IMG/VR virus record: IMGVR_UViG_3300049215_000496
Location: 1-64,000 of that record
DNA: 64,000 nucleotides
Source of the DNA: a virus
Reading direction: 5' to 3' (one strand)
This document shows, piece after piece, positions 1 to 64,000 of this stretch. Numbering within the stretch: position 1 is the stretch's first letter; every line of letters begins with the position of its first letter. Below the pieces are notes generated by a model, which saw nothing but the letters and a program-made list of their open reading frames with translations, did no database searches and was not told the origin of the DNA. The translations under genes and the position numbers were made by a program.

Positions 1-189
1 CACGGTTGATCTCGTCGACGGGTTCGAGGCAGCGGCGCGACGCACCTCGACGCGCGAATCCGCGGCCAACGTTGTGATCGTAGCTGGTGGTGTTGATGGG
101 TTCTCGGCAACGCCTGCACGCACTGTGAAATCTGTGTCGCTTGCGAGCGTCGTCAGAGTCGCTATTGGTGTGGATTCGTTCGTTGCCAC
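1..189 (-). CDS. Leucine-rich-variant/HEAT-like repeat protein, fragment at window edge
   Basis: The frame runs off the left edge. Two tandem units of about 26 residues can be read, each with V-A-x-N-x-S-T-P, then an L-x-x-L-A core, then D-x-x-x-V-R. This is the spacing of bacterial leucine-rich-variant or HEAT-like helical repeats, which usually bind proteins. A further unit is readable at about 190-259 but in another frame, after the methyltransferase stop. The gene is therefore either broken by a small indel near 190-195 or starts at the GTG at 189. It follows the leftward sugar operon. I cannot assign a specific role. Confidence 0.4.
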   Translation of the reverse strand, partial: MATNESTPIATLTTLASDTDFTVRAGVAENPSTPPATITTLAADSRVEVRRAAASNPSTRSTV

Positions 190-259
190 GCGTAGCCGAA
201 CGAACCGTGACGTTGGAATCTGATGCGAGATTCGCAAGCATGGTCGCGTTCTTGGTTGC

Positions 260-814
260 TCATGTCGCCACGTTTGAGTAGGCGTCACCGTAGCACCCGT
301 TGGCCCCGTCTAGGTGCGTGACCGTGCCCAGCCGTCCGATCCAGCGATCGAGATCTTCGGCCACGAGCATGTGTGGGTGCCCCTCGTGTGGCGGGATGTT
401 CACCCATTCGAAGATGCGCAAGACCGGAGCTGCGCGTCGCGCGTTGGCAATCACCTTGGCCGGGTCCCGGACGTGCTGGAGCACGTTGTAGATCCACACT
501 TCGTCAAAGCTGTTGTTGGCTTCGATTTCTTCGCCGCTTTTGGTTGAATGTGCGATCCCGTGGGTGTTGTAACGGGCACGCACCCACGCAGGATGCTGGT
601 CCATCAGGGGGTCAACTACCGCGCCGTAAACGAGATTGATCGTCTTGAGGAGCATCGACACGGGGCCTCCACCGATGTCGAGTATCGATTTTGCGCGAGC
701 ATCGAACGAGAAGTGCACGCGTGGAATTCTCATGAGGCGTGCGTACTCGTAGTGCTTTTGCTCTTCGTCGAAGGTGTTGGCGCAGTCGGCCCAGTAGGTT
801 AACAGGTCACGCAT
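260..814 (-). CDS. SAM-dependent methyltransferase (class I), small
   Basis: A 184-residue class I methyltransferase. The SAM-binding loop is visible as ILDIGGGP near residues 43-50, followed by an acidic strand end and a FDEVWIYNVLQHV segment typical of motif II to III in methyltransferase-11/23 proteins. The start codon overlaps the stop of the upstream glycosyltransferase by one base (TGATG), so the genes are translationally coupled in the operon wlbA-like, glycosyltransferase, methyltransferase. The context suggests a sugar or glycan substrate, perhaps capping a glycan chain; this is inferred from neighbours only. Confidence 0.8.
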   Translation of the reverse strand: MRDLLTYWADCANTFDEEQKHYEYARLMRIPRVHFSFDARAKSILDIGGGPVSMLLKTINLVYGAVVDPLMDQHPAWVRARYNTHGIAHSTKSGEEIEANNSFDEVWIYNVLQHVRDPAKVIANARRAAPVLRIFEWVNIPPHEGHPHMLVAEDLDRWIGRLGTVTHLDGANGCYGDAYSNVAT

Positions 815-1773
815 CAGGGGCGCTCCCCAAGGGCAGGGGGCGAGAAAACACGCGGATCCAAACTATCACGGCCGATAATGATACCCGTTCCGGGTGTTCC
901 TGTTGATCCTGTGAAACTGCGCCAATCTTCAATCACATTTTCCCACGTTCTCGTCGCACGTACGGCAGCGCGAATGCTGGCGCACTTAGCTCTGAACGCG
1001 CCGACATCGCGGCAATAATGCAATAGTGTGTTTGCTACGAACGGCACGAAACGCTCTTCGTTCAGGGGGGCCAAAATTCCCATTCCTGCCAGGCACAATT
1101 GCGGGAAGTCTCCAACTGGGGTGCCGATTACTAGTCTTCCAGACGCAGCCGCTTCGTATGGGGGCATAGCGCCTCCCTCTTGGAGGGATGACATCACAAG
1201 AGCGTCAACGCTGGCATAGAATGCCGGCATCTGAGCACGTTCCAGGCCGAGAGCTATTTTGAAGTCTAGGCCGGCGCGTGCCGCGGCTGCGCGCGCGAGG
1301 GCACCACGTTTGATTTCTACCGTACCGTACTGATTCATTCGCTCCATGTTTGCAGCGTATCCCACCACACGCAGTTGTGCGGGCATAGGCATGGTGTAAG
1401 CGTGTACGTCTATTCCCTGGCGCAGCACGGTTGGTATGCGCGTAAGTCCTAATGTGAGCGCCGAACTCACGAGCGAATCAGACACGGCCCCGAGACCTGC
1501 ATATGCAGCATACTGTGGGTCTTCTTTGAAAACTTGGATCAGATCATGCTCGGCGTGGAGGCATACAAGAATTTTGCTTCGCGGAATTCCACAACCTGTC
1601 AGGTATCTGACACCATCCATTGGAAGCGTCAGAATGCGATCGTACTGCGAAAATATCCCCGGGGGGAACGTGCTTCTGGACCATTCGATCAGATCCGCAC
1701 CGATGTGATGTGCTACGGATCTGTACAATTGGCCAATTGACCAGTTTGTGTCACAGAAAATTGCAATTTTCAT
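814..1773 (-). CDS. Glycosyltransferase, GT4-like (GT-B fold)
   Basis: A 319-residue GT-B type glycosyltransferase. The C-terminal half carries the family signature: a serine-rich strand, then EGGAMPPYEAAASG, which gives the E-x7-E donor-binding pattern, followed by a VIGTPVGDF strand. The N-terminal Rossmann half is divergent. The start overlaps the upstream dehydrogenase stop by four bases (ATGA). It probably transfers a nucleotide-activated sugar, plausibly the one the neighbouring dehydrogenase helps to make. Acceptor unknown. Confidence 0.8.
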   Translation of the reverse strand: MKIAIFCDTNWSIGQLYRSVAHHIGADLIEWSRSTFPPGIFSQYDRILTLPMDGVRYLTGCGIPRSKILVCLHAEHDLIQVFKEDPQYAAYAGLGAVSDSLVSSALTLGLTRIPTVLRQGIDVHAYTMPMPAQLRVVGYAANMERMNQYGTVEIKRGALARAAAARAGLDFKIALGLERAQMPAFYASVDALVMSSLQEGGAMPPYEAAASGRLVIGTPVGDFPQLCLAGMGILAPLNEERFVPFVANTLLHYCRDVGAFRAKCASIRAAVRATRTWENVIEDWRSFTGSTGTPGTGIIIGRDSLDPRVFSPPALGERP

Positions 1774-2627
1774 CGCACGGGATGATACCGCAATCGGTGT
1801 GCTAGCTCCACCGCAGGGCGCGCGTCCGCAACAGTGAATCCTCGTCCAGCAAGCGTGTTTTCGTACACGTTCTTGTGCAGGTCTCGAAAGCCCCCGGAGA
1901 ATTCGATGCTGGTGTTGTTGTTTATGGTGATCCGTTGAGTCAACGGGCCGCGCGTGGACAAGTGCCAGCTCACGTCTGCGTTTTGCAGCACGAGTTCTCC
2001 GGAGGCTGCGTCATCCATGCGTTTCGTCACGCGGACAGCTTCCACCGGACCGTACAGCCATAGCAGCAGATCGAGTAGATGAATCCCGATGTTCGTGATC
2101 AGGCCGCCCGACTTCTCGATGTCGGCCTTCCAAGAGTGCTGGTACCACCGACCGCAGGGGGTGTCATAGATCAATTCCACTGCGTGCCGACGCGTGCTTG
2201 GGCGCGCTTTGAGCGCTTGCAGCTCCGGGTGCAATCGCAGTTGCAACACGGTGTACGCACGGTGTTCTGCCGTCTCGGCCTTCTCGATGGCGTCCAGGTT
2301 CCACGGAGACAGCGCCAGCGGTTTCTCGCAGATCACGTTCGCGCCGGCCCGCAGGCCCATGATCGTGTGTATGTCGTGCAGGTGGTTCGGCGAGCACACG
2401 GACAGCCAGTTGATACCGTTGCCTTCACGTTGCAGCTTCAGTAAGTGCCGTTCGAAGCGTTCAGGCTCGGTGAAGAAGTCTGTGTTGGGGTTGTACTGGT
2501 CGAGAATCCCAACAGCGTCATGCGGGTCGAGCGCCGCGACAAGCAATCCCCCAACGTGGTCAATCGCGTCGAGGTGCCGCGGGGCCACGAAACCTGCAAC
2601 GCCTGTGATTGCGAAATGGGGGACCAT
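1770..2627 (-). CDS. wlbA: UDP-N-acetyl-2-amino-2-deoxyglucuronate 3-dehydrogenase (WlbA/WbpB-like)
   Basis: A Gfo/Idh/MocA oxidoreductase of 285 residues that matches the WlbA/WbpB subgroup closely. Visible features are the N-terminal GVAGFVAPRHL nucleotide-binding start, DPHDAVGILDQY, the CEKPLALS catalytic lysine motif, a TNIGIHLLDLL segment and a C-terminal LAGRGFTVADAR. WlbA oxidises C3 of UDP-GlcNAcA, the second step toward UDP-GlcNAc3NAcA and UDP-ManNAc3NAcA. The enzyme for the first step lies at 39229-40554. I chose the ATG at 2627 because the family starts a few residues before the VAG motif; longer starts to 2729 are open but would overlap the divergent gene. First gene of a leftward operon. 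Confidence 0.85.
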   Translation of the reverse strand: MVPHFAITGVAGFVAPRHLDAIDHVGGLLVAALDPHDAVGILDQYNPNTDFFTEPERFERHLLKLQREGNGINWLSVCSPNHLHDIHTIMGLRAGANVICEKPLALSPWNLDAIEKAETAEHRAYTVLQLRLHPELQALKARPSTRRHAVELIYDTPCGRWYQHSWKADIEKSGGLITNIGIHLLDLLLWLYGPVEAVRVTKRMDDAASGELVLQNADVSWHLSTRGPLTQRITINNNTSIEFSGGFRDLHKNVYENTLAGRGFTVADARPAVELAHRLRYHPVR

Positions 2628-2682
2628 GTGAGAAGGGCAATAGTAGTTGATCTGGTGCCAACAATCTAGCATCATCCGATTC

Positions 2683-4788
2683 GTGCGCATCGTCGTTCTT
2701 GACTCAACGGCCGTTCCGGGTGTCGTCACAGGGCCGGGCGCACCCGCTTACTTCTCACGGTTCGTTATCGAGCACCTTCGCCAGGAGGGCCACGACATAT
2801 CGATCGAAGCCGCGTTCGACGAGAAGACGTGTGCCGAGGCGGATGCGGTCTGGACGGAGTGGTGCAACGAGGAGGCGTATCAAGCGGCCGAATCAGGCGT
2901 GTGCAAGAAGCTCGTGATCAGGATGCGGGGGTACGATGCGTGGGGGCCGCTCGACAAGCTTGCGTGGGAAAACGTTGACCAGTTGGTGCACGAGAGCCCG
3001 TTTCTGAAAAACCTGACCAACCACGTGCCGATAAATCCCGCACGCGTGCACGTGATCCCGAGTGGTGTTGATCTCGACAACATCGTGTTCCGGAAAAGAC
3101 ACACGGGTCCAGTTGTGGCCTTGGTTGCGCGAGCAATCGCGGACAAGGGATATCAGCTGGCGTTCGAGTGGGCGCGGCAGCGCCCCGATATTCAGCTCCA
3201 CGTAGCACTGGCACTCGCAGAAGCGAATCCTCGGCTCACCATATACTTGCAGCACACGAAGCCAAAAAATGTGACGATTCACGCTACGGTTGACACTGTA
3301 AAGTGGTTGGATGAGCTGGATGCCAACTTTCTGTTGAGTGCGTCGAACTGGGAGACGCTTGGGTACACAATAGTCGAAGCCATGGCGTTAGGGATCAAGC
3401 CATTGATACACGACACGCCAGGAGCGGAACGTAACTGGACGAAGTTCCCGTTGTGGCGTGATTTTCAACAACTCAACAATCTGATGGTCACAAACTACGC
3501 TTCTCAAGCATACCGAGATTACGTAGAGGAATTTTTGAACGCGCGTACGCAGAACAATGTGTTTGCAGATCTCATTCTCGCTTCATCCACGCGGGTCACA
3601 CCTGCTGTAGAAGACATACGCAAACGACAGTACGCGTATCGAAACACTGTGTTGAATGCCGCACGGGCTGTTGAACTCTCCGGAGCAGTGGATCCCGTTG
3701 CGGATCTCGTGACGAACTTCCGCGCACAATCTGTGCCTCACAGCATAGCATCAGACGAGCGCTACGGGGCCGCCTTGATGCTATCCGTGGCGTACTTCAA
3801 TCGAGGGGACTACGCCAACGCGAATGTGTGGGCTTGCCGAGCGCTGTTGGACTTTGCCCGCCCGGATGCGTTTTGCCTGCTGGGCGAGATCGCCGAAGCG
3901 CGTGACGACATCGAGGAGGCTGTGCGTTGGTACAAGCTGGCGTGTACTGCCGAAGACGTGCCGCAGCGCTATCGGATCGGTCCGTTAATCGACGGGCGCC
4001 ACGAACGGTTGAGAGCCCTGCAGGATTGTGCCAAACCGAGGCTGCTGCCCGCACCGCCGCCAAGTACATACCATGTCATAGTGACGGTGCGAAATGGCGT
4101 TAAATGGATCGATCGTTGTCTGGCGTCTATCAGGCAGCAGCAGCTCACCAACTGGCGTTGTATTGTAGTCGATGACGCATCAACAGACGGAACAGACGTT
4201 TTTGTTGCATCCTACTGCTGCGCTGATACCCGGTTCCAACTTGTGCGCAACAGCGAGCGCAAGTGGCAGGCCCGTAACACAGTTGAAATTGCCAGAACAG
4301 TGCACGACGCCGAAGACGTTGTGATTCTTGTGGACGGTGACGATTGGTTCGCCGATGCCACAGCCTTCACGCGCATTGATGAAACTTACAGGTCCGGTGC
4401 GTGGATGACCTACGGCAACGTCGTCGAAGCTGTTGGACGTCCAAGTGTTTGGGCACCGTATCCGCAACGGATTGCACGGGTCGGGGCGTTCCACGAATGG
4501 GCTTGGTGCGCGACGGCACCGCGCACGTTCAAGCGTTTTCTGCTTGACGGACTGCCGGATGCGGCCTTCATGCTCGCCGGAGCATGGCCTAAACTGGCAG
4601 GAGATGTAGCCGTCGTGTTGCCGCTTCTCCAACGAGCATGCGAGCGTGCTGTACCGATCACTGACGTGATCTACGTCTACAACACAGGCACGTCGGACAA
4701 CGATCATAAGGTTGATCCGTACGAACAGGTGCGTGTTAGAGATCTGCTTTACGATCGGCCGCCGCAGGCCCGGTTGGAGCGGAGCTAG
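2683..4788 (+). CDS. Bifunctional glycosyltransferase: GT4-like domain, TPR linker, GT2 domain
   Basis: About 701 residues with two catalytic modules. Residues 1-290 form a GT-B domain with an ETLGYTIVEAMALG donor-binding pattern (E-x7-E). Residues about 350-440 are TPR-like helices (AYFNRGDYANANVWACRAL, then LLGEIAEARDDIEEAVRWY). The last 240 residues are a GT2 domain with HVIVTVRNGVKWIDRCL, VVDDASTDGT and a VDGDDWF metal motif. The TPR part is clearly related to the tail of the glycosyltransferase at 6091. The GTG at 2683 is chosen because it leads directly into the first beta strand, leaving 55 bases to the divergent wlbA. The next gene starts three bases after its stop. Confidence 0.85.
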   Translation: MRIVVLDSTAVPGVVTGPGAPAYFSRFVIEHLRQEGHDISIEAAFDEKTCAEADAVWTEWCNEEAYQAAESGVCKKLVIRMRGYDAWGPLDKLAWENVDQLVHESPFLKNLTNHVPINPARVHVIPSGVDLDNIVFRKRHTGPVVALVARAIADKGYQLAFEWARQRPDIQLHVALALAEANPRLTIYLQHTKPKNVTIHATVDTVKWLDELDANFLLSASNWETLGYTIVEAMALGIKPLIHDTPGAERNWTKFPLWRDFQQLNNLMVTNYASQAYRDYVEEFLNARTQNNVFADLILASSTRVTPAVEDIRKRQYAYRNTVLNAARAVELSGAVDPVADLVTNFRAQSVPHSIASDERYGAALMLSVAYFNRGDYANANVWACRALLDFARPDAFCLLGEIAEARDDIEEAVRWYKLACTAEDVPQRYRIGPLIDGRHERLRALQDCAKPRLLPAPPPSTYHVIVTVRNGVKWIDRCLASIRQQQLTNWRCIVVDDASTDGTDVFVASYCCADTRFQLVRNSERKWQARNTVEIARTVHDAEDVVILVDGDDWFADATAFTRIDETYRSGAWMTYGNVVEAVGRPSVWAPYPQRIARVGAFHEWAWCATAPRTFKRFLLDGLPDAAFMLAGAWPKLAGDVAVVLPLLQRACERAVPITDVIYVYNTGTSDNDHKVDPYEQVRVRDLLYDRPPQARLERS

Positions 4789-4790
4789 CA

Positions 4791-5441
4791 ATGATCGTAC
4801 TGCGGAATCTTCTCACTCCGCAACAGGTGGCTAGCATTGCTACTGCCATAGCACACGGACCTTTCGTATCCGGTACGATGACGGAAGAATTGCGCGCAGC
4901 CGGAGTCAAATACAATTTGCAGTTGGCGCCTACCAGTCCCGCTGCAGCGCACGCCACAAACATGTTGATGCGATATTTGCAAGATTGCATATCGTTTCAA
5001 ACCGCTGTGTGGCCGGACGTCATAACACCCCCGATGTTCTGTCGGTACGAGACTGGAATGGAATACGGCGCGCACATCGACAGCCCTAGAATGCAAGATG
5101 TTCGCTGTGATGTTGCCGTCACCGTGTGTTTGAGTGATTCGTACAGTGGGGGCGAACTTGTTGTGGATGTGGATGGCGCATCTGTAACATGGAAAGGGTC
5201 CATTGGAGATTGTGTAGTCTATGCAGCTGACACCACACACATGGTCACGCCTGTCGGACACGGCGTGCGAGAAGTTGCTGTGTTTTGGGTACAGAGCTTA
5301 GTTCGAAATCCCGCGCACAGGCGTTTGTTGTTTGATTTGCGCACGGCTCTGGATGAAGCACAGCACGGAACCAACAACACACCAGCACACATTGCCAAGC
5401 TGGAGCGCATATATGCCAACCTTGTTCGTTATTGGATTTGA
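4791..5441 (+). CDS. PKHD-type 2-oxoglutarate/Fe(II) dioxygenase (YbiX-like hydroxylase)
   Basis: 216 residues with the full metal and co-substrate set of the PKHD hydroxylase family: AHIDSP gives the H-x-D pair (near residue 98), HMVTPV gives the distal histidine (near 152), and GVREVAVFW gives the 2-oxoglutarate-binding arginine. The enzyme would hydroxylate a substrate using iron, oxygen and 2-oxoglutarate. It is coupled to the glycosyltransferase before it and lies just before a virion-type gene. Hydroxylation of a virion protein or of a glycan is possible; the substrate cannot be read from the sequence. Confidence 0.82.
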   Translation: MIVLRNLLTPQQVASIATAIAHGPFVSGTMTEELRAAGVKYNLQLAPTSPAAAHATNMLMRYLQDCISFQTAVWPDVITPPMFCRYETGMEYGAHIDSPRMQDVRCDVAVTVCLSDSYSGGELVVDVDGASVTWKGSIGDCVVYAADTTHMVTPVGHGVREVAVFWVQSLVRNPAHRRLLFDLRTALDEAQHGTNNTPAHIAKLERIYANLVRYWI

Positions 5442-5600
5442 GCACTGCTGAATTTACAGCAAGTAGAATGTTTTGACGTACGCGGGGATTTATGGTTCAA
5501 ATTGAAGGCTGAAACACTGGTCTCTTGCCATGCTCGGGTACATGGCCTTTACAAACTTCCGTACCCTCGGGTGTCCCGCCCCGAGAAGAGGGCGTACAAA

Positions 5601-6086
5601 ATGTCTCAAACCCCGCGAAAAAGGCTGTACTTCGATTTCCGGTTGGGGAGTCTTCAGGATGAGGGCGGATCTTTCACTCGCCGCATCTTCAACTGTACGC
5701 AATTCACCGCGGGCACGCCCGGAGACCGCTACGGTGGGCTGCTTCAGGCACTGGAGTCTCTAACGATTGGGTCGCTGCCCGCCATCAAGGCACAGCGTGC
5801 AGTGCGCGCATACGTTAACCTGACGTTTTCTGGCGCCTCCTCGGTAAAGGCGTTTCCGGTCACGGCCAATTTCATTGGGCCTACGCCAGCAAACGCTACG
5901 GGGCCGGTCCAGTTGTTGCCATACCCTGCGAATCCGATTCTCGCGGGCAGCGAGGCGATTTACGGCACTGCAGGGCAGTTGAGGCATTTCGCGGTGCTCG
6001 TGCGGCTCGCGCCGTCTGTCGCTTTCGCGAGCACGGAAATCGCCGGAACGCTGTTCGTGGATCGCATGCACACGGTCGAAGTCTGA
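5601..6086 (+). CDS. Small beta-rich protein, probable virion component
   Basis: 161 residues from the ATG at 5601; an open frame continues upstream to 5502 without a better start. No recognised domain. It begins with a basic segment, then alternates hydrophobic and polar residues with many Gly, Pro and Thr, as in small jelly-roll or decoration proteins. There is no membrane segment and no cysteine pattern. It is followed after four bases by a glycosyltransferase in the same direction. The structural role is inferred from composition and neighbours. Confidence 0.5.
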   Translation: MSQTPRKRLYFDFRLGSLQDEGGSFTRRIFNCTQFTAGTPGDRYGGLLQALESLTIGSLPAIKAQRAVRAYVNLTFSGASSVKAFPVTANFIGPTPANATGPVQLLPYPANPILAGSEAIYGTAGQLRHFAVLVRLAPSVAFASTEIAGTLFVDRMHTVEV

Positions 6087-6090
6087 CGCT

Positions 6091-7332
6091 TTGATCCGGG
6101 AGACTGTCAAGCTCGATTCCGTTGCGGATATACCGCCGCATCCTGTTCCACCCATACGGTTTGTGTTCGATGCCCTGGTAGTCCCTGTGAGCGAAGTTCG
6201 GCGTCGACTCGTCCCGTATGGGCGGTTGCGCTTTGCGTGCAATTCGTCGCAGGTGGTGGTTGCTGATCTTGCTCCGGGCGATCCGGAGCCGCTGCTTGTG
6301 GCACTCGATATGCTGGCGCGGAGTGATGCGGCGGGATTGGAGCGCGCAATCCTCAGCGCGCTGCCGTATGTCGACGAAATAGTAGTCGGTATCGATGCGC
6401 GCAGCGACGCGGCCACACGATCAATGGCTCAGCGCTATGCAGATGTCGTGTGGGAGTTCGGTGCGTCTGATTTGCATCTGACTGAGGAGCAGTGGCAGGC
6501 CAATAAAATTGATTTCGGGCGCGCGCGAAACCTGGGGCGAGAGCGGTTGCATGCACCGTGGGCGTTGATGATCGACACGGACGAGTATCTGCACGCTCCG
6601 GTGGACTTCCGTGCGCTTGCAAAAAATGCCGGGCAGTTGGGCGCGTACACTATTGTCGTTCGTGTCGGGCAGGGGGAACAACCAGATTGTCAGCGGTTTG
6701 CTCGATCAGAGTATCGCTGGTTCAAAGCGACACACAACCAATTGCTGTTCACAGCTCCCATCGGTACATCAGAAGCGATGATTGTGCAGGACACAAGTCT
6801 TCGATCCGAAAAGGAAATTGCCCGCAGAACTGCACAGCGCCAAGCCGGTGTAGAAGATCTGCGGCAGAACGCCGAGAACGGCGAAATCATCGAGCTGTTT
6901 CACTACGCCAAGCACATCGCGGGGGTAGGCGGAGATATAAACGAAGCTGTCAGATTGATCGAGGACTATCGACTTCGCTTGCCTGTGCACACGCTTGCCG
7001 TCGAACGGGCCTGGTTGGCTCTGCTGCTGGCATTTAGGTTTTATCAGGACGAGAAGGATCTTCGAAAAGCCGAGATGTGGGCCGTTCGTGCGCTGCTAGA
7101 CGGGCCGCACGTAGCTGCGTTTTGCCTGCTCGGAGACGTCGCCGAAGATGACGGTGATTTCGTGCGCGCCGAGCGGTGGTATCAGATCGCGTGTGCGACG
7201 GAGGACGATGCACGGGCCATGACTTGGCCTCAGTACACGGCGCAACGGTACAGCCGCTTGGCCGAGATCAAGCAGCGCCTGACGACGCCGCCAGCATCAG
7301 ATGCCCTCCGTGGCGATCCCGCACCTTGCTGA
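6091..7332 (+). CDS. GT2-like glycosyltransferase with C-terminal TPR region
   Basis: 413 residues from a TTG start at 6091, just after the previous stop. Residues about 70-190 resemble a GT-A domain: MLARSDAAGLERAIL, VDEIVVGIDARSD, and a metal-binding MIDTDEYL. Residues about 280-380 are TPR-like, and AAFCLLGDVAEDDGDF-type helices match the linker of the glycosyltransferase at 2683 closely, so the two share a module. The start is uncertain because no good Shine-Dalgarno is visible. The last 65 bases overlap the end of the convergent gene at 7268. Confidence 0.75.
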   Translation: MIRETVKLDSVADIPPHPVPPIRFVFDALVVPVSEVRRRLVPYGRLRFACNSSQVVVADLAPGDPEPLLVALDMLARSDAAGLERAILSALPYVDEIVVGIDARSDAATRSMAQRYADVVWEFGASDLHLTEEQWQANKIDFGRARNLGRERLHAPWALMIDTDEYLHAPVDFRALAKNAGQLGAYTIVVRVGQGEQPDCQRFARSEYRWFKATHNQLLFTAPIGTSEAMIVQDTSLRSEKEIARRTAQRQAGVEDLRQNAENGEIIELFHYAKHIAGVGGDINEAVRLIEDYRLRLPVHTLAVERAWLALLLAFRFYQDEKDLRKAEMWAVRALLDGPHVAAFCLLGDVAEDDGDFVRAERWYQIACATEDDARAMTWPQYTAQRYSRLAEIKQRLTTPPASDALRGDPAPC

Positions 7333-7666
7333 TCAGCATTCGAAGCTTTCCCGGATCACACGCGCGCGCGAACGCGTCGCCGTAAATCGCTTCAGCGTTC
7401 TCCAACAATGCCTGTGCGGCAGCCGCGTTCGACAGTCCTGTGGTCGCGTTGTCGCTCTGGTTTGCTCGTCGGATGTACCCTCGGATTTGGCGGATTTGCG
7501 CTTCAATGTGGGCAGACGTTCCTGGATCCGCGAATTGGGTCGGGTGTTGCTGCATGCGGACAGCGATATAGAAGATCCACGCGCCAAGCGCCACGCCCCC
7601 GAGCGCTCCGAGAACTGTCAACAGGACCTCCGTGGCCCCCCACGAGCGCGATTCGTTGTTTGCCAT
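7268..7666 (-). CDS. Membrane-anchored protein, IRQIRxY family, copy A
   Basis: 132 residues with one N-terminal transmembrane helix (residues about 13-36) and a helical C-terminal domain. The domain carries IRQIRGYIRRANQ, an alanine-rich LENAEAIYGDAF helix, and DPGKLRMLISKVRDRH. It is a tandem paralogue of the next gene and resembles 48077-48589, so this is a small family in this genome. It follows its twin without a gap and overlaps the convergent glycosyltransferase by 65 bases at its 3' end. A membrane-associated virion or lysis role is plausible; function unknown. Confidence 0.7.
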   Translation of the reverse strand: MANNESRSWGATEVLLTVLGALGGVALGAWIFYIAVRMQQHPTQFADPGTSAHIEAQIRQIRGYIRRANQSDNATTGLSNAAAAQALLENAEAIYGDAFARACDPGKLRMLISKVRDRHGGHLMLAASSGAA

Positions 7667-8044
7667 TTACGCAGCCCCCGGCAGTGCAAGCGCTCCGCTG
7701 TGGCGGTCTTGAACCTTCTGAATCAACGCGTAGAGCTTGTCCGTGTCACACACACGGGAAAAAGCCGCTCCGTACGCGGACCGTGCATCGTCGAGCAAAG
7801 CGCGAGCCGCACCGGCCTGCGCAAGCCCTTCGGCAGCGGATGAACTTCTGTTGGCGGCACGGATGTAACCTCTGATCTGAGCGATCTTGCTTGTCAGATC
7901 GGGGGGTGCGCCCGTATTGGCGTGTTCCTTTGAGGAGATCCGCCAGTAGATCCAAACGCCAAAGCCGACGCTGCCAAGCACGACGATCGCCGTCAGGATC
8001 GTCGTACCCCAATACGTGGTGCGCTGTTCCGCCTCCTCGGCCAT
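7667..8044 (-). CDS. Membrane-anchored protein, IRQIRxY family, copy B
   Basis: 125 residues, paralogue of the downstream gene. One N-terminal transmembrane helix (TILTAIVVLGSVGFGVWIYW) is followed by IAQIRGYIRAANRS, an LLDDARSAYGAAF helix and ALIQKVQDRHSG. It is the first gene of a two-gene leftward unit. The start is supported by a TATTCT element exactly seven bases upstream, which would give a leaderless mRNA. Function unknown. Confidence 0.72.
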   Translation of the reverse strand: MAEEAEQRTTYWGTTILTAIVVLGSVGFGVWIYWRISSKEHANTGAPPDLTSKIAQIRGYIRAANRSSSAAEGLAQAGAARALLDDARSAYGAAFSRVCDTDKLYALIQKVQDRHSGALALPGAA

Positions 8045-8051
8045 TCATGAC

Positions 8052-8057
8052 AGAATA
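8052..8057 (-). promoter_or_regulatory. Leaderless-type -10 element, TATTCT
   Basis: TATTCT, then seven bases, then the ATG at 8044. It is divergent from the element at 8089, so 8045-8101 is a two-way promoter region. Confidence 0.55.
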
Positions 8058-8088
8058 CGCCGTGATAGGCTACGCCTGCAAGGTCTGG

Positions 8089-8094
8089 TACCCT
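8089..8094 (+). promoter_or_regulatory. Leaderless-type -10 element, TACCCT
   Basis: TACCCT, seven bases, then the GTG start at 8102. No convincing -35 hexamer. Confidence 0.5.
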
Positions 8095-8101
8095 CGTTGT
8101 A

Positions 8102-8482
8102 GTGCCGCAGATCGAACTTTTCAACAAGCCGCTGACGGGGGTCTTTCAGCCATCCAAGCCCTTCATGCTGGTCAACGGGCTAGCCGTTGTCGATTTCGCG
8201 TTAACCGTGACGGTTTTGGCGACGGTGGAGTGGTACTACGAACTGACTTCGGATCCTCCCAGCACTGCCGCATGGTTTCGGGAGGTGGCCGAGGAGAGCC
8301 CCGCGGCAGGCGTCGTCGTATTGACACCGCTGGTCAGAAAGTTTTTAAACTTGGTACCTGGCGCGTACTTGTTGGATGTACAGAGCGCGAAGGCGCACGA
8401 TTTCTGCAGATTGCAGCTCCGCGTGTCGGTTGGAGCCGCACAGGCCAAGGTCGTAACGCCCACAGGCTTGCCCGCGTCGTGA
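8102..8482 (+). CDS. Beta-rich virion-type protein, WFREVAEE family, copy 1
   Basis: 126 residues from a GTG start that sits seven bases after a TACCCT element. It contains an alternating-strand segment ending VEWYYEL, then AAWFREVAEESPAAGV and LVRKFLN, then a LLDVQSAKAHDFCRLQLRV strand pair. The same order occurs in 47109-47504 (VIEWYLE, PWFREIAEED, HFLDAEF), so the two are paralogues, probably single beta-sandwich subunits. The gene lies directly before the first large fibre, so it may be a fibre base or capsid decoration protein. No named family recognised. Confidence 0.65.
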   Translation: MPQIELFNKPLTGVFQPSKPFMLVNGLAVVDFALTVTVLATVEWYYELTSDPPSTAAWFREVAEESPAAGVVVLTPLVRKFLNLVPGAYLLDVQSAKAHDFCRLQLRVSVGAAQAKVVTPTGLPAS

Positions 8483-8486
8483 TCCC

Positions 8487-11400
8487 ATGGCTGCCGCGCT
8501 GATTAAGTTCTCGCAGGGCTTTGTCATAGGCCCTGACGGACAAGCGATTTATGGCACCACAGGTACGCCTGTGAACGTGGCCAACGTCAACAACGTGGGC
8601 GTGGCGTCGTGGGAGATCGAGCTGGTTGACGTTCCGATCAACTCTGCGCTGGTCCCCGGAATCCTGGCGTTCGCGAACTCTCCGTTGCCTGCGGCAGCGT
8701 TCACGCCAGACGTTGACGGAGGGTCTTACCGTGTCGTGCTGCGTGTGTGGAATGCGCCCGGACGTGTCGGGGCCCCGGACGATACAGATATCCGTAACGT
8801 TCTCGTCAAGGACTCTTCAGGGCTCGTGTGCCCGCCCGAGCAGATCTGGCCTCGTCCGCTCCCGCCTCTACCGAGCGGATCGTCGAACGCCAAGCCGAAC
8901 GAGTTGAACGTCGGAGGGCAGGAACGCGGTTGGGCAGGCAACACCACGGATGGTTTGATGGACATGCGTCTGCACTACCCGCGGGGTGCAGATGGATTGT
9001 GGCAGAGCGGGGGTGCACCACTTCTCGTGATGGGTGTGGTGAACGATGGAGATGTGTTTCAACGGAGCGGCACGAACATCACCGGATTCAGTACAGGCGG
9101 AATTCTATCTGCGATAAATATCTCAGCGGGTACGACCTCCAACAATCTCAGCGCCGTTGCATTCAGCAATAGTAATGGCGTGTCGTTTGGACTGAACGGA
9201 TCGACTATCACAGGGTCGATCGCCACGTCGTTGACCAACATCAACGTTTCAGCTGGTACGACGAGTAACAACTTGTCTGCTGTGACGTTCAGCAACAGCA
9301 ATGGCGTTAGCTTTGGACTGAACGGGTCGATCATTACAGCATCTGTCGTGCCTCCCACAGCCGCAACCGTGAACTTCAGCGCCGGTACGACATCAAACAA
9401 TCTTACTGGCATCGTATTTTCAAACAGCAATAACGTATCGTTTGGGTTGAACGGTTCAACCATAACAGCCAATGCATCGTTTTCCCAGTCCACCGCTCCT
9501 TCTGCCATTGTAGCCAGTGACGCGACCTTCACGAGCGGTACGGTGGTGGTCATTGGAACGAACGCGGTCACGGTGCGCACGAGCGCTGGACAGGCGGTTG
9601 TCATCGATGCCCCTGTGCAGACAGCACAGACCCAGAACGTGGTGGTCCCGTCGGCTGGCACACAGACCGCAACGAGTGGCACGGTCGTTTGGTCCGACAG
9701 CAATGGGATCAGCTTTGGGATGTCCGGGTCTTCTCGAATCACAGCGAGCTACACCGTGCCGTCGACGACGGGACTGATCTCAGCAGTGAATTTTTCCGCA
9801 GGAACGACCTCGAACAATCTCAATGCGGTCACGTTCTCGAATTTGAATGGAGTGAGCTTCGGCCTGGACGGTTCTACGTTGACAGGTTCGGTGGCCACCT
9901 CTCTGACGAACATCAACGTCAGCGCCGGAACGACTTCCAACAATCTGAGCGCGATCACGTTCTCGAACTCGAACGGGCTCAGCTTCGGGCTCAACGCGAG
10001 CACGATCACTGCAAGCTACACGGTTCCATCGACCGCCGGGTTGATCTCCGCTGTCAACCTAAGTGCAGGCACGACCTCGAACAATCTGACCGCCGTCACG
10101 TTCAGCAATTCTAATGGCGTGTCGTTCGGGTTGAACGCTTCAACGGTAACGGCGTCAGTCGCGACCAGCCTCACTAACATCAACGTCTCGGCCGGGACGA
10201 CGAGTAACAACCTGTCAGCGATCACGTTCTCGAACAGTAACAACGTCTCATTTGGGCTGAACGGATCGACTCTTACAGCTTCCGCTTCACAAAGTGTTCA
10301 GACACAGAACGTCGTGGTCCCGTCAGCGGGAACGCAAACAGCCACAAGCGGAACGGTCGTTTGGTCTAACAGCAACAACATCACGTTTGGGATGTCTGGC
10401 AGCTCACGTGTCACTGCCTCGTACAACTTCAATTTGAGCGCGGGGACCACATCCAACAATCTGAATGCTGTCACGTTCTCTAACGCTAACGGCGTATCGT
10501 TTGGATTGAACGGATCGACTGTCACCGGATCGATTGCCACGTCGCTCACCAACATAAATGTGAGCGCAGGCACTACGAGCAACAATCTGTCTGCTGTGAC
10601 GTTCTCCAACTCTAACAACGTAAGTTTCGGGCTGAACGGTTCCGTGGTGACAGCGTCCGCGTCAGTCGCGACAAGTCTCACCAATATCAACGTTTCGGCT
10701 GGAACGACTTCAAACAATCTCAGCGCGGTAACGTTCTCTAACTCGAACGGGATCTCCTTCGGGCTCAACGCCAGTACGATCACAGCCTCGGTCGCCACAT
10801 CGCTGACGAACATCAATCTGTCGGCCGGTACCACTAGCAACAATGGGTCGGCATTCATCTTCTCCAACTCTAACAACGTCTCGTTCGGGTTGAACGGATC
10901 GACGGTCACCGCAACGGCAACGTTTGCTCAGACCAATCAAACGTTGGGGCTGTTCGCGACAGGAAACACTACACAGAGCAGCTCCACGACGCTCGACGCG
11001 CGGAGCCTCACGCTGAATGGACTCGGCGATATCACCATAGGATTTTCGAACGGGTCGATTCAGGTCTCCGGCACGCAAACGGTTCAGACCCAGAACGTGG
11101 TGGTCCCGTCGGCTGGCACACAGACCGCAACGAGTGGCACGGTCGTTTGGTCGAACTCGAACAACATCACGTTTGGGATGTCCGGATCGAGCCGGGTCAC
11201 TGCCTCATACAACTTCAATTTGAGCGCGGGGACCACATCCAACAATCTGAATGCTGTCACGTTCAGCAATAGCAATGGAGTGTCGTTCGGGCTGAACGGT
11301 TCTACGGTCACAGGGTCGATAGCTACGAGCCTCACGAACATCAACGTCAGCGCTGGAACGACCTCCAACAATCTGTCCGCGGTCACGTTCTCGAACTCGA

Positions 11401-12302
11401 ACAACGTCTCGTTTGGGCTCAACGGGTCCACTGTGACAGCTTCAGTGACGGTCGCGACCAGTCTGACGAATATAAACGTAAGCGCTGGAACCACGAGCAA
11501 CAACCTGTCTGCGGTTACCTTCAGCAACAGCAATGGTGTGAGCTTCGGGCTAAATGCCAGCACGATCACAGTGTCTGTGGCGTCGTCCCTGACTGCGATC
11601 AACTTGTCCGCGGGCACGACCTCGAACAACGCGTCTGCGTTCACGTTCAGTAACTCAAACGGTGTCACGTTCGGCTTGAATGCCTCAACCATCACCGCGT
11701 CGGTTGCCCCCCGAAAGATTTCACAGCTCCTGTGGCCGGAGACTCCATGGCAAACGAACTTTTCCATTTCGAATGCCAGCTTCAGCCTTCAGCATTTTCA
11801 TCCGAAGGTTGACATCACGGCCACGCGTGCGGAAGTGCTCATGGCGCTCTCGGGCAATTCCGGGTCCACAGGGGCGCTCACGATCAGCATGGGTATCTAC
11901 ACGATGGCGGGGTCTACGATGTCGTTGGCCTCGTCCGACTCGCGCCAGGTGACGTGGACCTCGGGATCGGCCACGTCGAACTCAACTGTGTTCGGCGGCG
12001 TTTCAGGAACGCGCTACCGGACCGTGGCGCTTGCAAGCTGGCCGATCACTGCGGGTGATTACATGCTTGGGTTCTGGTATCGCACGACGAATGATGGCAC
12101 TTGGCGTGCCTTTGGGCAGCAAGGTCCTACGATTGTTGGGGCTGTGGACGCGAACGAGACAAACGCGTACCTGCACGGGTTTTCGACCAGCTCTTTCACG
12201 ACAGCTATGGTCGCGAGCGTGAACGTGACTGACACGAACTACGTGCGTACAGGTGCGAATGCTTTGCAACAGCCTGGCGTCGTGTTCTTGGGGAGCTTCT
12301 GA
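8487..12302 (+). CDS. Long repeat fibre protein 1 (about 15 forty-residue repeats)
   Basis: 1271 residues. Residues 1-170 form a distinct N-terminal domain, probably the virion-attachment part. About 15 repeats of roughly 40 residues follow, each with S-A-G-T-T-S-N-N, T-F-S-N-S-N-G-V-S-F-G-L and a G-S-T-[IV]-T-A strand, typically linked by ATSLTNINV. Such triple-stranded or beta-stacked repeats are common in phage tail fibres and spikes. The last 200 residues are a different beta-sandwich, probably the receptor-binding tip. The stop overlaps the next fibre start (TGATG). Ser/Thr/Asn richness makes the repeats possible glycan acceptors. Confidence 0.88.
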   Translation: MAAALIKFSQGFVIGPDGQAIYGTTGTPVNVANVNNVGVASWEIELVDVPINSALVPGILAFANSPLPAAAFTPDVDGGSYRVVLRVWNAPGRVGAPDDTDIRNVLVKDSSGLVCPPEQIWPRPLPPLPSGSSNAKPNELNVGGQERGWAGNTTDGLMDMRLHYPRGADGLWQSGGAPLLVMGVVNDGDVFQRSGTNITGFSTGGILSAINISAGTTSNNLSAVAFSNSNGVSFGLNGSTITGSIATSLTNINVSAGTTSNNLSAVTFSNSNGVSFGLNGSIITASVVPPTAATVNFSAGTTSNNLTGIVFSNSNNVSFGLNGSTITANASFSQSTAPSAIVASDATFTSGTVVVIGTNAVTVRTSAGQAVVIDAPVQTAQTQNVVVPSAGTQTATSGTVVWSDSNGISFGMSGSSRITASYTVPSTTGLISAVNFSAGTTSNNLNAVTFSNLNGVSFGLDGSTLTGSVATSLTNINVSAGTTSNNLSAITFSNSNGLSFGLNASTITASYTVPSTAGLISAVNLSAGTTSNNLTAVTFSNSNGVSFGLNASTVTASVATSLTNINVSAGTTSNNLSAITFSNSNNVSFGLNGSTLTASASQSVQTQNVVVPSAGTQTATSGTVVWSNSNNITFGMSGSSRVTASYNFNLSAGTTSNNLNAVTFSNANGVSFGLNGSTVTGSIATSLTNINVSAGTTSNNLSAVTFSNSNNVSFGLNGSVVTASASVATSLTNINVSAGTTSNNLSAVTFSNSNGISFGLNASTITASVATSLTNINLSAGTTSNNGSAFIFSNSNNVSFGLNGSTVTATATFAQTNQTLGLFATGNTTQSSSTTLDARSLTLNGLGDITIGFSNGSIQVSGTQTVQTQNVVVPSAGTQTATSGTVVWSNSNNITFGMSGSSRVTASYNFNLSAGTTSNNLNAVTFSNSNGVSFGLNGSTVTGSIATSLTNINVSAGTTSNNLSAVTFSNSNNVSFGLNGSTVTASVTVATSLTNINVSAGTTSNNLSAVTFSNSNGVSFGLNASTITVSVASSLTAINLSAGTTSNNASAFTFSNSNGVTFGLNASTITASVAPRKISQLLWPETPWQTNFSISNASFSLQHFHPKVDITATRAEVLMALSGNSGSTGALTISMGIYTMAGSTMSLASSDSRQVTWTSGSATSNSTVFGGVSGTRYRTVALASWPITAGDYMLGFWYRTTNDGTWRAFGQQGPTIVGAVDANETNAYLHGFSTSSFTTAMVASVNVTDTNYVRTGANALQQPGVVFLGSF
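9627..9694 (+). repeat. 68-bp exact repeat inside fibre 1, copy 1
   Basis: Identical to 11085-11152 in the same gene, with a diverged copy near 10299. It encodes the QTQNVVVPSAGTQTATSG linker. Exact identity at DNA level in an otherwise diverged repeat array points to recent duplication or gene conversion. Confidence 0.8.
11085..11152 (+). repeat. 68-bp exact repeat inside fibre 1, copy 2
   Basis: Second copy of the 9627-9694 cassette. The sequence after each cassette encodes the same type of repeat unit, and a further near-identical block of about 55 bases (about 10423-10478 and 11210-11265) supports recent shuffling. Confidence 0.8.
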
Positions 12303-14488
12303 TGGCTGAAAACTTTCAAGACAATGTTGCCTACGCTGGCTCGACGTTGGGGGTAAGCGGTGATGCTGTTGTCATTGGCAGCACAAATGCCGGCGCCAAG
12401 AGTGTTGTCTTCGCGACGAGCGATACGCAAGGGCACCTCGCTTGGCTTCCCACAGCGAACCGCACGATCTTCATGCCGGATGCTGGTGGAACGATACAGC
12501 TCACGTCACAGGGGATCCTGTCGCTCAGCGCAGGCACTACGCGCATCACGAGCGGCGAGGCGGTTTTCAGTAACAGCAACGGCGTGTCGTTCGGGGTCAA
12601 CGGGAACACGGTTACAGCTTCGATCGCGACGAGCCTGACAAATCTCAACGTGAGTGCCGGCACGACGTCGAACAACCTGAGCGCCGTCACGTTTTCAAAT
12701 TCAAATGGTGTGTCTTTCGGTTTGAACGCATCGACGATCACGGCTTCTGTAGCAACCTCTCTCACGAACATCAATGTGAGTGCGGGGACGACCTCGAACA
12801 ACCTGTCAGCGATCACGTTCTCGAACAGCAACAACGTCTCATTTGGGCTGAACGGATCGACGATCACAGCCACTGTCACTGTGGCGACGAGTCTTACCAA
12901 CATCAACGTGTCTGGCGGTACGACCTCCAATAACCTTAGCGCGATCACATTCAGCAACTCAAATGGCGTCTCTTTCGGCTTGAATTCGTCGACGATGACC
13001 GCTTCCGTTGCTACTAGCCTCACGAACATCAACGTCAGCGCGGGCACTACGAGCAATAACCTTTCTGCGATCACGTTCTCTAATTCAAATGGTGTGTCGT
13101 TCGGTTTGAATGGATCAACGATTACCGCTTCCGTTGCCGCAGGTGCCGCAAACATTAACTTCAGTGCTGGTACCACTTCCAGCAACATAGGTTCCGTGGT
13201 TTTTTCAAACTCGAATGGTATCTCATTCGGGTTGAATGCAAGTACCATTACTGCTTCTGTTGCTACATCGCTAACCAACATCAACGTGTCAGCGGGTACC
13301 ACCTCTAACAACCTTTCGGCGATTACGTTATCCAATAGCAACAACGTATCGTTTGGTTTGAACGGGTCTGTGATTACCGCGTCGGCGTCAGTGGCTACCA
13401 GTCTGACGAACATAAACGTGTCTGCCGGCACAACCAGCAACAATCTAAGTGCTGTAACATTCAGTAATTCTAATGGTGTATCCTTTGGGCTAAACGGCTC
13501 AACAGTCACCGGTTCAGTGGCCACGAGCTTGACCGCGATCAACCTGTCAGCCGGTACTACAAGCAACAACTCGTCAGCCTTCACGTTCAGCAACAGCAAT
13601 CGCGTGTCATTCGGGTTGAATGCAGGAACCATTACGGCGAGTCACGCGATTAACGTCTCGGCCGGGACCACCTCTAACGATCTTGCTGCGATCACGTTGT
13701 CCAACTCGAACAACATCACATTCGGATTAAATGCGTCGACAGTAACAGCAAGCTACAACTTCAATCTATCTGCTGGCACGACGTCAAACAATCTGAATGC
13801 TATTACGTTCTCAAACTCCAACGGAGTATCGTTTGGATTGAACGCCAGCACTGTCACTGCTAGTTTTTCGGCGTTTACACGATCTAAATTCAACCCATTC
13901 ATGGAAGCTGTTGCTGTTGCAGGACAGCTCAGTCAGGGGTCGCTGCACATTCACCCGATACCGGATCCTGACAATTTTCAATACGATCGATTCATTATGG
14001 ATGTTTTAGGTTCTGCTGGCGCCTATTCTACAAACGTAAGCAGCGGAGGATTCTCGTACACATTCCGTGTTGGAATATACACACGAAACGCATCGACACT
14101 TAGTTTGTTGGCCAGCCAATCAACAAGCACTGCGTTCACGGTGTCGAGCACAAACACGAGTCTGTTCGCCGGGCCGAGAAATCTCACAATGGGGTGGACC
14201 ACTACAATGTCTGCCAACGATTTGTGGTTGGGTGTGGTGTCATCGAGCAACGCCGCCGGAACGAACTCTTTCACACTCAGCAACTTTTTAGTGTCTGATG
14301 TAAATTCGAACTTTTCTGGGCTGTTCGGTGTAGCTACTGCCGCTACAGCGCAAGATGCGTTGGGATTGGGGTTCTACTCAGCAGCTACGAATGGTATCCC
14401 TAACGCGATAGCGTTCTCGGAAATCAATGGGAGCGCTTCGGCAGCACTTCGTCCTCCTGTGTACAGATTTCTGAGCCAGACCGCCTAG
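12302..14488 (+). CDS. Long repeat fibre protein 2 (about 11 forty-residue repeats)
   Basis: 728 residues, paralogue of fibre 1. It has a short N-terminal region of about 75 residues, about 11 copies of the same S-A-G-T-T repeat (residues about 75-520), and a different C-terminal tip with FRVGIYTRNASTLSLL that is only distantly like the tip of fibre 1. It lacks the large attachment domain of fibre 1, so it may sit on fibre 1 or form a hetero-oligomer. It is translationally coupled to fibre 1. The tip region is more AT-rich than the repeats, as in a swapped receptor-binding module. Confidence 0.85.
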   Translation: MAENFQDNVAYAGSTLGVSGDAVVIGSTNAGAKSVVFATSDTQGHLAWLPTANRTIFMPDAGGTIQLTSQGILSLSAGTTRITSGEAVFSNSNGVSFGVNGNTVTASIATSLTNLNVSAGTTSNNLSAVTFSNSNGVSFGLNASTITASVATSLTNINVSAGTTSNNLSAITFSNSNNVSFGLNGSTITATVTVATSLTNINVSGGTTSNNLSAITFSNSNGVSFGLNSSTMTASVATSLTNINVSAGTTSNNLSAITFSNSNGVSFGLNGSTITASVAAGAANINFSAGTTSSNIGSVVFSNSNGISFGLNASTITASVATSLTNINVSAGTTSNNLSAITLSNSNNVSFGLNGSVITASASVATSLTNINVSAGTTSNNLSAVTFSNSNGVSFGLNGSTVTGSVATSLTAINLSAGTTSNNSSAFTFSNSNRVSFGLNAGTITASHAINVSAGTTSNDLAAITLSNSNNITFGLNASTVTASYNFNLSAGTTSNNLNAITFSNSNGVSFGLNASTVTASFSAFTRSKFNPFMEAVAVAGQLSQGSLHIHPIPDPDNFQYDRFIMDVLGSAGAYSTNVSSGGFSYTFRVGIYTRNASTLSLLASQSTSTAFTVSSTNTSLFAGPRNLTMGWTTTMSANDLWLGVVSSSNAAGTNSFTLSNFLVSDVNSNFSGLFGVATAATAQDALGLGFYSAATNGIPNAIAFSEINGSASAALRPPVYRFLSQTA

Positions 14489-14509
14489 CCCGCTGTACTA
14501 CCAGCATGG

Positions 14510-14515
14510 TATCTT
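14510..14515 (+). promoter_or_regulatory. Leaderless-type -10 element, TATCTT
   Basis: TATCTT, seven bases, ATG at 14523. Confidence 0.5.
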
Positions 14516-14522
14516 CTGAACC

Positions 14523-15257
14523 ATGCCAGACCCGAAGCTAATAATTCAGGACATGGGTGGTGCGAACAACGCGGACCTCAACGGAGCCCGCGCCCGCCTG
14601 ATGAAGGGGGGCTCCTGGAAGCGGCAGCGGATTATCGTTATTTTGCCTTCGGCCGACGTGATCCCGGCGAAGGTTGCACTGTCGTATTGGAACCTCGCGT
14701 TTCCACCGAACAACGGTGTGGTGCGAATTCTAGCTACAGGACAAGAGGTTGGTGAGGCGTACTCGAATGCGATAGCTGCTGTGCTTGCTGATCCAAACCT
14801 ATCGCAGTGGGAGTACATATTGACCATTGAGCACGACAACGCCCCTCCACCAGATGGTGTGATCAAGTTGCTTGATCGAATGGAGGCTCATCCAGAATTA
14901 AGCGTCATTGGGGGCGGCTACTGGACAAAAGGCGCTGGCGGTGTTTTCCAAGCGTGGGGAGATGTGAAGGATCCGATCATAAATTTTAGACCACAATTGC
15001 CAGATCCTAATGGCGGATTGCTTGAGTGTCATGGAACCGGGATGGGCTTTACATTGTATCGACTAGCTATGTTCAAAGACACGCGATTGCGAAGGCCGTG
15101 GTTCAAAACACAGAAAGAAGGCGGAGTGAGCACGCAGGATTTGTACTTCGCATCAGATGCCCGCAAATTTGGATACAGGTTTGCTGTTGATTGTTCGGTT
15201 CGTGTGGGGCATTACGATTTGCGTGGTGATTTCGGTGTTCCTGACATGATGTATTGA
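14523..15257 (+). CDS. GT-A fold glycosyltransferase-like protein
   Basis: 244 residues. RQRIIVILPSADVIPAKVA starts a nucleotide-sugar binding fold, ILTIEHDNAPPPDGV holds the acidic metal-binding site (near residue 105), and a GTGMGFTLYR loop plus a C-terminal VRVGHYD complete the pattern seen in many phage GT2-like proteins. It directly follows the fibres and precedes a methyltransferase, which fits fibre or surface glycan modification. It starts on an ATG seven bases after TATCTT. Confidence 0.75.
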   Translation: MPDPKLIIQDMGGANNADLNGARARLMKGGSWKRQRIIVILPSADVIPAKVALSYWNLAFPPNNGVVRILATGQEVGEAYSNAIAAVLADPNLSQWEYILTIEHDNAPPPDGVIKLLDRMEAHPELSVIGGGYWTKGAGGVFQAWGDVKDPIINFRPQLPDPNGGLLECHGTGMGFTLYRLAMFKDTRLRRPWFKTQKEGGVSTQDLYFASDARKFGYRFAVDCSVRVGHYDLRGDFGVPDMMY

Positions 15258-15371
15258 GCAATTGCAAATGAGTGTTGCTGATGATGAATCGTGGCCGTCG
15301 AATTCTCGCAGAGATGTTCGTTGAACTCTTTCGCGCTAAAAATCTCTATCCGACAGCAATGCACTTACCGA

Positions 15372-15596
15372 ATGGAACTGGTGGCGGTGCCCGAGTCCCG
15401 TGGATGGAGCTGGCACGCAATTCCTGCGAACGTGCCGCGCGGGGAAGGGCGCCTGACGCACACGTACGTCTTCGACGAGAAAACGGTGGAGGTTCTCGCA
15501 GCAGAAACCGACGAGGACATACGCAAAGAGCTGGTGCAGGTAGGTGCTATGTGTTTGAAATGGGTGGCCGACATCGACGCCCGGCAGAAGGCGTAG
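15372..15596 (+). CDS. Small acidic protein, unknown
   Basis: 74 residues from the ATG at 15372; the frame is open back to a GTG at 15291. It is acidic in its second half, with LTHTYVFDEKTVEVL and AETDEDIRKELVQVG predicted as strand then helix. No domain recognised, no membrane segment. The upstream 15258-15371 holds another open frame in a different phase, so the true start is uncertain. Confidence 0.45.
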   Translation: MELVAVPESRGWSWHAIPANVPRGEGRLTHTYVFDEKTVEVLAAETDEDIRKELVQVGAMCLKWVADIDARQKA

Positions 15597-15639
15597 TGCT
15601 GGCTTTACAGCACGCACGCGCGCCGGTAAGTTCAGCAGC

Positions 15640-16245
15640 ATGAAGAAGCCCCGCACGAAAAAGATGGGTGCCGTGGCCCTCGCCGTCCCCGCCACGCCAA
15701 CCCCGCTCCGTCTCGACATCGGGTGTGGCATGAACAAAAAAGAAGGCTTCACAGGGCTGGATCGACGCAAGTTCCCTGGCGTCGATATCGTGCACGACGT
15801 CAACAGTTACCCGTGGCCGTTCAAGGACAACAGTGTTGTCGAGGTTCATTGCTCGCATCTCTTAGAGCACCTCGATCACAACCGACACAACCCTGAACGC
15901 GTGCGGTTCATGAACGAATTGTATCGTGTGCTGATTCCAGGCGGCAAAGCAACAATCATCACACCACACTGGGCGTCCAATCGGGCATACGGCGATTTTA
16001 CTCATTCCGACAAGCCTGTGTCAGAGATGTTTTTCTTTTACCTGTCGGCTGCGTGGCGTACGCAAAACGCGCCAGACAACGACATCGAATGGAACCCCGA
16101 TGGGTACAAGTGCAACTTCGAAGCGACATGGGGGTACAGTCTTAGTCAGGCCGTATTGGCGCGCAATCAAGAGTATCAAATGTACGCGATGTCAAATTAC
16201 AAGGATGTCTGCCAGGACACGATCGCGACGCTGACGAAAGCGTGA
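15640..16245 (+). CDS. SAM-dependent methyltransferase (methyltransferase-11 type)
   Basis: 201 residues. RLDIGCGMNKKEGF is the SAM-binding motif (near residues 24-37), DIVHDVNSYPWPFKDNSV follows, HCSHLLEHLDH is the motif III region, and ELYRVLIPGGKATIITPH is the classic post-motif. The next gene begins within four bases of its stop. The substrate could be a glycan, a host metabolite or protein; the neighbouring glycosyltransferase favours a sugar. Confidence 0.82.
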   Translation: MKKPRTKKMGAVALAVPATPTPLRLDIGCGMNKKEGFTGLDRRKFPGVDIVHDVNSYPWPFKDNSVVEVHCSHLLEHLDHNRHNPERVRFMNELYRVLIPGGKATIITPHWASNRAYGDFTHSDKPVSEMFFFYLSAAWRTQNAPDNDIEWNPDGYKCNFEATWGYSLSQAVLARNQEYQMYAMSNYKDVCQDTIATLTKA

Positions 16246-16248
16246 TGT

Positions 16249-16566
16249 GTGGCTGGCGGTTGGGGCACAAGTTGGGGCGAAGACTGGGGTGGGGGCTGGG
16301 ATGTCCCCGGGGGCGCCCCTCCTCGTCGCGCCACTGGAACGCTGCAGAATCTTCGCCCGCGTTTCCGTCGCAGCGATCTCAAATTGCGGTTTTGGGGGGT
16401 GCCCCCGCCAGTCGTTGCCGAGAAGTGCGATCCCGCCAAAGACGATCCATCGTGCAAGATCGACATGCAAGTTGTGGAAACAGCAGAACGTGCCGCTGTC
16501 GATCGCGAGTTGGACAAGGACGACGCGTTCGACGCGGAGCTGGACGAAGCAACTAAGCCGTCTTGA
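16249..16566 (+). CDS. Small W/G-rich protein with acidic tail
   Basis: 105 residues from a GTG. The first 20 residues are almost only Gly and Trp with acidic breaks (GGWGTSWGEDWGGGWD), a type of short aromatic-rich leader common at the start of small phage structural proteins. The middle is basic and the C-terminus acidic. Two cysteines lie in EKCDPAKDDPSCK. No family recognised. A second frame from 16247 fuses through to 17032 but is interrupted in style; I take this frame because of its composition and its neat end before the promoter at 16587. Confidence 0.5.
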   Translation: MAGGWGTSWGEDWGGGWDVPGGAPPRRATGTLQNLRPRFRRSDLKLRFWGVPPPVVAEKCDPAKDDPSCKIDMQVVETAERAAVDRELDKDDAFDAELDEATKPS

Positions 16567-16586
16567 TTTTGTTGTCGCGACGTCGA

Positions 16587-16592
16587 TATACT
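16587..16592 (+). promoter_or_regulatory. Leaderless-type promoter, TATACT with TTGATT -35
   Basis: TATACT lies eight bases before the ATG at 16601, and TTGATT lies 18 bases further upstream (16563-16568). One of the best sigma70-like pairs in the window. Confidence 0.6.
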
Positions 16593-16600
16593 TTAGCGCT

Positions 16601-17032
16601 ATGTCATTGAGCGCTATTCCGGTTGGTACTGGGTATCCCTACGAACCTCTCAGCACGCCGTACGGTGTTGAGATCTGCTTCGCTGATGATGGCAGCGGAG
16701 GGACCGTGCACATCAACGGGCAGGGGCTCGTCGCGGCAGGGCAACTCGATTTGAAAACGTTCTTCGGGACAACGTTCAGATCGAGCTTTTTGCTCACCAA
16801 ATTCCTGGGTCAGGTGGGCGTGGGTGATTACACCGCGCTGGTCGGGCCGCGCTTTTTCAAGTACGTGGACGTCTCGTTCGTAACCGTTGGCGGCGCGACG
16901 ATCACGAAGACCCCTGCCACCGTTCCGCAGTTGCTGTCTGGCGGGATTGTTCCTGCGATCGACATCGTTGGTCCGGGAATTCTCACGACCTTCCGCGCGA
17001 AGATCCAGCTGCGGCACACGATCGATCTGTGA
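16601..17032 (+). CDS. Beta-rich protein, probable virion component
   Basis: 143 residues starting at an ATG eight bases after a good -10 element. Gly/Thr/Val-rich with alternating hydrophobic pattern, ending in a FRAKIQLRHTIDL strand, as in small jelly-roll or capsid decoration proteins. It contains no cysteine after residue 30, no membrane helix and no known catalytic motif. It faces the convergent membrane-protein operon that ends at 17037. Confidence 0.5.
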   Translation: MSLSAIPVGTGYPYEPLSTPYGVEICFADDGSGGTVHINGQGLVAAGQLDLKTFFGTTFRSSFLLTKFLGQVGVGDYTALVGPRFFKYVDVSFVTVGGATITKTPATVPQLLSGGIVPAIDIVGPGILTTFRAKIQLRHTIDL

Positions 17033-17036
17033 AAGC

Positions 17037-17231
17037 TCAGCGCTTGCCGAATTCTTTGTGGAGCCCGAGCCACACGAACTTGACGCCGAGTAGGAAGCCC
17101 GCCAACCAGGCGGCTTCGAACCCTAAGACAGCCGCTAGATCATCGACAGGTGCATCTATGATTGCCTCTGCATCGCTAGCGTAGCTCTGAACGCGTTCCC
17201 ACGTTGTCGGAACTGGCTGCTGCGTGAGCAT
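17037..17231 (-). CDS. Small single-span membrane protein
   Basis: 64 residues with one hydrophobic helix (AAWLAGFLLGVKFVWLGL, residues about 41-58) and a short basic end. It is the last of four leftward genes that all encode single-span membrane proteins, one base after the previous stop. Unknown function; a minor membrane protein of the virion is my best guess. Confidence 0.6.
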   Translation of the reverse strand: MLTQQPVPTTWERVQSYASDAEAIIDAPVDDLAAVLGFEAAWLAGFLLGVKFVWLGLHKEFGKR

Positions 17232-17232
17232 T

Positions 17233-18036
17233 TTACTTCCGCGTCAGCAGTGCCACCGTCAGTACCCCTGCAAGGACAATCCCGCCGATCAGCAGATGAG
17301 ATTGTTTGACGGGTGCACGAAGGCCCGGGACGCGTACCATGCCGGGGGGAGGCGGAAGGGCCTGCTCTACTTGATTGGCGGCTGTCGCGATCTCGTTGGC
17401 AACTTCTTGCGCTCCTGGAGGTGGCGCGCTGTCTTGGACTGACTCGGGATACTGTGCGGCAGCAACTTGTGCTTCGGCTTGTGCCTGCATTTCAGCGCGC
17501 TGATCTCCTGCCGGATCCGCGGGGGCTTCCCCGGACTTGGCCGACTTGTTCAAGAGGGCGTTCAGCACAGCGATCAGGATTGGGAGCGAAGCCGCGATCA
17601 CGCCGGCCGATACTGGTTCACCGAGTCCTGACGATCCGAGATGCACGTAGGACGGCCCCGCGAACAAAGCCAGAATGCGTCCATGGGGACCGGTGCCCTT
17701 GAGCTTGTTTTGCGTCCACGTCTTCGCTTCGGCTTGCTCAGCTGCATTGGGCGTTTTGTTCTTTCGCCGATCCCATGCAAGCTTCGCCGCGCGGCGATTT
17801 TTCAGCTTGTTGACGCGGCTGCGAATGGGCACGGTCAGTTTGGATGCGAGCCAGCGCGAGGGCGCTACTGCTAGCAAGTATGCCGGTGCCACCGCGATCT
17901 TGCCTGTGGTCTTAGCGACCTTCACTGTTTCGCGGCCGACCACACGTCCTGCCGACGCGGTGGATCGCGCAACGCTTTTGACGGCTTTGATCGGATTCAA
18001 GCTGAATCCCAAGCCTTCCGTTGTCGTGGTGAGCAT
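17233..18036 (-). CDS. Tail-anchored membrane protein with K-Q-S-H anchor
   Basis: 267 residues from the ATG at 18036 (TGATG overlap with the upstream stop; a GTG three bases earlier is an alternative). The N-terminal half is very basic and helical, a hydrophobic patch lies near residues 145-165, then an alanine/glutamine-rich helix and a proline stretch. The C-terminus is VKQSHLLIGGIVLAGVLTV plus LLTRK, one transmembrane helix ending in basic residues. The K-Q-S-H start of the anchor is shared with 18647-19021 and, loosely, 18036-18650. A nucleic-acid-facing, membrane-anchored virion protein would fit. Confidence 0.6.
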   Translation of the reverse strand: MLTTTTEGLGFSLNPIKAVKSVARSTASAGRVVGRETVKVAKTTGKIAVAPAYLLAVAPSRWLASKLTVPIRSRVNKLKNRRAAKLAWDRRKNKTPNAAEQAEAKTWTQNKLKGTGPHGRILALFAGPSYVHLGSSGLGEPVSAGVIAASLPILIAVLNALLNKSAKSGEAPADPAGDQRAEMQAQAEAQVAAAQYPESVQDSAPPPGAQEVANEIATAANQVEQALPPPPGMVRVPGLRAPVKQSHLLIGGIVLAGVLTVALLTRK

Positions 18037-18650
18037 CACGCACCCTTTGGAGACTTGTTCTTCTTGCGATTCTTCACGAAGTAGTAACCCCCGATGCCGG
18101 CTCCGACGAGCACAACGCCAACGATAATGTGCGTTTTGTTGAAGTGGTGCTTTGGCGCGGGTGGGGGAGAGTCGGCTTCGGACTCGGCTGCTGCCGCTGC
18201 GCCGCCGTCCGCCGCGTCTTGTGTTGGACGCAGATCGGCTTCGGGCGATGCGGGCGAAATCTGTGGCGGCGCGGGCGTCGGTGCGGGTGTGGGCGATGCA
18301 GGTGTTTGAACGATCATTTGCGGCGGAGGCGCGGCGGGTGGCGGTGCCAGCGTGGCGGAAGTTGTAGCGGTCACGCGGGTTCGGAGCATTCGACGGCGCT
18401 CCAGAGCGGCCATCTGACGCGCTTGGAACAGCGCCTGCTCGGCACGTCGCCGTTCCAGCTCTTGCTGCAGGCGCTGCCGCTGTGCAAGCTCTGCTTGGCG
18501 TCGCAACATCGCGTCGGCTTCTCGCCGCTGCATCAGCTGTTGTGCTTGCTGTACGGACGGCAGAGGGTGCGGAGCAAACGCACCACGTCGCGCAGGGGCG
18601 TATTGCATTATCGGCGGGCGAAAAGGGGTCTGGCCAAAATACATTGTCAT
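18036..18650 (-). CDS. Tail-anchored membrane protein with coiled-coil and proline linker
   Basis: 204 residues. Residues about 30-90 form an R/Q/E/A-rich helix typical of a coiled coil (repeated QRREAD, ELERRRAEQ). Residues 95-165 are a Pro/Ala/Thr linker. The last 35 residues are FNKTHIIVGVVLVGAGIG and a basic tail (KNRKKNK), giving one transmembrane helix. The stop overlaps the next gene and the start overlaps the previous stop by four bases. This layout (rod, flexible linker, anchor) suits a protein bridging membrane and capsid or cell envelope. Confidence 0.6.
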   Translation of the reverse strand: MTMYFGQTPFRPPIMQYAPARRGAFAPHPLPSVQQAQQLMQRREADAMLRRQAELAQRQRLQQELERRRAEQALFQARQMAALERRRMLRTRVTATTSATLAPPPAAPPPQMIVQTPASPTPAPTPAPPQISPASPEADLRPTQDAADGGAAAAAESEADSPPPAPKHHFNKTHIIVGVVLVGAGIGGYYFVKNRKKNKSPKGA

Positions 18651-19021
18651 TTCCTCATGGTGAGAACGAGCACGAGCCCGATACCGACAGCGGCTGCAAT
18701 CACAAGAATGTGACTTTGCTTGTTGATTGGACCGACGGGCGCACCGCCGCCGCCGCCGCCGCCGCCGCCGTCGTTGTCTTCACCGCCGTACCCTTGTGGG
18801 GGATACATTGGCGGAGCTGGAGGCACTCCCGGGCGGCGCGGCGGTCCGAGGGCTTTTTGGACTTGCGAAACAGTCGCCTGTGCTCGGGCGTACTGTTGCG
18901 GCGCATACGTTCGTGCGGCGACGTTCGCAACGTTCTGCACGCGTGGATCTCGAACAGCCGTGGCCACTCCCCGTGCGATGGACGAGAACGGGTTCGAGCC
19001 CAACGTGGTTCCGAGTAGCAC
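18647..19021 (-). CDS. Tail-anchored membrane protein with poly-Gly linker and K-Q-S-H anchor
   Basis: 124 residues from a GTG six bases after TAGGAT. The first 55 residues are helical, followed by a Pro-rich stretch, nine glycines in a row, and the anchor NKQSHILVIAAAVGIGLVLV ending TMRK. The anchor is nearly the same as that of 17233-18036. First gene of the leftward membrane operon, divergent from the intein gene. Function unknown; probable virion membrane protein. Confidence 0.6.
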   Translation of the reverse strand: MLLGTTLGSNPFSSIARGVATAVRDPRVQNVANVAARTYAPQQYARAQATVSQVQKALGPPRRPGVPPAPPMYPPQGYGGEDNDGGGGGGGGGAPVGPINKQSHILVIAAAVGIGLVLVLTMRK

Positions 19022-19027
19022 CGCATT

Positions 19028-19033
19028 ATCCTA
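19028..19033 (-). promoter_or_regulatory. Leaderless-type -10 element, TAGGAT
   Basis: TAGGAT, six bases, then the GTG at 19021. Confidence 0.5.
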
Positions 19034-19090
19034 CGAGGTTGAGCGGACCTGTGTCAATGCAAGCACTTGACCACAAGGCCACTCGTACCG

Positions 19091-19096
19091 CATCCT
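19091..19096 (+). promoter_or_regulatory. Leaderless-type -10 element, CATCCT
   Basis: CATCCT, seven bases, then a GTG at 19104. The first base differs from the usual T. Confidence 0.35.
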
Positions 19097-19103
19097 GTTG
19101 ATC

Positions 19104-20105
19104 GTGCTCTACGATTCGGCCGCGACGCTTCGCGCACACAGCGTGCGCACGCTCAAAGATCGCGTGGTGTATCTGCGCAAGTTGGTTTGGTGGGGGGACG
19201 GGGCGTTTCGACGGGGCGGTCCCCCAACGGGCGGCTTGCGCGATGCGATGATGCGGCAGATCGGTCTCGCTGTCACAGAGTCGTGCCGCGCACGCGACGA
19301 CATGTGTGAGTTGTCGTCGATCTTCGAATTCGTGAAGCGCAACGTACGGTACACAGGCGACATCAGTGACAAGGACACGTTTCAGTCTGCGTACAGAACG
19401 TTGCAGTACGGCGGCGGAGATTGTCTGCCACTGGACACAATTGTATGCAAAGCTGTTGCCGGTACAGTAACCCCAACGTTTGTTCCGTTGTACACGATCA
19501 TGGAAGGTGATCGGATCATGGCTAATGGCGCGGGAAATTGGACCCGCGTGTTGAAGTGTTGGTTTACAGGGCTGAAACAGATTTTAGTGTTCGAACTGAG
19601 CAATGGAACGGCACTTCGCTGCTCGCCAGAGCACAGACTTCTGTTTTTAAACGGTGGTGAGATTCGTGCCGCTCGCATTGAGGTTGGCGATCAGCTTCTT
19701 ACGCCGCGAAATGAGATACCATTAGAACACGGTACAATTCCTGTTTCGCTTGAAGGTGTTCGTGTTGTAGCTATAAAGGCTGATAAACATGCCAAGTTGT
19801 GCATGGATATAACAACAGATGCAGGTATGTTTTGGCTTCCAGAATCGGATGTGTTAGTTCACAACTGTGACGATCATTCTGTTCTCAACGCCGTGCTTGC
19901 AATGGAGAACGGATTCAGCACGCGCTTTCGCATAACAAGCAACACAGGCGCAACGTGGGACCACATATTCTGTATGGCCGGCGTTCCAAAAGGATCGCCG
20001 CGTAAGTGGGTGGCGCTCGACACGACGTTGCCGGGATCGAACAAGTTCGGTGTGCAACCACCGATGGTGAAGTATCAAGACTTCGATGTGACGGAGGCAA
20101 AGTGA
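19104..20105 (+). CDS. Transglutaminase-like cysteine enzyme interrupted by an intein
   Basis: 333 residues as precursor. The flanking parts join into a transglutaminase-like domain of the type found in phage virions: a helix before YGGGD, then the catalytic cysteine in CDDHSVL, a WDHIFC histidine strand, and KWVALDTT with the third catalytic residue. A 148-residue intein sits exactly between GGD and CDDHS, so the catalytic cysteine is the first residue after the intein and the active site exists only after splicing. The start is taken as the GTG at 19104; a TTG at 19098 is also open. Followed by coupled small genes (GTGA overlap). It may process virion proteins or cut a peptide cross-link. 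Confidence 0.85.
   Translation: MLYDSAATLRAHSVRTLKDRVVYLRKLVWWGDGAFRRGGPPTGGLRDAMMRQIGLAVTESCRARDDMCELSSIFEFVKRNVRYTGDISDKDTFQSAYRTLQYGGGDCLPLDTIVCKAVAGTVTPTFVPLYTIMEGDRIMANGAGNWTRVLKCWFTGLKQILVFELSNGTALRCSPEHRLLFLNGGEIRAARIEVGDQLLTPRNEIPLEHGTIPVSLEGVRVVAIKADKHAKLCMDITTDAGMFWLPESDVLVHNCDDHSVLNAVLAMENGFSTRFRITSNTGATWDHIFCMAGVPKGSPRKWVALDTTLPGSNKFGVQPPMVKYQDFDVTEAK
19422..19865 (+). other. Mini-intein (148 codons, no homing endonuclease)
   Basis: Begins CLPLDTIV (block A, nucleophilic Cys1) and ends VLVHN followed by extein Cys (block G: H-N then C). The block B histidine is in RCSPEHRLL. Block F is the LCMDITTD region. At 148 residues it has only the Hint splicing domain and no endonuclease. 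Its codons are visibly more AT-rich than the flanks (for example 19620-19860), which suggests arrival from elsewhere. It sits at the most conserved site of the host protein, as inteins usually do. Confidence 0.9.
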
Positions 20106-20398
20106 AATCGCTCACGCGTGGTGAAGTGCGTAAGGTGTTGAAGAAGCTGCGCACGCTGGGAGTCAAGCCTCCGCGTGTTGGGTGGTGCGTAATGGTGATC
20201 GGGGGCAGTGATTCGGTTGAGCTGTGTCGGCATCCGCGCAGCCGTTTCATTCCGAATGACACAGGCTACCAGATCGTGACTCAGCGTCGTGACCACGGAC
20301 TGTTTGGCGCACACAGGAGCCGCCGCAAACCACTGACGGCCGCGCAGCTCCGCGACAAGCTTGCGTGCAAGATCTTCGGCGGCAAAGCGTGTCGGTGA
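20102..20398 (+). CDS. Small basic protein, unknown
   Basis: 98 residues from a GTG that overlaps the previous stop (GTGA). Strongly basic throughout, helical N-terminus (LTRGEVRKVLKKLRTL), then a WCVMVIGGSD strand and a basic R/K/H tail with two further cysteines. No named domain seen. Nucleic-acid binding is plausible from charge alone. It is coupled to the next gene by a TGATG overlap. Confidence 0.55.
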   Translation: MKSLTRGEVRKVLKKLRTLGVKPPRVGWCVMVIGGSDSVELCRHPRSRFIPNDTGYQIVTQRRDHGLFGAHRSRRKPLTAAQLRDKLACKIFGGKACR

Positions 20399-20613
20399 TG
20401 AACCATCCCAACGGCAACATGCGCACGCTCGTTCTCCCGTCCGGGGGCACGATCGACATCCCGTTGCCGGGATCGAAATCCAGCATCGTGATGCGCCCGT
20501 CGTCCATGCTCCACGACGCTGATGGTGGATCCAACATTCCGTTGCTGATCGCGGGCGTTGTAATCGGTGTCGCTGTCGGTGTCGCTGCAACGGCCTGGTA
20601 CCTCCGGCGATGA
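20398..20613 (+). CDS. Small tail-anchored membrane protein
   Basis: 71 residues: a short beta-type N-terminal part (TLVLPSGGTIDIPLPG) and a C-terminal transmembrane helix (IPLLIAGVVIGVAVGVAATA) ending in two arginines. Same architecture as the other tail-anchored proteins of this region. Overlaps its neighbours on both sides, so it lies inside a coupled operon. Confidence 0.6.
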   Translation: MNHPNGNMRTLVLPSGGTIDIPLPGSKSSIVMRPSSMLHDADGGSNIPLLIAGVVIGVAVGVAATAWYLRR

Positions 20614-20801
20614 ACAGCGCGCCACCAGCCAACGCGCCGACTCCAGGATTTCCTGTCTTCTGGACGATGTTCGGGCGGATAGTTGCGCAGATGCTCGGTG
20701 AGAGGGCATTCGCCGAGATCGTGGTAACGCTCAAGGACGGCAATATCCAATTCGTGCGCGTCAATCGAACGTATTTGCCTGGCAACCTGCCCAAGGTGTA
20801 G
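20610..20801 (+). CDS. Small protein, unknown
   Basis: 63 residues; ATGA overlap with the previous gene. Pro/Ala-rich start, an amphipathic helix (FWTMFGRIVAQMLGERAF), then two strands (AEIVVTLKDGNIQFVRVNRTY). No clear transmembrane helix. No family recognised. Confidence 0.5.
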   Translation: MNSAPPANAPTPGFPVFWTMFGRIVAQMLGERAFAEIVVTLKDGNIQFVRVNRTYLPGNLPKV

Positions 20802-20813
20802 GCTTTTCGTGCG

Positions 20814-21470
20814 ATGATGTACCAAGCTGCACGATCGCTGGGCGCCGCGGTTCCCACAAACATCCTGCGTTTGCAGAATGCGCTCGTCGCGCTTGGGCGC
20901 CGGAAGAATGATCCCGCGTTGATGATCTCTGTCGACGGGCTTGTTGGTCCGCAAACAGTAAATGCCACGCGACGGGCGCTCATCACATATGTGGTTGCGG
21001 GTGCTGGATCGGCTCCTGCCAACTGGGGACGCACACTCACCACATCCACGCTCAGAGCAAATGCAACCGAGATTGCAGGGTACATCGAGCGTGCCGCGGG
21101 GATTTCACCCCCGGCGGCTCAAGGTGACGATGGCCTCATGACACCCGCGTCGTTGTTTCCCGTCCCGTCTACGCCGTCGGCTCCGACGGTTCAACATCCC
21201 GGAGGATCCATGCCTGCGTATCAACCACAACCGCAATACTACCCACCCACGCAGTACGCGCCTCCGGTGCGGGCGTATCCCCCGCAAGGATACGGCCCGG
21301 CACGCGGCCCTGGCGATCTGCCCACCGATCGCGCGACATTGGATGTCAAAGCGTTCATTCCAGCGCAGTATGAACACGTTTCGATTTCACCCTTCGTTGG
21401 AATCGCACTGATCATCGGCGTTGTGTCGTTCGTGTACGTGATCAAGCAGCACAAAATCGTCGCTAAGTGA
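20814..21470 (+). CDS. Membrane-anchored peptidoglycan-binding-like protein, copy 1
   Basis: 218 residues. Residues about 18-62 match the core of the peptidoglycan-binding-1 fold: LQNALVALG, then ISVDGLVGPQTVNATRRAL. A long Pro/Tyr/Gln linker (YQPQPQYYPPTQYAPP) follows, then a C-terminal transmembrane helix (FVGIALIIGVVSFVYVI) and a basic end. The paralogue at 47501-48007 has the same order. Membrane-anchored cell-wall binding suits a protein that docks the virion membrane at the cell wall during entry. Confidence 0.7.
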   Translation: MMYQAARSLGAAVPTNILRLQNALVALGRRKNDPALMISVDGLVGPQTVNATRRALITYVVAGAGSAPANWGRTLTTSTLRANATEIAGYIERAAGISPPAAQGDDGLMTPASLFPVPSTPSAPTVQHPGGSMPAYQPQPQYYPPTQYAPPVRAYPPQGYGPARGPGDLPTDRATLDVKAFIPAQYEHVSISPFVGIALIIGVVSFVYVIKQHKIVAK

Positions 21471-21838
21471 TTGGCGCTATGGCTTTCCTGAAAAACCTGT
21501 CACTGTTTCTGCTCGGGTTGGCCTGCCAAGTGCTGGCATCCATTTTTCCTAAGTTGCAAGGAGCCTTGATAGGTCCCGGGTCCTTGCTGTTGTCGTTGGC
21601 AGATCTGAAACTTGTTACGAATGGCAGTTTCGTCAAACACATGACGCTGTTCGTGCTAGGAATAGCGTGCAATGTGATTGCGGCGCTGTTGTCTGCCAGG
21701 TTTGGATCTGCTTCAACAGCCCTTTTGCTGGCCGGAACAACGTTGATGTCGAACTCGGATCTGCGACGAATCCTGAAAGGGCCGGAAGTGCCCGCAGCGC
21801 CGATGGTTACACCGGACGTCGAAGCGAAAGCCAAGTAA
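21467..21838 (+). CDS. Hydrophobic protein made of two tandem repeats
   Basis: 123 residues from a GTG with GTGA overlap (an ATG at 21479 is an alternative). Two halves repeat the pattern F-[LV]-K-[NH]-x-[ST]-L-F-[LV]-L-G-[LI]-A-C, then a hydrophobic stretch and S-[DL]-x-D-L-[KR], so it is a tandem duplication giving about four membrane-embedded segments, with a short polar tail. Could be a membrane structural protein or a holin; no family recognised. Confidence 0.6.
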   Translation: MIGAMAFLKNLSLFLLGLACQVLASIFPKLQGALIGPGSLLLSLADLKLVTNGSFVKHMTLFVLGIACNVIAALLSARFGSASTALLLAGTTLMSNSDLRRILKGPEVPAAPMVTPDVEAKAK

Positions 21839-21841
21839 GGT

Positions 21842-22048
21842 TTACAGCAAAAACCCGTTCGGTTTTCGACTCAGTAACACCCACGCCGTCCCGCCAACGA
21901 GCCAGAACACCACGCTGTGCGCAACGACAGCGGCAGCGGCCTGTGTGATGTCGTGTTCGCGGTGCACGACTTTGCGCACGAGCATCGAGGCACCGGCGCC
22001 AGCGATTGATCCGAGCGCGACTGGAACAATGAACTTCCAGATAGCCAT
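21842..22048 (-). CDS. Small two-span membrane protein
   Basis: 68 residues from the ATG at 22048, with helices near residues 4-22 and 40-60 (AAAAVVAHSVVFWLVGGTAW) separated by a basic loop, and a basic end. The frame is open to a GTG at 22123. It points toward the rightward genes and ends three bases from 21838. Holin-like topology, but nothing else supports that. Confidence 0.5.
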   Translation of the reverse strand: MAIWKFIVPVALGSIAGAGASMLVRKVVHREHDITQAAAAVVAHSVVFWLVGGTAWVLLSRKPNGFLL

Positions 22049-22132
22049 TGGGGGCTCGGCAGCTGCAAGGCGTTTCACGCTTTCATATTCGCCGATTTGA
22101 CTTTTCCCCGCAACTGCGGGCACACTGGATGC

Positions 22133-22219
22133 ACATAACGGGAGGGTTCACCTCTCGAAACAGGCGATCAGAGTAACTGGCGCTCCGTGTAGGCACTCCC
22201 TACACCGAGCGCCTTTTTT
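22133..22219 (+). promoter_or_regulatory. Structured leader motif, copy 1, ending in a terminator hairpin
   Basis: Order: ACATAA; a hairpin GGGAGG/CCTCTC (22140-22156); the block CGATCAGAGTAACTGGCG (22165-22182); then a long hairpin GGCGCTC/GAGCGCC with inner GTGTAG/CTACAC, followed by six T. Copy 2 at 28622-28716 keeps the same order and all but one base of the 18-base block. It looks like an attenuator or other cis-acting RNA controlling the gene at 22237. Confidence 0.6.
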
Positions 22220-22236
22220 CGTTTCCGGAGACCCAA

Positions 22237-22866
22237 ATGCTTCAGCACGGCGAATACGGTACCTACGGATCAATCCCTGCGCTCGTGATGCGCTCCGGGC
22301 AAATCCGCCCCGTTTCCCCGGACGACGCTCGACAGGATCTCAACACAGCGCATGTGCTGCGCATGACCGATTGGCGGATGAAAATTCCCGCCGAGCCGAT
22401 CGTCGTGCCGATCCCCGCGCCGCCGAGTCCGATCACGTCCGCTGTTGCACAAACCGTAACGGCAATCCCTCCGGCGCCGATCCAGACCGCGCCTGCCACA
22501 CCACTCCCCGCCGACGCGAGCGACAAGCACCACTGGCACACCGTGCACCGTGGTGGGGGCAGTCACGCGATGATTCGTGAGATCCAGCGGCTCCATCCGA
22601 AAGCAGGACTGCGCGGATCTAATGACGTCGAGCTGGGCGAGTGGAACGGACGTCCGATCGCCAAGTTCGAAATCGCGTCGAGCCCGCCGGCTGGTGGTGC
22701 CGAGATCGCCGCGGGTGCGATGCGCCAGGCTGCGCACGCATTGCGCACAAGCGGGCTCGCGTCGCTGCCGCCCGAGCTGATCGGCGGACCGCTTGCGGCG
22801 CTCATGCGCGGTGGTGCAGTCGAGCTTCATTTTCAGAACGGGGCCGTCGTGAGGACGGTTCTTTAG
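22237..22866 (+). CDS. Unknown protein downstream of structured leader 1
   Basis: 209 residues. N-terminal 50 residues are polar, residues 55-95 are a Pro/Ala linker, and residues about 105-209 form a mixed alpha/beta domain starting HHWHTVHRGGGSHAMIREI and ending in an AVELHFQNGAVVRTVL hairpin. No catalytic motif or membrane helix. It is the first gene after the leader motif and precedes a tiny basic protein and the capsid candidate, so it is probably structural. Confidence 0.5.
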   Translation: MLQHGEYGTYGSIPALVMRSGQIRPVSPDDARQDLNTAHVLRMTDWRMKIPAEPIVVPIPAPPSPITSAVAQTVTAIPPAPIQTAPATPLPADASDKHHWHTVHRGGGSHAMIREIQRLHPKAGLRGSNDVELGEWNGRPIAKFEIASSPPAGGAEIAAGAMRQAAHALRTSGLASLPPELIGGPLAALMRGGAVELHFQNGAVVRTVL

Positions 22867-22889
22867 AAACCACAACAAGGGAGAGAACG

Positions 22890-23015
22890 ATGGCCAAGAG
22901 ACATTGCCGGTTCGGTGTGAACAAGAAAACGAAAACGCACACGTGCTTGAAGCGCAAGCGCAAAGCACGAAGCCTGTCGGGGGCGCATCGCCATCGTCGA
23001 CGGCACTGCAGGTAG
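22890..23015 (+). CDS. Tiny very basic protein
   Basis: 41 residues; about half are Arg, Lys or His, with three cysteines. A good GGGAGAG Shine-Dalgarno lies four bases before the ATG at 22890. Charge and size suggest DNA condensation or binding inside the virion, but basic phage miniproteins of this style have no proven role. It is followed by the membrane-type gene at 23065 and the capsid candidate. Confidence 0.65.
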   Translation: MAKRHCRFGVNKKTKTHTCLKRKRKARSLSGAHRHRRRHCR

Positions 23016-23064
23016 ATTCACCCCGCCACGCAGCAACCCAACTTCAAAACAAGGACAAAAGAAA

Positions 23065-23598
23065 ATGAATCTCGGACGACATCGACGCCGCGGCTTCGGC
23101 GAGGGTTTTGGCGGCCCTCACATCGCAGGACCACTCATCGGTGGTGGTGCGACGCAGATCGGAATCATGCTGGCGCATCTCCACGCCAAGAAAAATCCTG
23201 CAGCGCTTCGGCATGCAGGGTTGCACGGGGCTGTGCTCGGGGGTCTCGTTTCGGGACTGCTCGCGCTCAGCTCGAAGCATCGCGCGACAGGCATCTCGGC
23301 TCTCGTGACCGTGGGCATCATGACGGCGCCTCGAATTCTGGAAGGCTTCATGGGTCTCGGGCACCGTCAAGAGCAGCTGAAAGAAGCCGAACTAGGCATC
23401 ATCACGCCGGAGCAGTACCAAGCGCTTTCGGGCGCCGGTGAAGAGCCCGCCGTGCAGCTGCTCGATTCGGGCTCGGGATCGACGGGCGTGTTGGGGACGA
23501 CCGTGGCGGAAGAGTATCACGGCTTGAGCGGTGCTGGTGACAGCCCCGTCGAGCTGCTGGGCAACGGCTTCGGCACGAACTTCCTGGCCGCGCAATAA
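23065..23598 (+). CDS. Hydrophobic protein with C-terminal duplicated motif, next to capsid candidate
   Basis: 177 residues. Basic, Gly-rich start; two hydrophobic segments (residues about 50-70 and 78-92) around LSSKHRA; then a duplicated soluble tail where [TA]-x-E-[QE]-Y-[QH]-[AG]-L-S-G-A-G occurs twice about 36 residues apart. LSSKHRA between membrane segments recurs in 26975-27400. Gene order suggests a virion protein. The function of the repeated tail is unknown. Confidence 0.55.
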   Translation: MNLGRHRRRGFGEGFGGPHIAGPLIGGGATQIGIMLAHLHAKKNPAALRHAGLHGAVLGGLVSGLLALSSKHRATGISALVTVGIMTAPRILEGFMGLGHRQEQLKEAELGIITPEQYQALSGAGEEPAVQLLDSGSGSTGVLGTTVAEEYHGLSGAGDSPVELLGNGFGTNFLAAQ

Positions 23599-23606
23599 GG
23601 CATTCC

Positions 23607-23706
23607 GGACACGTGCTGCTGGTGATGCGGCAATAGTGCGTGTCCGTTTCAATCAATCCATCCGCATCAGGTCGTTGGGACCATACCGGCACAAGCCGAC
23701 CCCAAC
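23607..23706 (+). promoter_or_regulatory. Possible pseudoknot leader before the capsid candidate
   Basis: Four perfect complementary pairs: GGACACG (23607) with CGTGTCC (23639); TGATGCGG (23623) with CCGCATCA (23662); GTTGGG (23674) with CCCAAC (23701); CGGC (23687) with GCCG (23695). The first two interleave and would form an H-type pseudoknot. The whole lies in the 124-base gap before 23723. Confidence 0.5.
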
Positions 23707-23722
23707 AGAGAGAAAATGACAC

Positions 23723-24511
23723 ATGGCGAATACTGGCACACTGACTGTGCGTGTTCGTGGGGTACCGTTCCCCATCGAATTCGCAGACTGGACGCACGAT
23801 CGTCTGTACCACACGGTGGAGTTCGAGGGCTCGGATGCCCAAGAGATCCAAGTGTTCATCGGAGCGGCGGGTTCGCCGATCCCCGGTGGAAGCCGCGTGC
23901 TGACGATCGTCGACACCAACATCCCGCGCTCGGGTGACACCGGGTTGCAGGAAGGCTGGGAGATGCTCATCTACTCGATCCAGATCGAGGTGGTGCGCGA
24001 GATGGGTCGAAACGCTGCGCAGCAGTCGTTCTCACTCCAAGACATTACGACGGCGGGTGGCGCGACGCAGTTCTCGCGCAACACGCACGTCGGCGGGTAC
24101 GATCCGATCAACGCCTCGGGCGGCGTGCTCTTCGACTTCCTGCGCAAGGTCTACCATCGGTTTCAGGTGAACCAGAAGGTGCAGAGCGAAGGTCCCGTCG
24201 AGAAGTATCCGCAAGGGTCGGGGATCAGCGTTTTCGGCGTCACCACGGGGTTGGAGGTCGCGAACAATGGCGTTCCTTCTCCTCGTGATCAGTCGGCGTT
24301 CGTTTTGCCGATCTGGCTGCGCCCGAACATTGCCTACGTGGGGAAGCTTGCTCCTCAAGCGGCGCTCGGGATTGGCGGTCCGGCTGCGGCGATGGGGCCT
24401 CCGTTCGCGACGGTTGGAGGTTACTTCGACTGGACGGGAATTCCTGCGACGAACCTCGGGTTTGACGTTCGGGAAACGCTCGAAGGTCTGTTGAAGCGAC
24501 CTGTTGTGTAA
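23723..24511 (+). CDS. Candidate major capsid protein (jelly-roll-like), large
   Basis: 262 residues, beta-rich, no membrane helix, no cysteine. The middle segment TNIPRSGDTGLQEGWEMLIY fits the T-N-x-x-x-x-G turn leading into a strand that I associate with capsid proteins of tailless phages; this is pattern memory, not a database hit. It stands alone between a structured leader and the strongest terminator in the window, which suits a highly expressed gene. It is followed by a second beta-rich protein. The size fits PM2-like or P23-77-like capsid proteins. An alternative is a major decoration or spike protein. Confidence 0.45.
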   Translation: MANTGTLTVRVRGVPFPIEFADWTHDRLYHTVEFEGSDAQEIQVFIGAAGSPIPGGSRVLTIVDTNIPRSGDTGLQEGWEMLIYSIQIEVVREMGRNAAQQSFSLQDITTAGGATQFSRNTHVGGYDPINASGGVLFDFLRKVYHRFQVNQKVQSEGPVEKYPQGSGISVFGVTTGLEVANNGVPSPRDQSAFVLPIWLRPNIAYVGKLAPQAALGIGGPAAAMGPPFATVGGYFDWTGIPATNLGFDVRETLEGLLKRPVV

Positions 24512-24512
24512 A

Positions 24513-24548
24513 TTCAACTATTTCACGCATTTAGCGTGAAGTTGTAGA
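24513..24548 (+). terminator. Hairpin after capsid candidate
   Basis: TTCACGC/GCGTGAA with a five-base loop and an outer CAAC/GTTG pair. It has no T-run of its own and immediately precedes the terminator at 24557, so it may protect the 3' end. Confidence 0.45.
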
Positions 24549-24556
24549 ATCCACTT

Positions 24557-24600
24557 CAAAACGCCCCGATGGCAATTGCCCATCGGGGCGTTTTCTTTTT
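24557..24600 (+). terminator. Strong intrinsic terminator
   Basis: A stem of ACGCCCCGATGG with CCATCGGGGCGT around a short loop, followed by TTTTCTTTTT. A-rich on the other side as well, so it may work in both directions. It closes the capsid-candidate transcript. Confidence 0.9.
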
Positions 24601-24614
24601 GCGGCACTTCGGAC

Positions 24615-24620
24615 TATCCT
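24615..24620 (+). promoter_or_regulatory. Leaderless-type -10 element, TATCCT
   Basis: TATCCT, seven bases, ATG at 24628, just after the terminator. Confidence 0.6.
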
Positions 24621-24627
24621 TTCATCC

Positions 24628-25128
24628 ATGACCATGAGTGCAGACGCATCTCCCGCTCTTTCTTCTATGCTGGTCCAGCTCGGACCGCTGATTCACGGTG
24701 TGATGCAGCGGATCCAACCGATGCTGGATCAGCCTGTCGTGCGTTTTCCGTACGCGATCCCACTCGCGCGCAGTCAGGTGATCTCTGCAGGGCAGACGGG
24801 AGCCATCCTTGCACCGGCGGATTTTCAGTACAGCTTCGAGTATCCGTTCGAAGTTCACGAGCTGAAATTCTCGCAAGATCCCGCGCACACGTACCGCGAC
24901 TGGCGAATCGCGTTCATGGATCAGACGTTCAACCAGCCGCTGCAGAAGGCTTCCACGTCGATGGTCGCCGATCTCGTCGACGACAACACTGGCAAGTGGG
25001 TCTGGAAATTTCCGTGGACGATTCGGCCGAAAGGGGGCGGGTTCAACATCGTCGTCGACAACCTAGACACGGTCAATCCGATCACGGTCGACATCGCGCT
25101 CCTCGGGTACATGCTCCTGCCGCGTTGA
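24628..25128 (+). CDS. Candidate second capsid protein (single jelly-roll-like)
   Basis: 166 residues, beta-rich. VRFPYAIPLARSQVIS opens the fold, FQYSFEYPFEVHELKF is a strand pair, and the end GGGFNIVVDNLDTVNPITVD then IALLGYMLLPR is the pattern of the last strands of small jelly-roll capsid subunits. It starts on an ATG seven bases after TATCCT, directly behind the terminator of the 262-residue candidate. A large plus small single-jelly-roll pair is the arrangement of P23-77-type phages. Penton or minor capsid protein is the alternative. Confidence 0.45.
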   Translation: MTMSADASPALSSMLVQLGPLIHGVMQRIQPMLDQPVVRFPYAIPLARSQVISAGQTGAILAPADFQYSFEYPFEVHELKFSQDPAHTYRDWRIAFMDQTFNQPLQKASTSMVADLVDDNTGKWVWKFPWTIRPKGGGFNIVVDNLDTVNPITVDIALLGYMLLPR

Positions 25129-25130
25129 AA

Positions 25131-25550
25131 ATGGCCTTCGACAATCCAGCAATCGTTGGAGTTCGCGCTACGCCGGGATTTGTACCCGCGCCGAACTCCA
25201 AGCCGCTCGGTTCAAAGACCGGCGCCCCCCCGCGCACGCAGTTTTACAGCCGCCCGGTAATCCCCGCGACGATGCTCGGGCAGGGCGGAGGCTCACCGAC
25301 GCAAATCGTGGCGGGCACCGCGGAGAACCGCGTGGCAATCCTGACAGCACCGTTGATCGGCTTTACCGTGTACATCGGGGGCTCGGGCGTGACGCCACAG
25401 AATGGCCTTGCACTGACGCCAGGGCTCAACTACGAAGCGATCCTGCCAGGATTGCAGGAGCTGTTCGCGGTGACTGACGCACCGGTGTTCGTTCCGCTAC
25501 AAGTCCAGGTCGCGCCGGTACTGATGGCGGAGCGCGAACGGGAGACTTGA
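25131..25550 (+). CDS. Small beta-sandwich protein, probable decoration or fibre-type domain
   Basis: 139 residues from the ATG at 25131. After a Pro-rich arm, residues about 60-125 form a compact domain with VYIGGSGVTPQNGLALTPG and ELFAVTDAPVFVPLQVQ, a pattern common in phage decoration and receptor-binding domains. No membrane helix. It lies two bases after the second capsid candidate and five bases before the transglycosylase gene, so it belongs to the virion block. Confidence 0.6.
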   Translation: MAFDNPAIVGVRATPGFVPAPNSKPLGSKTGAPPRTQFYSRPVIPATMLGQGGGSPTQIVAGTAENRVAILTAPLIGFTVYIGGSGVTPQNGLALTPGLNYEAILPGLQELFAVTDAPVFVPLQVQVAPVLMAERERET

Positions 25551-25554
25551 TCTC

Positions 25555-26133
25555 GTGCTCCCCCTGGCGCTGCTCGCCATCGCCGGAATGGTCACGGCGG
25601 CCATCAAGCTCACCGGTGGTCCGAATCTTACGCGCGTCGCCGCTGGACTGAGTCTGCCGCTTCAGTACGTGCAGCTCGCGTCGACGTGGGCGCGTAAGCG
25701 CAGCCTCCCCATCGAATGGGTGCTCGCGACCATTTTGGTTGAATCCGGGGGCAACGCACGTGCTGCTGGCGATGCTGACGGGCGGTCCGCCGGGCTCATG
25801 CAAGTAAACACCGTGGCGCACGCACAAGAAATGGCAGCAGCGGGCGTGACGCGTGCTCAGATGTTCGATCCCGCGACCAACATCGAATGGGGCACGAAGT
25901 ACATGGCTGCGTTCCGAGCGCAGATTCAAGCGGCTTTGGGTGGCCGCCGCTCGCCCGCGCCGCTCGACGAGATTCTGCGCTTGTCCTACAAAGGCCCCGC
26001 GGCGGTGCTGTCCGCGCTGAAGCGTGGCGAAGATCCAACCAGCACGATTTCATGGGCGCCTGCGGCGCTGTCAAACTGGCGACAGGCGATGGCGCGCGTT
26101 ACAGCTTTGACGCGCAGCAGATCAACGGCTTAG
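25555..26133 (+). CDS. Membrane-anchored lytic transglycosylase (SLT type)
   Basis: 192 residues from a GTG. An N-terminal hydrophobic helix (LPLALLAIAGMVTAAIKL) anchors an SLT domain: ILVESGGNARAAGDADG holds the catalytic glutamate (near residue 63), AGLMQVN is the substrate-groove motif and WGTKYMAAF closes the fold. It cleaves peptidoglycan glycan strands. Tectiviruses such as PRD1 carry a membrane-bound virion transglycosylase (P7), and this gene lies next to the capsid candidates. The stop overlaps the convergent gene at 26130 by four bases. Confidence 0.88.
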   Translation: MLPLALLAIAGMVTAAIKLTGGPNLTRVAAGLSLPLQYVQLASTWARKRSLPIEWVLATILVESGGNARAAGDADGRSAGLMQVNTVAHAQEMAAAGVTRAQMFDPATNIEWGTKYMAAFRAQIQAALGGRRSPAPLDEILRLSYKGPAAVLSALKRGEDPTSTISWAPAALSNWRQAMARVTALTRSRSTA

Positions 26134-26384
26134 TCAGACTGCGCAGACCGGCGTGCACACGCTTTGGCTTCCCAGAACTTCCTGAAAGCGCGATTGCCTG
26201 CTTCACAGCGCTGCTTGGATGGCTGCTGTGATTCCATCACGCGTTGTTCTTTGGTTCCTGCTTTCAGCAATTCAGAACAACTGGTGAGACGATCGGCACC
26301 GTACTCCGTCGCGCGATGCCGCGCGGTGTACATTTCTTCTGCGATACTGCGCAAGCACGCTTCCTGGTCAGGAAGGGCTTTCAC
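26130..26384 (-). CDS. Cys/charged small protein, FWEAK family, intact copy
   Basis: 84 residues from a GTG. It contains ACLRSIAEEMYTARH, a central cysteine and RCEAGNRAFRKFWEAK. A clear paralogue lies at 28143-28419, where two frames must be joined to recover the same protein. Helical, three or four cysteines, no membrane helix. No named family. Confidence 0.6.
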   Translation of the reverse strand: MKALPDQEACLRSIAEEMYTARHRATEYGADRLTSCSELLKAGTKEQRVMESQQPSKQRCEAGNRAFRKFWEAKACARRSAQSD

Positions 26385-26448
26385 CTATGCAGGTAGCACC
26401 GGCCGACTATGATCGTGTAAAACTAGCACAGCGGCCGGGGGTTGCGTC

Positions 26449-26499
26449 ATGCCCCGTCACAGGCGTAGAGTAATAGCCATGCGGGGGAGCCTCCAATGA
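26449..26499 (+). CDS. Possible 16-residue leader peptide
   Basis: A short basic ORF whose stop overlaps the ATG at 26496 (ATGA). A TATGAT lies at about 26408. It could couple translation of the next gene. Weak evidence. Confidence 0.2.
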   Translation: MPRHRRRVIAMRGSLQ

Positions 26500-26975
26500 T
26501 CTGCCGGACCTACGTCGTCAAGATGCCCACCAGTTCCTCGTCTACGCCGTTGGACATCTTGGTGCAGGATTCTCCCGGAACGCAGGACGCGCCCATTGTC
26601 GTTGGCGATGCTGCGTACTACGAGTGGCGCGGGCGCCCGGTGCGCATCCCGGTCGAATCGGGAGGTGCACCCCCATCCGCCGCCGCCATCACAGCAGGGT
26701 TCGTGCCGCGCTTTCGCCTGGGGTGCCTGGTGAGCCTCACACCGATTCGCACGGGCATCGCATCTGATCTACCTGGCATGCAGCTTTCGTCGTCGCTGGC
26801 GTCGTTGGCCAGCACGGACGGCGGTCCGGTGATCAACATCCCGGCGTTTGCCGATCCTGCGGGTGGCCCTGCGATCCGCTTGACCGGTGGTGTCGGCACG
26901 GCGGGCGGGTACTACCTCGTGGCGTTGAGGATTCCCGAGGCGAAGGACGAGGACCGCGAAGGCACGGGCGTGTGA
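26496..26975 (+). CDS. Beta-rich protein, probable virion component
   Basis: 159 residues, with a strong GGGGGAG Shine-Dalgarno before the ATG. Gly/Pro/Ser/Ala-rich with alternating strands (YVVKMPTSSSSTPLDILV, then AAYYEWRGRPVRIPV) and a final GYYLVALRIPEAKDED. No membrane helix. It is coupled to a membrane-type gene. Likely a structural beta-sandwich; no family recognised. Confidence 0.5.
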   Translation: MICRTYVVKMPTSSSSTPLDILVQDSPGTQDAPIVVGDAAYYEWRGRPVRIPVESGGAPPSAAAITAGFVPRFRLGCLVSLTPIRTGIASDLPGMQLSSSLASLASTDGGPVINIPAFADPAGGPAIRLTGGVGTAGGYYLVALRIPEAKDEDREGTGV

Positions 26976-27400
26976 TGATCATCTCCCTCGGTGCAGGCTA
27001 CCCGCTCGTCCCCGTGCCCTATCCGGATGACAATCCGGATCACGGGGGCGGCCCGATCCGCAAGAGCCCCAACAACGCGCTGCCCGCGCACGCCGGCAAC
27101 ATGGTGTATCGCACGCTGTTGCTCGTCACGCGTGAAGCCGAGGCAGGCTCGCGCTGGCCTGGTGATCTGTCCAAGATGATGTTTCTGCCCGACGGCCGCC
27201 TCGTGCCGGCCAAGCCGTACGCGTTCGATATGTTCAACGGTGCTGGTGAATCTTCGAGCGGCTTTCTTCACACGCTCGTGCCCGCGCTGTCGATGTTCGC
27301 GGGCGCAGGTGCCGGGTACAAGCTGTCGAGCAAGCATCGTGCGTTGAGCACGTTTGGTGGTGCTGTGGTCGGGGGAATTCTTGGTCTGATTTTTCGGTGA
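26975..27400 (+). CDS. Protein with C-terminal membrane hairpin and LSSKHRA loop
   Basis: 141 residues. Soluble N-terminal region of about 95 residues, then two hydrophobic segments (LVPALSMFAGAGAGY and FGGAVVGGILGLIF) joined by LSSKHRA, ending in Arg. The same loop joins the membrane segments of 23065-23598. TGATG overlap with the previous gene. Probable virion membrane protein. Confidence 0.55.
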   Translation: MIISLGAGYPLVPVPYPDDNPDHGGGPIRKSPNNALPAHAGNMVYRTLLLVTREAEAGSRWPGDLSKMMFLPDGRLVPAKPYAFDMFNGAGESSSGFLHTLVPALSMFAGAGAGYKLSSKHRALSTFGGAVVGGILGLIFR

Positions 27401-27404
27401 TCCT

Positions 27405-28115
27405 GTGATCGATCAGATTGGTCGACAACTGATTATGCAGCGCAACGGCGTGTCGTTGGGCGCTGCTAAGGTGCTCCCGCCCGCCGATCCAAAGATCGTG
27501 CAGGTATCGAACATGATACAGACCAATCGCCAAGCACGCCAGTTGTTGGGTATCGCCGCGACACACATCCAACAGGCGTATCAGGTCGTTGAAACAATTC
27601 CGTCAAATATGTGGTACGGTCTGCTGCGCTGGATGCGCTATTTCGATGGTACGAGTGACTTAGCTAAGCAGGCACGTTTGCTGTTGGATCGAACCAACGC
27701 ATACGCACAGAGAGTGTACGCCACGCTGCCTGACAATGACGCGCCAGTGTCTTCGATAGGCAAGAAACAAGTCAACACAGCGCTAGCGCAAGCTTCATCC
27801 AACCTGCAACTTGTGTCGTCATCGGCCAATGAGATTCACAAGAGCTTGATCGATGACTTGATCGATGCGGTGAACGCATGGATCGCTGGAAACGTGCCAA
27901 GCGGATTCCCTAAGCTGCCGAAAGCGACAGGCAAGATCATTGTCTACGTTGCAATTGGAGCTGCAGGACTTGTTGGACTGTTCGTGTTGGGCAAGCTGCT
28001 GCACACAATCGCGCTAGGGTCTGCGGAGCTGATTGAGGCAGAGAATGCTGCGATGGCTATCGCCGATGCGCAGCGCCGAAAGCGCAGCTCGCGCTCCGTG
28101 CTGTCGATTGCATAG
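27405..28115 (+). CDS. Helical membrane protein
   Basis: 236 residues. Residues 1-175 are mostly helical and polar with alanine/serine/asparagine-rich segments (VNTALAQASSNLQLVSSSAN). One transmembrane helix lies near residues 183-205 (IIVYVAIGAAGLVGLFVLG), and the tail is helical and basic (QRRKRSSR). More AT-rich than the neighbouring genes. It starts four bases after the previous stop. Function unknown; could be a membrane-associated infection or packaging protein. Confidence 0.55.
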   Translation: MIDQIGRQLIMQRNGVSLGAAKVLPPADPKIVQVSNMIQTNRQARQLLGIAATHIQQAYQVVETIPSNMWYGLLRWMRYFDGTSDLAKQARLLLDRTNAYAQRVYATLPDNDAPVSSIGKKQVNTALAQASSNLQLVSSSANEIHKSLIDDLIDAVNAWIAGNVPSGFPKLPKATGKIIVYVAIGAAGLVGLFVLGKLLHTIALGSAELIEAENAAMAIADAQRRKRSSRSVLSIA

Positions 28116-28130
28116 CGGTCTTTTTTGGCC

Positions 28131-28136
28131 TATAGT
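28131..28136 (+). promoter_or_regulatory. Leaderless-type -10 element, TATAGT
   Basis: TATAGT, six bases, GTG at 28143. Confidence 0.5.
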
Positions 28137-28142
28137 ATTTCT

Positions 28143-28419
28143 GTGGCCGGAAAACACAAAAAGATTGCAGTCGCTATCCCCTCGTGGGTAAACGCGCTCA
28201 CACCGAATGACGCGTGCCTGCGCAGCGTGGCTGAAGACGTGTACACCGCGAAAGCGTTTGCTGAAAGTTACGGGGCAACTGAAAAGTCCAAAGTGTGTGG
28301 GCTTGCTCAGCGCCGCGAACAAATCGCTGCGTATGTTGGAGAACTCGAAAGCGGGGGACAAGCTGCGCTGCCGAGAAGGTGATCGGGCAGCGCGCAAGTT
28401 CTGGGAGGCAACACAATGA
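28143..28419 (+). CDS. FWEAK-family protein, second copy, split by a +1 frameshift
   Basis: The first 46 codons (to about 28281) encode ACLRSVAEDVYTAKAF in one frame. From about 28282 the +1 frame encodes the rest, with RCREGDRAARKFWEAT. The intact paralogue at 26130 has both halves in one frame. The unshifted frame instead ends at 28382. The stop of the shifted frame overlaps the next ATG by four bases (ATGA), which is the junction style of this genome, so the shifted end is probably the real one. Either an indel or a programmed shift near TCC AAA G (28287-28293). Confidence 0.6.
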
Positions 28420-28580
28420 ACCCTCAAAAATCCAACGCAGGAACAGTGGCACTCGTGCTCGGTGGCCTCGCGGCTGTCGGAACGGCAGCAGCCGTAGCGT
28501 TCAGCGGAAGCAAGAAACCTGCCCCGCGTCTAGGATCTGTGCGCCGCCCCGTGCGCAAGCCCTGTGGTTGCGGCCGATAA
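28416..28580 (+). CDS. 54-residue single-span membrane protein
   Basis: Begins inside the frameshifted gene (ATGA). A transmembrane helix (TVALVLGGLAAVGTAAAVAF) is followed by a basic tail ending CGCGR. Typical of the small membrane proteins of this region. No family recognised. Confidence 0.55.
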   Translation: MNPQKSNAGTVALVLGGLAAVGTAAAVAFSGSKKPAPRLGSVRRPVRKPCGCGR

Positions 28581-28621
28581 GCTTGCGCTCGCGGCCCGCG
28601 GCGTGATTCAATCGTCTGTGA

Positions 28622-28716
28622 ACATAAGCAGGTTTCTCCTGCATCACCGACGATCAGAATAACTGGCGTCCAGTGGAGTGGATGGTTTCAAACCACCCTT
28701 CCGCCTGGCGCCTTTT
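28622..28716 (+). promoter_or_regulatory. Structured leader motif, copy 2
   Basis: ACATAA; hairpin GCAGG/CCTGC (28628-28642); block CGATCAGAATAACTGGCG (28651-28668); then a longer hairpin region containing TGGTTT/AAACCA and closing with GGCGCC and TTTT. Matches copy 1 (22133-22219) in order and spacing while the hairpin stems differ in sequence. It precedes the giant fibre gene. Confidence 0.6.
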
Positions 28717-28758
28717 GGCGTATCGCCGAAATGCACCACAAACACGGGGCAAAATTGC

Positions 28759-31700
28759 ATGTTAGACGGCAGTTACGTCACAGGTTACAACGCTGAATCA
28801 AACAATCTGATCCAGGGCGAGCTTGTACGAGTCTACGCCGTCGGGGGCCAAAAACGCGTTGTTCGCGCGCAAGCGGATGCCCCAATCCACCTCCAGGGGC
28901 TGATCGGTGTCGTCTTTTCTGGTGTGGTTCGTCCGGGGGGGCCTGTCGCGGTGGCCGCTGTTGCCAGCGCCGCTGTACGCATTCTTCTCGATGGAGGACT
29001 CGCGCCGCAGCCGAGCAACACACTGTATGTATCGGTGGTGAATCCCGGGCGTGCGACCACGATCCCGTCGGTTGGCACTCCCGCGATCGCTGTTGTATTC
29101 GATGCAACACAGTATTCCCGCGACAACTCGGTCGTCGGTATCCTGACTCAAACCGCGACGGGTTTGGTTGGAGGTCCCGGAGCGACCGGAGCTACCGGCG
29201 CGACAGGCGCGACCGGAGCTACCGGTGCGACAGGTGCAGGTGCAACAGGTGCAACAGGCATAGGCGCGACGGGCGCGACAGGTGTGACAGGCGCTACCGG
29301 ATCTCCAGGTGGCGCGACGGGCGCGACAGGAACGCAAGGCGCGACAGGTATTCCGGGCAGCCCCGGCGGAGCTACTGGCGTGCAAGGCGCGACCGGAGCT
29401 ACCGGAGCTACCGGAGCTACCGGAGCTACCGGCGCGACGGGCGCAGGCGCAACAGGTGCCACCGGTGTGCAGGGTGCAACAGGCACTACAGGGTCCGCTG
29501 GCGGGGCCACTGGTGCCACTGGTGCAACCGGCGCCACCGGCGTGGGTGCCACTGGTGCAACTGGCGTGGGGGCCACGGGCGCCACCGGGTTGACAGGCGC
29601 AACAGGATCAAACGGAACAGTAGGGCCGCCCGGTGCGGATGGATCTGACGGCACTGACGGGCTCGATGGCATCGACGGCGCTACCGGCGCGACGGGAGCC
29701 ACGGGTGTAGGCGCGACGGGTGCCACTGGTGTCCCCGGTAGCCCTGGTGGCGCGACGGGCGCGACAGGAACGCAAGGCGCGACAGGTATTCCGGGCAGCC
29801 CCGGCGGAGCTACTGGCGTGCAAGGCGCGACCGGAGCTACCGGAGCTACCGGAGCTACCGGAGCTACCGGAGCTACCGGAGCTACCGGAGCTACGGGACC
29901 GATGGGGCCTCCGGGCGCGGATGGATCTGACGGCACTGACGGGCTCGATGGCCCTCCAGGTGCCACGGGCGCTGGCGCAACGGGTGCGACAGGCGCAACC
30001 GGGGCACTGGGTGCTACCGGCGCGACAGGTGTCGGACCTGGGTTTGGATTTGCGCAACAGAATTGGGTGTCTCTTGTTGATGGTGTATCGCCGCTCGTTC
30101 CGCACGCGGATCATCAACACACAGCATTTCCATCCCCCGACATGTTTGTCGTTTATGCTGTCGATCAAGACGGAGTAGTTCTGCCGGGAAACGACACGAC
30201 AGGACAGCCTGGCACGTCCATTTATCAGGCCACGCCAGCATTGGATATGAGCAACGCATTGGCGTTTGCCGTTGCCACACCATACAAGACATTGGAGCAG
30301 GTTGGACGCCAACTTCCGCGTGAGGGCAACAACGCAACGCTGGTCGTACTGATTCGTCCGCGTATTGGCGGCGCTACGTATAAAAAGATCGATGGTGTGT
30401 CCGATCAAGACATGGGGTGGATGAGTCAGCTAACGGGTTGGAAGCGCGTACTGATTCGCGCAACCAACACCTTTCTGAACGACACTGCTGACAAGGTAGC
30501 GTGCGGATTCCAAACGGTAGCTTCTACATTCGCGGGCGGCTACAACGCACTGGCTGGCAGCACTCCAAGCACACTGAATTGTCAGAAACAGGGGGGAGCG
30601 GCTGCGGGTTTTCCTGCTGAAGCGGGCGGATCGAGCGCGATATCCGGCAAGCGAATTCGATTCACATCAGGCGCACTGATCAATCAAACAGCTATGATTT
30701 GGAAGAATACAACCACACAGTTGGTTCTTTCGAATGCTTTGACTGGAGTTCCGAATCCAGCAGACAACTTTTTAATTGAAGAGCCCGGACTGCACGTTGG
30801 AAACTTTACACACAGTGTGAATCATAACGGAAGTGCCGTCGCACTTGCAGGTTTCGGATCTACGATCGGGTCGGCTACAGTATATGGCCCTGGCGGCATC
30901 AACTACGCCGGCAGCGAATCCTCTGGTGACATATCTTTCACAGGGCTGTCAACAGCCACACTGACACGATCGTATACAGACGAACTTGGAAATGATGTTG
31001 TTGTAGGCGTATCGCTGCGCGCAGCAAGCAACGTGAGCGCGTCTCACATCGGTGATTTGACACACGCCTCAGGGTACACGCACGTTCGAACCGCAATATC
31101 AAACAGCGTGTCACTGAACGTTGGTGCTGGGTGTGTGTACAGGAAAGGTGGATCAATCCAGGCAGGTGCCGGGTCCAGCAAATACGGTGGAGCGGGCAAT
31201 GCCGCGTACATCGCCGGAAGTCAAAATGTCGCCGGAACACAAAAGCTGCGTGTGACACAGGCGCTTATTGCCGATGGATTCACCGGGGCTTTCGAGCTTC
31301 AGGGCATTTCTGGTTCACTTGTGTACGGCATTGATTTCGCGAATTGCACCGTTCCATTGATCGACTTTAAGTCATCCGGCGCTGTGTTTGACGTTGACGG
31401 CATAACGTCATTAGACGGGGGCAACACTAACACTGTATTGAATCTGACGTCAGGATCTAATCAGACCATAGCTGTTGGCCTCATAGCGGCGGAAATGACG
31501 GCGGCGGCAGCGCTTGGCGATATACGTATGGCTGGGTTGGAGATCGCCCCATTCACGCTATTGATCGATGCTAACTATGTTGACACAGTTGGCAACAACG
31601 TGTACGGCCAAGGTGGCATAGTTATATGTAACGATGTTGTTCAATCCAATGTTAGTGCAGGAACTATAGCAGCATACAGTGTATTGCGTGTAACCGGCAA

Positions 31701-34560
31701 CAATCAAGTGGCTCTTGCGCAAGCTCCTGCAAATATAGATGCCTTTGGGGTCGCCCAAATGGCTTCCTCTTCTGGAAATACGGTTCTGACTGCCGTGGCT
31801 GGTCCTGTGCCGATGTTGTTCAACGCGCCAAACCCCACGCCGGGTAACATCGCGTATCTGTCTACAACTGCTGGGCAAGCACAAGACACATTTGTCAATA
31901 ATTCTGTGCGCCTCGGACGCATTATCGGGCAGCTCAATGGCAGCGTAGGCTTGGTGGCGCTCGACATCGATCTGCAAACAGTATTTACCCCCGCTCCGGC
32001 CTCCGCCATGGTTGCGCTGGTTGACTACGATGCGGTGATCGCCAATGGAACAGGTGGATTCGGTGTCGCCAGTGACGTAACCGGGCGCTTCGGATATGCA
32101 CCTTCCACAGGCGTGCTTACCACAGACATTCAAACAGCGTTGAATTCCGCCATGCTCACGCCATTCAAAACGCTTGAGCAGGTTGGAAAATCGTTTCCGC
32201 GTGGAGCCGGAAACGGATCGAATTTGAGGATTTTCATCCGACCACGGATAGGATCCGCTCCATACCGAAATATAGCTAACACCGCAGACCAAAACGGTGT
32301 TGACTGGTTGTCCGGCATCAGCGGATGGAATTCCGTGGTTATTCGCGGTTCGCTGAATCTGACCAACACACAAGAAGATGTTACAACAGCCGGGTACTAC
32401 CCTACAGCAGGAACGAATCCTGGTGGGTACAATGTAACGGCAAGCACCGTTGGCGGTACAAGTTACACAACATGCCAATTGAATGGAGGTGGTGCTCCCG
32501 GCTTCACAGCTGAATCTGGTGGATGGTCCGTGCTACTAGGTAAACGTATTCGTTGGTCTGCCACTACTACCACGCCTGCGTTGAGAAACACCACGTCCGT
32601 GATCAATGAAGTTCTAACTAATGTAGGACTCGTTCCATCCAACCAAATATTTGTTACGCCGGTTGCATCGGATGTATTCTTTATTGAATCTCCCGGAGTG
32701 GTAGTTGGCAACTTAACACATTTTGCTGGTGTTAACGGTTCAATGTCTTTGACAGGTTTCGGCACAACCACGGCACTGCAAACACTGTCAAATGAAGGAC
32801 CGGCCACATACAACGGAATAACTGTGAGCGGCGTCGGGTTTATGGCCATCACCGGAGCAAATTCAGGATCTATATCCTTGAATGCTTTGGACTACAACGG
32901 AACGGCTGGAAACGATATAACAATCGGACAAGCTACAAACGTCATTATTCAAAACAGCGCATACAGAAATGTTCGTATGCGCATAACGAGTCCGGCTACT
33001 AGGGTGACGTTTGGATCTGGTTGTGTGATCAGCGGGCCGTTCGAGAATCTTGCCACAATTGACAACCGGATGTTCACGGTCGGTGGCCAATTTATTCCAA
33101 CAGCCGCGCCGCTGCGGTACACACAGTTCGTGTACGTGACAGGACAGGCTGCAATGAATTTGTGCGGTGGTGGTGGAAACATCGGGGGCGTACGAATTGA
33201 CAACTGTACGGCAGGCGTATCTTGGGGATTGATAAATTTCCAAGGAATTCCGTTTGCAAATGCGCCTACGGGCGAGCCCTCAGGTGTGTGGGCCATCGAT
33301 GGCCTAACAGGCAGCGGAAATACAGGATTTATTTTAAATAGCGGGCACACCGGAACGGCGCGCAATGCGGGATCTGATTTTACGGTAGCGTGGGCCGGTC
33401 TACAGCCCAACACGATTACAGCGAACCCACCGGTAGGAACGTTGCCTGCTAACAGCGTGTCGTGGGGAAATTGTCAAACATCGCTTGCACCCTTGCAACA
33501 CACTAATGTGTATTTAAGTGGATGCAATTTGACAACCAGTGGCATAGGCACTGTGTTCAAAGATGTAATCAGAACAACAATACATTCCACCGCCGTTGAC
33601 ACCGACATCGCACTGTTCCGCGTTGTAAGAAACGCTCCCGTAAATTCACTGACGTATTACAACGCCAATGCTGTTCCTGCTTCCGCGGATTTGTTGGTGA
33701 ATTGCACAGGAATAACTGGTGTTTCAATAAGTGATGGCGGGTATGTTGGACAGGACGTAATAGTAGCCACGGATGGTGTTGTTCCGATAGAATTCACAGC
33801 AATCCCTGCTTACACGGACGTTGGGCAACCAGTATGGTTATCTGCTTTGACTGGAGCTAATGCCGGAAAGGTACAAACAACACCCGGAACAGTACCGGTG
33901 ATGATCGGGACGTTATACGAGTGCTACGGAACAACGATAGGGCGCGTAAAGTTGAATGCGCTGCAGCCTCAATCGACATTGATAGGCGCAACTGGTGTAG
34001 CTGGCGCCGCTGGCGCCCCGGGTGCCGCAGGTGCCACGGGTGCAACGGGCGCGGGTGGTGTCGGATCACAAGGCGCCACCGGCGCAACGGGCACTGCAGG
34101 CGCCGCGGGAACGCAGGGCGCAACGGGCGCGACCGGTGTCATGGGTGCAACCGGGGCCAATGGCCCAATCACGCTCGCCACGTTCGCGATCGGGTATGAG
34201 AGCACTGTTGGTGTGCAGATACTCACAGGAATCACATACGGCCTTCCACCGTACACGATCACCACACCGTTCGGCTTTGCCATCCAATGGCGTGTTCCGC
34301 AAAACCTGAGCAACATCGAAGTTTGGGTTGAAACAGACAGCATCATCGATTTGGGTGCTGCTGGTTCGTTCACGATTGAGCTGCTCAAGAACGGTGTCCC
34401 TTCCGGAGCCGGGAATGTGATCAACAGCATCGGAGCAACCACGCTGGTTGGTGGACCGATCGCTTACGTCGCAGGCGATCGGTATGGATTCAATGTCACA
34501 GGTGGTGGCACCGTCGGCGTAAGCGTCAGCTTCACACTGTTCGCACGAGGTATTCCGTAA
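28759..34560 (+). CDS. Giant collagen-like fibre with two beta modules and C-terminal knob
   Basis: 1933 residues. Residues 1-135 form an attachment domain shared with 36210-37190 ([20 protein letters not shown]). Residues about 135-430 are Gly-X-Y repeats, mostly G-A-T. Two long related modules follow, each starting PFKTLEQVG and holding [LI]-[RF]-I-R-P-R-I-G, probably beta-helix or beta-prism folds of about 550 residues each. A second short collagen stretch (about 1760-1820) leads to a 115-residue knob. Thr in G-A-T repeats is a likely sugar acceptor, as in BclA of Bacillus. The frame is open to 28678; I chose the ATG that matches the paralogue. Confidence 0.85.
29308..29432 (+). repeat. 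125-bp exact repeat in collagen region, copy 1
   Basis: Identical to 29746-29870. Both encode Gly-X-Y triplets with an interruption G-I-P-G-S-P-G-G. Exact identity suggests recent duplication of a collagen cassette. Confidence 0.85.
29746..29870 (+). repeat. 125-bp exact repeat in collagen region, copy 2
   Basis: Second copy of 29308-29432. It is followed by further pure GGAGCTACC units and a repeated D-G-S-D-G-T-D-G segment also present near 29636 and 29920. Confidence 0.85.
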
Positions 34561-35505
34561 GTGCGCATAGTCCAGGTGTTGCCCCCTGCTGGCGCAGGAG
34601 GCTTCGAGGAACTTGGGGCGAGCTTCAGCTCGATGCTTGCAGCATGCACCAGCAACCTTTCCGTGCACGTCAGCAGCATCGCCGCTGTGCTGCAAACAAA
34701 ACCCGCGTGCGATGTCGTGGCACATTCGTTCTGTGTGGCCAACCCTGAGATACTGAAAGCGTATCCACACGCGCGGCATGTAGAGATAATTGTCGGCAGC
34801 GATCTGGCCCCCACGCCCGGTGTTGATCGCGTCTATCCGTCCTGGGCGTGGCTGAATTTTTTGTGGGGTAAGTACGAGGCAAGGCACCTCGGGCGCGTAG
34901 GCGATGTCATGATCCCGCATTGGGTCAATCCAAGCGACTGGCCTCTAGGAGCGAAAACCGAGGACTTTTTGCTGTTCGTCGGGCGCCTCGTACCGCAAAA
35001 ATTCGGGCTGCTCCGTGCAATCGCAAGAGCGCTTCCGCGGCAAAAAATCGTAGTCGCAAGTGCGGGTGACCCGCGCGAGGTTGCAGGTATTCCCAACATC
35101 GATGTGATTGGATTCGCCGCGCCGAACAAGCTCGCGGGGCTCATGGGCAAAGCCAAAGCGGTGCTTTGTCCATCTCTTTACTGCGAGCCGTTTGGGCTTG
35201 CCGCAGTCGAGGCAGGGCTCACCGGTGCCCACGTGATCGCATCGAGGGTAGGCGGTTTCGTAGAAACACTGCCACCCAATTCAACACTGTGTAATCCAAA
35301 CAAACTAGAAGACTGGCTGGCAGCAATAGCTTCCACAGCGTGTAGCAATGATGAACGCGTTAAGCGTCGCGTTTGGCATATGTCGCACCACTCCCCGGAA
35401 GTGATTGCGCCTCAATACATCAAGTTTCTTTGTGCTGAAAAACGATCACCAGTACCGGTGTACGGACCACGTGGTACCGTTGCTGCAACATTAGAAAGGG
35501 TATGA
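34561..35505 (+). CDS. Glycosyltransferase, GT4-like (GT-B fold)
   Basis: 314 residues from a GTG directly after the fibre stop. The donor domain shows LLFVGRLVPQKFGLL, VIGFAAPNKLAGLMGKAK, and EPFGLAAVEAGLTGA, which gives E-x7-E. Its place between two fibre genes argues for a role in fibre glycosylation. The N-terminal acceptor domain is divergent. Coupled by direct adjacency to the fibre gene. Confidence 0.85.
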   Translation: MRIVQVLPPAGAGGFEELGASFSSMLAACTSNLSVHVSSIAAVLQTKPACDVVAHSFCVANPEILKAYPHARHVEIIVGSDLAPTPGVDRVYPSWAWLNFLWGKYEARHLGRVGDVMIPHWVNPSDWPLGAKTEDFLLFVGRLVPQKFGLLRAIARALPRQKIVVASAGDPREVAGIPNIDVIGFAAPNKLAGLMGKAKAVLCPSLYCEPFGLAAVEAGLTGAHVIASRVGGFVETLPPNSTLCNPNKLEDWLAAIASTACSNDERVKRRVWHMSHHSPEVIAPQYIKFLCAEKRSPVPVYGPRGTVAATLERV

Positions 35506-35508
35506 AAA

Positions 35509-36162
35509 ATGTCAACGACGAATGCCAAGAACCCAAAAATATTTTTTTCAGGTCCATTCACCGCTGCTGGTGCTACGTTGTACACGGTTCCGGCAGGAAC
35601 CAACGCAAACATCAAGCAAATACGAATTGCCAGCAACGTCAACAATGACACAACTGTCAACATAATAATGCAGTCTTATGCCGCTGCTCAAAACGTGGTG
35701 GTTCCAGCCAGGGGTGTGTTGAATTTGCTGTTTTCTGACGCGAATTTTACCCCTGGGCAGCAAATTCTCGCGTCATCTTCCGGAATATCCGGTGACTTAA
35801 CAGTGCTTATAGACGGAGAAGAATACTATCTGCTCAACACACGTTTTTCCGCTGTTGGGGTCGATGCTGCTCAACACACGCTGTTCACGGTTCCGGCCAA
35901 CGAACAGTATCTGATCAAGCACATACGCATAGCCAACAGCGACGGCTCGCCACACGGGATGCAACTGTCTATTGGACCATTGGCGGCCCCTCTGGCGTAT
36001 CTCAGATCGAATGGCAACGGTGATACTGTGCCTGCAGGCGGCGGTGTGGACATGTGGATGCAAACTCCTGTGAACACAGGGGAAATATTCCAATATCAAG
36101 CAGGTGCTGTTGGCGTCATGAACATCACCGTCGATATTGAGCGAAAGATTCTGACAGCCTAG
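35509..36162 (+). CDS. Beta-sandwich protein of two related domains
   Basis: 217 residues with an internal duplication: TLYTVPAGTNANIKQIRIAS (residues about 23-42) and HTLFTVPANEQYLIKHIRIA (about 123-142) start two similar domains of about 100 residues. Such T-V-P-A-G domains are common in phage receptor-binding and decoration proteins. Lies between a glycosyltransferase and the second collagen fibre. More AT-rich than the neighbours. Confidence 0.65.
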   Translation: MSTTNAKNPKIFFSGPFTAAGATLYTVPAGTNANIKQIRIASNVNNDTTVNIIMQSYAAAQNVVVPARGVLNLLFSDANFTPGQQILASSSGISGDLTVLIDGEEYYLLNTRFSAVGVDAAQHTLFTVPANEQYLIKHIRIANSDGSPHGMQLSIGPLAAPLAYLRSNGNGDTVPAGGGVDMWMQTPVNTGEIFQYQAGAVGVMNITVDIERKILTA

Positions 36163-36209
36163 AAATCGAATTCGTAAAAACCTGCACGCCGTTTTGGAGG
36201 GCACCCGAA

Positions 36210-37190
36210 ATGTTAGATGGCAGCTACGTCACAGGGTACAACGCTGAGAGCAACAACCTCATCCAAGGAGAGGTTGTGCGCGTGTTTTCGTCCGGTGGGC
36301 AGAAGCGCGTCGTGCGCGCGCAGGCTCCGAGCGCGCTGCAAGGGCTCCTAGGCGTGGTCCACTCGGGCGTGGTTGGCCCGGGTGGACCTGTGGTCGTTGC
36401 AGCTATCGCATCCGCGGCCGTCAAGATCCTGCTCGATACAGGGCTCACGCCGATTGACGGAGGAACGTTATACGTGTCGGCTGTGACCGCCGGACGGGCG
36501 ACGACCACCATGTCCGGCGCAGCGCTCGCCATCGCATACGACATCTCGAAGTACGCAACGACCACATCCGTGATCGGCATACTGGCGCAAAATACCGGAC
36601 TGGGCGCAACGGGTGTTGGTGGAGCCACTGGTGCGACCGGAGCAGCAGGCGCAACGGGCACAGCCGGAACGGCTGGAACAGCAGGCGCAACGGGAGCTAC
36701 CGGTGTGGGCGCGACCGGCGCTACCGGTGCCGCGGGCACTCCTGGAGGAGCAACAGGGGCTACCGGTGTGGGCGCGACCGGCGCTACCGGCGCGGTGTTC
36801 TTTTCGCCGTTTCTGTTTGGGCGCCAAGCCAGTCAGATCCCCAGTGATTCGAATTGGTCCTTGTCGCCGAGTGGCTTCGACATCGTCAGCGACGGTCCGG
36901 GTTGGATGACATTCCAGCAGACCAATTTCGTTGATCTGGAAATGTTAATAACGTTCTTGACGTGGGTCGGCGGCGGTAACGCGAGCTTTCAGGTGCAGCA
37001 CAGAGCTACCCCGGGCGTCGGCGCTTGGACCACCGACTGCACCATATCGATTCCAAGCGGCACAACAGGTCGACAGCACACCACGGTGCCTGCCACGATC
37101 CCAGCAGCGGCCGAAGTGCGGCTGCTCGCGTCCGTGCCTGCGTCCACGGACCTGACCGTGATCGATTGGTCGATCTTCCTGTTCAACTAG
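36210..37190 (+). CDS. Collagen-like fibre 2
   Basis: 326 residues with a strong GGAGGG Shine-Dalgarno. Residues 1-130 are the attachment domain shared with the giant fibre. Residues about 130-195 are Gly-X-Y repeats rich in G-A-T, and the last 130 residues are a beta-sandwich knob, unrelated to the knob of the giant fibre. Two fibres with one shared base and different tips suggest alternative receptors or spikes at equivalent virion sites. Confidence 0.85.
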   Translation: MLDGSYVTGYNAESNNLIQGEVVRVFSSGGQKRVVRAQAPSALQGLLGVVHSGVVGPGGPVVVAAIASAAVKILLDTGLTPIDGGTLYVSAVTAGRATTTMSGAALAIAYDISKYATTTSVIGILAQNTGLGATGVGGATGATGAAGATGTAGTAGTAGATGATGVGATGATGAAGTPGGATGATGVGATGATGAVFFSPFLFGRQASQIPSDSNWSLSPSGFDIVSDGPGWMTFQQTNFVDLEMLITFLTWVGGGNASFQVQHRATPGVGAWTTDCTISIPSGTTGRQHTTVPATIPAAAEVRLLASVPASTDLTVIDWSIFLFN

Positions 37191-37211
37191 ACATTCGTGC
37201 TGTGTGTCTGG

Positions 37212-37217
37212 CATTCT
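37212..37217 (+). promoter_or_regulatory. Leaderless-type -10 element, CATTCT
   Basis: CATTCT, seven bases, ATG at 37225. Weaker because of the first base. Confidence 0.35.
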
Positions 37218-37224
37218 CTTCCGG

Positions 37225-38376
37225 ATGCCACCCACCATACATCTGATCGCCCCCTTTCACACGATCACGAACACCGCGCATTCGCACTGTGCCTTTACAC
37301 AAAAGGCTCTGCGCTTTTCAAAGATGATGCACTTGGCGGCTGCCCCGTACCATGTGATCGAGTATTCGAACGAGGGCTCTGAATCTGAAGCCGATGAGCA
37401 CGTGGTGATGCTCACCGCAGACGAATACCGCACGTTCTACAAGCCCGAAACCAGCTCACCGGGTGCCCAAGCCAACATCAATACTCCCGGCTGCACCTTG
37501 TTCAAATCGCGGCTCGTATCTGCCATCGAGCAGCGCGCCCGCATGGGAGATCTCGTTGCCCACGTTTTCGGGCCGTCGCTGCACACAGCTGTCGTCCAAC
37601 GTTTTCCGGGGCTCATCCACGTTGAGACAGGCATCGGGTATCCATGGAGTCCAATGGGGGCTTATCCGATCTTCGAGTCCGAAGCCTGGCGGCACTACCA
37701 GTGGGGACGCCACGGCAATCCGGGCGGCGTGCTGCCGACAGGAAACATTGCGTTGACACCGTCACGCACGTGGGTGATTCCGAACTACTTCGACGAGGAG
37801 GACTGGCCGTTGAACGTCGATCCTGAAAACAGCGTGGTGTTCATGTCGAGATTCGTTGTCGACAAGGGCATCGACATGCTTGCGCGCGTGATCCAGGCAT
37901 GGGATCGCAAACACCCGGGGGACGGCCTGAAATTCGTGTTGGCGGGTATGGGGGATTTTCTTGGCTGGGCAAGCAGCAGCGGGTTCTCATCAACAGAGCT
38001 GGATCGCATCGCGTACCGCGGTGTTGTGACAGGAAAAGATCGTGCCTCCTTGCTGGGCAGTGGGAAAGCATTCATCTTGCCGACGATATTCGTCGAGCCA
38101 TTTGGGGGTGCAGCTGTGGAATCGATGCTGTGCGGGACACCTGTGCTCGTGCCCAGTTTTGGAGCTTTCACCGAAACCGTGCGACACCGCGAAACCGGAT
38201 TTCACTGCCGAACCGTCGAGGATTACGTTCTGGGAATCGAAACGGCGTGCAATTTCTCGCGCGACGATCGCACGGCTATCGCCACAGAAACCAGGCGACG
38301 CTACACCCTCGAAGCGTGCGCCGCGCTGTACGATACGGTGTTCACGCAACTTTCGCAGCGCCCTGGTATCGAATAA
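37225..38376 (+). CDS. Glycosyltransferase, GT4 (GT-B fold)
   Basis: 383 residues. VVFMSRFVVDKGIDML, FVLAGMGDFLGW, YRGVVTGKDRASLLGSGKAF and EPFGGAAVESMLCGTPVL are the ordered GT4 donor-domain motifs, with E-x7-E. The start is placed at the ATG at 37225; a GTG at 37204 is possible. It follows collagen fibre 2 as the previous GT4 follows fibre 1. Probably adds sugar to a fibre or to host glycan. Confidence 0.88.
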   Translation: MPPTIHLIAPFHTITNTAHSHCAFTQKALRFSKMMHLAAAPYHVIEYSNEGSESEADEHVVMLTADEYRTFYKPETSSPGAQANINTPGCTLFKSRLVSAIEQRARMGDLVAHVFGPSLHTAVVQRFPGLIHVETGIGYPWSPMGAYPIFESEAWRHYQWGRHGNPGGVLPTGNIALTPSRTWVIPNYFDEEDWPLNVDPENSVVFMSRFVVDKGIDMLARVIQAWDRKHPGDGLKFVLAGMGDFLGWASSSGFSSTELDRIAYRGVVTGKDRASLLGSGKAFILPTIFVEPFGGAAVESMLCGTPVLVPSFGAFTETVRHRETGFHCRTVEDYVLGIETACNFSRDDRTAIATETRRRYTLEACAALYDTVFTQLSQRPGIE

Positions 38377-38379
38377 ACT
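38374..38379 (+). promoter_or_regulatory. Leaderless-type -10 element, TAAACT
   Basis: TAAACT, which includes the stop of the previous gene, then seven bases, ATG at 38387. GGAGG also lies one base before the ATG, too close for normal use. Confidence 0.5.
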
Positions 38380-38386
38380 TGGAGGC

Positions 38387-39043
38387 ATGGGGACTCGCGC
38401 AACCGGCATCGATGTGTCGTCGTACCAAGCTCACGTCAATTGGCCGACTGTGTACGCTTCCGGTGTCCGCTTCGTGGGCATCAAAGCTTCCGAAGGTCGC
38501 ACCCACATAGATACACAATTCGAAACACACCGAGCAGGCTTCCGCGGGTGCCCCTTCACGCTAGGTGTGTTTTACCACTTCGCGCGCCCGGGCGATCCTA
38601 AAGAGCAGGCTGCGTTGTTTCTCAAAACGGTTGGGCCGCTCCTCGACAACGAGCGCCTGGCGTTGGACTTCGAACTAGCACTCACGCTCGTGCCTGCAGA
38701 TAGCTTGGCATGGATCGACACGTTTTTCGGCGAGCTGCGCAAGGCATACAGTGATCGGCGCCATCTCATTTACACTTCCAAGCGGATCTGGAAGAGCATT
38801 GGGGATCCTGACTGGTCCGGGGCGCGGAACGTAGATCTGTGGGCACCGCGGTACAACAGCATCGGGCACGAGCCCGAGGTGCCCAGACCATGGTCCGAGT
38901 GGCACATCTGGCAATGGACCGATGGGGGCCTGCAAGAGACTCCCGGTGTCGGCCGTTGTGATGCAAACGTATTTTGCGGGGACAATGAAGCGCTGACGGC
39001 GTACGCGAAGCTGGACGAGGATCTCACGCCTGTTGTGGCGTGA
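38387..39043 (+). CDS. GH25 lysozyme (endolysin)
   Basis: 218 residues. ATGIDVSSYQAHVNW and FVGIKASEG open the GH25 barrel, RLALDFELAL holds the catalytic acidic pair (near residues 90-92), and WQWTDGG closes it. It is a muramidase that cuts peptidoglycan for host lysis or entry. No signal peptide and no separate wall-binding domain, so it needs a holin; a two-helix candidate lies convergently at 39044-39205. The frame is open upstream to 38042 but the catalytic domain starts here. Confidence 0.92.
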   Translation: MGTRATGIDVSSYQAHVNWPTVYASGVRFVGIKASEGRTHIDTQFETHRAGFRGCPFTLGVFYHFARPGDPKEQAALFLKTVGPLLDNERLALDFELALTLVPADSLAWIDTFFGELRKAYSDRRHLIYTSKRIWKSIGDPDWSGARNVDLWAPRYNSIGHEPEVPRPWSEWHIWQWTDGGLQETPGVGRCDANVFCGDNEALTAYAKLDEDLTPVVA

Positions 39044-39205
39044 TCATCTCAACCGCAAGACACCGCTGCCAGACGCGACGAGCCCCGCTGCAAGCCCTGC
39101 CGTGAAGCACGCCAGGCCGATCGCCTGCACCTTCCCGTTGTTGGACACCAAATACGCGAGCAGCCCGAGGACCGCCACCAGAACGGCAAACAGTTGGATT
39201 GTCAT
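39044..39205 (-). CDS. Holin-like two-span membrane protein
   Basis: 53 residues with two hydrophobic helices (FAVLVAVLGLLAYLV and AIGLACFTAGLAAGLVA) and a short charged loop. It abuts the lysozyme gene end to end on the other strand. Size and topology fit a class II holin. It starts on an ATG seven bases after TATCCT. A virion membrane protein is the alternative. Confidence 0.55.
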   Translation of the reverse strand: MTIQLFAVLVAVLGLLAYLVSNNGKVQAIGLACFTAGLAAGLVASGSGVLRLR

Positions 39206-39212
39206 GCGGGGC

Positions 39213-39218
39213 AGGATA
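39213..39218 (-). promoter_or_regulatory. Leaderless-type -10 element, TATCCT
   Basis: TATCCT, seven bases, ATG at 39205. Confidence 0.6.
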
Positions 39219-39228
39219 GCACGGGGGG

Positions 39229-40554
39229 TTACACCCGCACGATTTTGTCCGAGACGATGCCCTTCGTTGCGTTTCGGCAATCCACGACACGTTGCGATTC
39301 AGCCACAAGTTTCGTGTAGTCGACGTTTACATGATCTGTGACGATCACGGCACAATCGTAGTATCCATACTGCGGCACGAAGCTGAGCCCGCTGACCATT
39401 AGATCGCCAACCTTCAAATTCAAAGCGGGCACATGCTTGTCGTAGAACTCGACCGCAGCGCCGCGTGCCAGCAGGCCCTCAATGACGTCGAACGCAGGGG
39501 ACTCTCGCACGTCGTCCACGTCGCGCTTGTACGTCACACCGACAATGAGAATCTTAGAGCCTCTCACAGCTTTGAATCGATCGTTCAGGGCGTCCGCTAC
39601 ACGCTGCACCACGAACGCAGGCATCGCACTGTTCACCGCGTCAGCCAGATCGATGAACCTCGGAGCGTACTTCAACGTGCGCAACCGCCAGGCAAGATAC
39701 CGCGGGTCCACCGGGATGCAGTGGCCGCCTAGCCCTGGGCCTGGGTAGAATGGCATAAACCCGAAGGGCTTGGTCGCTGCCGCGTCGATCAGCTCCCATA
39801 CGTCGAGCTTGAGGTGCTGACACATGATAGCGATTTCGTTAACGAGCCCGATGTTGACAGCTCGAAACGTGTTCTCTAGCAGCTTGGTCATCTCGGCCGC
39901 GTCGGTAGAAGACACCGGAACCACCGTGTCCACAAACGTGCTGTAGAACGCCATGGCGAGTTCGCGGCTGATCGTGGACGCTCCTCCGACGATCTTTGGT
40001 GTGTTTTGGATCCCGTAGGTCTTGTTGCCGGGATCAACCCGTTCGGGGGAGAATGCCAGGAAAAAGTGCTGATTGAGGTGCTTCGGTATCGAGCCGATCG
40101 TACACGACTCCAGCAGCGGACGCGCGACTTCCCGAGTGAAACCTGGAAACGTCGTGCTCTCGATGATCACCAACTGCGGGCGAACAGCCCCAATGGCACG
40201 CACATCGTTCAGCGCCGTCACCACGAACGAGTTGTCTGGATCTTTGGTCTTGTTCAACGGTGTCGGTACGCACACGACGATGATGTCCGCGTGTTTGAGC
40301 CCTTGCGGCGATTCTGCCGCACGAAAGGCGCTGTTCATCTCGTTAAGCTGCGCGACCTTCTTCGGATCCGTGTCAAAGATGCTTGTGTGAAATCCCACTT
40401 TTGAAATTTCAATCGCCAGGGGCAGCCCGACGTACCCGCCGCCGATGACAACGACTTTGGCTGTGCGTGATTCGATCAGATCCAGTAGCTCCGCATCAGG
40501 CGTAGGCGTTGGCGATCCGTTATTCCATTCGTCGTATTCTTCTTCAGTTGTCAT
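39229..40554 (-). CDS. wbpA: UDP-N-acetylglucosamine 6-dehydrogenase (WbpA-like)
   Basis: 441 residues. VIGGGYVGLPLAIEISKVGF is the NAD-binding start, VPTPLNKTKDPDNSF and IIESTTFPGFT follow, and PGPGLGGHCIPVDPRYL carries the catalytic cysteine. The LNKTKDPD and FFLAFSPERVDPGN versions are those of WbpA-type enzymes rather than ManNAc or glucose dehydrogenases. It oxidises UDP-GlcNAc to UDP-GlcNAcA, the substrate of the WlbA-like enzyme at 1770. Last gene of a leftward operon with the integrase; its start lies inside the 35-residue gene upstream. Confidence 0.88.
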   Translation of the reverse strand: MTTEEEYDEWNNGSPTPTPDAELLDLIESRTAKVVVIGGGYVGLPLAIEISKVGFHTSIFDTDPKKVAQLNEMNSAFRAAESPQGLKHADIIVVCVPTPLNKTKDPDNSFVVTALNDVRAIGAVRPQLVIIESTTFPGFTREVARPLLESCTIGSIPKHLNQHFFLAFSPERVDPGNKTYGIQNTPKIVGGASTISRELAMAFYSTFVDTVVPVSSTDAAEMTKLLENTFRAVNIGLVNEIAIMCQHLKLDVWELIDAAATKPFGFMPFYPGPGLGGHCIPVDPRYLAWRLRTLKYAPRFIDLADAVNSAMPAFVVQRVADALNDRFKAVRGSKILIVGVTYKRDVDDVRESPAFDVIEGLLARGAAVEFYDKHVPALNLKVGDLMVSGLSFVPQYGYYDCAVIVTDHVNVDYTKLVAESQRVVDCRNATKGIVSDKIVRV

Positions 40555-40651
40555 CGACTACCCTTTCATGCGCAAGCTCCCACCGATCGTTTTTGAATTT
40601 CCACGAAAGTTCACTGAACAGCAACCACGCTTCATATTCATCGTGTGTCAT
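40544..40651 (-). CDS. 35-residue acidic/aromatic miniprotein
   Basis: Short gene in the integrase operon. It overlaps the upstream gene's end by 14 bases and the wbpA start by 11 bases. Acidic and tryptophan-rich (DEYEAWLLFSELSWKF). No known family. Confidence 0.4.
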   Translation of the reverse strand: MTHDEYEAWLLFSELSWKFKNDRWELAHERVVDDN

Positions 40652-40802
40652 TGAACACCCGAAACCTGAAGCACGTAAGGCATTTCGGTTCTCCGATCAA
40701 CCTTCGAATCGTGTTATCAATAGTTTTGAGTGTGCTCCTAGCGAGTTCACGTTGACGTTTTTTAACGCGTCGGCGTTTGATACGTCGTTTACGTTTTGTC
40801 AT
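40638..40802 (-). CDS. 54-residue very basic protein with CxxC
   Basis: The start overlaps the integrase stop (ATGA), so it is translated with the integrase. The first 20 residues are mostly Arg and Lys, then a helix (TLKTIDNTIRRLIG) and PKCLTC. It could be a DNA-binding accessory such as an excisionase-like helper; that is a guess from position and charge. Confidence 0.5.
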   Translation of the reverse strand: MTKRKRRIKRRRVKKRQRELARSTLKTIDNTIRRLIGEPKCLTCFRFRVFNDTR

Positions 40803-41644
40803 CTGGGCACCACATCCGGTTTCACTCCGCGCAACCCCAACAAAGCCCCGTCCAGTCGGGCCGCGGCTGCCTTGGTTCCTCGTGCGTATCCCAACGTGAC
40901 GGCGAGATTCCGGTGCCCGACGTGTTCCTGGACAACCACCGGCACCACCCCCGCCTCCAGCAAGTGCGTGACGATCGAGTGCCTGAATACGTGCGGATGC
41001 CGGCGCTCGACCTCAACACCGATCTCCTTGAGCACACTGTCCGCCAGCGCCGCGACCTCGTGCCGAGACACTCCCCAACGCTTGCCTGTCGTCCCGCAGT
41101 GATAGCAGTCGATCTTCTGGACCTGCTTGCTTTTGCTCGTCGTGAGCTGCCCCGAGCCCTGACACGGGTAGCAGTCCCCTGGTTGCGCGCTCGGGAACAG
41201 AAACGGCTTTTGTTCAACTGCGACGATGCTGTCAGGCTGCACCTTGAGCCACGGAGGGAGCGCGGCCCGGCACTCGTGCAGGAGAGCATCCCATTCGCGC
41301 TCGGCGCCGTGCTTCAGGTGCACCACACGGGCGCGGCTGTTGTGTGTGTCGACGTCCTTCAAGAGCTGCAAGCCGGGCTCGGACGCGCGGGCGCCCCACT
41401 CGTAGAGCCAGGCAAGAAGCGCGTACTCGAATGGGCCTCGGGCTTTGGCGACGGCGAGGGCACGATTGACCTCGTCGACTTCGAGCACGGCTTTCTCGTT
41501 ACGGGTTGTGGGCATCGTCTTTGACAGTCTTAGGTGTTGAGCTTTTTCCACCAGCGAGCGCTGCACCGCCAGAAACTCACCTTGGAATTCTCCTTCTTGA
41601 CCACTGTCTGTTTCCGCTGCATCATCACCGCACACTACCTGCAA
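40799..41644 (-). CDS. Tyrosine recombinase (integrase) with inserted zinc-knuckle module
   Basis: 281 residues; the start is uncertain (TTG at 41644; an ATG at 41515 is possible). The catalytic set is visible: arginine in WGARASEPGL, HVFRHSIVTHLLEAG (H-x-x-R), VGHRNL and the tyrosine in TLGYARGT. Between the first Arg and the H-x-x-R box lies an insertion with two C-x2-C pairs (CYPCQGSGQ and CYHCGTTGK), a DnaJ-like zinc finger. There is little room for an N-terminal core-binding domain. The neighbouring basic miniprotein could assist it. Confidence 0.85.
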   Translation of the reverse strand: MQVVCGDDAAETDSGQEGEFQGEFLAVQRSLVEKAQHLRLSKTMPTTRNEKAVLEVDEVNRALAVAKARGPFEYALLAWLYEWGARASEPGLQLLKDVDTHNSRARVVHLKHGAEREWDALLHECRAALPPWLKVQPDSIVAVEQKPFLFPSAQPGDCYPCQGSGQLTTSKSKQVQKIDCYHCGTTGKRWGVSRHEVAALADSVLKEIGVEVERRHPHVFRHSIVTHLLEAGVVPVVVQEHVGHRNLAVTLGYARGTKAAAARLDGALLGLRGVKPDVVPR

Positions 41645-41696
41645 GAGTGGAGTCTTGCAAGAATTAAGTTACGCTACGTAACACTACGCACTGCGT
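41641..41696. promoter_or_regulatory. Cluster of three inverted repeats between integrase and rightward genes
   Basis: GCAAGA/TCTTGC (41641-41658), GTTACG-CTA-CGTAAC (41668-41682) and ACGCA-C-TGCGT (41686-41696) in a 90-base divergent region. Candidate operators or part of an attachment site; the core of an att site cannot be confirmed here. Confidence 0.45.
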
Positions 41697-41722
41697 TATT
41701 GACGGTTGCGGTGCGGTGGAGC

Positions 41723-41728
41723 TATGAT
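41723..41728 (+). promoter_or_regulatory. Leaderless-type -10 element, TATGAT
   Basis: TATGAT, seven bases, ATG at 41736. TTGACG lies 22 bases upstream (41700-41705 region), so spacing to it is long. Confidence 0.55.
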
Positions 41729-41735
41729 TCAAAGC

Positions 41736-42029
41736 ATGGCTCGCCAAGTCCAAAAAGAAATCGCGCAGCTCATCGCACGCGGCCCGCAATCGCGCGGGCG
41801 AGGCAGCGCTCCGAGCGTCTGCGAAGTGCGATCGATGACACACGGCGAAGCTTGTCGAATACGCGCGTGCATCGACTGCGGCGCTCCGGGCGGCCAGTTG
41901 CTCAAAACGACCAAGGGGGAAAATCCCGGGCGGCTCTTGCGCCTCTGCGCAGCGTGTTTGCGTGGCGGCGTTTGGTGGTGCTTCGGGCTTGTCGATCGGG
42001 ATCCGTTGCCTCTCGAAGAAGTTGCCTGA
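41736..42029 (+). CDS. Small zinc-ribbon protein
   Basis: 97 residues from the ATG set by the promoter. Two C-x2-C pairs (CIDCGAPGG and LCAACLRGG) about 28 residues apart make a zinc ribbon; the N-terminal part is basic. First gene of the rightward group next to the integrase, coupled to the next gene by a TGATG overlap. Could be a regulator; no family named. Confidence 0.6.
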   Translation: MARQVQKEIAQLIARGPQSRGRGSAPSVCEVRSMTHGEACRIRACIDCGAPGGQLLKTTKGENPGRLLRLCAACLRGGVWWCFGLVDRDPLPLEEVA

Positions 42030-42283
42030 TGCCCAGACCTCGCGGAAAACACGGGCGAGATGCCAGCACGGCCATCGCCATACGTGTACCGGATGACCTC
42101 CTAGAACTACTGCGCCAGGCGGCCGGTGCCGACGGTGGATCAGCGTTCGCCGAATGGTTTCGCAACGTGCTTCGACGGCAGGTCAACATACCGATTGACT
42201 ACGAAGCTGGCTACGAAGAGGGCAAAGCCGCAGGGTGGGCTGACGCACAAGAGCGTTTCCGTGCGGCTATGAAGGGGGTGTAA
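42029..42283 (+). CDS. Ribbon-helix-helix-like DNA-binding protein
   Basis: 84 residues. AIAIRVPDDLLELLRQAAGA has the strand then helix of a ribbon-helix-helix repressor, after a basic arm, and FAEWFRNVLRRQV supplies the second helix. The C-terminal part is charged and helical. Position beside the integrase and a cluster of inverted repeats makes a local repressor plausible. Confidence 0.6.
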   Translation: MPRPRGKHGRDASTAIAIRVPDDLLELLRQAAGADGGSAFAEWFRNVLRRQVNIPIDYEAGYEEGKAAGWADAQERFRAAMKGV

Positions 42284-42379
42284 TTTGGTGACGCCATTAA
42301 GTGTTCCAAGACCTGCAATGGTAACTGCACAAATGCGACTTCGAGCTGCTGCTCGTAGCCACCGGTTGGCTAGCTGAGT

Positions 42380-42724
42380 ATGAAGTGCGCGGTTTTCAAT
42401 GGATCGCCGACGTACTGTGCCACCAATGGCGATGCACTAGTGGCACTTGAAGATCAGCTAGTCGACAACGGCACTCTTGTCAGTCGCACGGAAAACTACC
42501 GTCAATCGGGCGTTCCGCTATCTCGCCACATACACGGTGCTTCGTGCTGTGAACTGTGCCATTGCCCAATCAGCACCATAGGATCATATTGGTGTTGGAA
42601 CTGCTGGCTTCGCTTCACTGAGCCAAAAGGGACGTGTCTGGTGCGTCCATACATACATTTGACCTCTTGGAATCGCGCGCGTGAGTGCAAAGAAGAGCAA
42701 GAAGAATCAGCCCGACGGGCGTGA
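42380..42724 (+). CDS. Cysteine-rich small protein
   Basis: 114 residues with about ten cysteines, including CCELCHCP and CWNC, which suggest zinc binding. Acidic C-terminal helix (ECKEEQEES). No family recognised; low conservation signals. It stands alone between two short gaps, with no good promoter or Shine-Dalgarno, so the call is tentative. Confidence 0.4.
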   Translation: MKCAVFNGSPTYCATNGDALVALEDQLVDNGTLVSRTENYRQSGVPLSRHIHGASCCELCHCPISTIGSYWCWNCWLRFTEPKGTCLVRPYIHLTSWNRARECKEEQEESARRA

Positions 42725-42733
42725 CCGTCGCGC

Positions 42734-42739
42734 TAAACT
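42734..42739 (+). promoter_or_regulatory. Leaderless-type -10 element, TAAACT
   Basis: TAAACT, six bases, GTG at 42746. Confidence 0.5.
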
Positions 42740-42745
42740 CAATTG

Positions 42746-42994
42746 GTGGTAGATGGCGACACCCCCACCCCGACCATCGTAGACCCCTGCGTGTGGTGTG
42801 GCGGTAAGCTGGTCCGCGTCACCGACCGCTTACCTGCTCCGAGCGACCTGTCCGAAGCGTGGCGCGACTGGCGTCAGAACTGCGTAGCAGCACAATCCAA
42901 TATGTGGGCCTACTGCCCGCGGGCCAACAAAGGACAGGTCATGCACGAGTCCATGAAGATGTTGTCGCTGGAGCGCCGCGCGGGCTTGCGATAG
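42746..42994 (+). CDS. Small protein with CxxC start
   Basis: 82 residues. CVWCGGKLVRV gives a zinc-type C-x2-C near residue 15; two more cysteines lie further on (NCVAAQ and YCPRAN), which could complete a zinc site. Otherwise polar. GTG start set by the promoter. Unknown role. Confidence 0.5.
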   Translation: MVDGDTPTPTIVDPCVWCGGKLVRVTDRLPAPSDLSEAWRDWRQNCVAAQSNMWAYCPRANKGQVMHESMKMLSLERRAGLR

Positions 42995-42997
42995 GAT
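42992..42997 (+). promoter_or_regulatory. Leaderless-type -10 element, TAGGAT
   Basis: TAGGAT, seven bases, ATG at 43005; it overlaps the previous stop. Confidence 0.55.
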
Positions 42998-43004
42998 GTT
43001 TGGA

Positions 43005-43241
43005 ATGAAACGCACCCTGCGCTGCGCTCCGGGTGAACAACGATTTACGGTCCTGCGTGTGAACGGCGATCCGAAAGACACACACGCAGCGCGCAGCTAC
43101 GCCAAAGCCCGCGAGCTGGCAATGCCCGATCGGGGCTCACGTGTCGAAGTCTTCGCCGTGTGCGCCCGTGAGCCTGGACAGGCGCGCTTGCTCAATACTG
43201 TACGGGGACAGCTCCTGCGCACGATGCGCGTGAAGCGGTGA
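43005..43241 (+). CDS. Small basic protein, unknown
   Basis: 78 residues, basic, mixed alpha/beta. RFTVLRVNGDPKDTHAARSY and VEVFAVCAREPGQ alternate strands and helices. No motif recognised. The start is chosen from the promoter spacing; an open frame to 42996 adds three residues only. Confidence 0.5.
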   Translation: MKRTLRCAPGEQRFTVLRVNGDPKDTHAARSYAKARELAMPDRGSRVEVFAVCAREPGQARLLNTVRGQLLRTMRVKR

Positions 43242-43287
43242 TCCCTACCGACCAACCGTGAAATTGACCCTCTCACCGCCCTGAGAG

Positions 43288-43293
43288 TAGAAT
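43288..43293 (+). promoter_or_regulatory. Leaderless-type promoter, TAGAAT with TTGACC -35
   Basis: TTGACC (43264-43269), 18 bases, TAGAAT, seven bases, ATG at 43301. The clearest complete promoter of the set. Confidence 0.7.
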
Positions 43294-43300
43294 CTCTAGA

Positions 43301-43588
43301 ATGAACGAGATTTTCACCCTCAGCGGAGCTGACGCGCCGTTCTACCTTGCAGCTCCGCCGGCAATCGACGTGGAGTGCGCCCAGAAGGTCAAGACGGTGC
43401 TGGTGGTCGGCAGCTTGACCACGATCAGCGCGGTCCCCGTCGGGCTCTTCGGCACGTACAAGCTCATCAAGGGGAAGGGAGCCGCCGGGATCACGGCGCT
43501 TCTGGCGATGGGCGCGCTGTTCTTTGTCGGTCGCACGTTGGTCGCTTCGAGCGCGAAGGCGTTCGACACGTGCCGAAAGGGCGCGTGA
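43301..43588 (+). CDS. Two-span membrane protein
   Basis: 95 residues with helices near residues 31-50 (TVLVVGSLTTISAVPVGLF) and 60-78 (AAGITALLAMGALFFVG), and two cysteines flanking them. It is coupled to the next gene (TGATG). Probable virion or lysis membrane protein; no family. Confidence 0.6.
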   Translation: MNEIFTLSGADAPFYLAAPPAIDVECAQKVKTVLVVGSLTTISAVPVGLFGTYKLIKGKGAAGITALLAMGALFFVGRTLVASSAKAFDTCRKGA

Positions 43589-43863
43589 TGGCGCGTCGCC
43601 GGAAGGGATTGGGATCGAGCCCCGAGGTTCACGAAAGTAAAATGCAACCGCTTCTCGATGTGGCACGCGCGGAAGCTGAAAACGCTGTTGATCATCTCAG
43701 CAAAGGAAACTGTGCCGCAGCAATTCGTGCGGTAGCGCGAGGATACTTCGCCGCCGGACGAGCTGATGCCCACGGGCAGAGCGCCGGGCGCGTACAAACA
43801 GCTTACTCCCCCCGCTTGGATACGGTGATCAGCCAAGTCGCTCTACGCTGTTCTCGCAAGTGA
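43588..43863 (+). CDS. Helical protein, G-N-C/A-V-A-R family, copy 1
   Basis: 91 residues. After a basic start it has a helical hairpin: ARAEAENAVDHLSKGNCAAA, IRAVARGYFAAGRADAH, then a helix ending in ALRC. The same order (L-x-x-G-N-C, A-V-A-R-A, final C) occurs in 54060-54470. No membrane helix here. Function unknown. Confidence 0.5.
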   Translation: MARRRKGLGSSPEVHESKMQPLLDVARAEAENAVDHLSKGNCAAAIRAVARGYFAAGRADAHGQSAGRVQTAYSPRLDTVISQVALRCSRK

Positions 43864-43867
43864 TCTC

Positions 43868-44149
43868 GTGCCCTCCCCCGCGGTATTCGTCTTCGGCATG
43901 CAAGGCTGTCCGGCCTGCGAAGAGTACATGCCGCGGTTCAAGAACGCTTGCTCACGCAACCCCCCGAGCTGCCCGGTAGGCGTCTACGACCTGGCGAGTG
44001 ATCCCCGCGCCAACGAATTTGCCACGCGCCTCGGGATCCGTGCGACACCCACCACGGTGGTCATGGACCGGCGAGGAAAGCTCCACAAGTTCGTCGGGGC
44101 GCTCGCCGATTCGAAGATCCTGCAAATACTGAAACAAGTCGTCACGTAA
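43868..44149 (+). CDS. Thioredoxin-like protein with CPAC active site
   Basis: 93 residues from a GTG. FGMQGCPACEEYMPRF holds the C-x2-C redox site, RATPTTVVMDRRGKL holds the cis-proline loop, and the last helix matches thioredoxin folds. No signal peptide, so it acts in the cytoplasm or virion. Many proteins around it contain paired cysteines, which it could reduce or oxidise. It lies among small membrane-protein genes. Confidence 0.85.
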   Translation: MPSPAVFVFGMQGCPACEEYMPRFKNACSRNPPSCPVGVYDLASDPRANEFATRLGIRATPTTVVMDRRGKLHKFVGALADSKILQILKQVVT

Positions 44150-44151
44150 GG

Positions 44152-44157
44152 TAGAAT
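44152..44157 (+). promoter_or_regulatory. Leaderless-type -10 element, TAGAAT
   Basis: TAGAAT, seven bases, GTG at 44165. Confidence 0.6.
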
Positions 44158-44164
44158 ACCGAGC

Positions 44165-44509
44165 GTGGAAACGCCGGCTAAGATGCCCACTGTGGACATC
44201 ACGAAAACCCACATGCCCGTCACGTACGTGGTGGTGATTGTGGGTGCAATCGTCGGGGGTGCGCTCGGAGTCGCGCGAAGCTACAACGCGCAAGCCTGGG
44301 AAGTGCGTACACTCCGTGAAAAGATCGAATCGCTCGCGACAAAGGAAGATCTGCACAAAGCCGAAATTGCTTCACAAGCCGACATGCGCGAGTTCGCGCG
44401 CGAACGTGTGAAGTTCTATCTCGAACACGCAGCGTTGCGCGTGGCAAAGCCCACAAACGGGAAAACGTACATGACAGGCAAAGTCGAGTTCCCGATCGTC
44501 GACGAGTAG
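44165..44509 (+). CDS. Single-span membrane protein with coiled-coil
   Basis: 114 residues. A helix near residues 20-36 (VTYVVVIVGAIVGGALGVA) is followed by a long charged helix (VRTLREKIESLATKEDLHKA), as in spanin-like or small phage membrane proteins. GTG start set by the promoter. Convergent with the next gene, three bases apart. Confidence 0.55.
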   Translation: METPAKMPTVDITKTHMPVTYVVVIVGAIVGGALGVARSYNAQAWEVRTLREKIESLATKEDLHKAEIASQADMREFARERVKFYLEHAALRVAKPTNGKTYMTGKVEFPIVDE

Positions 44510-44512
44510 CGC

Positions 44513-44971
44513 TTACGCCGCGTTTATCGACGACTTCACCAGTTCATCGAACACGTCTCGAACACCAGGATCCTTCACGCGTTCATCGATCCAAGCTGCC
44601 ACGGCGGCTGCTCGCGCGCCTTGGAGAGGCTCCCACAGCATGCAGTTCGACAGGCGGCACGCCCGCCCCTTCGTGCTGTTGTACTCGGCTACTTTGCGCC
44701 CTGTGTCCATCTGTAGCTGCTTCACTTCGGGCAACTGTTTGGTGCTACAGAGCACACCGAATGGTGTGCGCAGCAATCCGAGCTGCCGAAGGCGCCGCAT
44801 ATAGTCCGTCGTGATCACGTTCGCGGCCCGCCGATCCTTCGAGATCTCGCGCTGCATGATCACCGTCAGGGTACCTGCATGCTCCGAGGAGGTCTTCTGG
44901 ACGGTGTTGGTCTCGCCGCCCTCGACACGGACAGTTCCTGTGATGACAATCAGCGGACGCAACTCGACCAT
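44513..44971 (-). CDS. Unknown protein, helical C-terminus
   Basis: 152 residues from the ATG that lies six bases after TATCCT (a longer frame to 45247 is ignored). N-terminal strand-rich part (LIVITGTVRVEGG), then helices with basic patches (DYMRRLRQLGLLRTPF) and two cysteines. No catalytic motif. Possibly a regulatory or nucleic-acid-binding protein. Confidence 0.5.
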   Translation of the reverse strand: MVELRPLIVITGTVRVEGGETNTVQKTSSEHAGTLTVIMQREISKDRRAANVITTDYMRRLRQLGLLRTPFGVLCSTKQLPEVKQLQMDTGRKVAEYNSTKGRACRLSNCMLWEPLQGARAAAVAAWIDERVKDPGVRDVFDELVKSSINAA

Positions 44972-44977
44972 GCCCGG

Positions 44978-44983
44978 AGGATA
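44978..44983 (-). promoter_or_regulatory. Leaderless-type -10 element, TATCCT
   Basis: TATCCT, six bases, ATG at 44971. Confidence 0.55.
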
Positions 44984-45002
44984 CGATATTGCTGGACGGC
45001 TA

Positions 45003-45203
45003 GCAAACCTGTGCTGTATTGTTGGCACGTCGAAAGGGTTACATGATGCACACACGCCGCGCGTTTCTATTCGCCCCGGCAACCCTGCAAGGCACGGCGG
45101 TTGGGTTTGCACGTGCGGGGAAGTTTTGAGCTTGTACACAGAACAACGGTGTGTCTGTGGTACCAGATGGAAGCGTACACATGCTGGCGTGGAACCTGTA
45201 TGA
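45003..45203 (+). other. Unresolved short coding region with zinc-ribbon-like end
   Basis: One frame ends VCTCGEVL...RCVCGTRWKR at 45203, a C-x-C pair repeated 17 residues later, and its stop overlaps the next ATG (ATGA). I find no ordinary start for it. A second frame has ATG at 45043 with 28 residues. A TATTGT lies at 45017. Confidence 0.3.
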
Positions 45204-45730
45204 TCCTGTACAGCACACAAAAGCATAAGCGCGCGTTTACGGCCCACCTCGCGGCGTCGGCGCTCGCTCCAGGATATGGACCGGGACCGGCGTGCACGCT
45301 ACCGGAACAGTTAACGAGGCTGATCGACAAACTTGAATGCACGCTCGAATTCTTTGAAGCGGTTCCAATCGGCGCGGATCTGACAGACGTTCTTCCCCGG
45401 TGGTTTTTGTGGTTGCTGACGGAAGAACTCGGACAGTATCCCACAAGCAAGCCAGTTGCGGAGCTTTACCACCGTCAACTCGCGGGGGATCCACCAACGA
45501 AAAAAGAGTGGGGGGCCGCCTACGCCGCCTACGCCGCCGCCGCCACCGCCGCCGCCGCCTACGCCGCCTACGCCGCCGCCTACGCCGCCTACGCCGCCAC
45601 CGACGCCACCGCCTACGCCGCCTACGCCGCCATCGCCGCCACCGACGCCGCCGCCACCGACACCGCCGCTTGTTACAAACGGATGCGCGAAGCCCTGCTA
45701 CGGATCACACATGAATGTTCTCCAACCTGA
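45200..45730 (+). CDS. Protein with Ala-Ala-Tyr repeat region
   Basis: 176 residues from an ATG overlapping the preceding stop. Residues 1-105 are helical and unfamiliar (AFTAHLAASALAPG, LIDKLECTLEFFE, WFLWLLTEEL). Residues about 106-160 are nearly pure A-A-Y/A-A-T repeats, a kind seen in several phage proteins of unknown role. The ending overlaps the start of the methylase gene by 20 bases. The same DNA read in the methylase frame gives only Pro/Thr, which I regard as noise. Confidence 0.6.
   Translation: MILYSTQKHKRAFTAHLAASALAPGYGPGPACTLPEQLTRLIDKLECTLEFFEAVPIGADLTDVLPRWFLWLLTEELGQYPTSKPVAELYHRQLAGDPPTKKEWGAAYAAYAAAATAAAAYAAYAAAYAAYAATDATAYAAYAAIAATDAAATDTAACYKRMREALLRITHECSPT
45517..45670 (+). 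repeat. TACGCCGCC-type short tandem repeat
   Basis: Units of TACGCCGCC and CACCGCC, all multiples of three. Length changes would add or remove Ala-Ala-Tyr units without shifting the frame. Confidence 0.8.
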
Positions 45731-46547
45731 TCGCGCGACCCCATTCCTAAAGTGGGCGGGCGGTAAGAATAAACTTGTGCCTGAGCTGCTCAAGTTGATT
45801 CCGGAGCGCTTCAACACGTACCACGAACCGTTCCTCGGGGGAGGAGCACTGTTCTTCGCACTTCAACCGAAGCACGCGGTACTGTCTGACGCCAACGAAC
45901 TGCTCGTTAAGACATACACAGGCGTGCGAGATTACGTCGAAGACGTGATTGGCTACCTGAAGGAGCACTACATCCCGCTGCACGCAGCTCACGGCATAGA
46001 TTTCTACAATCACACACGTGCCACCAGGCTGCAGCACCTAAGCGAGGGCGGAATAGCCGCCTGGATGATCTACTTGAATCACACATGCTTCAACGGATTG
46101 TGGCGCGTTAACAAGTCCGGGACATTCAATGTGTCTGCGGGTAAGTACAGCAACCCGAACATTTGCGCCGATGACAACCTGCGGGCATGCTCCAAAGCAC
46201 TGCAGCATACAGAGATCCTGTGTCGGGACTTCGAAAAATTGCCGCACGCAAAAGACCGCACTGGCGAGCTGTACTACTTCGATCCTCCATACGTCCCGGT
46301 GTCCGACACAGCCAACTTCACTGGGTACACCACCACAGGCTTCGACTTGCACGATCAAATCAGACTGCGGGATCTGGCGGTGCGGCTGAAGGGCGCACGC
46401 GCCCACGTGATCCTGTCGAATGCCGGATCGGATCACGTCCGATCGTTGTACAATACCGGCTTCGAAATCCGTGAGGTTGCAATGCGTCGAAACATCAACT
46501 CGGCTGTGCACAAACGAGGGACTGTTACGGAGTTCATCATTCGGTGA
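45711..46547 (+). CDS. Dam-like N6-adenine DNA methyltransferase (D12 class)
   Basis: 278 residues, the usual Dam length. FLKWAGGKNKLVPELL is motif X, HEPFLGGGALFFAL is the SAM-binding motif I, LSDANELLVKTYTGVRD follows, and YFDPPYVPVSDTANFTGYT is catalytic motif IV (D-P-P-Y). It methylates adenine in a short target, probably protecting phage DNA from restriction or marking replication. The ATG at 45711 starts just before motif X; the long Pro-rich extension upstream is not used. The next gene overlaps by four bases. Confidence 0.9.
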   Translation: MNVLQPDRATPFLKWAGGKNKLVPELLKLIPERFNTYHEPFLGGGALFFALQPKHAVLSDANELLVKTYTGVRDYVEDVIGYLKEHYIPLHAAHGIDFYNHTRATRLQHLSEGGIAAWMIYLNHTCFNGLWRVNKSGTFNVSAGKYSNPNICADDNLRACSKALQHTEILCRDFEKLPHAKDRTGELYYFDPPYVPVSDTANFTGYTTTGFDLHDQIRLRDLAVRLKGARAHVILSNAGSDHVRSLYNTGFEIREVAMRRNINSAVHKRGTVTEFIIR

Positions 46548-46810
46548 TCGCGACCAAGCACGAACCTGTGGTGTACAACGGTGACGACGAACACGCCGTG
46601 ATATGTCGCGTGTGTTACAGATTGGGAAAGACTGCAACGATTAGACTACCGACTTTTACAGCAACCGTCACACTGTGGTTTGCAGGAGATGCCTCAACGC
46701 TAGTCGACATTTATGCCGCCAGTAAAGAGTGTGATGGCAACGACGCCTGGATGAATGCTCCAGCACTCGAACCGTCAAAGGCGCGCGAGCAGAAATCTGT
46801 CGTTGGCTAG
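46544..46810 (+). CDS. Small protein, unknown
   Basis: 88 residues from a GTG overlapping the methylase stop (GTGA). HAVICRVCYRLGK has a C-x2-C, a strand pair follows (ATVTLWFAGD), and the end is polar. A partner of the methylase by position only. It overlaps the convergent gene by 36 bases. Confidence 0.45.
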   Translation: MIATKHEPVVYNGDDEHAVICRVCYRLGKTATIRLPTFTATVTLWFAGDASTLVDIYAASKECDGNDAWMNAPALEPSKAREQKSVVG

Positions 46811-47068
46811 GGCTTCGAGAGACTGCCGAGTTTCGTGAGCGATATCCCCAAGCGCCCCCATCTTGTCTGCGAGGGCCCGGACTGCAAAGACGCGTTCATC
46901 AACTTGAAGTCGCGGGATAATTCGCGCACTTTCAGCAAGATCGCGGACAATTTCGTTGAGCGAAAATCCAACGTCGCGGAGAGCCTCGCTGAGGACTGAT
47001 CCGCTGTCCGGAGAGGTTGGGCGCTCTCCATCGAAATCGTCGTCGCTAGGCTCATGTGAATCCCCCAT
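46775..47068 (-). CDS. Small acidic helical protein
   Basis: 97 residues from the ATG at 47068, acidic N-terminus (SHEPSDDDFDGERP), then a long amphipathic helix region (EALRDVGFSLNEIVRDLAE). No membrane helix. No family recognised. It sits between the methylase group and the paralogous virion-type gene at 47109. Confidence 0.5.
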   Translation of the reverse strand: MGDSHEPSDDDFDGERPTSPDSGSVLSEALRDVGFSLNEIVRDLAESARIIPRLQVDERVFAVRALADKMGALGDIAHETRQSLEALANDRFLLARL

Positions 47069-47108
47069 GTCGTGCAATCCCCGTAATCAGCATACCATCT
47101 GCCCCCCT

Positions 47109-47504
47109 CTACACCGCAATCGTTCCGAAAGGCGCGGTCACCGACACCGTTGCCGGACCCCCTGATGCCAAGCGCATCTGAATACGAACCATCGGCCTAC
47201 GCCGCTTGAACTCTGCATCGAGAAAATGCGCTCCAACGGCAAGTGTTGATCCGCCGTTGTCCGTGAACGTTCGCAGGATCTCGGGCATCTTGATGGCACC
47301 CAATCCCGTATCCTCCTCGGCGATCTCGCGGAACCACGGGCCGCTAGGAGCTTCCCCCGTTTCGAGATACCATTCGATCACCGCAGGAGCTGTGACTACT
47401 GTGATCTCGAAGCCAAAGGTGGCGTCAACGCCCGCGATCAACAGGGCCTTCGTCGCTTTGAAGGATGCCGAAAGTGCGCCATTGAACAAGCTGACAACGC
47501 TCAT
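47109..47504 (-). CDS. Beta-rich virion-type protein, WFREVAEE family, copy 2
   Basis: 131 residues from the ATG overlapping the previous stop. VIEWYLETGEAPSGPWFREI, AEEDTGLGAIKMPEIL and VGAHFLDAEFKRRRPMVRIQ align with 8102-8482, so the two are paralogues 39 kb apart. Probably a virion beta-sandwich subunit. It is coupled to a tail-anchored peptidoglycan-binding protein, which links this family to the virion membrane proteins. Confidence 0.65.
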   Translation of the reverse strand: MSVVSLFNGALSASFKATKALLIAGVDATFGFEITVVTAPAVIEWYLETGEAPSGPWFREIAEEDTGLGAIKMPEILRTFTDNGGSTLAVGAHFLDAEFKRRRPMVRIQMRLASGGPATVSVTAPFGTIAV

Positions 47505-48007
47505 TTTCGTTTCTTCTTGAGTGCCGCAGCAACCAGCGACAACGCGATCAAAACCGACACACCACCGACCACGTACCACACCCACTGCTGATTCGATGCC
47601 ATTCCGGTATTCTGCTGCGTGATCGGTATCGGAACGAGCGCGCCACTCGACGAGGATCTGCGAACGGCACGCTGAACAACTGGATCCGGAACGCTCCCGC
47701 CACTCTTTTGCACGCGTTGCGCGACGAGCGCCGCGAGTGCCCCTGCGTACTGCCGCACGCGCGTGACGTCCAGGTCAGCGCGAGGGAACGCCGAGGTGCC
47801 ACCGACGTACGTCGCCAGCGCGTAGTTGACAGCTTTCACCGTCGCTGGCCCGATCACGCCATCGACCGCGACCTTTGACAGATTCGGATCGCCTGTCGTA
47901 TTCCCGAGAGCCTTCAGCGCGTTCTGAAGCTGCGCCGCAGGGGATACAGGTGCGGGAGACGCGGCGGGCGCTGCGTGAGCACCTGAAATGGTGTAGATTT
48001 CCGCCAT
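47501..48007 (-). CDS. Membrane-anchored peptidoglycan-binding-like protein, copy 2
   Basis: 168 residues. LQNALKALGNTTGDPNLSKV then VDGVIGPATVKAVNYALATY is the peptidoglycan-binding-1 core. A helical and polar middle leads to a C-terminal transmembrane helix (WVWYVVGGVSVLIALSLVAA) and KKKRK. Same plan as 20814-21470. The start at 48007 is chosen because the domain begins shortly after it; the frame upstream is open but on top of the divergent gene. Confidence 0.7.
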   Translation of the reverse strand: MAEIYTISGAHAAPAASPAPVSPAAQLQNALKALGNTTGDPNLSKVAVDGVIGPATVKAVNYALATYVGGTSAFPRADLDVTRVRQYAGALAALVAQRVQKSGGSVPDPVVQRAVRRSSSSGALVPIPITQQNTGMASNQQWVWYVVGGVSVLIALSLVAAALKKKRK

Positions 48008-48063
48008 AGGCGATCCGGGTCCAAAGACTGTACCACGGGTTGCAAGTGCAGCGAAAGTGGCTG

Positions 48064-48069
48064 TAGTAT
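48064..48069 (+). promoter_or_regulatory. Leaderless-type -10 element, TAGTAT
   Basis: TAGTAT, seven bases, GTG at 48077. Confidence 0.55.
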
Positions 48070-48076
48070 TGAAGCC

Positions 48077-48589
48077 GTGGAAATGAAACGCCCATTCCTC
48101 ACCGGTGCCGCTGTGGGCGCACTGGGATTGTTCATGTGGCTCAGACGCGGCTGGTTCCTCGGACTCTTCCAGCACGCCAAATCGGTGTTCCACGGATTCG
48201 GTGAAGCGGGTGTCCCGGGCGCGCTGACCGCGGCACTGACCGCCATGGGACCGCCCGACGCCGGCCCGATAGCAATTCGCCAGATCCGCCGATACGCGTT
48301 CGCGGCGTCGCAGGACCAGTCCCCGGTGGTCGGGCTCACGCACGCGTCCTACGCCCTGGTGCTGCTCGACACGGTGGAAGAGATGCTCGGGCGCGAAGCG
48401 TTGAAAGGTGTCACCGGTGTGGACCCCACACGGATGCGCACGTTCATCACGGCGCAGCAGGACCGGCACGCGAAGGTGCTGGAGCGCTGCGATCCATACT
48501 TGCTGTCGGTTTTGAAGATGGAACGGGACAGCGGGAAGTTGCCGGGGTTCATCTTGCAGGGCGCGGGCAGCGCACCTCGGGGGGCTTGA
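48077..48589 (+). CDS. Membrane-anchored protein, IRQIRxY family, copy C
   Basis: 170 residues from a GTG. An N-terminal hydrophobic segment (FLTGAAVGALGLFMWL) is followed by IRQIRRYAFAASQDQ, a DTVEEMLGREAL helix and TFITAQQDRHAKVLERCD. It aligns with 7268-7666 and 7667-8044. The extra 30 residues at the end are specific to this copy. First gene of a five-gene coupled group. Confidence 0.65.
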   Translation: MEMKRPFLTGAAVGALGLFMWLRRGWFLGLFQHAKSVFHGFGEAGVPGALTAALTAMGPPDAGPIAIRQIRRYAFAASQDQSPVVGLTHASYALVLLDTVEEMLGREALKGVTGVDPTRMRTFITAQQDRHAKVLERCDPYLLSVLKMERDSGKLPGFILQGAGSAPRGA

Positions 48590-48873
48590 TGCGAATCGGT
48601 CCAAAGCATTGCAACACGCTACCGGACATGGATCCGGGCATGATTGAGAAAACCGGTTACGCTGCTACGAAGCTGCGCTCGCTCGTCACGGGCAAGAAGC
48701 CGAATCGCGTGCTCGGCTACGAAGGCGAATGGACGGCAAAGGTCGTTGGCAATGACGTAGAAACAGGCAACCAAGTGACGGTGGCCTACTACGATCACGC
48801 CTATACACACGCAGCGGATGCACGATGCCGGGCCTCACAGTTGCTGCGCCATCTGAAAACGCGGGGGGCTTGA
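48589..48873 (+). CDS. Small protein, unknown
   Basis: 94 residues, TGATG overlap. Mixed alpha/beta with basic centre (TKLRSLVTGKKPNRVLGYEG) and a strand pair (QVTVAYYDHAYTH). Three cysteines but no pairs. No family recognised. Confidence 0.45.
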   Translation: MRIGPKHCNTLPDMDPGMIEKTGYAATKLRSLVTGKKPNRVLGYEGEWTAKVVGNDVETGNQVTVAYYDHAYTHAADARCRASQLLRHLKTRGA

Positions 48874-49112
48874 TGCCAAAAACTCTAAAGACGGTGTGCG
48901 CCCTGACAGGCGGTGGGTTCGTCCTGTATACGTCAGCGAACGGCAGACTTCGCCCAATTGCTGCGCCTGCCGGATACACGCCTAACGTGATGTCGTACGC
49001 GACGGAAGGGGAAGCGCATCGGGCCGGACGCCGACTCTTGCTACGCTACCCGAGCAAAAAATTCGTCGTTCACGATTGTCGCAAGAAAGCAACCGATCCG
49101 GTGTATCCGTGA
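48873..49112 (+). CDS. Small protein, unknown
   Basis: 79 residues from the ATG at 48873 (TGATG overlap). VCALTGGGFVLYTSANGRLR and KFVVHDCRKK are strands; resembles its neighbour 48589 in size and layout, perhaps a diverged relative. No motif. Confidence 0.45.
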   Translation: MPKTLKTVCALTGGGFVLYTSANGRLRPIAAPAGYTPNVMSYATEGEAHRAGRRLLLRYPSKKFVVHDCRKKATDPVYP

Positions 49113-49648
49113 CGGCAGGCAAGAAAAAGAAAGGCATCCCACCGACCGTCTGCAATTTCATGGCGGTACTGTCCTCGAAGCTCACGCAACACGACGTGAA
49201 GGAGAGCGCCCGCGAGATGAAACGTGGCAACGCCAACATCTATCGCCTCGGGCACTTGTTGGAAGCAAAGCAGAAGGTCGAAGCCGACGTGGCACGCGTG
49301 GTGCCCAACTGCGACGTGACCGTGACCCCCGAGATCGCCGCTACGATCAAGCGTAGCCTCAACACGCGTTTCAATCCCGGCTTTCCTCCCATTCGGAACG
49401 TCGAGAAGCAGCTCGATGCGTTTCTCGCGAGTGGCAAGCAGCCGTCGCTTCTCGGGGCGCGCCGCTTAGGATCGAGCAAGACCAAGCTAGATTTGATCTT
49501 GGACAAAGTGCAGCGCGGTGTGCGAGAAGTTACGTTCGATGCAGAAGGCTACACTAAACAACAATTGCAACGTCTCGTGTCGACAGCAAAGAATCGTGGG
49601 TTGCACGTCTCAGGTACCAAGCGCTGGATTCTAGTCCGATCTTTGTGA
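49109..49648 (+). CDS. Basic helical protein, unknown
   Basis: 179 residues from a GTG (GTGA overlap). Lys-rich start, long helices (VCNFMAVLSSKLTQHDVKES), a middle of about 60 polar residues, and a C-terminal strand-helix-strand (GYTKQQLQRLVSTAKNRGLH, KRWILVRSL). Charge suggests nucleic-acid binding. No named domain. Coupled to the next gene. Confidence 0.5.
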   Translation: MTAGKKKKGIPPTVCNFMAVLSSKLTQHDVKESAREMKRGNANIYRLGHLLEAKQKVEADVARVVPNCDVTVTPEIAATIKRSLNTRFNPGFPPIRNVEKQLDAFLASGKQPSLLGARRLGSSKTKLDLILDKVQRGVREVTFDAEGYTKQQLQRLVSTAKNRGLHVSGTKRWILVRSL

Positions 49649-49815
49649 TGCTGCGTGCAGCACAAATCGGTTCGTTCTCCACCGACGCACGCACGGCAAT
49701 CACCGTCGCGCCCGACTACTTCGTGCGCTGGTACACCATCAAGAGCATCGGGCTCGGTGTGGTCGCCGCAGCGCTGGCGTTCATGATCGGGCGTGCGACA
49801 GCGCAACACCGCTGA
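49648..49815 (+). CDS. 55-residue single-span membrane protein
   Basis: ATG overlaps the preceding stop (TGATG). A transmembrane helix lies near residues 32-48 (IGLGVVAAALAFMIG) with an N-terminal soluble part and a short basic end. No family. Confidence 0.5.
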   Translation: MLRAAQIGSFSTDARTAITVAPDYFVRWYTIKSIGLGVVAAALAFMIGRATAQHR

Positions 49816-49840
49816 CTTGCACCTACCCCCCACAGCAAGC

Positions 49841-49846
49841 TACTCT
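49841..49846 (+). promoter_or_regulatory. Leaderless-type -10 element, TACTCT
   Basis: TACTCT, six bases, ATG at 49853. Confidence 0.5.
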
Positions 49847-49852
49847 TGCAGC

Positions 49853-50284
49853 ATGAAACGCATTGCACTGCTTCTCGTCCTGCTCTCCGCTTCGCTGACC
49901 CCCAGTTGTGCGACAGTCCAGAAAAACCTGCCGACGGTTCTGGCGTATGTGCAAGACGGAATGTTGGTCCTCGACGAGATCGCACGCTTTGCGCCAATCG
50001 TCTTCGCAGCGCACCCTGATCCAGCACTCGAAGCCAAAGTGGATGCCGGTTTGAGCAAAGCTCGGGCAGCTCTCGATACGGCTTTGCGAATCGCTCAAGG
50101 CACCACGGACATCAACCAAGCACAGCTCGACGCCGCATTCGCGGAATTCAAGCAAGCCTACTTGGACGTGACAGGGCTCCTCGGCCCATACGGAGTGAGT
50201 CGTCAAGGTACGGCGATGGTCGCGCGGGGTGGACCGAAGCCAACGCTGGTGGTCCCCGAACCGCTGGCGGTAATCGGACGGTGA
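49853..50284 (+). CDS. Putative lipoprotein
   Basis: 143 residues. KRIALLLVLLSASLTPSC is a signal peptide with a lipobox cysteine (about residue 18). The mature part is helical (LDEIARFAPIVFAAH, LSKARAALDTALRIAQ), then a loop and a short end. An exported lipoprotein fits superinfection exclusion, a spanin component or a virion-associated role. It is coupled to the papain-like protease gene by a GTGA overlap. Confidence 0.65.
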   Translation: MKRIALLLVLLSASLTPSCATVQKNLPTVLAYVQDGMLVLDEIARFAPIVFAAHPDPALEAKVDAGLSKARAALDTALRIAQGTTDINQAQLDAAFAEFKQAYLDVTGLLGPYGVSRQGTAMVARGGPKPTLVVPEPLAVIGR

Positions 50285-51144
50285 GCACAACTTTCCAGAA
50301 GCGTGGGCGCGGTTGGCTGAAAGACAAGCCGGACGCCCGAGACCATTCCTACAGCGCGAAGCGCACAGCAGGTGCAGTAGCGTCCCCGGATGCGCACCTC
50401 CGCAAGTACATCCTGGACATCCTAGATCAAGGATCCGAGGGTTCGTGCGTCGCCAATTCGCTAGCCCAAAACGTTCGGATGTCCCACGTTCGCCAGGGAG
50501 CAGTCAATCCCCCCCTGCTGTCGCGTAATGGCCTTTACTACCTCGCGCGAGCCGTGACGGGTGACCAACACCAGGACACCGGTACGTACACTCGCAACGC
50601 TTGCGCGGCTCTGGTCAAATTCGGCTTCGCTCCTGAGTCCGTGTGGCCCTACGACGACAACACCAAGCCTGGCCCAAACGGAGAGCTTCCGAAGTTCGCC
50701 CAGATGCCACCCGCGGAGTTCTTTCGACAAGGCTTCGATCAAAAGGCGAAGCAAACAGCGGCGGGGGTGCTGCCGGCCTACTTACGAATCACAGAAACCG
50801 GAACGGATCGCATCGCCGTCATTCGACACGCTCTTGCGTCGGGCTTCGGCGTGTCGTTCGGAACGTTGGTGTCGGAAGCCTTTTGCGCAGGAGAAACCGA
50901 TTCGACCAAAGCATTAGGCCCCCCGATCAACGAACAGATTGCTGGCGGTCACGAGCTGCTGATCACAGACAGTTGGACGATGCCCGACGGATCGTTCGAG
51001 TTCAGCATTTGCAATTCGTGGAGCAAAGATTGGGGCGACGGCGGGTTCTTTCGCATGCGCACGGACTATGTAAAGTGGTCTGAAACGGATGATCTGTGGA
51101 TCGTCGAAGCGCCGCCTCTCTACTCCACGGAGCTGTCGTCATGA
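50281..51144 (+). CDS. Papain-like C1A cysteine peptidase
   Basis: 287 residues from a GTG. DILDQGSEGSCVANSLAQ holds the oxyanion Gln and catalytic Cys (near residue 46), GGHELLITDSW the His (near 222), and CNSWSKDWGDGGFFR the Asn. No signal peptide or long propeptide. C1A peptidases occur in some large phages and giant viruses. It could process virion proteins or attack host proteins. Flanked by two lipoprotein genes that overlap its ends. Confidence 0.88.
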   Translation: MSTTFQKRGRGWLKDKPDARDHSYSAKRTAGAVASPDAHLRKYILDILDQGSEGSCVANSLAQNVRMSHVRQGAVNPPLLSRNGLYYLARAVTGDQHQDTGTYTRNACAALVKFGFAPESVWPYDDNTKPGPNGELPKFAQMPPAEFFRQGFDQKAKQTAAGVLPAYLRITETGTDRIAVIRHALASGFGVSFGTLVSEAFCAGETDSTKALGPPINEQIAGGHELLITDSWTMPDGSFEFSICNSWSKDWGDGGFFRMRTDYVKWSETDDLWIVEAPPLYSTELSS

Positions 51145-51419
51145 TGCGCGCGTTGCTGATCGCTGGAATGTTCTTTCTTGGTGAAGGCTGCCCGCACCCG
51201 GCGCCTCCACCTGTTCCGCCAACACCCGTGATCGCCTCATGCGCCACGGTTTGCGCACACGAAACGGATCTCGGCTGCCCCGCGGCCCGCTCGACGCCGA
51301 ACGGCGCGACCTGCGAAGATGTGTGCCGAAACGTTCAGACGTCTGGAATCATCACGTGGGATCTCGCGTGCCGCAGCACCGCGCCCACCTGTTCGGCTAT
51401 CGACGCGTGCGAGCGCTGA
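51141..51419 (+). CDS. Cys-rich putative lipoprotein
   Basis: 92 residues. The start overlaps the peptidase stop (ATGA). RALLIAGMFFLGEGC is a short signal with lipobox Cys, followed by a Pro-rich stretch and eight further cysteines (SCATVCAHETDLGC, ATCEDVCRN), probably disulfide-bonded outside the cytoplasm. With 49853 it may form a pair of surface lipoproteins or a spanin-type set. Confidence 0.6.
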   Translation: MMRALLIAGMFFLGEGCPHPAPPPVPPTPVIASCATVCAHETDLGCPAARSTPNGATCEDVCRNVQTSGIITWDLACRSTAPTCSAIDACER

Positions 51420-51580
51420 AGCTAGATCTCCTCGCACTGGCACGCCTCTCACTCCACGCGTGCTGGCTGCTACCGACGGCGTTGATCGCTCGATGGACGC
51501 TGGACGAGAAGTTGATGTGCTACGTGCACAAGCGCACGGCCGAGGAGTGGTTCAGGTTCGACCGGACGCTGCGGGGGTGA
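51407..51580 (+). CDS. 57-residue small protein
   Basis: GTG inside the end of the lipoprotein gene. A moderately hydrophobic helix (LLALARLSLHACWLLPTALI) then a charged helix (HKRTAEEWFRFDRTL). It may be a membrane peptide. It overlaps the sigma-factor gene end by 29 bases on the other strand. Weak evidence of coding. Confidence 0.35.
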   Translation: MRALKLDLLALARLSLHACWLLPTALIARWTLDEKLMCYVHKRTAEEWFRFDRTLRG

Positions 51581-52307
51581 GCGCCGGATCTTCACGAAGC
51601 ATCGCACACGCTTGCGCCAGAATTTGACACGCACGTGATTCCGTTCGCTCGATAACGATGCCGATCTCGCCAAGGGACAAATCTTGGCAGAAGTACAGCG
51701 TCAGCACGCGCTGCATCTGAAGTGGAAGCCTTTCGATCGCCGCTTGCAAGCAATCAAGCATCTGTCCGTGTGCGGCTGCTTGTAGCGCGTCGACGGCTTT
51801 AGGATCCGCGGTGAGTTCGAAGAAGTCGCGGCCGGGCGGCACGGCTTCGTCGTACCCAACCACACGGTCCCCCGCGAGGCGGCTGCGCATCTTTGCCAGT
51901 TCAGCATCGGTAAGGCCCATGTGCGCGGCGATCTCACTTTGGTCCGGCGTGCGCATGAGTGCCCTTTCAAGCTCGTTCACAACGTCTCGGAGGTGCATGG
52001 ACACACGGCGCATGTCTCGCGACAGCGTATCGTTGGCTCGAATCGAATCCAGCATGGCGCCCCGAATCCGTGTCTCAGCAAATCCCTCGAACGACACGCC
52101 GTGCTTAGCATCGTACCGCGTCGCCGCGTCGATGAGCCCGAGGTTACCGGCTGCGATCAAGTCATCGAGATCGATGTGGTCTGGCAGCTTGCGAGCCAAA
52201 CGGCGTGCGACGTTGGCTACAAACGGGAGGGGGTCAGCGATCAGTGCGTCGCGTTTGTGGCGTGCTGCTTGCGAGATAGCCTGCGGAGGTTTTCGTCGTC
52301 GGTCCAC
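51552..52307 (-). CDS. FliA/WhiG-like RNA polymerase sigma factor
   Basis: 251 residues. Region 2 is clear: ARRLARKLPDHIDLDDLIAA, GNLGLIDAATRYDAKHGVSF, FAETRIRGAMLDSIRAND. Region 3 and region 4 (LPLQMQRVLTLYFCQDLSLG, then an EIGIVIERTESRACQILAQA helix-turn-helix) follow. It has no region 1, as in group 3 sigma factors. It would direct RNA polymerase to phage promoters, probably late genes. GTG start at 52307. In this operon it follows a tiny basic gene. Confidence 0.9.
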   Translation of the reverse strand: MDRRRKPPQAISQAARHKRDALIADPLPFVANVARRLARKLPDHIDLDDLIAAGNLGLIDAATRYDAKHGVSFEGFAETRIRGAMLDSIRANDTLSRDMRRVSMHLRDVVNELERALMRTPDQSEIAAHMGLTDAELAKMRSRLAGDRVVGYDEAVPPGRDFFELTADPKAVDALQAAAHGQMLDCLQAAIERLPLQMQRVLTLYFCQDLSLGEIGIVIERTESRACQILAQACAMLREDPALTPAASGRT

Positions 52308-52316
52308 ATTTTCGCG

Positions 52317-52496
52317 TCAGCACTTTTTGAGCAGTGCATCGCGCTTGCGCATGAGACGCTTCACGACGGGATCGTCAAACAGTCCGCCGCGACCGCTCAC
52401 GAATCCCGTATAGCCGTGCTTGTCAGCTTTGGCCATTGCACGCAAGAGATTCTCCTCGATGATCCGACGCTTGATTTTGCACGCGTGTGAAGTCAT
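52317..52496 (-). CDS. Small basic protein, unknown
   Basis: 59 residues from the ATG at 52496, with a GAGGA Shine-Dalgarno. Basic, helical (KIKRRIIEENLLRAMAKADK) with a short glycine loop (GFVSGRGGLFDD). Lies just upstream of the sigma factor, perhaps a regulator of it. No family. Confidence 0.5.
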   Translation of the reverse strand: MTSHACKIKRRIIEENLLRAMAKADKHGYTGFVSGRGGLFDDPVVKRLMRKRDALLKKC

Positions 52497-52960
52497 CGAT
52501 GCTTCCTCGCCCCGGCCAGTGTTTCTACGATTCGGCACTCAGCGGCGTCGAGCAGATCGGCGAATCTATCGGGACGAAACACTGTGAAAGGCTCGGAGCG
52601 TTCGCCAATAGATGCGATGGGCGGGTTACCACCAATCGCGTTCTGGCGCATCCAGCGAAACCCGCTCGCGGTTTTGCACTCGATGTGCACACGCATCGGC
52701 TTCTTCAGCTTCATCGACTTCTCGTCCGCCAGGTTCGTTGAGAAGCCTTCGGATATTATTTCAGCAATCGTAGCCCGATCCTCACCACGTCCTTGCACTT
52801 TGATCAAGTCCACACGCCGCCCTGCCATATTGGCCAATAACTGTGCGCCCCGTTTGGCAACAGCAGCGTTGGCACGCACACAAGTGCCGCGAACTCGCCG
52901 GAACTCGACCAACAATAACCGCGATCTGGTATTCCACGATGTGAACTGTGCTTGGCCCAA
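52493..52960 (-). CDS. Unknown protein, possibly the second part of a frameshifted gene
   Basis: 155 residues from a TTG with no Shine-Dalgarno. Basic N-terminal half (RLLLVEFRRVRGTCVRANAA), a middle of strands and a C-terminal helix. The upstream ORF 52804-53055 covers the same region in another frame and starts well, so one protein may be split by a shift near 52950. No family. Confidence 0.45.
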   Translation of the reverse strand: MGQAQFTSWNTRSRLLLVEFRRVRGTCVRANAAVAKRGAQLLANMAGRRVDLIKVQGRGEDRATIAEIISEGFSTNLADEKSMKLKKPMRVHIECKTASGFRWMRQNAIGGNPPIASIGERSEPFTVFRPDRFADLLDAAECRIVETLAGARKHR

Positions 52961-53055
52961 AATGTCTCGTACTTCTGGTGGGAGGAGCGCGAACCCCCGA
53001 ACTTGACGAACGGAAACTTGCTCGTGAGCCGAAGTGTTTTGCGCCGTCGAGCCAT
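52804..53055 (-). CDS. Short ORF, possible first part of the gene at 52493
   Basis: 83 residues. Only the first 35 (RRRKTLRLTSKFPFVKFGGS) look coding; the rest has shadow-like composition and overlaps 52493-52960. Joined after about residue 35 to the other frame it would give a single protein of about 190 residues. Could equally be a separate small basic protein. Confidence 0.3.
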   Translation of the reverse strand: MARRRKTLRLTSKFPFVKFGGSRSSHQKYETFWAKHSSHRGIPDRGYCWSSSGEFAALVCVPTLLLPNGAHSYWPIWQGGVWT

Positions 53056-53056
53056 C

Positions 53057-53260
53057 TTACTCGTGCCCTCGTTTCCTGCGGGAGAGTTCCGCGCAGCCCT
53101 TCATGAGCTTCGCTTTCACTGCGCGGGCCTGCGACACACTCACCGGACGCGGCAGCACGATGTAGTTCAGCAAGCGCCCGTCACGCGCGTAGAGAACCGC
53201 GACAGCGGTGCGCTTGGCGCCGCGTTGAGATTGGAAGCGAACGGTGCACTGGGCGGCCAT
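53057..53260 (-). CDS. Small basic protein, unknown
   Basis: 67 residues. Strand-rich start (CTVRFQSQRGAKRTAVAVLY), then a helix (VSQARAVKAKLMKGCAELSR) and a basic end. Coupled to its neighbours (one to four bases). A nucleic-acid-binding role is possible from charge. Confidence 0.5.
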   Translation of the reverse strand: MAAQCTVRFQSQRGAKRTAVAVLYARDGRLLNYIVLPRPVSVSQARAVKAKLMKGCAELSRRKRGHE

Positions 53261-53676
53261 CAGCGTCTCCCTGCGTATCTCTTGAATGCTTCACTCTCAG
53301 GGTACTTCTCACGCAACCGCTGTTTCCAACCGACTTCACGCTTGGCAGGCTTCAATTTCTTTTGCTTTGGCGCTTTCCATACAGCGCCTGGGCCGCGCAG
53401 CGACTCAGACGACGTCTCGCCGGTCAGCTTGCACGCGATCTCAGCGCCGCTTTTCTTGCACGTCGCGTGTGCTGGAGAGAGCACGAAATCGACGCGGGCC
53501 TTACCCGTGACGTACGCGCCGCGAAACCGGAGCGTGCTTGCTTTGACGTTCACGGAGTGGTTTACGTTTTCACCGTAAGGCGAACCGGACGTTGGGATGC
53601 AACTAACACGCACTTCAGCCTTGCCTGCACCGTCCAGTGCGACGTAGCGAACGTGACAGCCTTTGGGGGTGAGCAT
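53260..53676 (-). CDS. Beta-rich protein with basic tail
   Basis: 138 residues. Residues 1-90 are strands (HVRYVALDGAGKAEVRVSC, GAYVTGKARVDFVL), with four cysteines that could pair. Residues 95-138 are basic (KQKKLKPAKREVGWKQRLRE). A DNA-facing virion or regulatory protein would fit; no domain recognised. Confidence 0.5.
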   Translation of the reverse strand: MLTPKGCHVRYVALDGAGKAEVRVSCIPTSGSPYGENVNHSVNVKASTLRFRGAYVTGKARVDFVLSPAHATCKKSGAEIACKLTGETSSESLRGPGAVWKAPKQKKLKPAKREVGWKQRLREKYPESEAFKRYAGRR

Positions 53677-53979
53677 CTACCGACGCTTCCGTTTCTTCGC
53701 CCCGTGCAGCTCACGAATCGAAGCCATCGCTTCGGACGAGTAGTCCTTCTCGTACGTGATCAACGGCCAGGTAAGTCGACATGCTTTGCGCACATCGCCA
53801 ACAATCAGGGGCTTTGATCCATCCCCGCCGCCGGGCGTGAGCACCTGGAGCTGCGCCCCGTGACCGGCTCCACCAACCGGGCACAAGCGAAACTCTCGCG
53901 CTTTCGTGCCCTTGCGCTGTACGATCATGCGCACGCACTCAGTGAGCTTGATCTTTTGTGCTTTGTTCCACTGAATCAT
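53677..53979 (-). CDS. Small basic protein, unknown
   Basis: 100 residues; the ATG at 53979 is set by a strong GGGGAGG Shine-Dalgarno. Mixed alpha/beta (IKLTECVRMIVQRKGTKARE, PLITYEKDYSSEAM), ending KKRKRR. The 80 bases upstream to 54060 hold only a short GTG-started ORF of 18 codons in another frame. No family. Confidence 0.55.
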   Translation of the reverse strand: MIQWNKAQKIKLTECVRMIVQRKGTKAREFRLCPVGGAGHGAQLQVLTPGGGDGSKPLIVGDVRKACRLTWPLITYEKDYSSEAMASIRELHGAKKRKRR

Positions 53980-54059
53980 CGGCGCCTCCCCGAATGACGG
54001 CGCGACACGCGACCGTGGTCGCCCACACCCACCAGCTCTTCGTCTTGGTTCTCTGTGCA

Positions 54060-54470
54060 TTACGAATCCTTGTAAATTGCCCAGAACCCGTAGAACAACC
54101 CGAACGCGGCACCGGCGATCCCCAGCGTCGCAAGTGTCGTGGTGATGTTGCCGACGATCCCCGCGCCATGAAACGACGGGGGCAGCAAGCCCTCAGGGGT
54201 GTACGGATTCGCCACGTACGACGGAGGCATCAATCCCTCGGGGGTCTGTTGCTGCGACGTGTACGTTGGCGCCATGAGCCCGCACTTGCGTCCGATCACA
54301 GTGTGGGCCTTCATCACAGTTCTCTGCGTGGACGCACTCTGACGGACCGGTGCGTTCTGTAGCAGCCCGATGGCCCGCGCGACAGCATCCCGGGCGAACA
54401 CACAATTGCCCTCACGCAGAGCTTCGTTGGCCTGACGCACGTACGACAGGATCAGCGCTTTGTGAGTCAC
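54060..54470 (-). CDS. Membrane-anchored G-N-C/A-V-A-R family protein, copy 2
   Basis: 136 residues from a GTG (GTGA overlap). YVRQANEALREGNCVFARDA and VARAIGLLQNAP, then TVIGRKC, match the helical domain of 43588-43863. A linker with a repeated [QY]-T-P-E-G-L-[ML]-P-P-S unit follows, and the C-terminus is a transmembrane helix (LGIAGAAFGLFYGFWAI) and KDS. So the soluble copy at 43588 has a membrane-anchored relative. Confidence 0.6.
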   Translation of the reverse strand: MTHKALILSYVRQANEALREGNCVFARDAVARAIGLLQNAPVRQSASTQRTVMKAHTVIGRKCGLMAPTYTSQQQTPEGLMPPSYVANPYTPEGLLPPSFHGAGIVGNITTTLATLGIAGAAFGLFYGFWAIYKDS

Positions 54471-54931
54471 TCTGCCAGCTCCTGATATCGATGGTACAGC
54501 ATGACGCCGCCCACGACGAGTCCCGTTGCCAGCGCCAGCGCGCCAACGATCTTCCACGGAGTCCAGAACGGCTTGTCACTTCCCGCGCCCTGCACCTGAA
54601 CGACGTATGTACCGTCCGGAAGGTCAACTGCCACGCCGACAGGAACAAGCTCTTGGCCGGTCGTCCGGGGCGCACCGGCGCCGCACGGGAGCATCGTCAG
54701 CGCGTGTGTGTGGCCGTCCGACGGATCCGGTTGGACCTTGAAGTCCCGCACGCGGTGGTAGTGCCCCGAATCAACGTCAGTGTTTCCGGTGCCCTCAGCG
54801 TTCAGCCACGCCCCGTGCTTGTGCATCGGAACGTTCTTGCCTGTGTTCGTGGTCGTCTGCTGGCACGGAAAACCGGGAGGCAGCGGCCTCGCGTAGACCA
54901 CATCCGCCGGATTTGGATACTCGTTGCGCAC
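54467..54931 (-). CDS. Tail-anchored membrane protein with beta-type head
   Basis: 154 residues. The head (residues 1-115) has His-rich strands (GHYHRVRDFKVQPDPSDGHT) and DLPDGTYVVQVQGAG. The C-terminus is one transmembrane helix (WKIVGALALATGLVVGGVML) and a short polar end. The His-rich part could bind metal. Coupled to the gene at 54060. Confidence 0.6.
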   Translation of the reverse strand: MRNEYPNPADVVYARPLPPGFPCQQTTTNTGKNVPMHKHGAWLNAEGTGNTDVDSGHYHRVRDFKVQPDPSDGHTHALTMLPCGAGAPRTTGQELVPVGVAVDLPDGTYVVQVQGAGSDKPFWTPWKIVGALALATGLVVGGVMLYHRYQELAE

Positions 54932-54953
54932 GGTGGGAGCGGGGGGCCACCCC

Positions 54954-55697
54954 TTACGCGTAGTCGTGTGGCGTGACCTGACGGACGTTGCCGGCAGCGT
55001 CGCGATACTCGGTCACGCGCCCGTTGCACACAGTGACGGTGAGCCCGTCGGACGGACGCGGCCCGTAGGTCTCACACGCGCGAACTTCCGCGACGGTCGG
55101 GGGTGAGAACATGCGAGAGAACCATCCGCGGCCCCTACGATGCCGGGGAGCCCCGAAGCCTTTCATGGTCGGTGCGGGCGCGACTGGAGCGGGCGGGGGT
55201 GGCGGAGGGGGCGGGGAGAGCATGATCGAGCGATTGTTGCCCGACTGAAACGGCAACGATCGCTGCACACGATCATCGACGTGCGTGACACCGTATCGGA
55301 TGTTGGATCCGCTCGGCATCACACCGGGAACCACACCCTGGCGCATGATCATGTACGGATCGATGTGCGCGTGCCCGCCGCGCGTGCCACCGGTGCTGCC
55401 AAAACCGATCCCGGAGAATCCTGCCATGCCTCCCGCTTTCGGTTGAACAGCAGGAGCGCTCGGGGCTGGCGCGGTGACAGCCGGGGCCGGCGCGGGAACA
55501 TTTGGCATGACCCCCGGACCTGCATTCGGATTCAGCTGCGGCATGTAGAATCCATTTGCGGCAGGCATCCGTCGCATCACTTGATTGAATGGTTGGAAGT
55601 GCGAATAGAACCCGACACCCGGAATGCCGGGGCGAAAACTCGGGCTCGCGGCTTCGGGACGAGTGAAATCTGCGTGACGGGTTTGGCCAAGAATCAT
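54954..55697 (-). CDS. Pro/Gly-rich protein, unknown
   Basis: 247 residues. A Gly/Pro/Met-rich N-terminal part, a Pro/Ala linker (VPAPAPAVTAPAPSAPAVQP), a middle with GGTRGGHAHIDPYMI, a run of eight prolines and a C-terminal 45-residue domain starting TVAEVRACETYGPRPSDGLT and ending TEYRDAAGNVRQVTP. No membrane helix. Low complexity suggests an extended virion protein. A TAGTAT lies about 25 bases upstream with a GCGAGGA Shine-Dalgarno. Confidence 0.5.
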   Translation of the reverse strand: MILGQTRHADFTRPEAASPSFRPGIPGVGFYSHFQPFNQVMRRMPAANGFYMPQLNPNAGPGVMPNVPAPAPAVTAPAPSAPAVQPKAGGMAGFSGIGFGSTGGTRGGHAHIDPYMIMRQGVVPGVMPSGSNIRYGVTHVDDRVQRSLPFQSGNNRSIMLSPPPPPPPPAPVAPAPTMKGFGAPRHRRGRGWFSRMFSPPTVAEVRACETYGPRPSDGLTVTVCNGRVTEYRDAAGNVRQVTPHDYA

Positions 55698-55746
55698 CGG
55701 TATGTCCTCGCTTTACGGAAATACTACGCCTACAACTCGGGTGTGG

Positions 55747-55857
55747 TCAACTGGGGGGTGCAGGCAAACGCAAACCACATCGAACAAACCCGAGCACGTA
55801 GCCGACAACGAAGGCTGTCAAAGCCACCGCAGTGGGATGGTCATGCAACAGGTGCAT
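55747..55857 (-). CDS. 36-residue membrane peptide
   Basis: One hydrophobic helix (AVALTAFVVGYVLGFVRCG) with a short basic end. The ATG lies six bases after TACAAT, so the promoter spacing supports it. No family. Confidence 0.45.
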   Translation of the reverse strand: MHLLHDHPTAVALTAFVVGYVLGFVRCGLRLPAPPS

Positions 55858-55863
55858 GCCACG

Positions 55864-55869
55864 ATTGTA
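55864..55869 (-). promoter_or_regulatory. Leaderless-type -10 element, TACAAT
   Basis: TACAAT, six bases, ATG at 55857. Confidence 0.5.
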
Positions 55870-56091
55870 TCACGTTCTTGGGGGTCCCTTAAGTGCTGCA
55901 AGCAGCTGCGTGACAGTCTGTTTGATTGCCATCGCACCCATAGCTCCGCGCTGCGTACCGTAGGAGTACGCGAAACGCACCACACATATCAAAGAGCAAA
56001 CCGACACAGTCCCGTCGACGGCCCCGGTCGTATTGATGTGGTTGAGCTGGTAGTGCGAACTCATAGCGTTGCTACATTGTTGGCAGGTCAT
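55870..56091 (-). CDS. Small CxxC protein downstream of thyX
   Basis: 73 residues; the ATG overlaps the thyX stop (ATGA). MTCQQCSNAM starts with a C-x2-C and SVCSLICVV supplies two more cysteines, so a zinc site is possible. The end is helical and ends GPPRT. Unknown role. Confidence 0.5.
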   Translation of the reverse strand: MTCQQCSNAMSSHYQLNHINTTGAVDGTVSVCSLICVVRFAYSYGTQRGAMGAMAIKQTVTQLLAALKGPPRT

Positions 56092-56900
56092 CCCAGCACG
56101 CTTTCGTTCGGCAACGTCATTCGATAGGACTTCCACCCAACAAGATTTCCGTGTCGTGACGGAACATCGAGCGCCACCGCCACGTGCTCGAACGGCGCTG
56201 CGTGGGGAGGATTTTGATCCCGCAAACGATCGTGGAGTTTCACATCCTCTGCAATATCCCGGCGACCGTCGTGCGTGAGGTACGAAACGCGCGCGCAGCG
56301 CCCGACTGCCACTTTGATCAGTGTCGCGATGTCCTCTTGATGCAGCTCTTGCGGCGTAATGAACGGGAAATGCCATTCTCCTGCTTCCAGCTGCTTAGGT
56401 GTGTGAGCTTCCTTCAACATTCTCATCCTTCGTGCAAGCTCTTGAAAATGGGGCTCCGCGGCTGGATGATCTCGCAACGCAAAGAAGTTGTTCCATTCTG
56501 TACCAGTGATGACAACAGTGATCCACATCCACGGTTCTAGTATTCGATTCACCACCTGTTTGTGGATCCCGAGGGTGACCAGCTCCATCGCGTGTCTGAC
56601 AGCTTCGTCGCGAGCGTGCATCCATACACGAATGGCCTTTTTGCGCGTGTCCTCGTCGACCATCTCTGTAGCCTGCATGCCCTTTTGATTCTTACCGATG
56701 TGCTCCGGAATCCACGGGTCTTCCATTACACGATCGATGAGCTTCTGAACGGGAATCGCACGGGAGCTGGCGGAACTCTTTGTCAACATTCTGTGCGTCA
56801 TTATTTCTGAATGGATAGCACGAGGATACGTACATTCGTATGTGATCAAGCGCTTACCGCACGGCGCAAGAGAATCTGCCAGAATTTTTGCTGAAATCAC
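56088..56900 (-). CDS. thyX: Flavin-dependent thymidylate synthase
   Basis: 270 residues from a GTG (GTGA overlap). MTHRMLTKSSASSRAIP is the ThyX signature (H-R-x-x-x-x-x-S/x-S-R), with Thr in place of the first Arg, as in many phage ThyX proteins. WITVVITGTEWNNFFALR is the FAD/dUMP-side motif. ThyX makes dTMP from dUMP with FAD, NADPH and methylene-tetrahydrofolate. It works with tmk, two genes upstream, to raise dTTP for phage DNA synthesis. Confidence 0.93.
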   Translation of the reverse strand: MISAKILADSLAPCGKRLITYECTYPRAIHSEIMTHRMLTKSSASSRAIPVQKLIDRVMEDPWIPEHIGKNQKGMQATEMVDEDTRKKAIRVWMHARDEAVRHAMELVTLGIHKQVVNRILEPWMWITVVITGTEWNNFFALRDHPAAEPHFQELARRMRMLKEAHTPKQLEAGEWHFPFITPQELHQEDIATLIKVAVGRCARVSYLTHDGRRDIAEDVKLHDRLRDQNPPHAAPFEHVAVALDVPSRHGNLVGWKSYRMTLPNESVLG

Positions 56901-57244
56901 GCGGCCACCGCCAACCGCACCGCAACCTCTTCCTGGCTCAAACCAGTGAGATTCAAGACAGGCTTTCCAAGTGCTGCAGCGCAATCGCCCTCAAGTTGCA
57001 TTCCCGGCGAGAGGACAGGCCCCACCTGCCAAACTTCATCAGCACGGGAGACCATCTCCATATCAGTAGCCAGACCCAGTTCGCGCATCGACTCATCCCA
57101 GACGCCCGTCAGCACGATCCAATCGGCGCTGATGGCAACGCCGTAAGTTTTCGCGATCCAGCCACACCATTCGGCGGCAGCCAACCGGTTAGCTTCGCGA
57201 TCGGCACCGCACCCTAAACGATGCGCTACGTATACAACTTTCAT
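56897..57244 (-). CDS. DUF4406/nucleoside 2-deoxyribosyltransferase-like protein
   Basis: 115 residues. KVVYVAHRLGCGADREANRL and a final GKPVLNLTGLSQEEV fit the small Rossmann-like fold of the nucleoside deoxyribosyltransferase/DUF4406 group, with an acidic pocket (DEVWQVGPVLSPGMQLEGD). Between thyX and tmk, a nucleotide-salvage or nucleotide-cleaving role is likely. The exact substrate is not readable. TAATG junction with tmk. Confidence 0.7.
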   Translation of the reverse strand: MKVVYVAHRLGCGADREANRLAAAEWCGWIAKTYGVAISADWIVLTGVWDESMRELGLATDMEMVSRADEVWQVGPVLSPGMQLEGDCAAALGKPVLNLTGLSQEEVAVRLAVAA

Positions 57245-57843
57245 TATTCACCCGCCTCCAGCCAATCACCAACATGTTGCCATATTTGATCAGCGACACT
57301 GTCCCGTGAACATTCACCGTTCACGATTCGCCATTCCGTTAGCGTGCTCTCCGCCATGTGAACGTACTTCAGCCGTACGGCAGCCTGCTTGGCACGGTCC
57401 TTCTCGTAACGATCGCGGGCATCGGGACGTCGTCGGAGAGCCTCTTCCGGTGAGACGTCGAGAAAAATGTTTAACGTTGCTTTAGGCAAACCGCGATGCA
57501 GATTCTCTAGTAACGCAGCATCGACACCATCCGCGGCTCCGTAGCATATGCCAGATGCAATCCAGCGATCACAAACAACATGGTGGTCACGCGCCAGAAC
57601 GCGCCGTATTTCAGGGGCCGCGTCATACTTGTCACCCAGCATAAGGCATTGCAACGTAAGTGCATCTTCAGTGTTCCATATTCCTACAGAACGCAAACGT
57701 CTTTTGATCACCTCCCCTATCGGTGTGGAGTAACGCGGAAACGAAAACAGTTTTGTGTGTTTAATTTGACTCAATCGATTGGTAAGCATTCCTGCCTGTG
57801 TAGCTTTCCCAGCCGCATCCAATCCTTCGATTGCGACAAGCAT
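57244..57843 (-). CDS. tmk: Thymidylate kinase
   Basis: 199 residues from the ATG at 57843. IEGLDAAGKATQAGML is the P-loop (Ala replaces the usual Gly after Asp), VVCDRWIAS is the D-R-[WY] motif, and RRPDARDRYEKDRAK is the lid region. It phosphorylates dTMP to dTDP. The previous gene ends one base before this start. Works with thyX in this operon. Confidence 0.92.
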   Translation of the reverse strand: MLVAIEGLDAAGKATQAGMLTNRLSQIKHTKLFSFPRYSTPIGEVIKRRLRSVGIWNTEDALTLQCLMLGDKYDAAPEIRRVLARDHHVVCDRWIASGICYGAADGVDAALLENLHRGLPKATLNIFLDVSPEEALRRRPDARDRYEKDRAKQAAVRLKYVHMAESTLTEWRIVNGECSRDSVADQIWQHVGDWLEAGE

Positions 57844-57844
57844 T

Positions 57845-58651
57845 TTAATCCCTCGACAGCTTTCTCGTGAATGTGGCAACGCGCACGTTCACACATGTGC
57901 GGGATTTGCCTCCAGCATCAAAAGCCGCGATGCTTTCTTCGACCGTGTTTCCTGAGGCTATCGCGTCTTCGCCGTCGTCAACGAACAGCACCGGCGCAAG
58001 TGGCCCGTCAACTATTGCTTGCGCTATGCAATACCGGCACTTCCAGTCGGTGTTGGTGTGTTCCTGGCATTTCCATACTGCCGTGTGCTTTGGCGCCGCA
58101 ATCGGCTCCGCAATCGGTGCCGCATCTTCCAATACGCTTTCATCGCGTCCGGCCAGTATGTCTGACGCTGCGATCGGATCCTTACGGCCTTTCTTGCGTG
58201 CCAGTTCAATCACGGCGATCTTGCCTTTCTCCTCGGGGGTCAGTTCCCGAGAAATGGCATTCACTTGATCTGCATGGCGTTGCGCTTGCCCTGGCTCCAA
58301 CCCACCAATTGTGTTGTGTGCAAGGCAGAAGCGATCGATCGGAACGAAACACGGCAGTCCGACACCGCCGCCTGCGAGCCCGAGACGCAAGCGCTTGATC
58401 GCGCCTAGCGTTGTCAATACCGGATCACCTGTCAGCGCCCCTTCGGGCATGTCGTGCTGTAGTACCGCGTACGCGCCCGTGCATCCCAACAGCTCGATGT
58501 CCTCGGCAACGTGAACGTCACACGTAGCGAGCGTCGCGCGAACCCACTGCGCTTCAGCTTCACGATCCGGTGCACCAGCGCCGAACGGCATGTCGTTGAT
58601 CGATCGTGTGTCACGGAATAGGTTATCGAGGGGATTTACATAAACGGACAT
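57845..58651 (-). CDS. Unknown protein in replication operon, possible zinc site
   Basis: 268 residues with a strong AGGAGA Shine-Dalgarno. Mostly polar; residues about 193-212 contain KCQEHTNTDWKCRYC, which could bind zinc. A Gly-rich loop (LGLAGGGVGLP) lies near residue 90. No catalytic motif recognised. It lies between primase-polymerase and tmk, so a DNA metabolism role is likely. Confidence 0.5.
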   Translation of the reverse strand: MSVYVNPLDNLFRDTRSINDMPFGAGAPDREAEAQWVRATLATCDVHVAEDIELLGCTGAYAVLQHDMPEGALTGDPVLTTLGAIKRLRLGLAGGGVGLPCFVPIDRFCLAHNTIGGLEPGQAQRHADQVNAISRELTPEEKGKIAVIELARKKGRKDPIAASDILAGRDESVLEDAAPIAEPIAAPKHTAVWKCQEHTNTDWKCRYCIAQAIVDGPLAPVLFVDDGEDAIASGNTVEESIAAFDAGGKSRTCVNVRVATFTRKLSRD

Positions 58652-58660
58652 GGATTCTCC

Positions 58661-59680
58661 TTATCGATAGAAGTTGTTGGCAGCACGCGCGCGAAATGAA
58701 TCACCCCCGCCACCGGTGAAGCGCGATTGAGGCAAGTACCGGGACGCCACGGGGCGGTTGGAAATCTGCACGGCTGTGGCTCGCCGCGCCGATTCGATTG
58801 TCTGATTCAAGTATCGAGCGCCCGCCTCGCGATATTTAAGTAGCCCTACAGGGCAACGTTCAAACACCCAGTGAATCACTTCGTCCGACGCTCCCGCGCT
58901 GATCAGCGCGCACACCACAACCCAATCGGCTTCGGACCGGGTGATCTGCTTTTCGCTGTACGCGTTCTTCTCTCCGGTGTCGATGATATCGAGCACACCG
59001 GCGTGCAGGATTCGGCGCAGCTCCATCCAATCTGTGGGAGGATCGATCGCGACAGGGATACCTTCCTTTGGTGGTCGCGCGGGCGCGGCCCCAAGACGAT
59101 CGAGAGCGGCTTCGACGTGCGCCAGTGTGTACCGTCGATCGGGGTACACCCCCGTCAAGTGGCACCAGCGGGGCGTGCTCTTCCAGTTCACCGTGCCGGC
59201 AAGACGAAAGATCCTGTTGACGTTGAACACGGCATCGCTGCCGGTGTACTTGCACAGACGCTCCCACACGATCTTCGCCTTGTGTGCCTCCGCAGGCTCG
59301 GACAGCCCGATATAAAAGTGCGCGCCGTGCCCGGAGTTCGCTGTCACGGTTGGCGAAATTCCCCCGAAGGTCAAGCGCTTGTCCACTTCCTCGATCCCGG
59401 TCCGCTCGGGTTGCAGGTCTAGCCCTAACGCTGTCACGAAAGGCACATCGCGCTCGAACCCTGACATCGCGGAGCGTGGGTTGATCGCAACGAACACGGA
59501 ATATTGCATGGCATTCGTCTCGATCCCGAAGACCGTCGCTAACGCAGCATCCGTGAAGTAGCGCTTGATTGGAGCGCGTTTTGGCGCCAGGCCCGTGATC
59601 TCGATCAGCGCTTGCGCATCCGGGCGCGGGTGAAGCGTCGAGATCAGCGTATGCGCGTGAAGCAGTTGCGTATCGATCAC
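58661..59680 (-). CDS. Primase-polymerase-like protein (archaeo-eukaryotic primase type)
   Basis: 339 residues from the GTG at 59680 (GTGA overlap). YSVFVAINPR and ALGLDLQPE cover motif I, NSGHGAHFYIGL is motif II with its catalytic His, and NRIFRLAGTVNWK is motif III. The first motif reads D-L-Q where D-x-D is usual, so one metal ligand may be missing or replaced. The C-terminal part is helical with a Pro-rich spacer. It would prime DNA synthesis for the family A polymerase. Confidence 0.75.
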   Translation of the reverse strand: MIDTQLLHAHTLISTLHPRPDAQALIEITGLAPKRAPIKRYFTDAALATVFGIETNAMQYSVFVAINPRSAMSGFERDVPFVTALGLDLQPERTGIEEVDKRLTFGGISPTVTANSGHGAHFYIGLSEPAEAHKAKIVWERLCKYTGSDAVFNVNRIFRLAGTVNWKSTPRWCHLTGVYPDRRYTLAHVEAALDRLGAAPARPPKEGIPVAIDPPTDWMELRRILHAGVLDIIDTGEKNAYSEKQITRSEADWVVVCALISAGASDEVIHWVFERCPVGLLKYREAGARYLNQTIESARRATAVQISNRPVASRYLPQSRFTGGGGDSFRARAANNFYR

Positions 59681-59817
59681 GATATTCGATCTCCGAGCCC
59701 AAGAGCAATCGCTTGTGTTCGCCAGCGCTCGAACTCCAACGCGTAGTACCGCGGACAAAACAGCATGCGCGGTTGAACCGTGCGGCTACAAGCGTGCGCG
59801 TGACACGTGTGTTCCAT
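59677..59817 (-). CDS. 46-residue zinc-finger miniprotein
   Basis: Lies exactly between helicase and primase genes: TAATG junction at the start, GTGA overlap at the end. HTCHAHACSRTVQPRMLFCP has the C-x-H-x-H-x-C...C pattern of a small phage zinc finger known in many genomes. It probably assists replication proteins. Confidence 0.7.
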   Translation of the reverse strand: MEHTCHAHACSRTVQPRMLFCPRYYALEFERWRTQAIALGLGDRIS

Positions 59818-61424
59818 TAAATCTTTCCGATGTACACAGCCGCCATTGTCTGAGCGCGTGTCAAACTAGTGTACATCCAACGCCGGCCATCTTCTTCGTT
59901 CAATCGTACTGACGGTTCAACTATTACAAGCACGAAAGGCCATTGACTTCCTTGCGATTTATGGCTTGTCCACGCATATCCAAAGTTGACATGAACGTGT
60001 GGCGCAACGCTGTCACCCAAATACACGCCTTGCATTCGCGCCCAATTGCTTGCAGCAATTTCTATCGCTTTGGGACCGGCCGTCAATCGTCCGTGCAACT
60101 CTTCCAAAGCGATAGTGACTGTAGCCTTTCCGATCTTGGTCGCACCGAAGCGCGCGTCTTCCTCCACAGGCTTATACTTGTCAAACACGCGCTCGTAGCT
60201 CTCTGGAGCGCTCGACCAGCCTTCGAACGCGAAAGATTCCCCGTTCATCACGCCAGCTTCGTAGGCGTTTTTGAGAACCATCAACGGCTCGCCTTTTTGC
60301 GGCATCTCGTCGTAGATCCCGAGCATCGCGCGAGCACCTGCGTTGAGCTGGAACCGTGTCACGTTGCGATGGCAGATTGTCACACCCCCATTGCGGTATG
60401 TCTCCACCAGGCAACCCCACAACTGCGACGTATCGAGGCGGGGAAGCTCAGCAAGAGCACGAATGCCCAAGCCGTTGCGGAGTCCCATCGACGCACGAAT
60501 CACAGGCGATCCTTGCGCCTGTCGCAAGACCTCCGTCATTTCTATCCGCTCGGCTTTCCACGCTGCCGCGAATTCCGGAAGCAGTACCGAGAACGGAGGA
60601 GAATTCGGAGGCAACACAGGAGGCAACTGAAATCCGTCTCCGATGAGCACGAGGCACAGCCCTAACTGCGTGCAGATCGTGTTCACGTCTTTCCACAGCT
60701 CGGGGCTGACCATCGAGGCTTCGTCAAGAATGACGAGACGTGAACGCGGCACAGCTATGTCATCGGGCAGACGCCGCACGAACCGCACAGTGCCTGTTTT
60801 TTCGTCTTCTTTTGGTTTGTAGATCCACCGGTGGATCGTTTCAGCGTGCAGGCTCGTTGCCTCTCGAACACGCAACGCAGCTTTCCCTGTTGGTGTGATA
60901 ACAATTGGTGTTCCGTGCTCAGCCGCAAGTGCACGTATCAGCGTCGTTTTCCCGACGCCGGCAAATCCGGCGATCACGCACAGTCCGTAACCGGATTTGC
61001 TCTTGATTCGTCGCACGGCCGCTGCGGCATTCTCCTGTCCTTCGGTGAGCGCGAACGGTAGCGGTTCGATCTTTTGCTCTTCAACGATTGGCGGCGCTGC
61101 GCGCGGGGCGTCCTCGTATGCTGTCGCGATCCAGCGCCCAACACGACGCTCTATCCGTTTTGCCAGATCGATGAACCCTAGCTCGTGCACACGGAAGATG
61201 GCTGCGCGTAGGTGGTCCGGTGCTAGCGTGTTGCTGGCAATGGCGTGCATGATATAATTGACGAGAATTCGATCAGCTTCGGCAAGCGCTCGCGTGTCGT
61301 AGCTGTTTTGCACGACGCAGTCAGGACCAAGAGCAATCTCAGCAGAGATTGCATCAGTCAGTGGGCGGCCACAAGCCGCACAGTTAGACGAAACGTACGG
61401 CTGAATAGCTACTGCGACTGTCAC
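59817..61424 (-). CDS. RecD-like SF1 helicase
   Basis: 535 residues from a GTG. An N-terminal zinc motif (NCAACGRPL, then GPDC) is followed by AGFAGVGKTTLIRALAAEHG (Walker A), LVILDEASMVS (Walker B), LIGDGFQLPPV (motif III) and YAWTSHKSQGSQW and TSLTRAQTM (motifs V-VI). SF1B helicases of this type unwind DNA 5' to 3' and are often the replicative or recombination helicase of phages. The operon order polymerase, two small genes, helicase, zinc finger, primase supports replication. Confidence 0.92.
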   Translation of the reverse strand: MTVAVAIQPYVSSNCAACGRPLTDAISAEIALGPDCVVQNSYDTRALAEADRILVNYIMHAIASNTLAPDHLRAAIFRVHELGFIDLAKRIERRVGRWIATAYEDAPRAAPPIVEEQKIEPLPFALTEGQENAAAAVRRIKSKSGYGLCVIAGFAGVGKTTLIRALAAEHGTPIVITPTGKAALRVREATSLHAETIHRWIYKPKEDEKTGTVRFVRRLPDDIAVPRSRLVILDEASMVSPELWKDVNTICTQLGLCLVLIGDGFQLPPVLPPNSPPFSVLLPEFAAAWKAERIEMTEVLRQAQGSPVIRASMGLRNGLGIRALAELPRLDTSQLWGCLVETYRNGGVTICHRNVTRFQLNAGARAMLGIYDEMPQKGEPLMVLKNAYEAGVMNGESFAFEGWSSAPESYERVFDKYKPVEEDARFGATKIGKATVTIALEELHGRLTAGPKAIEIAASNWARMQGVYLGDSVAPHVHVNFGYAWTSHKSQGSQWPFVLVIVEPSVRLNEEDGRRWMYTSLTRAQTMAAVYIGKI

Positions 61425-61579
61425 CTATACGCCTCCAACAAGATCACCCGGGCTTCCAACTCGAACACGCGCCTCTTCAGATGCACAACACCGACCGTCA
61501 AGGCCGAAACGACATTCACCAACACGAACAGCCCCGACACGAGTAGCAGTTTCCTCGCATCGGGGCTTCGAAAACTCAC
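61421..61579 (-). CDS. 52-residue single-span membrane protein in replication operon
   Basis: GTG start with GTGA overlap. One transmembrane helix (KLLLVSGLFVLVNVVSALTV), then a short charged helix (KRRVFELEARVILLE). An odd neighbour for replication genes; it could tether replication to the membrane. No family. Confidence 0.5.
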   Translation of the reverse strand: MSFRSPDARKLLLVSGLFVLVNVVSALTVGVVHLKRRVFELEARVILLEAYR

Positions 61580-62139
61580 GCCGTCAGATCTCGACTCGAC
61601 AACATGTTGCGCGGGACGAACCCGACAAATGTGTGGGCATTGCCCGCTCCACCAATACGCACCGGCGGAGTCTTCGTGGATGGGTCGCACGAATCGGAAA
61701 CGAAAAATTCCTCAGTTCCTTTGAGCTTCAACTGCTTCCCGATCACCTCCAATCCCTCCGGCTTGAGGAACACACGCATCCCTGGCTGAATCGTGAATCC
61801 ACGCCCCTTGGTCCGCACGGGCTTGTAGCCTGTCGCGGCAAGGTCCGCCAGGGCTGCGGACATTTCGGTCAGATCACGAACCAGATCCGGACCGAACTCT
61901 TCAGGTATCGGCAGCTCCTTCGTGCCGAACGGGAACGTCTTCATCTTGTTGTGCAGCTTCTGCACGAAGCGCGCATAGTTCGCGAACTTGACCGCGGCGT
62001 TGCCCGCCGGGTTGTCTCGCCAAGCCGGAGGCTTCGGCTGTGCCGCGCGAGCTGCGCGAGCTTTCACCAAGCCAGCTGTGCTCCTCTTCTTACTGCTAGA
62101 TGAAACGCCATTCCTGCTAGCACCATTCGTCTTCGACAT
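61576..62139 (-). CDS. Unknown protein between DNA polymerase and helicase
   Basis: 187 residues with a strong AGGAGG Shine-Dalgarno. Low-complexity basic N-terminus (residues 1-45, S/R/A/K-rich), then a helical part (FVQKLHNKMKTFPFG) and a C-terminal beta domain (GRGFTIQPGMRVFLKPEGLE, GAGNAHTFVGFVPRNML). No catalytic motif. A single-stranded DNA-binding or polymerase accessory role is a guess from position. Confidence 0.5.
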   Translation of the reverse strand: MSKTNGASRNGVSSSSKKRSTAGLVKARAARAAQPKPPAWRDNPAGNAAVKFANYARFVQKLHNKMKTFPFGTKELPIPEEFGPDLVRDLTEMSAALADLAATGYKPVRTKGRGFTIQPGMRVFLKPEGLEVIGKQLKLKGTEEFFVSDSCDPSTKTPPVRIGGAGNAHTFVGFVPRNMLSSRDLTA

Positions 62140-62172
62140 AACGATTTCCTCCTGGTTTACTGTTGAACATTG

Positions 62173-64000
62173 TCAGCTCGCGGCCTTCCAGTCATCTGCC
62201 GCTTTAGCTACGGCAGGGAAGTACATCGGGCCAATGCGTTTTTGCATAACACGTTCTACGATTTTTTTCACATGTTCTGTTTCGTGAGCACCACATTCTA
62301 CGACGAGCTGATCGTGTCCTTGAATAACTAAGCCCCGGTGCTGTACAAAATCGAACGGGTATGACGCCACAAGAGCCATCACGGCATCGTTTTGCATATC
62401 AGCTGACGCTCCTTGGATGGGGTGATTTCCCATCTCTTCGCGCTTTTCTCCTCCGATGAAAAACCGCTTTCGCTGGTGATAGGCTGTGGCGATGAACCCG
62501 TGACTACGCCAACCCAAGATCAGCTTTCGCTTCCACTCGACTATTGCCGGGTGAACCTTCCACCACAGGTTGTACACCCGCTCGACCTCGGCTAACGTGA
62601 TATGAGGGAACAGCGGTTCAAGATTGTCGTTTCGAAGCAGCGACAGTGTTCGATAGATTGTTGGCGTACCAGCATCGTACGACAGTGCATACACGAAGCG
62701 CTTGACGAAGTTCCGCACTTCATCGTTCACGTCCTCAGGCTTGCACCTGAACAAACTGCACGCATTGAATATGTGCACGTCCGGGCCACGCTTTTCATCG
62801 AACGCCTTGAACGCTTCGATCAGCGGCTCGTCGCCGGCAAGCAGCGCGATCTGGCGAAGCTCGACGGCGCTCATGTCAGCCGCGACGAACTTGTTTCCGG
62901 GCGCGGGCTTGAACATCGCACGCAATTTCTTCGGGATGTTCTGACAATTCGGGTCGCTTGAGCCCCATCGTCCAGATCGCTTGCCGGGGCGCCACGATGA
63001 GCGAACGCGACCGTCCGCGTGCACAATCGGGCCGCCTTCGATATGCCCGTCTACGATGTGCCCTGTGTTCACACCAAGCAGCTTCTCGGCTTCCCGATAC
63101 CCGAGCAGCCCATGGATGACCTTGCGCGCACGATCGTCGAGTCCTACCGCCAGCAAATCCAGCAGCGTCGGTTCGTCCGTCGACGGATCTCCGGAATCCG
63201 TCATGTGCTCATCGAGCATGGGCAGCCCTAGATCGTGATAGAGCAGCTTGCGCACCTGAACAGGAGATCCTGGATTGATATCTCGGCCCGCGATCTCAAC
63301 AAACTCTCGTTTCAAGCGATCAGATTTCTCTTGATACTCAGCCGCGAACTTCCAGCGCATTGCCGGATCAATCCAGATCCCGAGCGCCGCCATCGATCGC
63401 GCGATTCGGAACAGCTCGGCGTCCAGGTTGTAGATGTGCTCTTGCTTCGCCCACGACACATTTTGTATCACGTACGGCTCGGACAGATACGTGACGGCGA
63501 TGTCGTACGACAGATACTTGTCTAGCGTTGCGTCGTCTTTGATCTCAGAATGCTTGGCATCGTCCTTCCAAAATCTGGCGTCTGTGTACATCGATCCAAG
63601 AAAATCCAATCTGTGAGGCAATTCGGACGTAGGCCCTATCTGATGTGCGATCATGGTGTCGAACGATGTGTCGTCACGCAGAGGCACCCCATGCCGATGC
63701 AACACGATCGAATCGAAGCCGATTCCGTTGTGGAGCACCACGTGCTGGTCTGTCTGGAAGTACCCCGCGATCACACGCTGGCACGTTTCGATTTCGTGCT
63801 CCGGCATCAACAGGTGGCCCCGCACGCTCAACGGTGCGTAGATCATGACTTCGCGATCGGTTCCTATGCCGATCCGACGCAACCGGCACGACCAAGCGTC
63901 TTTCCCGTCGGTCTCGACGTCAACGGCAACGCGTGGGCGCGGCACCGCCAAGAAGTTGTAGATCTCCGTGGCGGTCTTTGGAACGAAATACAGCGGGTCC
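62173..64000 (-). CDS. Family A DNA polymerase with 3'-5' exonuclease domain (5' end outside window)
   Basis: At least 608 codons; the frame is open through the right edge, and a TTG at 63951 is probably not the start. Exonuclease motifs: VAVDVETDG, NGIGFDSIVLH and YDIAVTY. Polymerase motif A is ADMSAVELRQIALLAGDEP, motif B is RNFVKRFVYALSYDAGT and motif C is IQGHDQLVVE. Motif C has H-D-Q where H-D-E is usual, and motif B has Y-D in place of Y-G. There is no 5'-3' exonuclease domain. It copies phage DNA; the gene heads the replication operon. Confidence 0.93.
   Translation of the reverse strand, partial: DPLYFVPKTATEIYNFLAVPRPRVAVDVETDGKDAWSCRLRRIGIGTDREVMIYAPLSVRGHLLMPEHEIETCQRVIAGYFQTDQHVVLHNGIGFDSIVLHRHGVPLRDDTSFDTMIAHQIGPTSELPHRLDFLGSMYTDARFWKDDAKHSEIKDDATLDKYLSYDIAVTYLSEPYVIQNVSWAKQEHIYNLDAELFRIARSMAALGIWIDPAMRWKFAAEYQEKSDRLKREFVEIAGRDINPGSPVQVRKLLYHDLGLPMLDEHMTDSGDPSTDEPTLLDLLAVGLDDRARKVIHGLLGYREAEKLLGVNTGHIVDGHIEGGPIVHADGRVRSSWRPGKRSGRWGSSDPNCQNIPKKLRAMFKPAPGNKFVAADMSAVELRQIALLAGDEPLIEAFKAFDEKRGPDVHIFNACSLFRCKPEDVNDEVRNFVKRFVYALSYDAGTPTIYRTLSLLRNDNLEPLFPHITLAEVERVYNLWWKVHPAIVEWKRKLILGWRSHGFIATAYHQRKRFFIGGEKREEMGNHPIQGASADMQNDAVMALVASYPFDFVQHRGLVIQGHDQLVVECGAHETEHVKKIVERVMQKRIGPMYFPAVAKAADDWKAAS

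Follow-up and report, generated by a model that had tools for sequence, protein, structure and literature searches.

The window, the whole 64,000-nucleotide stretch of viral DNA analyzed here, encodes a transglutaminase-like protein interrupted by an insert whose motifs are those of a canonical cis-splicing mini-intein of the class 1 type. The intein lies directly before the predicted catalytic cysteine of its host protein. We read it as a homing intein in its endonuclease-free form, targeted to one DNA site, the codons around that cysteine, and place the probability of this reading, from sequence comparison, at roughly 0.86. The host group is composed of uncultivated viruses, mostly of 70-120 kb.

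Precursor gene and intein

The precursor gene (19098-20105, + strand) has homologues in 18 other viral contigs. Its reading frame is open over 335 codons from a TTG at 19098 and encodes a protein of 335 aa; a GTG at 19104 is an alternative start. The N-extein (19098-19421, +) is 108 aa long and ends in RTLQYGGGD, and the C-extein (19866-20102, +) is 79 aa long. Both align with intein-free homologues. The predicted spliced product is 187 aa from the TTG or 185 aa from the GTG.

The intein (19422-19865, +) is made up of 148 aa, residues 109-256 of the precursor, and runs from CLPLDTIV after YGGGD to VLVHN before CDDHS. A first-pass annotation of this DNA had given exactly these boundaries. It had also described an AT-rich mini-intein that lacks an endonuclease, and both features are borne out. 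A Pfam scan finds no endonuclease domain in the window intein. Its GC content of 47.3% compares with 57.9% for the window as a whole and with 60.8% and 54.2% for the extein parts, and puts it in the bottom 1% of 444-base stretches.

Homologous inteins occupy the same site in three related viral genes, L005, L037, and L045. Cys1 of block A, the first splicing nucleophile (19422-19424, +), and the block F Asp of the F:4 type (19806-19808, +) are invariant across all four inteins. Block B (19623-19634, +) follows the S/T-x-x-H motif and reads SPEH in the window; the four inteins have SPEH, SPTH, SPEH, and TPEH. Block G (19860-19865, +) contains the penultimate His and terminal Asn, which are HN in the window, L037, and L045 and RQ in L005. 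With the +1 Cys, the HN-C junction at 19860-19868 is complete. The His usual in block F is not evident in the window intein. A class 3 intein is rejected, as Cys1 is present and Asp occupies the block F position. From these motifs, the window intein is expected to splice.

Pfam Intein_splicing (PF14890) matches the precursor with an E-value of 6.8e-5 at 23.1 bits, which is under the curated cut-off of 35.8, as are the scores of all four alleles. The insert is not a chance resemblance, given this match, a homologue that lacks exactly these 148 residues, and three homologous inteins at the same residue. An AF2 model of the whole precursor from the 4-sequence alignment reached a pLDDT of 38 and was not used.

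Two further cysteines of the intein, C67 (19620-19622) and C127 (19800-19802), are non-catalytic and could form a disulfide or metal site. The C-terminus of the L005 intein (9234-9251) is Arg-Gln and not His-Asn, an unusual but precedented ending that would alter the cyclization step.

Host enzyme

The host protein is predicted to be a transglutaminase-fold cysteine enzyme with a Cys-His-Asp triad. All three residues are invariant in the alignment of 19 homologues, which includes the window. The predicted catalytic His (19962-19964, +) lies in TWDHI, and the predicted Asp (20019-20021, +) lies in ALDTT. The predicted catalytic Cys (19866-19868, +) is the Cys+1 of the intein, so a single residue would act as the second splicing nucleophile and as the nucleophile of the enzyme. 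This double role had been proposed in the first-pass annotation, along with a precursor that lacks a continuous active-site motif. Both proposals are supported. The Pfam Transglut_core (PF01841) score is 19.7 bits for the unspliced protein and rises to 32.3 bits once the intein is removed in silico (cut-off 23).

An AF2 model of an intein-free homologue, built from the 19-sequence alignment, has a pLDDT of 89 and a pTM of 0.88. In this model the Cys opens a helix, the His opens a strand, and the Asp directly follows a strand. Foldseek searches with this model recover cysteine proteases of the transglutaminase/papain fold. The top PDB matches are 3isr, S. pyogenes TglA, PNGase, LapG, and CPR-C4, with a putative cysteine protease among them. 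The best PDB match of the sequence profile is the LapG chain of 4u65, which is weak (E 0.02). Since both kinds of match lead to cysteine proteases, a protease-like role appears at least as likely for the predicted enzyme as cross-linking. The mature enzyme may modify virion proteins, cut the host wall, or act as some other protease. LapG and the bacterial transglutaminase-like cysteine proteases (Transglut_core, PF01841) have the fold and the Cys-His-Asp arrangement in common with the window enzyme, whereas its sequence identity to solved transglutaminase-like members is at most 18%.

Empty, mini, and full alleles in related viruses

Eighteen viral relatives were gathered with an extein profile and the pattern VHN-CDDH, giving 19 genes with the window. 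An intein is present in four of the 19, always before the same Cys, and 15 are without one. The first-pass annotation had called for a search for intein-free homologues; the closest of those found are L002/L003 (IMGVR_UViG_3300042191_000299), which have 73% extein identity and an uninterrupted GGEDCDGH. Compared with these and 14 further intein-free viral genes, the insertion is precise and in frame.

All four inteins are mutually homologous. Those of the window (148 aa) and L037 (identical to L010; 147 aa) are mini-inteins. Those of L005 (310 aa) and L045 (identical to L011; 319 aa) are full inteins with LAGLIDADG-type motifs, detected as LAGLIDADG_3 in L005 (E 0.0033) and read by eye as LLGTFVADG in L045.

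A Pfam intein scan of the four intein-bearing records finds no further inteins. Two relatives at a greater distance (records G016, G018) have inteins in non-transglutaminase genes, at L048 (226-2544, +), L049, L053, and L054. The extein profile search finds no relatives of the extein in genome contigs. The VHNCDDH pattern has 20 matches in these contigs, and frame reading places none of them in a transglutaminase-like gene. Several resemble intein-bearing archaeal release-factor genes, and others lie in HipA-like genes or outside genes. No intein in a transglutaminase-like protein of a cell or an isolated phage was found in the searches made.

Evolution and the homing cycle

The relationships of the inteins and of the exteins are discordant. 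Relative to the window, L037 has 66% identity in both extein and intein, L005 has 69% in the extein and 35% in the intein, and L045 has 41% in the extein and 49% in the intein. The closest extein, that of L003 (73%), carries no intein. On the extein tree, the presence of the intein requires at least three gains or losses, and each of the three is imposed by well-supported branches when the two longest rows are omitted. A clade of the window, L037, and L045 is rejected on this tree (p-AU 3e-5), as is a clade of all four intein carriers (p-AU 1e-59). A clade of the window and L037 is not rejected (p 0.22).

The empty site, the endonuclease-bearing intein, and the mini-intein correspond to states of the homing cycle described for inteins (PMC8966425). 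This reading follows from the sporadic distribution, the discordant intein and extein relationships, and the allele states at one site; the direction of each step is the part that we infer. Ordinary homing would explain the presence of the intein, given four carriers among 19 genes, a closest extein that is empty, and two alleles with LAGLIDADG-type motifs.

The position of the intein also fits what is known of insertion sites. The mean distance between native inteins and active-site residues is 8.3 A (PMC3359363), and phage inteins concentrate at active centers, where splicing makes the site (PMC5050341). The window case would be an extreme form of this rule, in which the splicing +1 nucleophile is itself the predicted catalytic nucleophile. 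A site that is both invariant and essential offers a conserved target for homing and cannot be left imprecisely, and this, as opposed to an evolved switch, would account for an intein at the catalytic Cys.

Splicing and alternative readings

In the proposed pathway, Cys1 would attack the Asp-Cys junction after translation, and Cys+1 would then receive the N-extein. Asn148 would cyclize, the intein would depart, and GGGD-CDDH would be restored, leaving Cys+1 as the nucleophile of the host enzyme. The precursor would almost certainly be inactive, since the residues ahead of this Cys are displaced. Splicing thus probably activates the enzyme and is presumed to be constitutive.

A degenerate intein that no longer splices, leaving the host enzyme dead in the window virus, is highly improbable. 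The loss of the endonuclease and a GC content unlike that of the flanks would suit such a decayed element, but Cys1, the block B Ser and His, the block F Asp, the His-Asn pair, and Cys+1 are all kept. The insert has no frameshift or stop, and the triad is retained in the extein. Between the window and L037, pN is 0.257 and pS is 0.807, a ratio of about 0.3 over 146 codons (a ratio of proportions, with dS saturated), which indicates purifying selection on the splicing domain. Least probable of all is that the insert is not an intein but a Hint or bacterial-intein-like (BIL) domain acting on its flank by cleavage or modification. The best PDB sequence match of the insert is indeed a BIL domain (2lwy), although the match is weak (E 0.027). 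This assignment is opposed by the precise placement of the insert in a conserved enzyme, by homologues that have no intein, by the C+1 nucleophile that follows HN, and by the LAGLIDADG-bearing alleles at the same residue, and it is rejected on motifs.

Whether splicing also regulates the enzyme is a separate matter. The first-pass annotation had treated splicing as the activation step, which the sequence supports well, and had suggested that it keeps the enzyme silent until late infection or a change in redox conditions, for which no positive evidence was found. Slow or redox-gated splicing of this kind is quite unlikely. The placement of the intein ties activity to splicing, and conditional splicing is documented in other inteins (PMC6195587, PMC5790916). 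The mini-intein is still under purifying selection despite its lost endonuclease, but such selection is expected regardless, since an intein that fails to splice disables the host protein. Close relatives without an intein speak against a requirement for a regulatory role; 15 of the 19 genes lack one, among them the gene with the closest extein, so retention of the intein for regulation is not upheld. The window, L037, and L045 each have one non-catalytic cysteine next to block B (R-C-SPEH) and another next to block F (L-C-MD), and neither is found in L005. A pattern drawn from four sequences is too little for claiming a redox switch. A specific redox- or metal-sensitive latch, in which C67, C127, and the shared Cys+1 would hold the precursor unspliced under one condition until a virion-associated enzyme is switched on at a defined stage of infection, is doubtful to a slightly greater degree. 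The homing intein with constitutive splicing is preferred over each of these readings: by it, the window intein is favorably sited but otherwise an ordinary selfish element, and its alleles capture several stages of a known life cycle.

Comparison with known inteins

The inteins of mycobacteriophage TerL, RecB-like, and TOPRIM proteins (PMC5050341) are likewise sporadic and located beside invariant catalytic motifs, with splicing creating the site. Their hosts are DNA and nucleotide enzymes. The window intein, by contrast, interrupts a cysteine enzyme of the transglutaminase fold, the viruses concerned are uncultivated and unrelated to those phages, and the +1 Cys itself is the predicted catalytic residue. 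The mycobacterial DnaB and SufB inteins (PMC6195587, PMC8891592) share C1, the block B His, the block F Asp, the penultimate His, the terminal Asn, and Cys+1 with the window intein. They sit in essential proteins, and measurements have shown that their splicing is conditional or tuned by the exteins, while the window intein is known from its sequence.

A transglutaminase-fold cysteine enzyme has apparently not been reported as an intein host, as no paper describing one was found in the literature searched. Archaeal UDP-glucose dehydrogenase inteins may likewise precede a catalytic Cys. The window case extends the range of intein host proteins to a transglutaminase-fold cysteine enzyme, from a virus group about which little is known. 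The alleles at this catalytic residue, which are empty, hold a mini-intein, or carry an endonuclease, offer a small natural series in which the homing cycle could be tested. With the same series one could ask whether intein retention is constrained when splicing and catalysis share a nucleophile. Were splicing conditional, a single residue would link intein chemistry to the activation of a viral enzyme.

Homologues in an isolated phage and neighboring genes

Among isolated phages, Salisaeta icosahedral phage 1 (SSIP-1) has the closest homologue, gp34, with a tblastn E-value of 7e-9. Aligned to the window family with hhalign, it has a probability of 99 and an E-value of 3.4e-18 over 133 columns. 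SSIP-1 gp34 possesses a transglutaminase-like domain with C/H/D positions identical to those of the window enzyme; it differs in having no intein, a C-terminal hydrophobic segment, and only 23% identity. The best match in the Foldseek viral library, I1ZBG7, is 304 aa, equal in length to SSIP-1 gp34. The gp34 protein is annotated as a "structural protein", and from this one distant homologue the enzyme may be a virion protein in the window virus. Almost nothing else in the 43.8 kb SSIP-1 genome is recognizably similar to the window. The ORF at 51555-52316 (-) has a weak match (E 1e-5) to the SSIP-1 RNA polymerase sigma factor.

A gene for a 262-aa protein (23723-24511, +) is located a few kb from the intein gene in the window and its relatives. 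The protein occurs, at 31-89% identity, in 16 of the 19 records searched and is the best conserved neighbor examined. It adjoins a gene for a 166-aa partner (24628-25128, +). Compared by hhalign with the P23-77 capsid and SSIP-1 structural proteins, neither product has a match. The two are candidate capsid proteins of an uncharacterized virus group. No terminase was recognized among the subset of window ORFs scanned.

A cluster of genes on both sides of the intein gene (17233-19021, -, and 20365-21470, +) encodes small proteins. These contain proline/glycine-rich stretches and, C-terminally, a hydrophobic helix with basic residues after it; several are conserved in L003 and L005. A 1960-aa protein (28678-34560, +) contains collagen repeats (Pfam Collagen, 6.9e-24), and an adjoining gene (36210-37190) has matches of the tail-fiber type. 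Glycosyltransferases and a UDP-glucose dehydrogenase are encoded at 34561-35505 and 37204-38376 (+) and at 39229-40554 (-), which suggests surface-sugar modification. A Dda-like helicase and a family A DNA polymerase are encoded at 59817-61424 and 62173-63951 (-).
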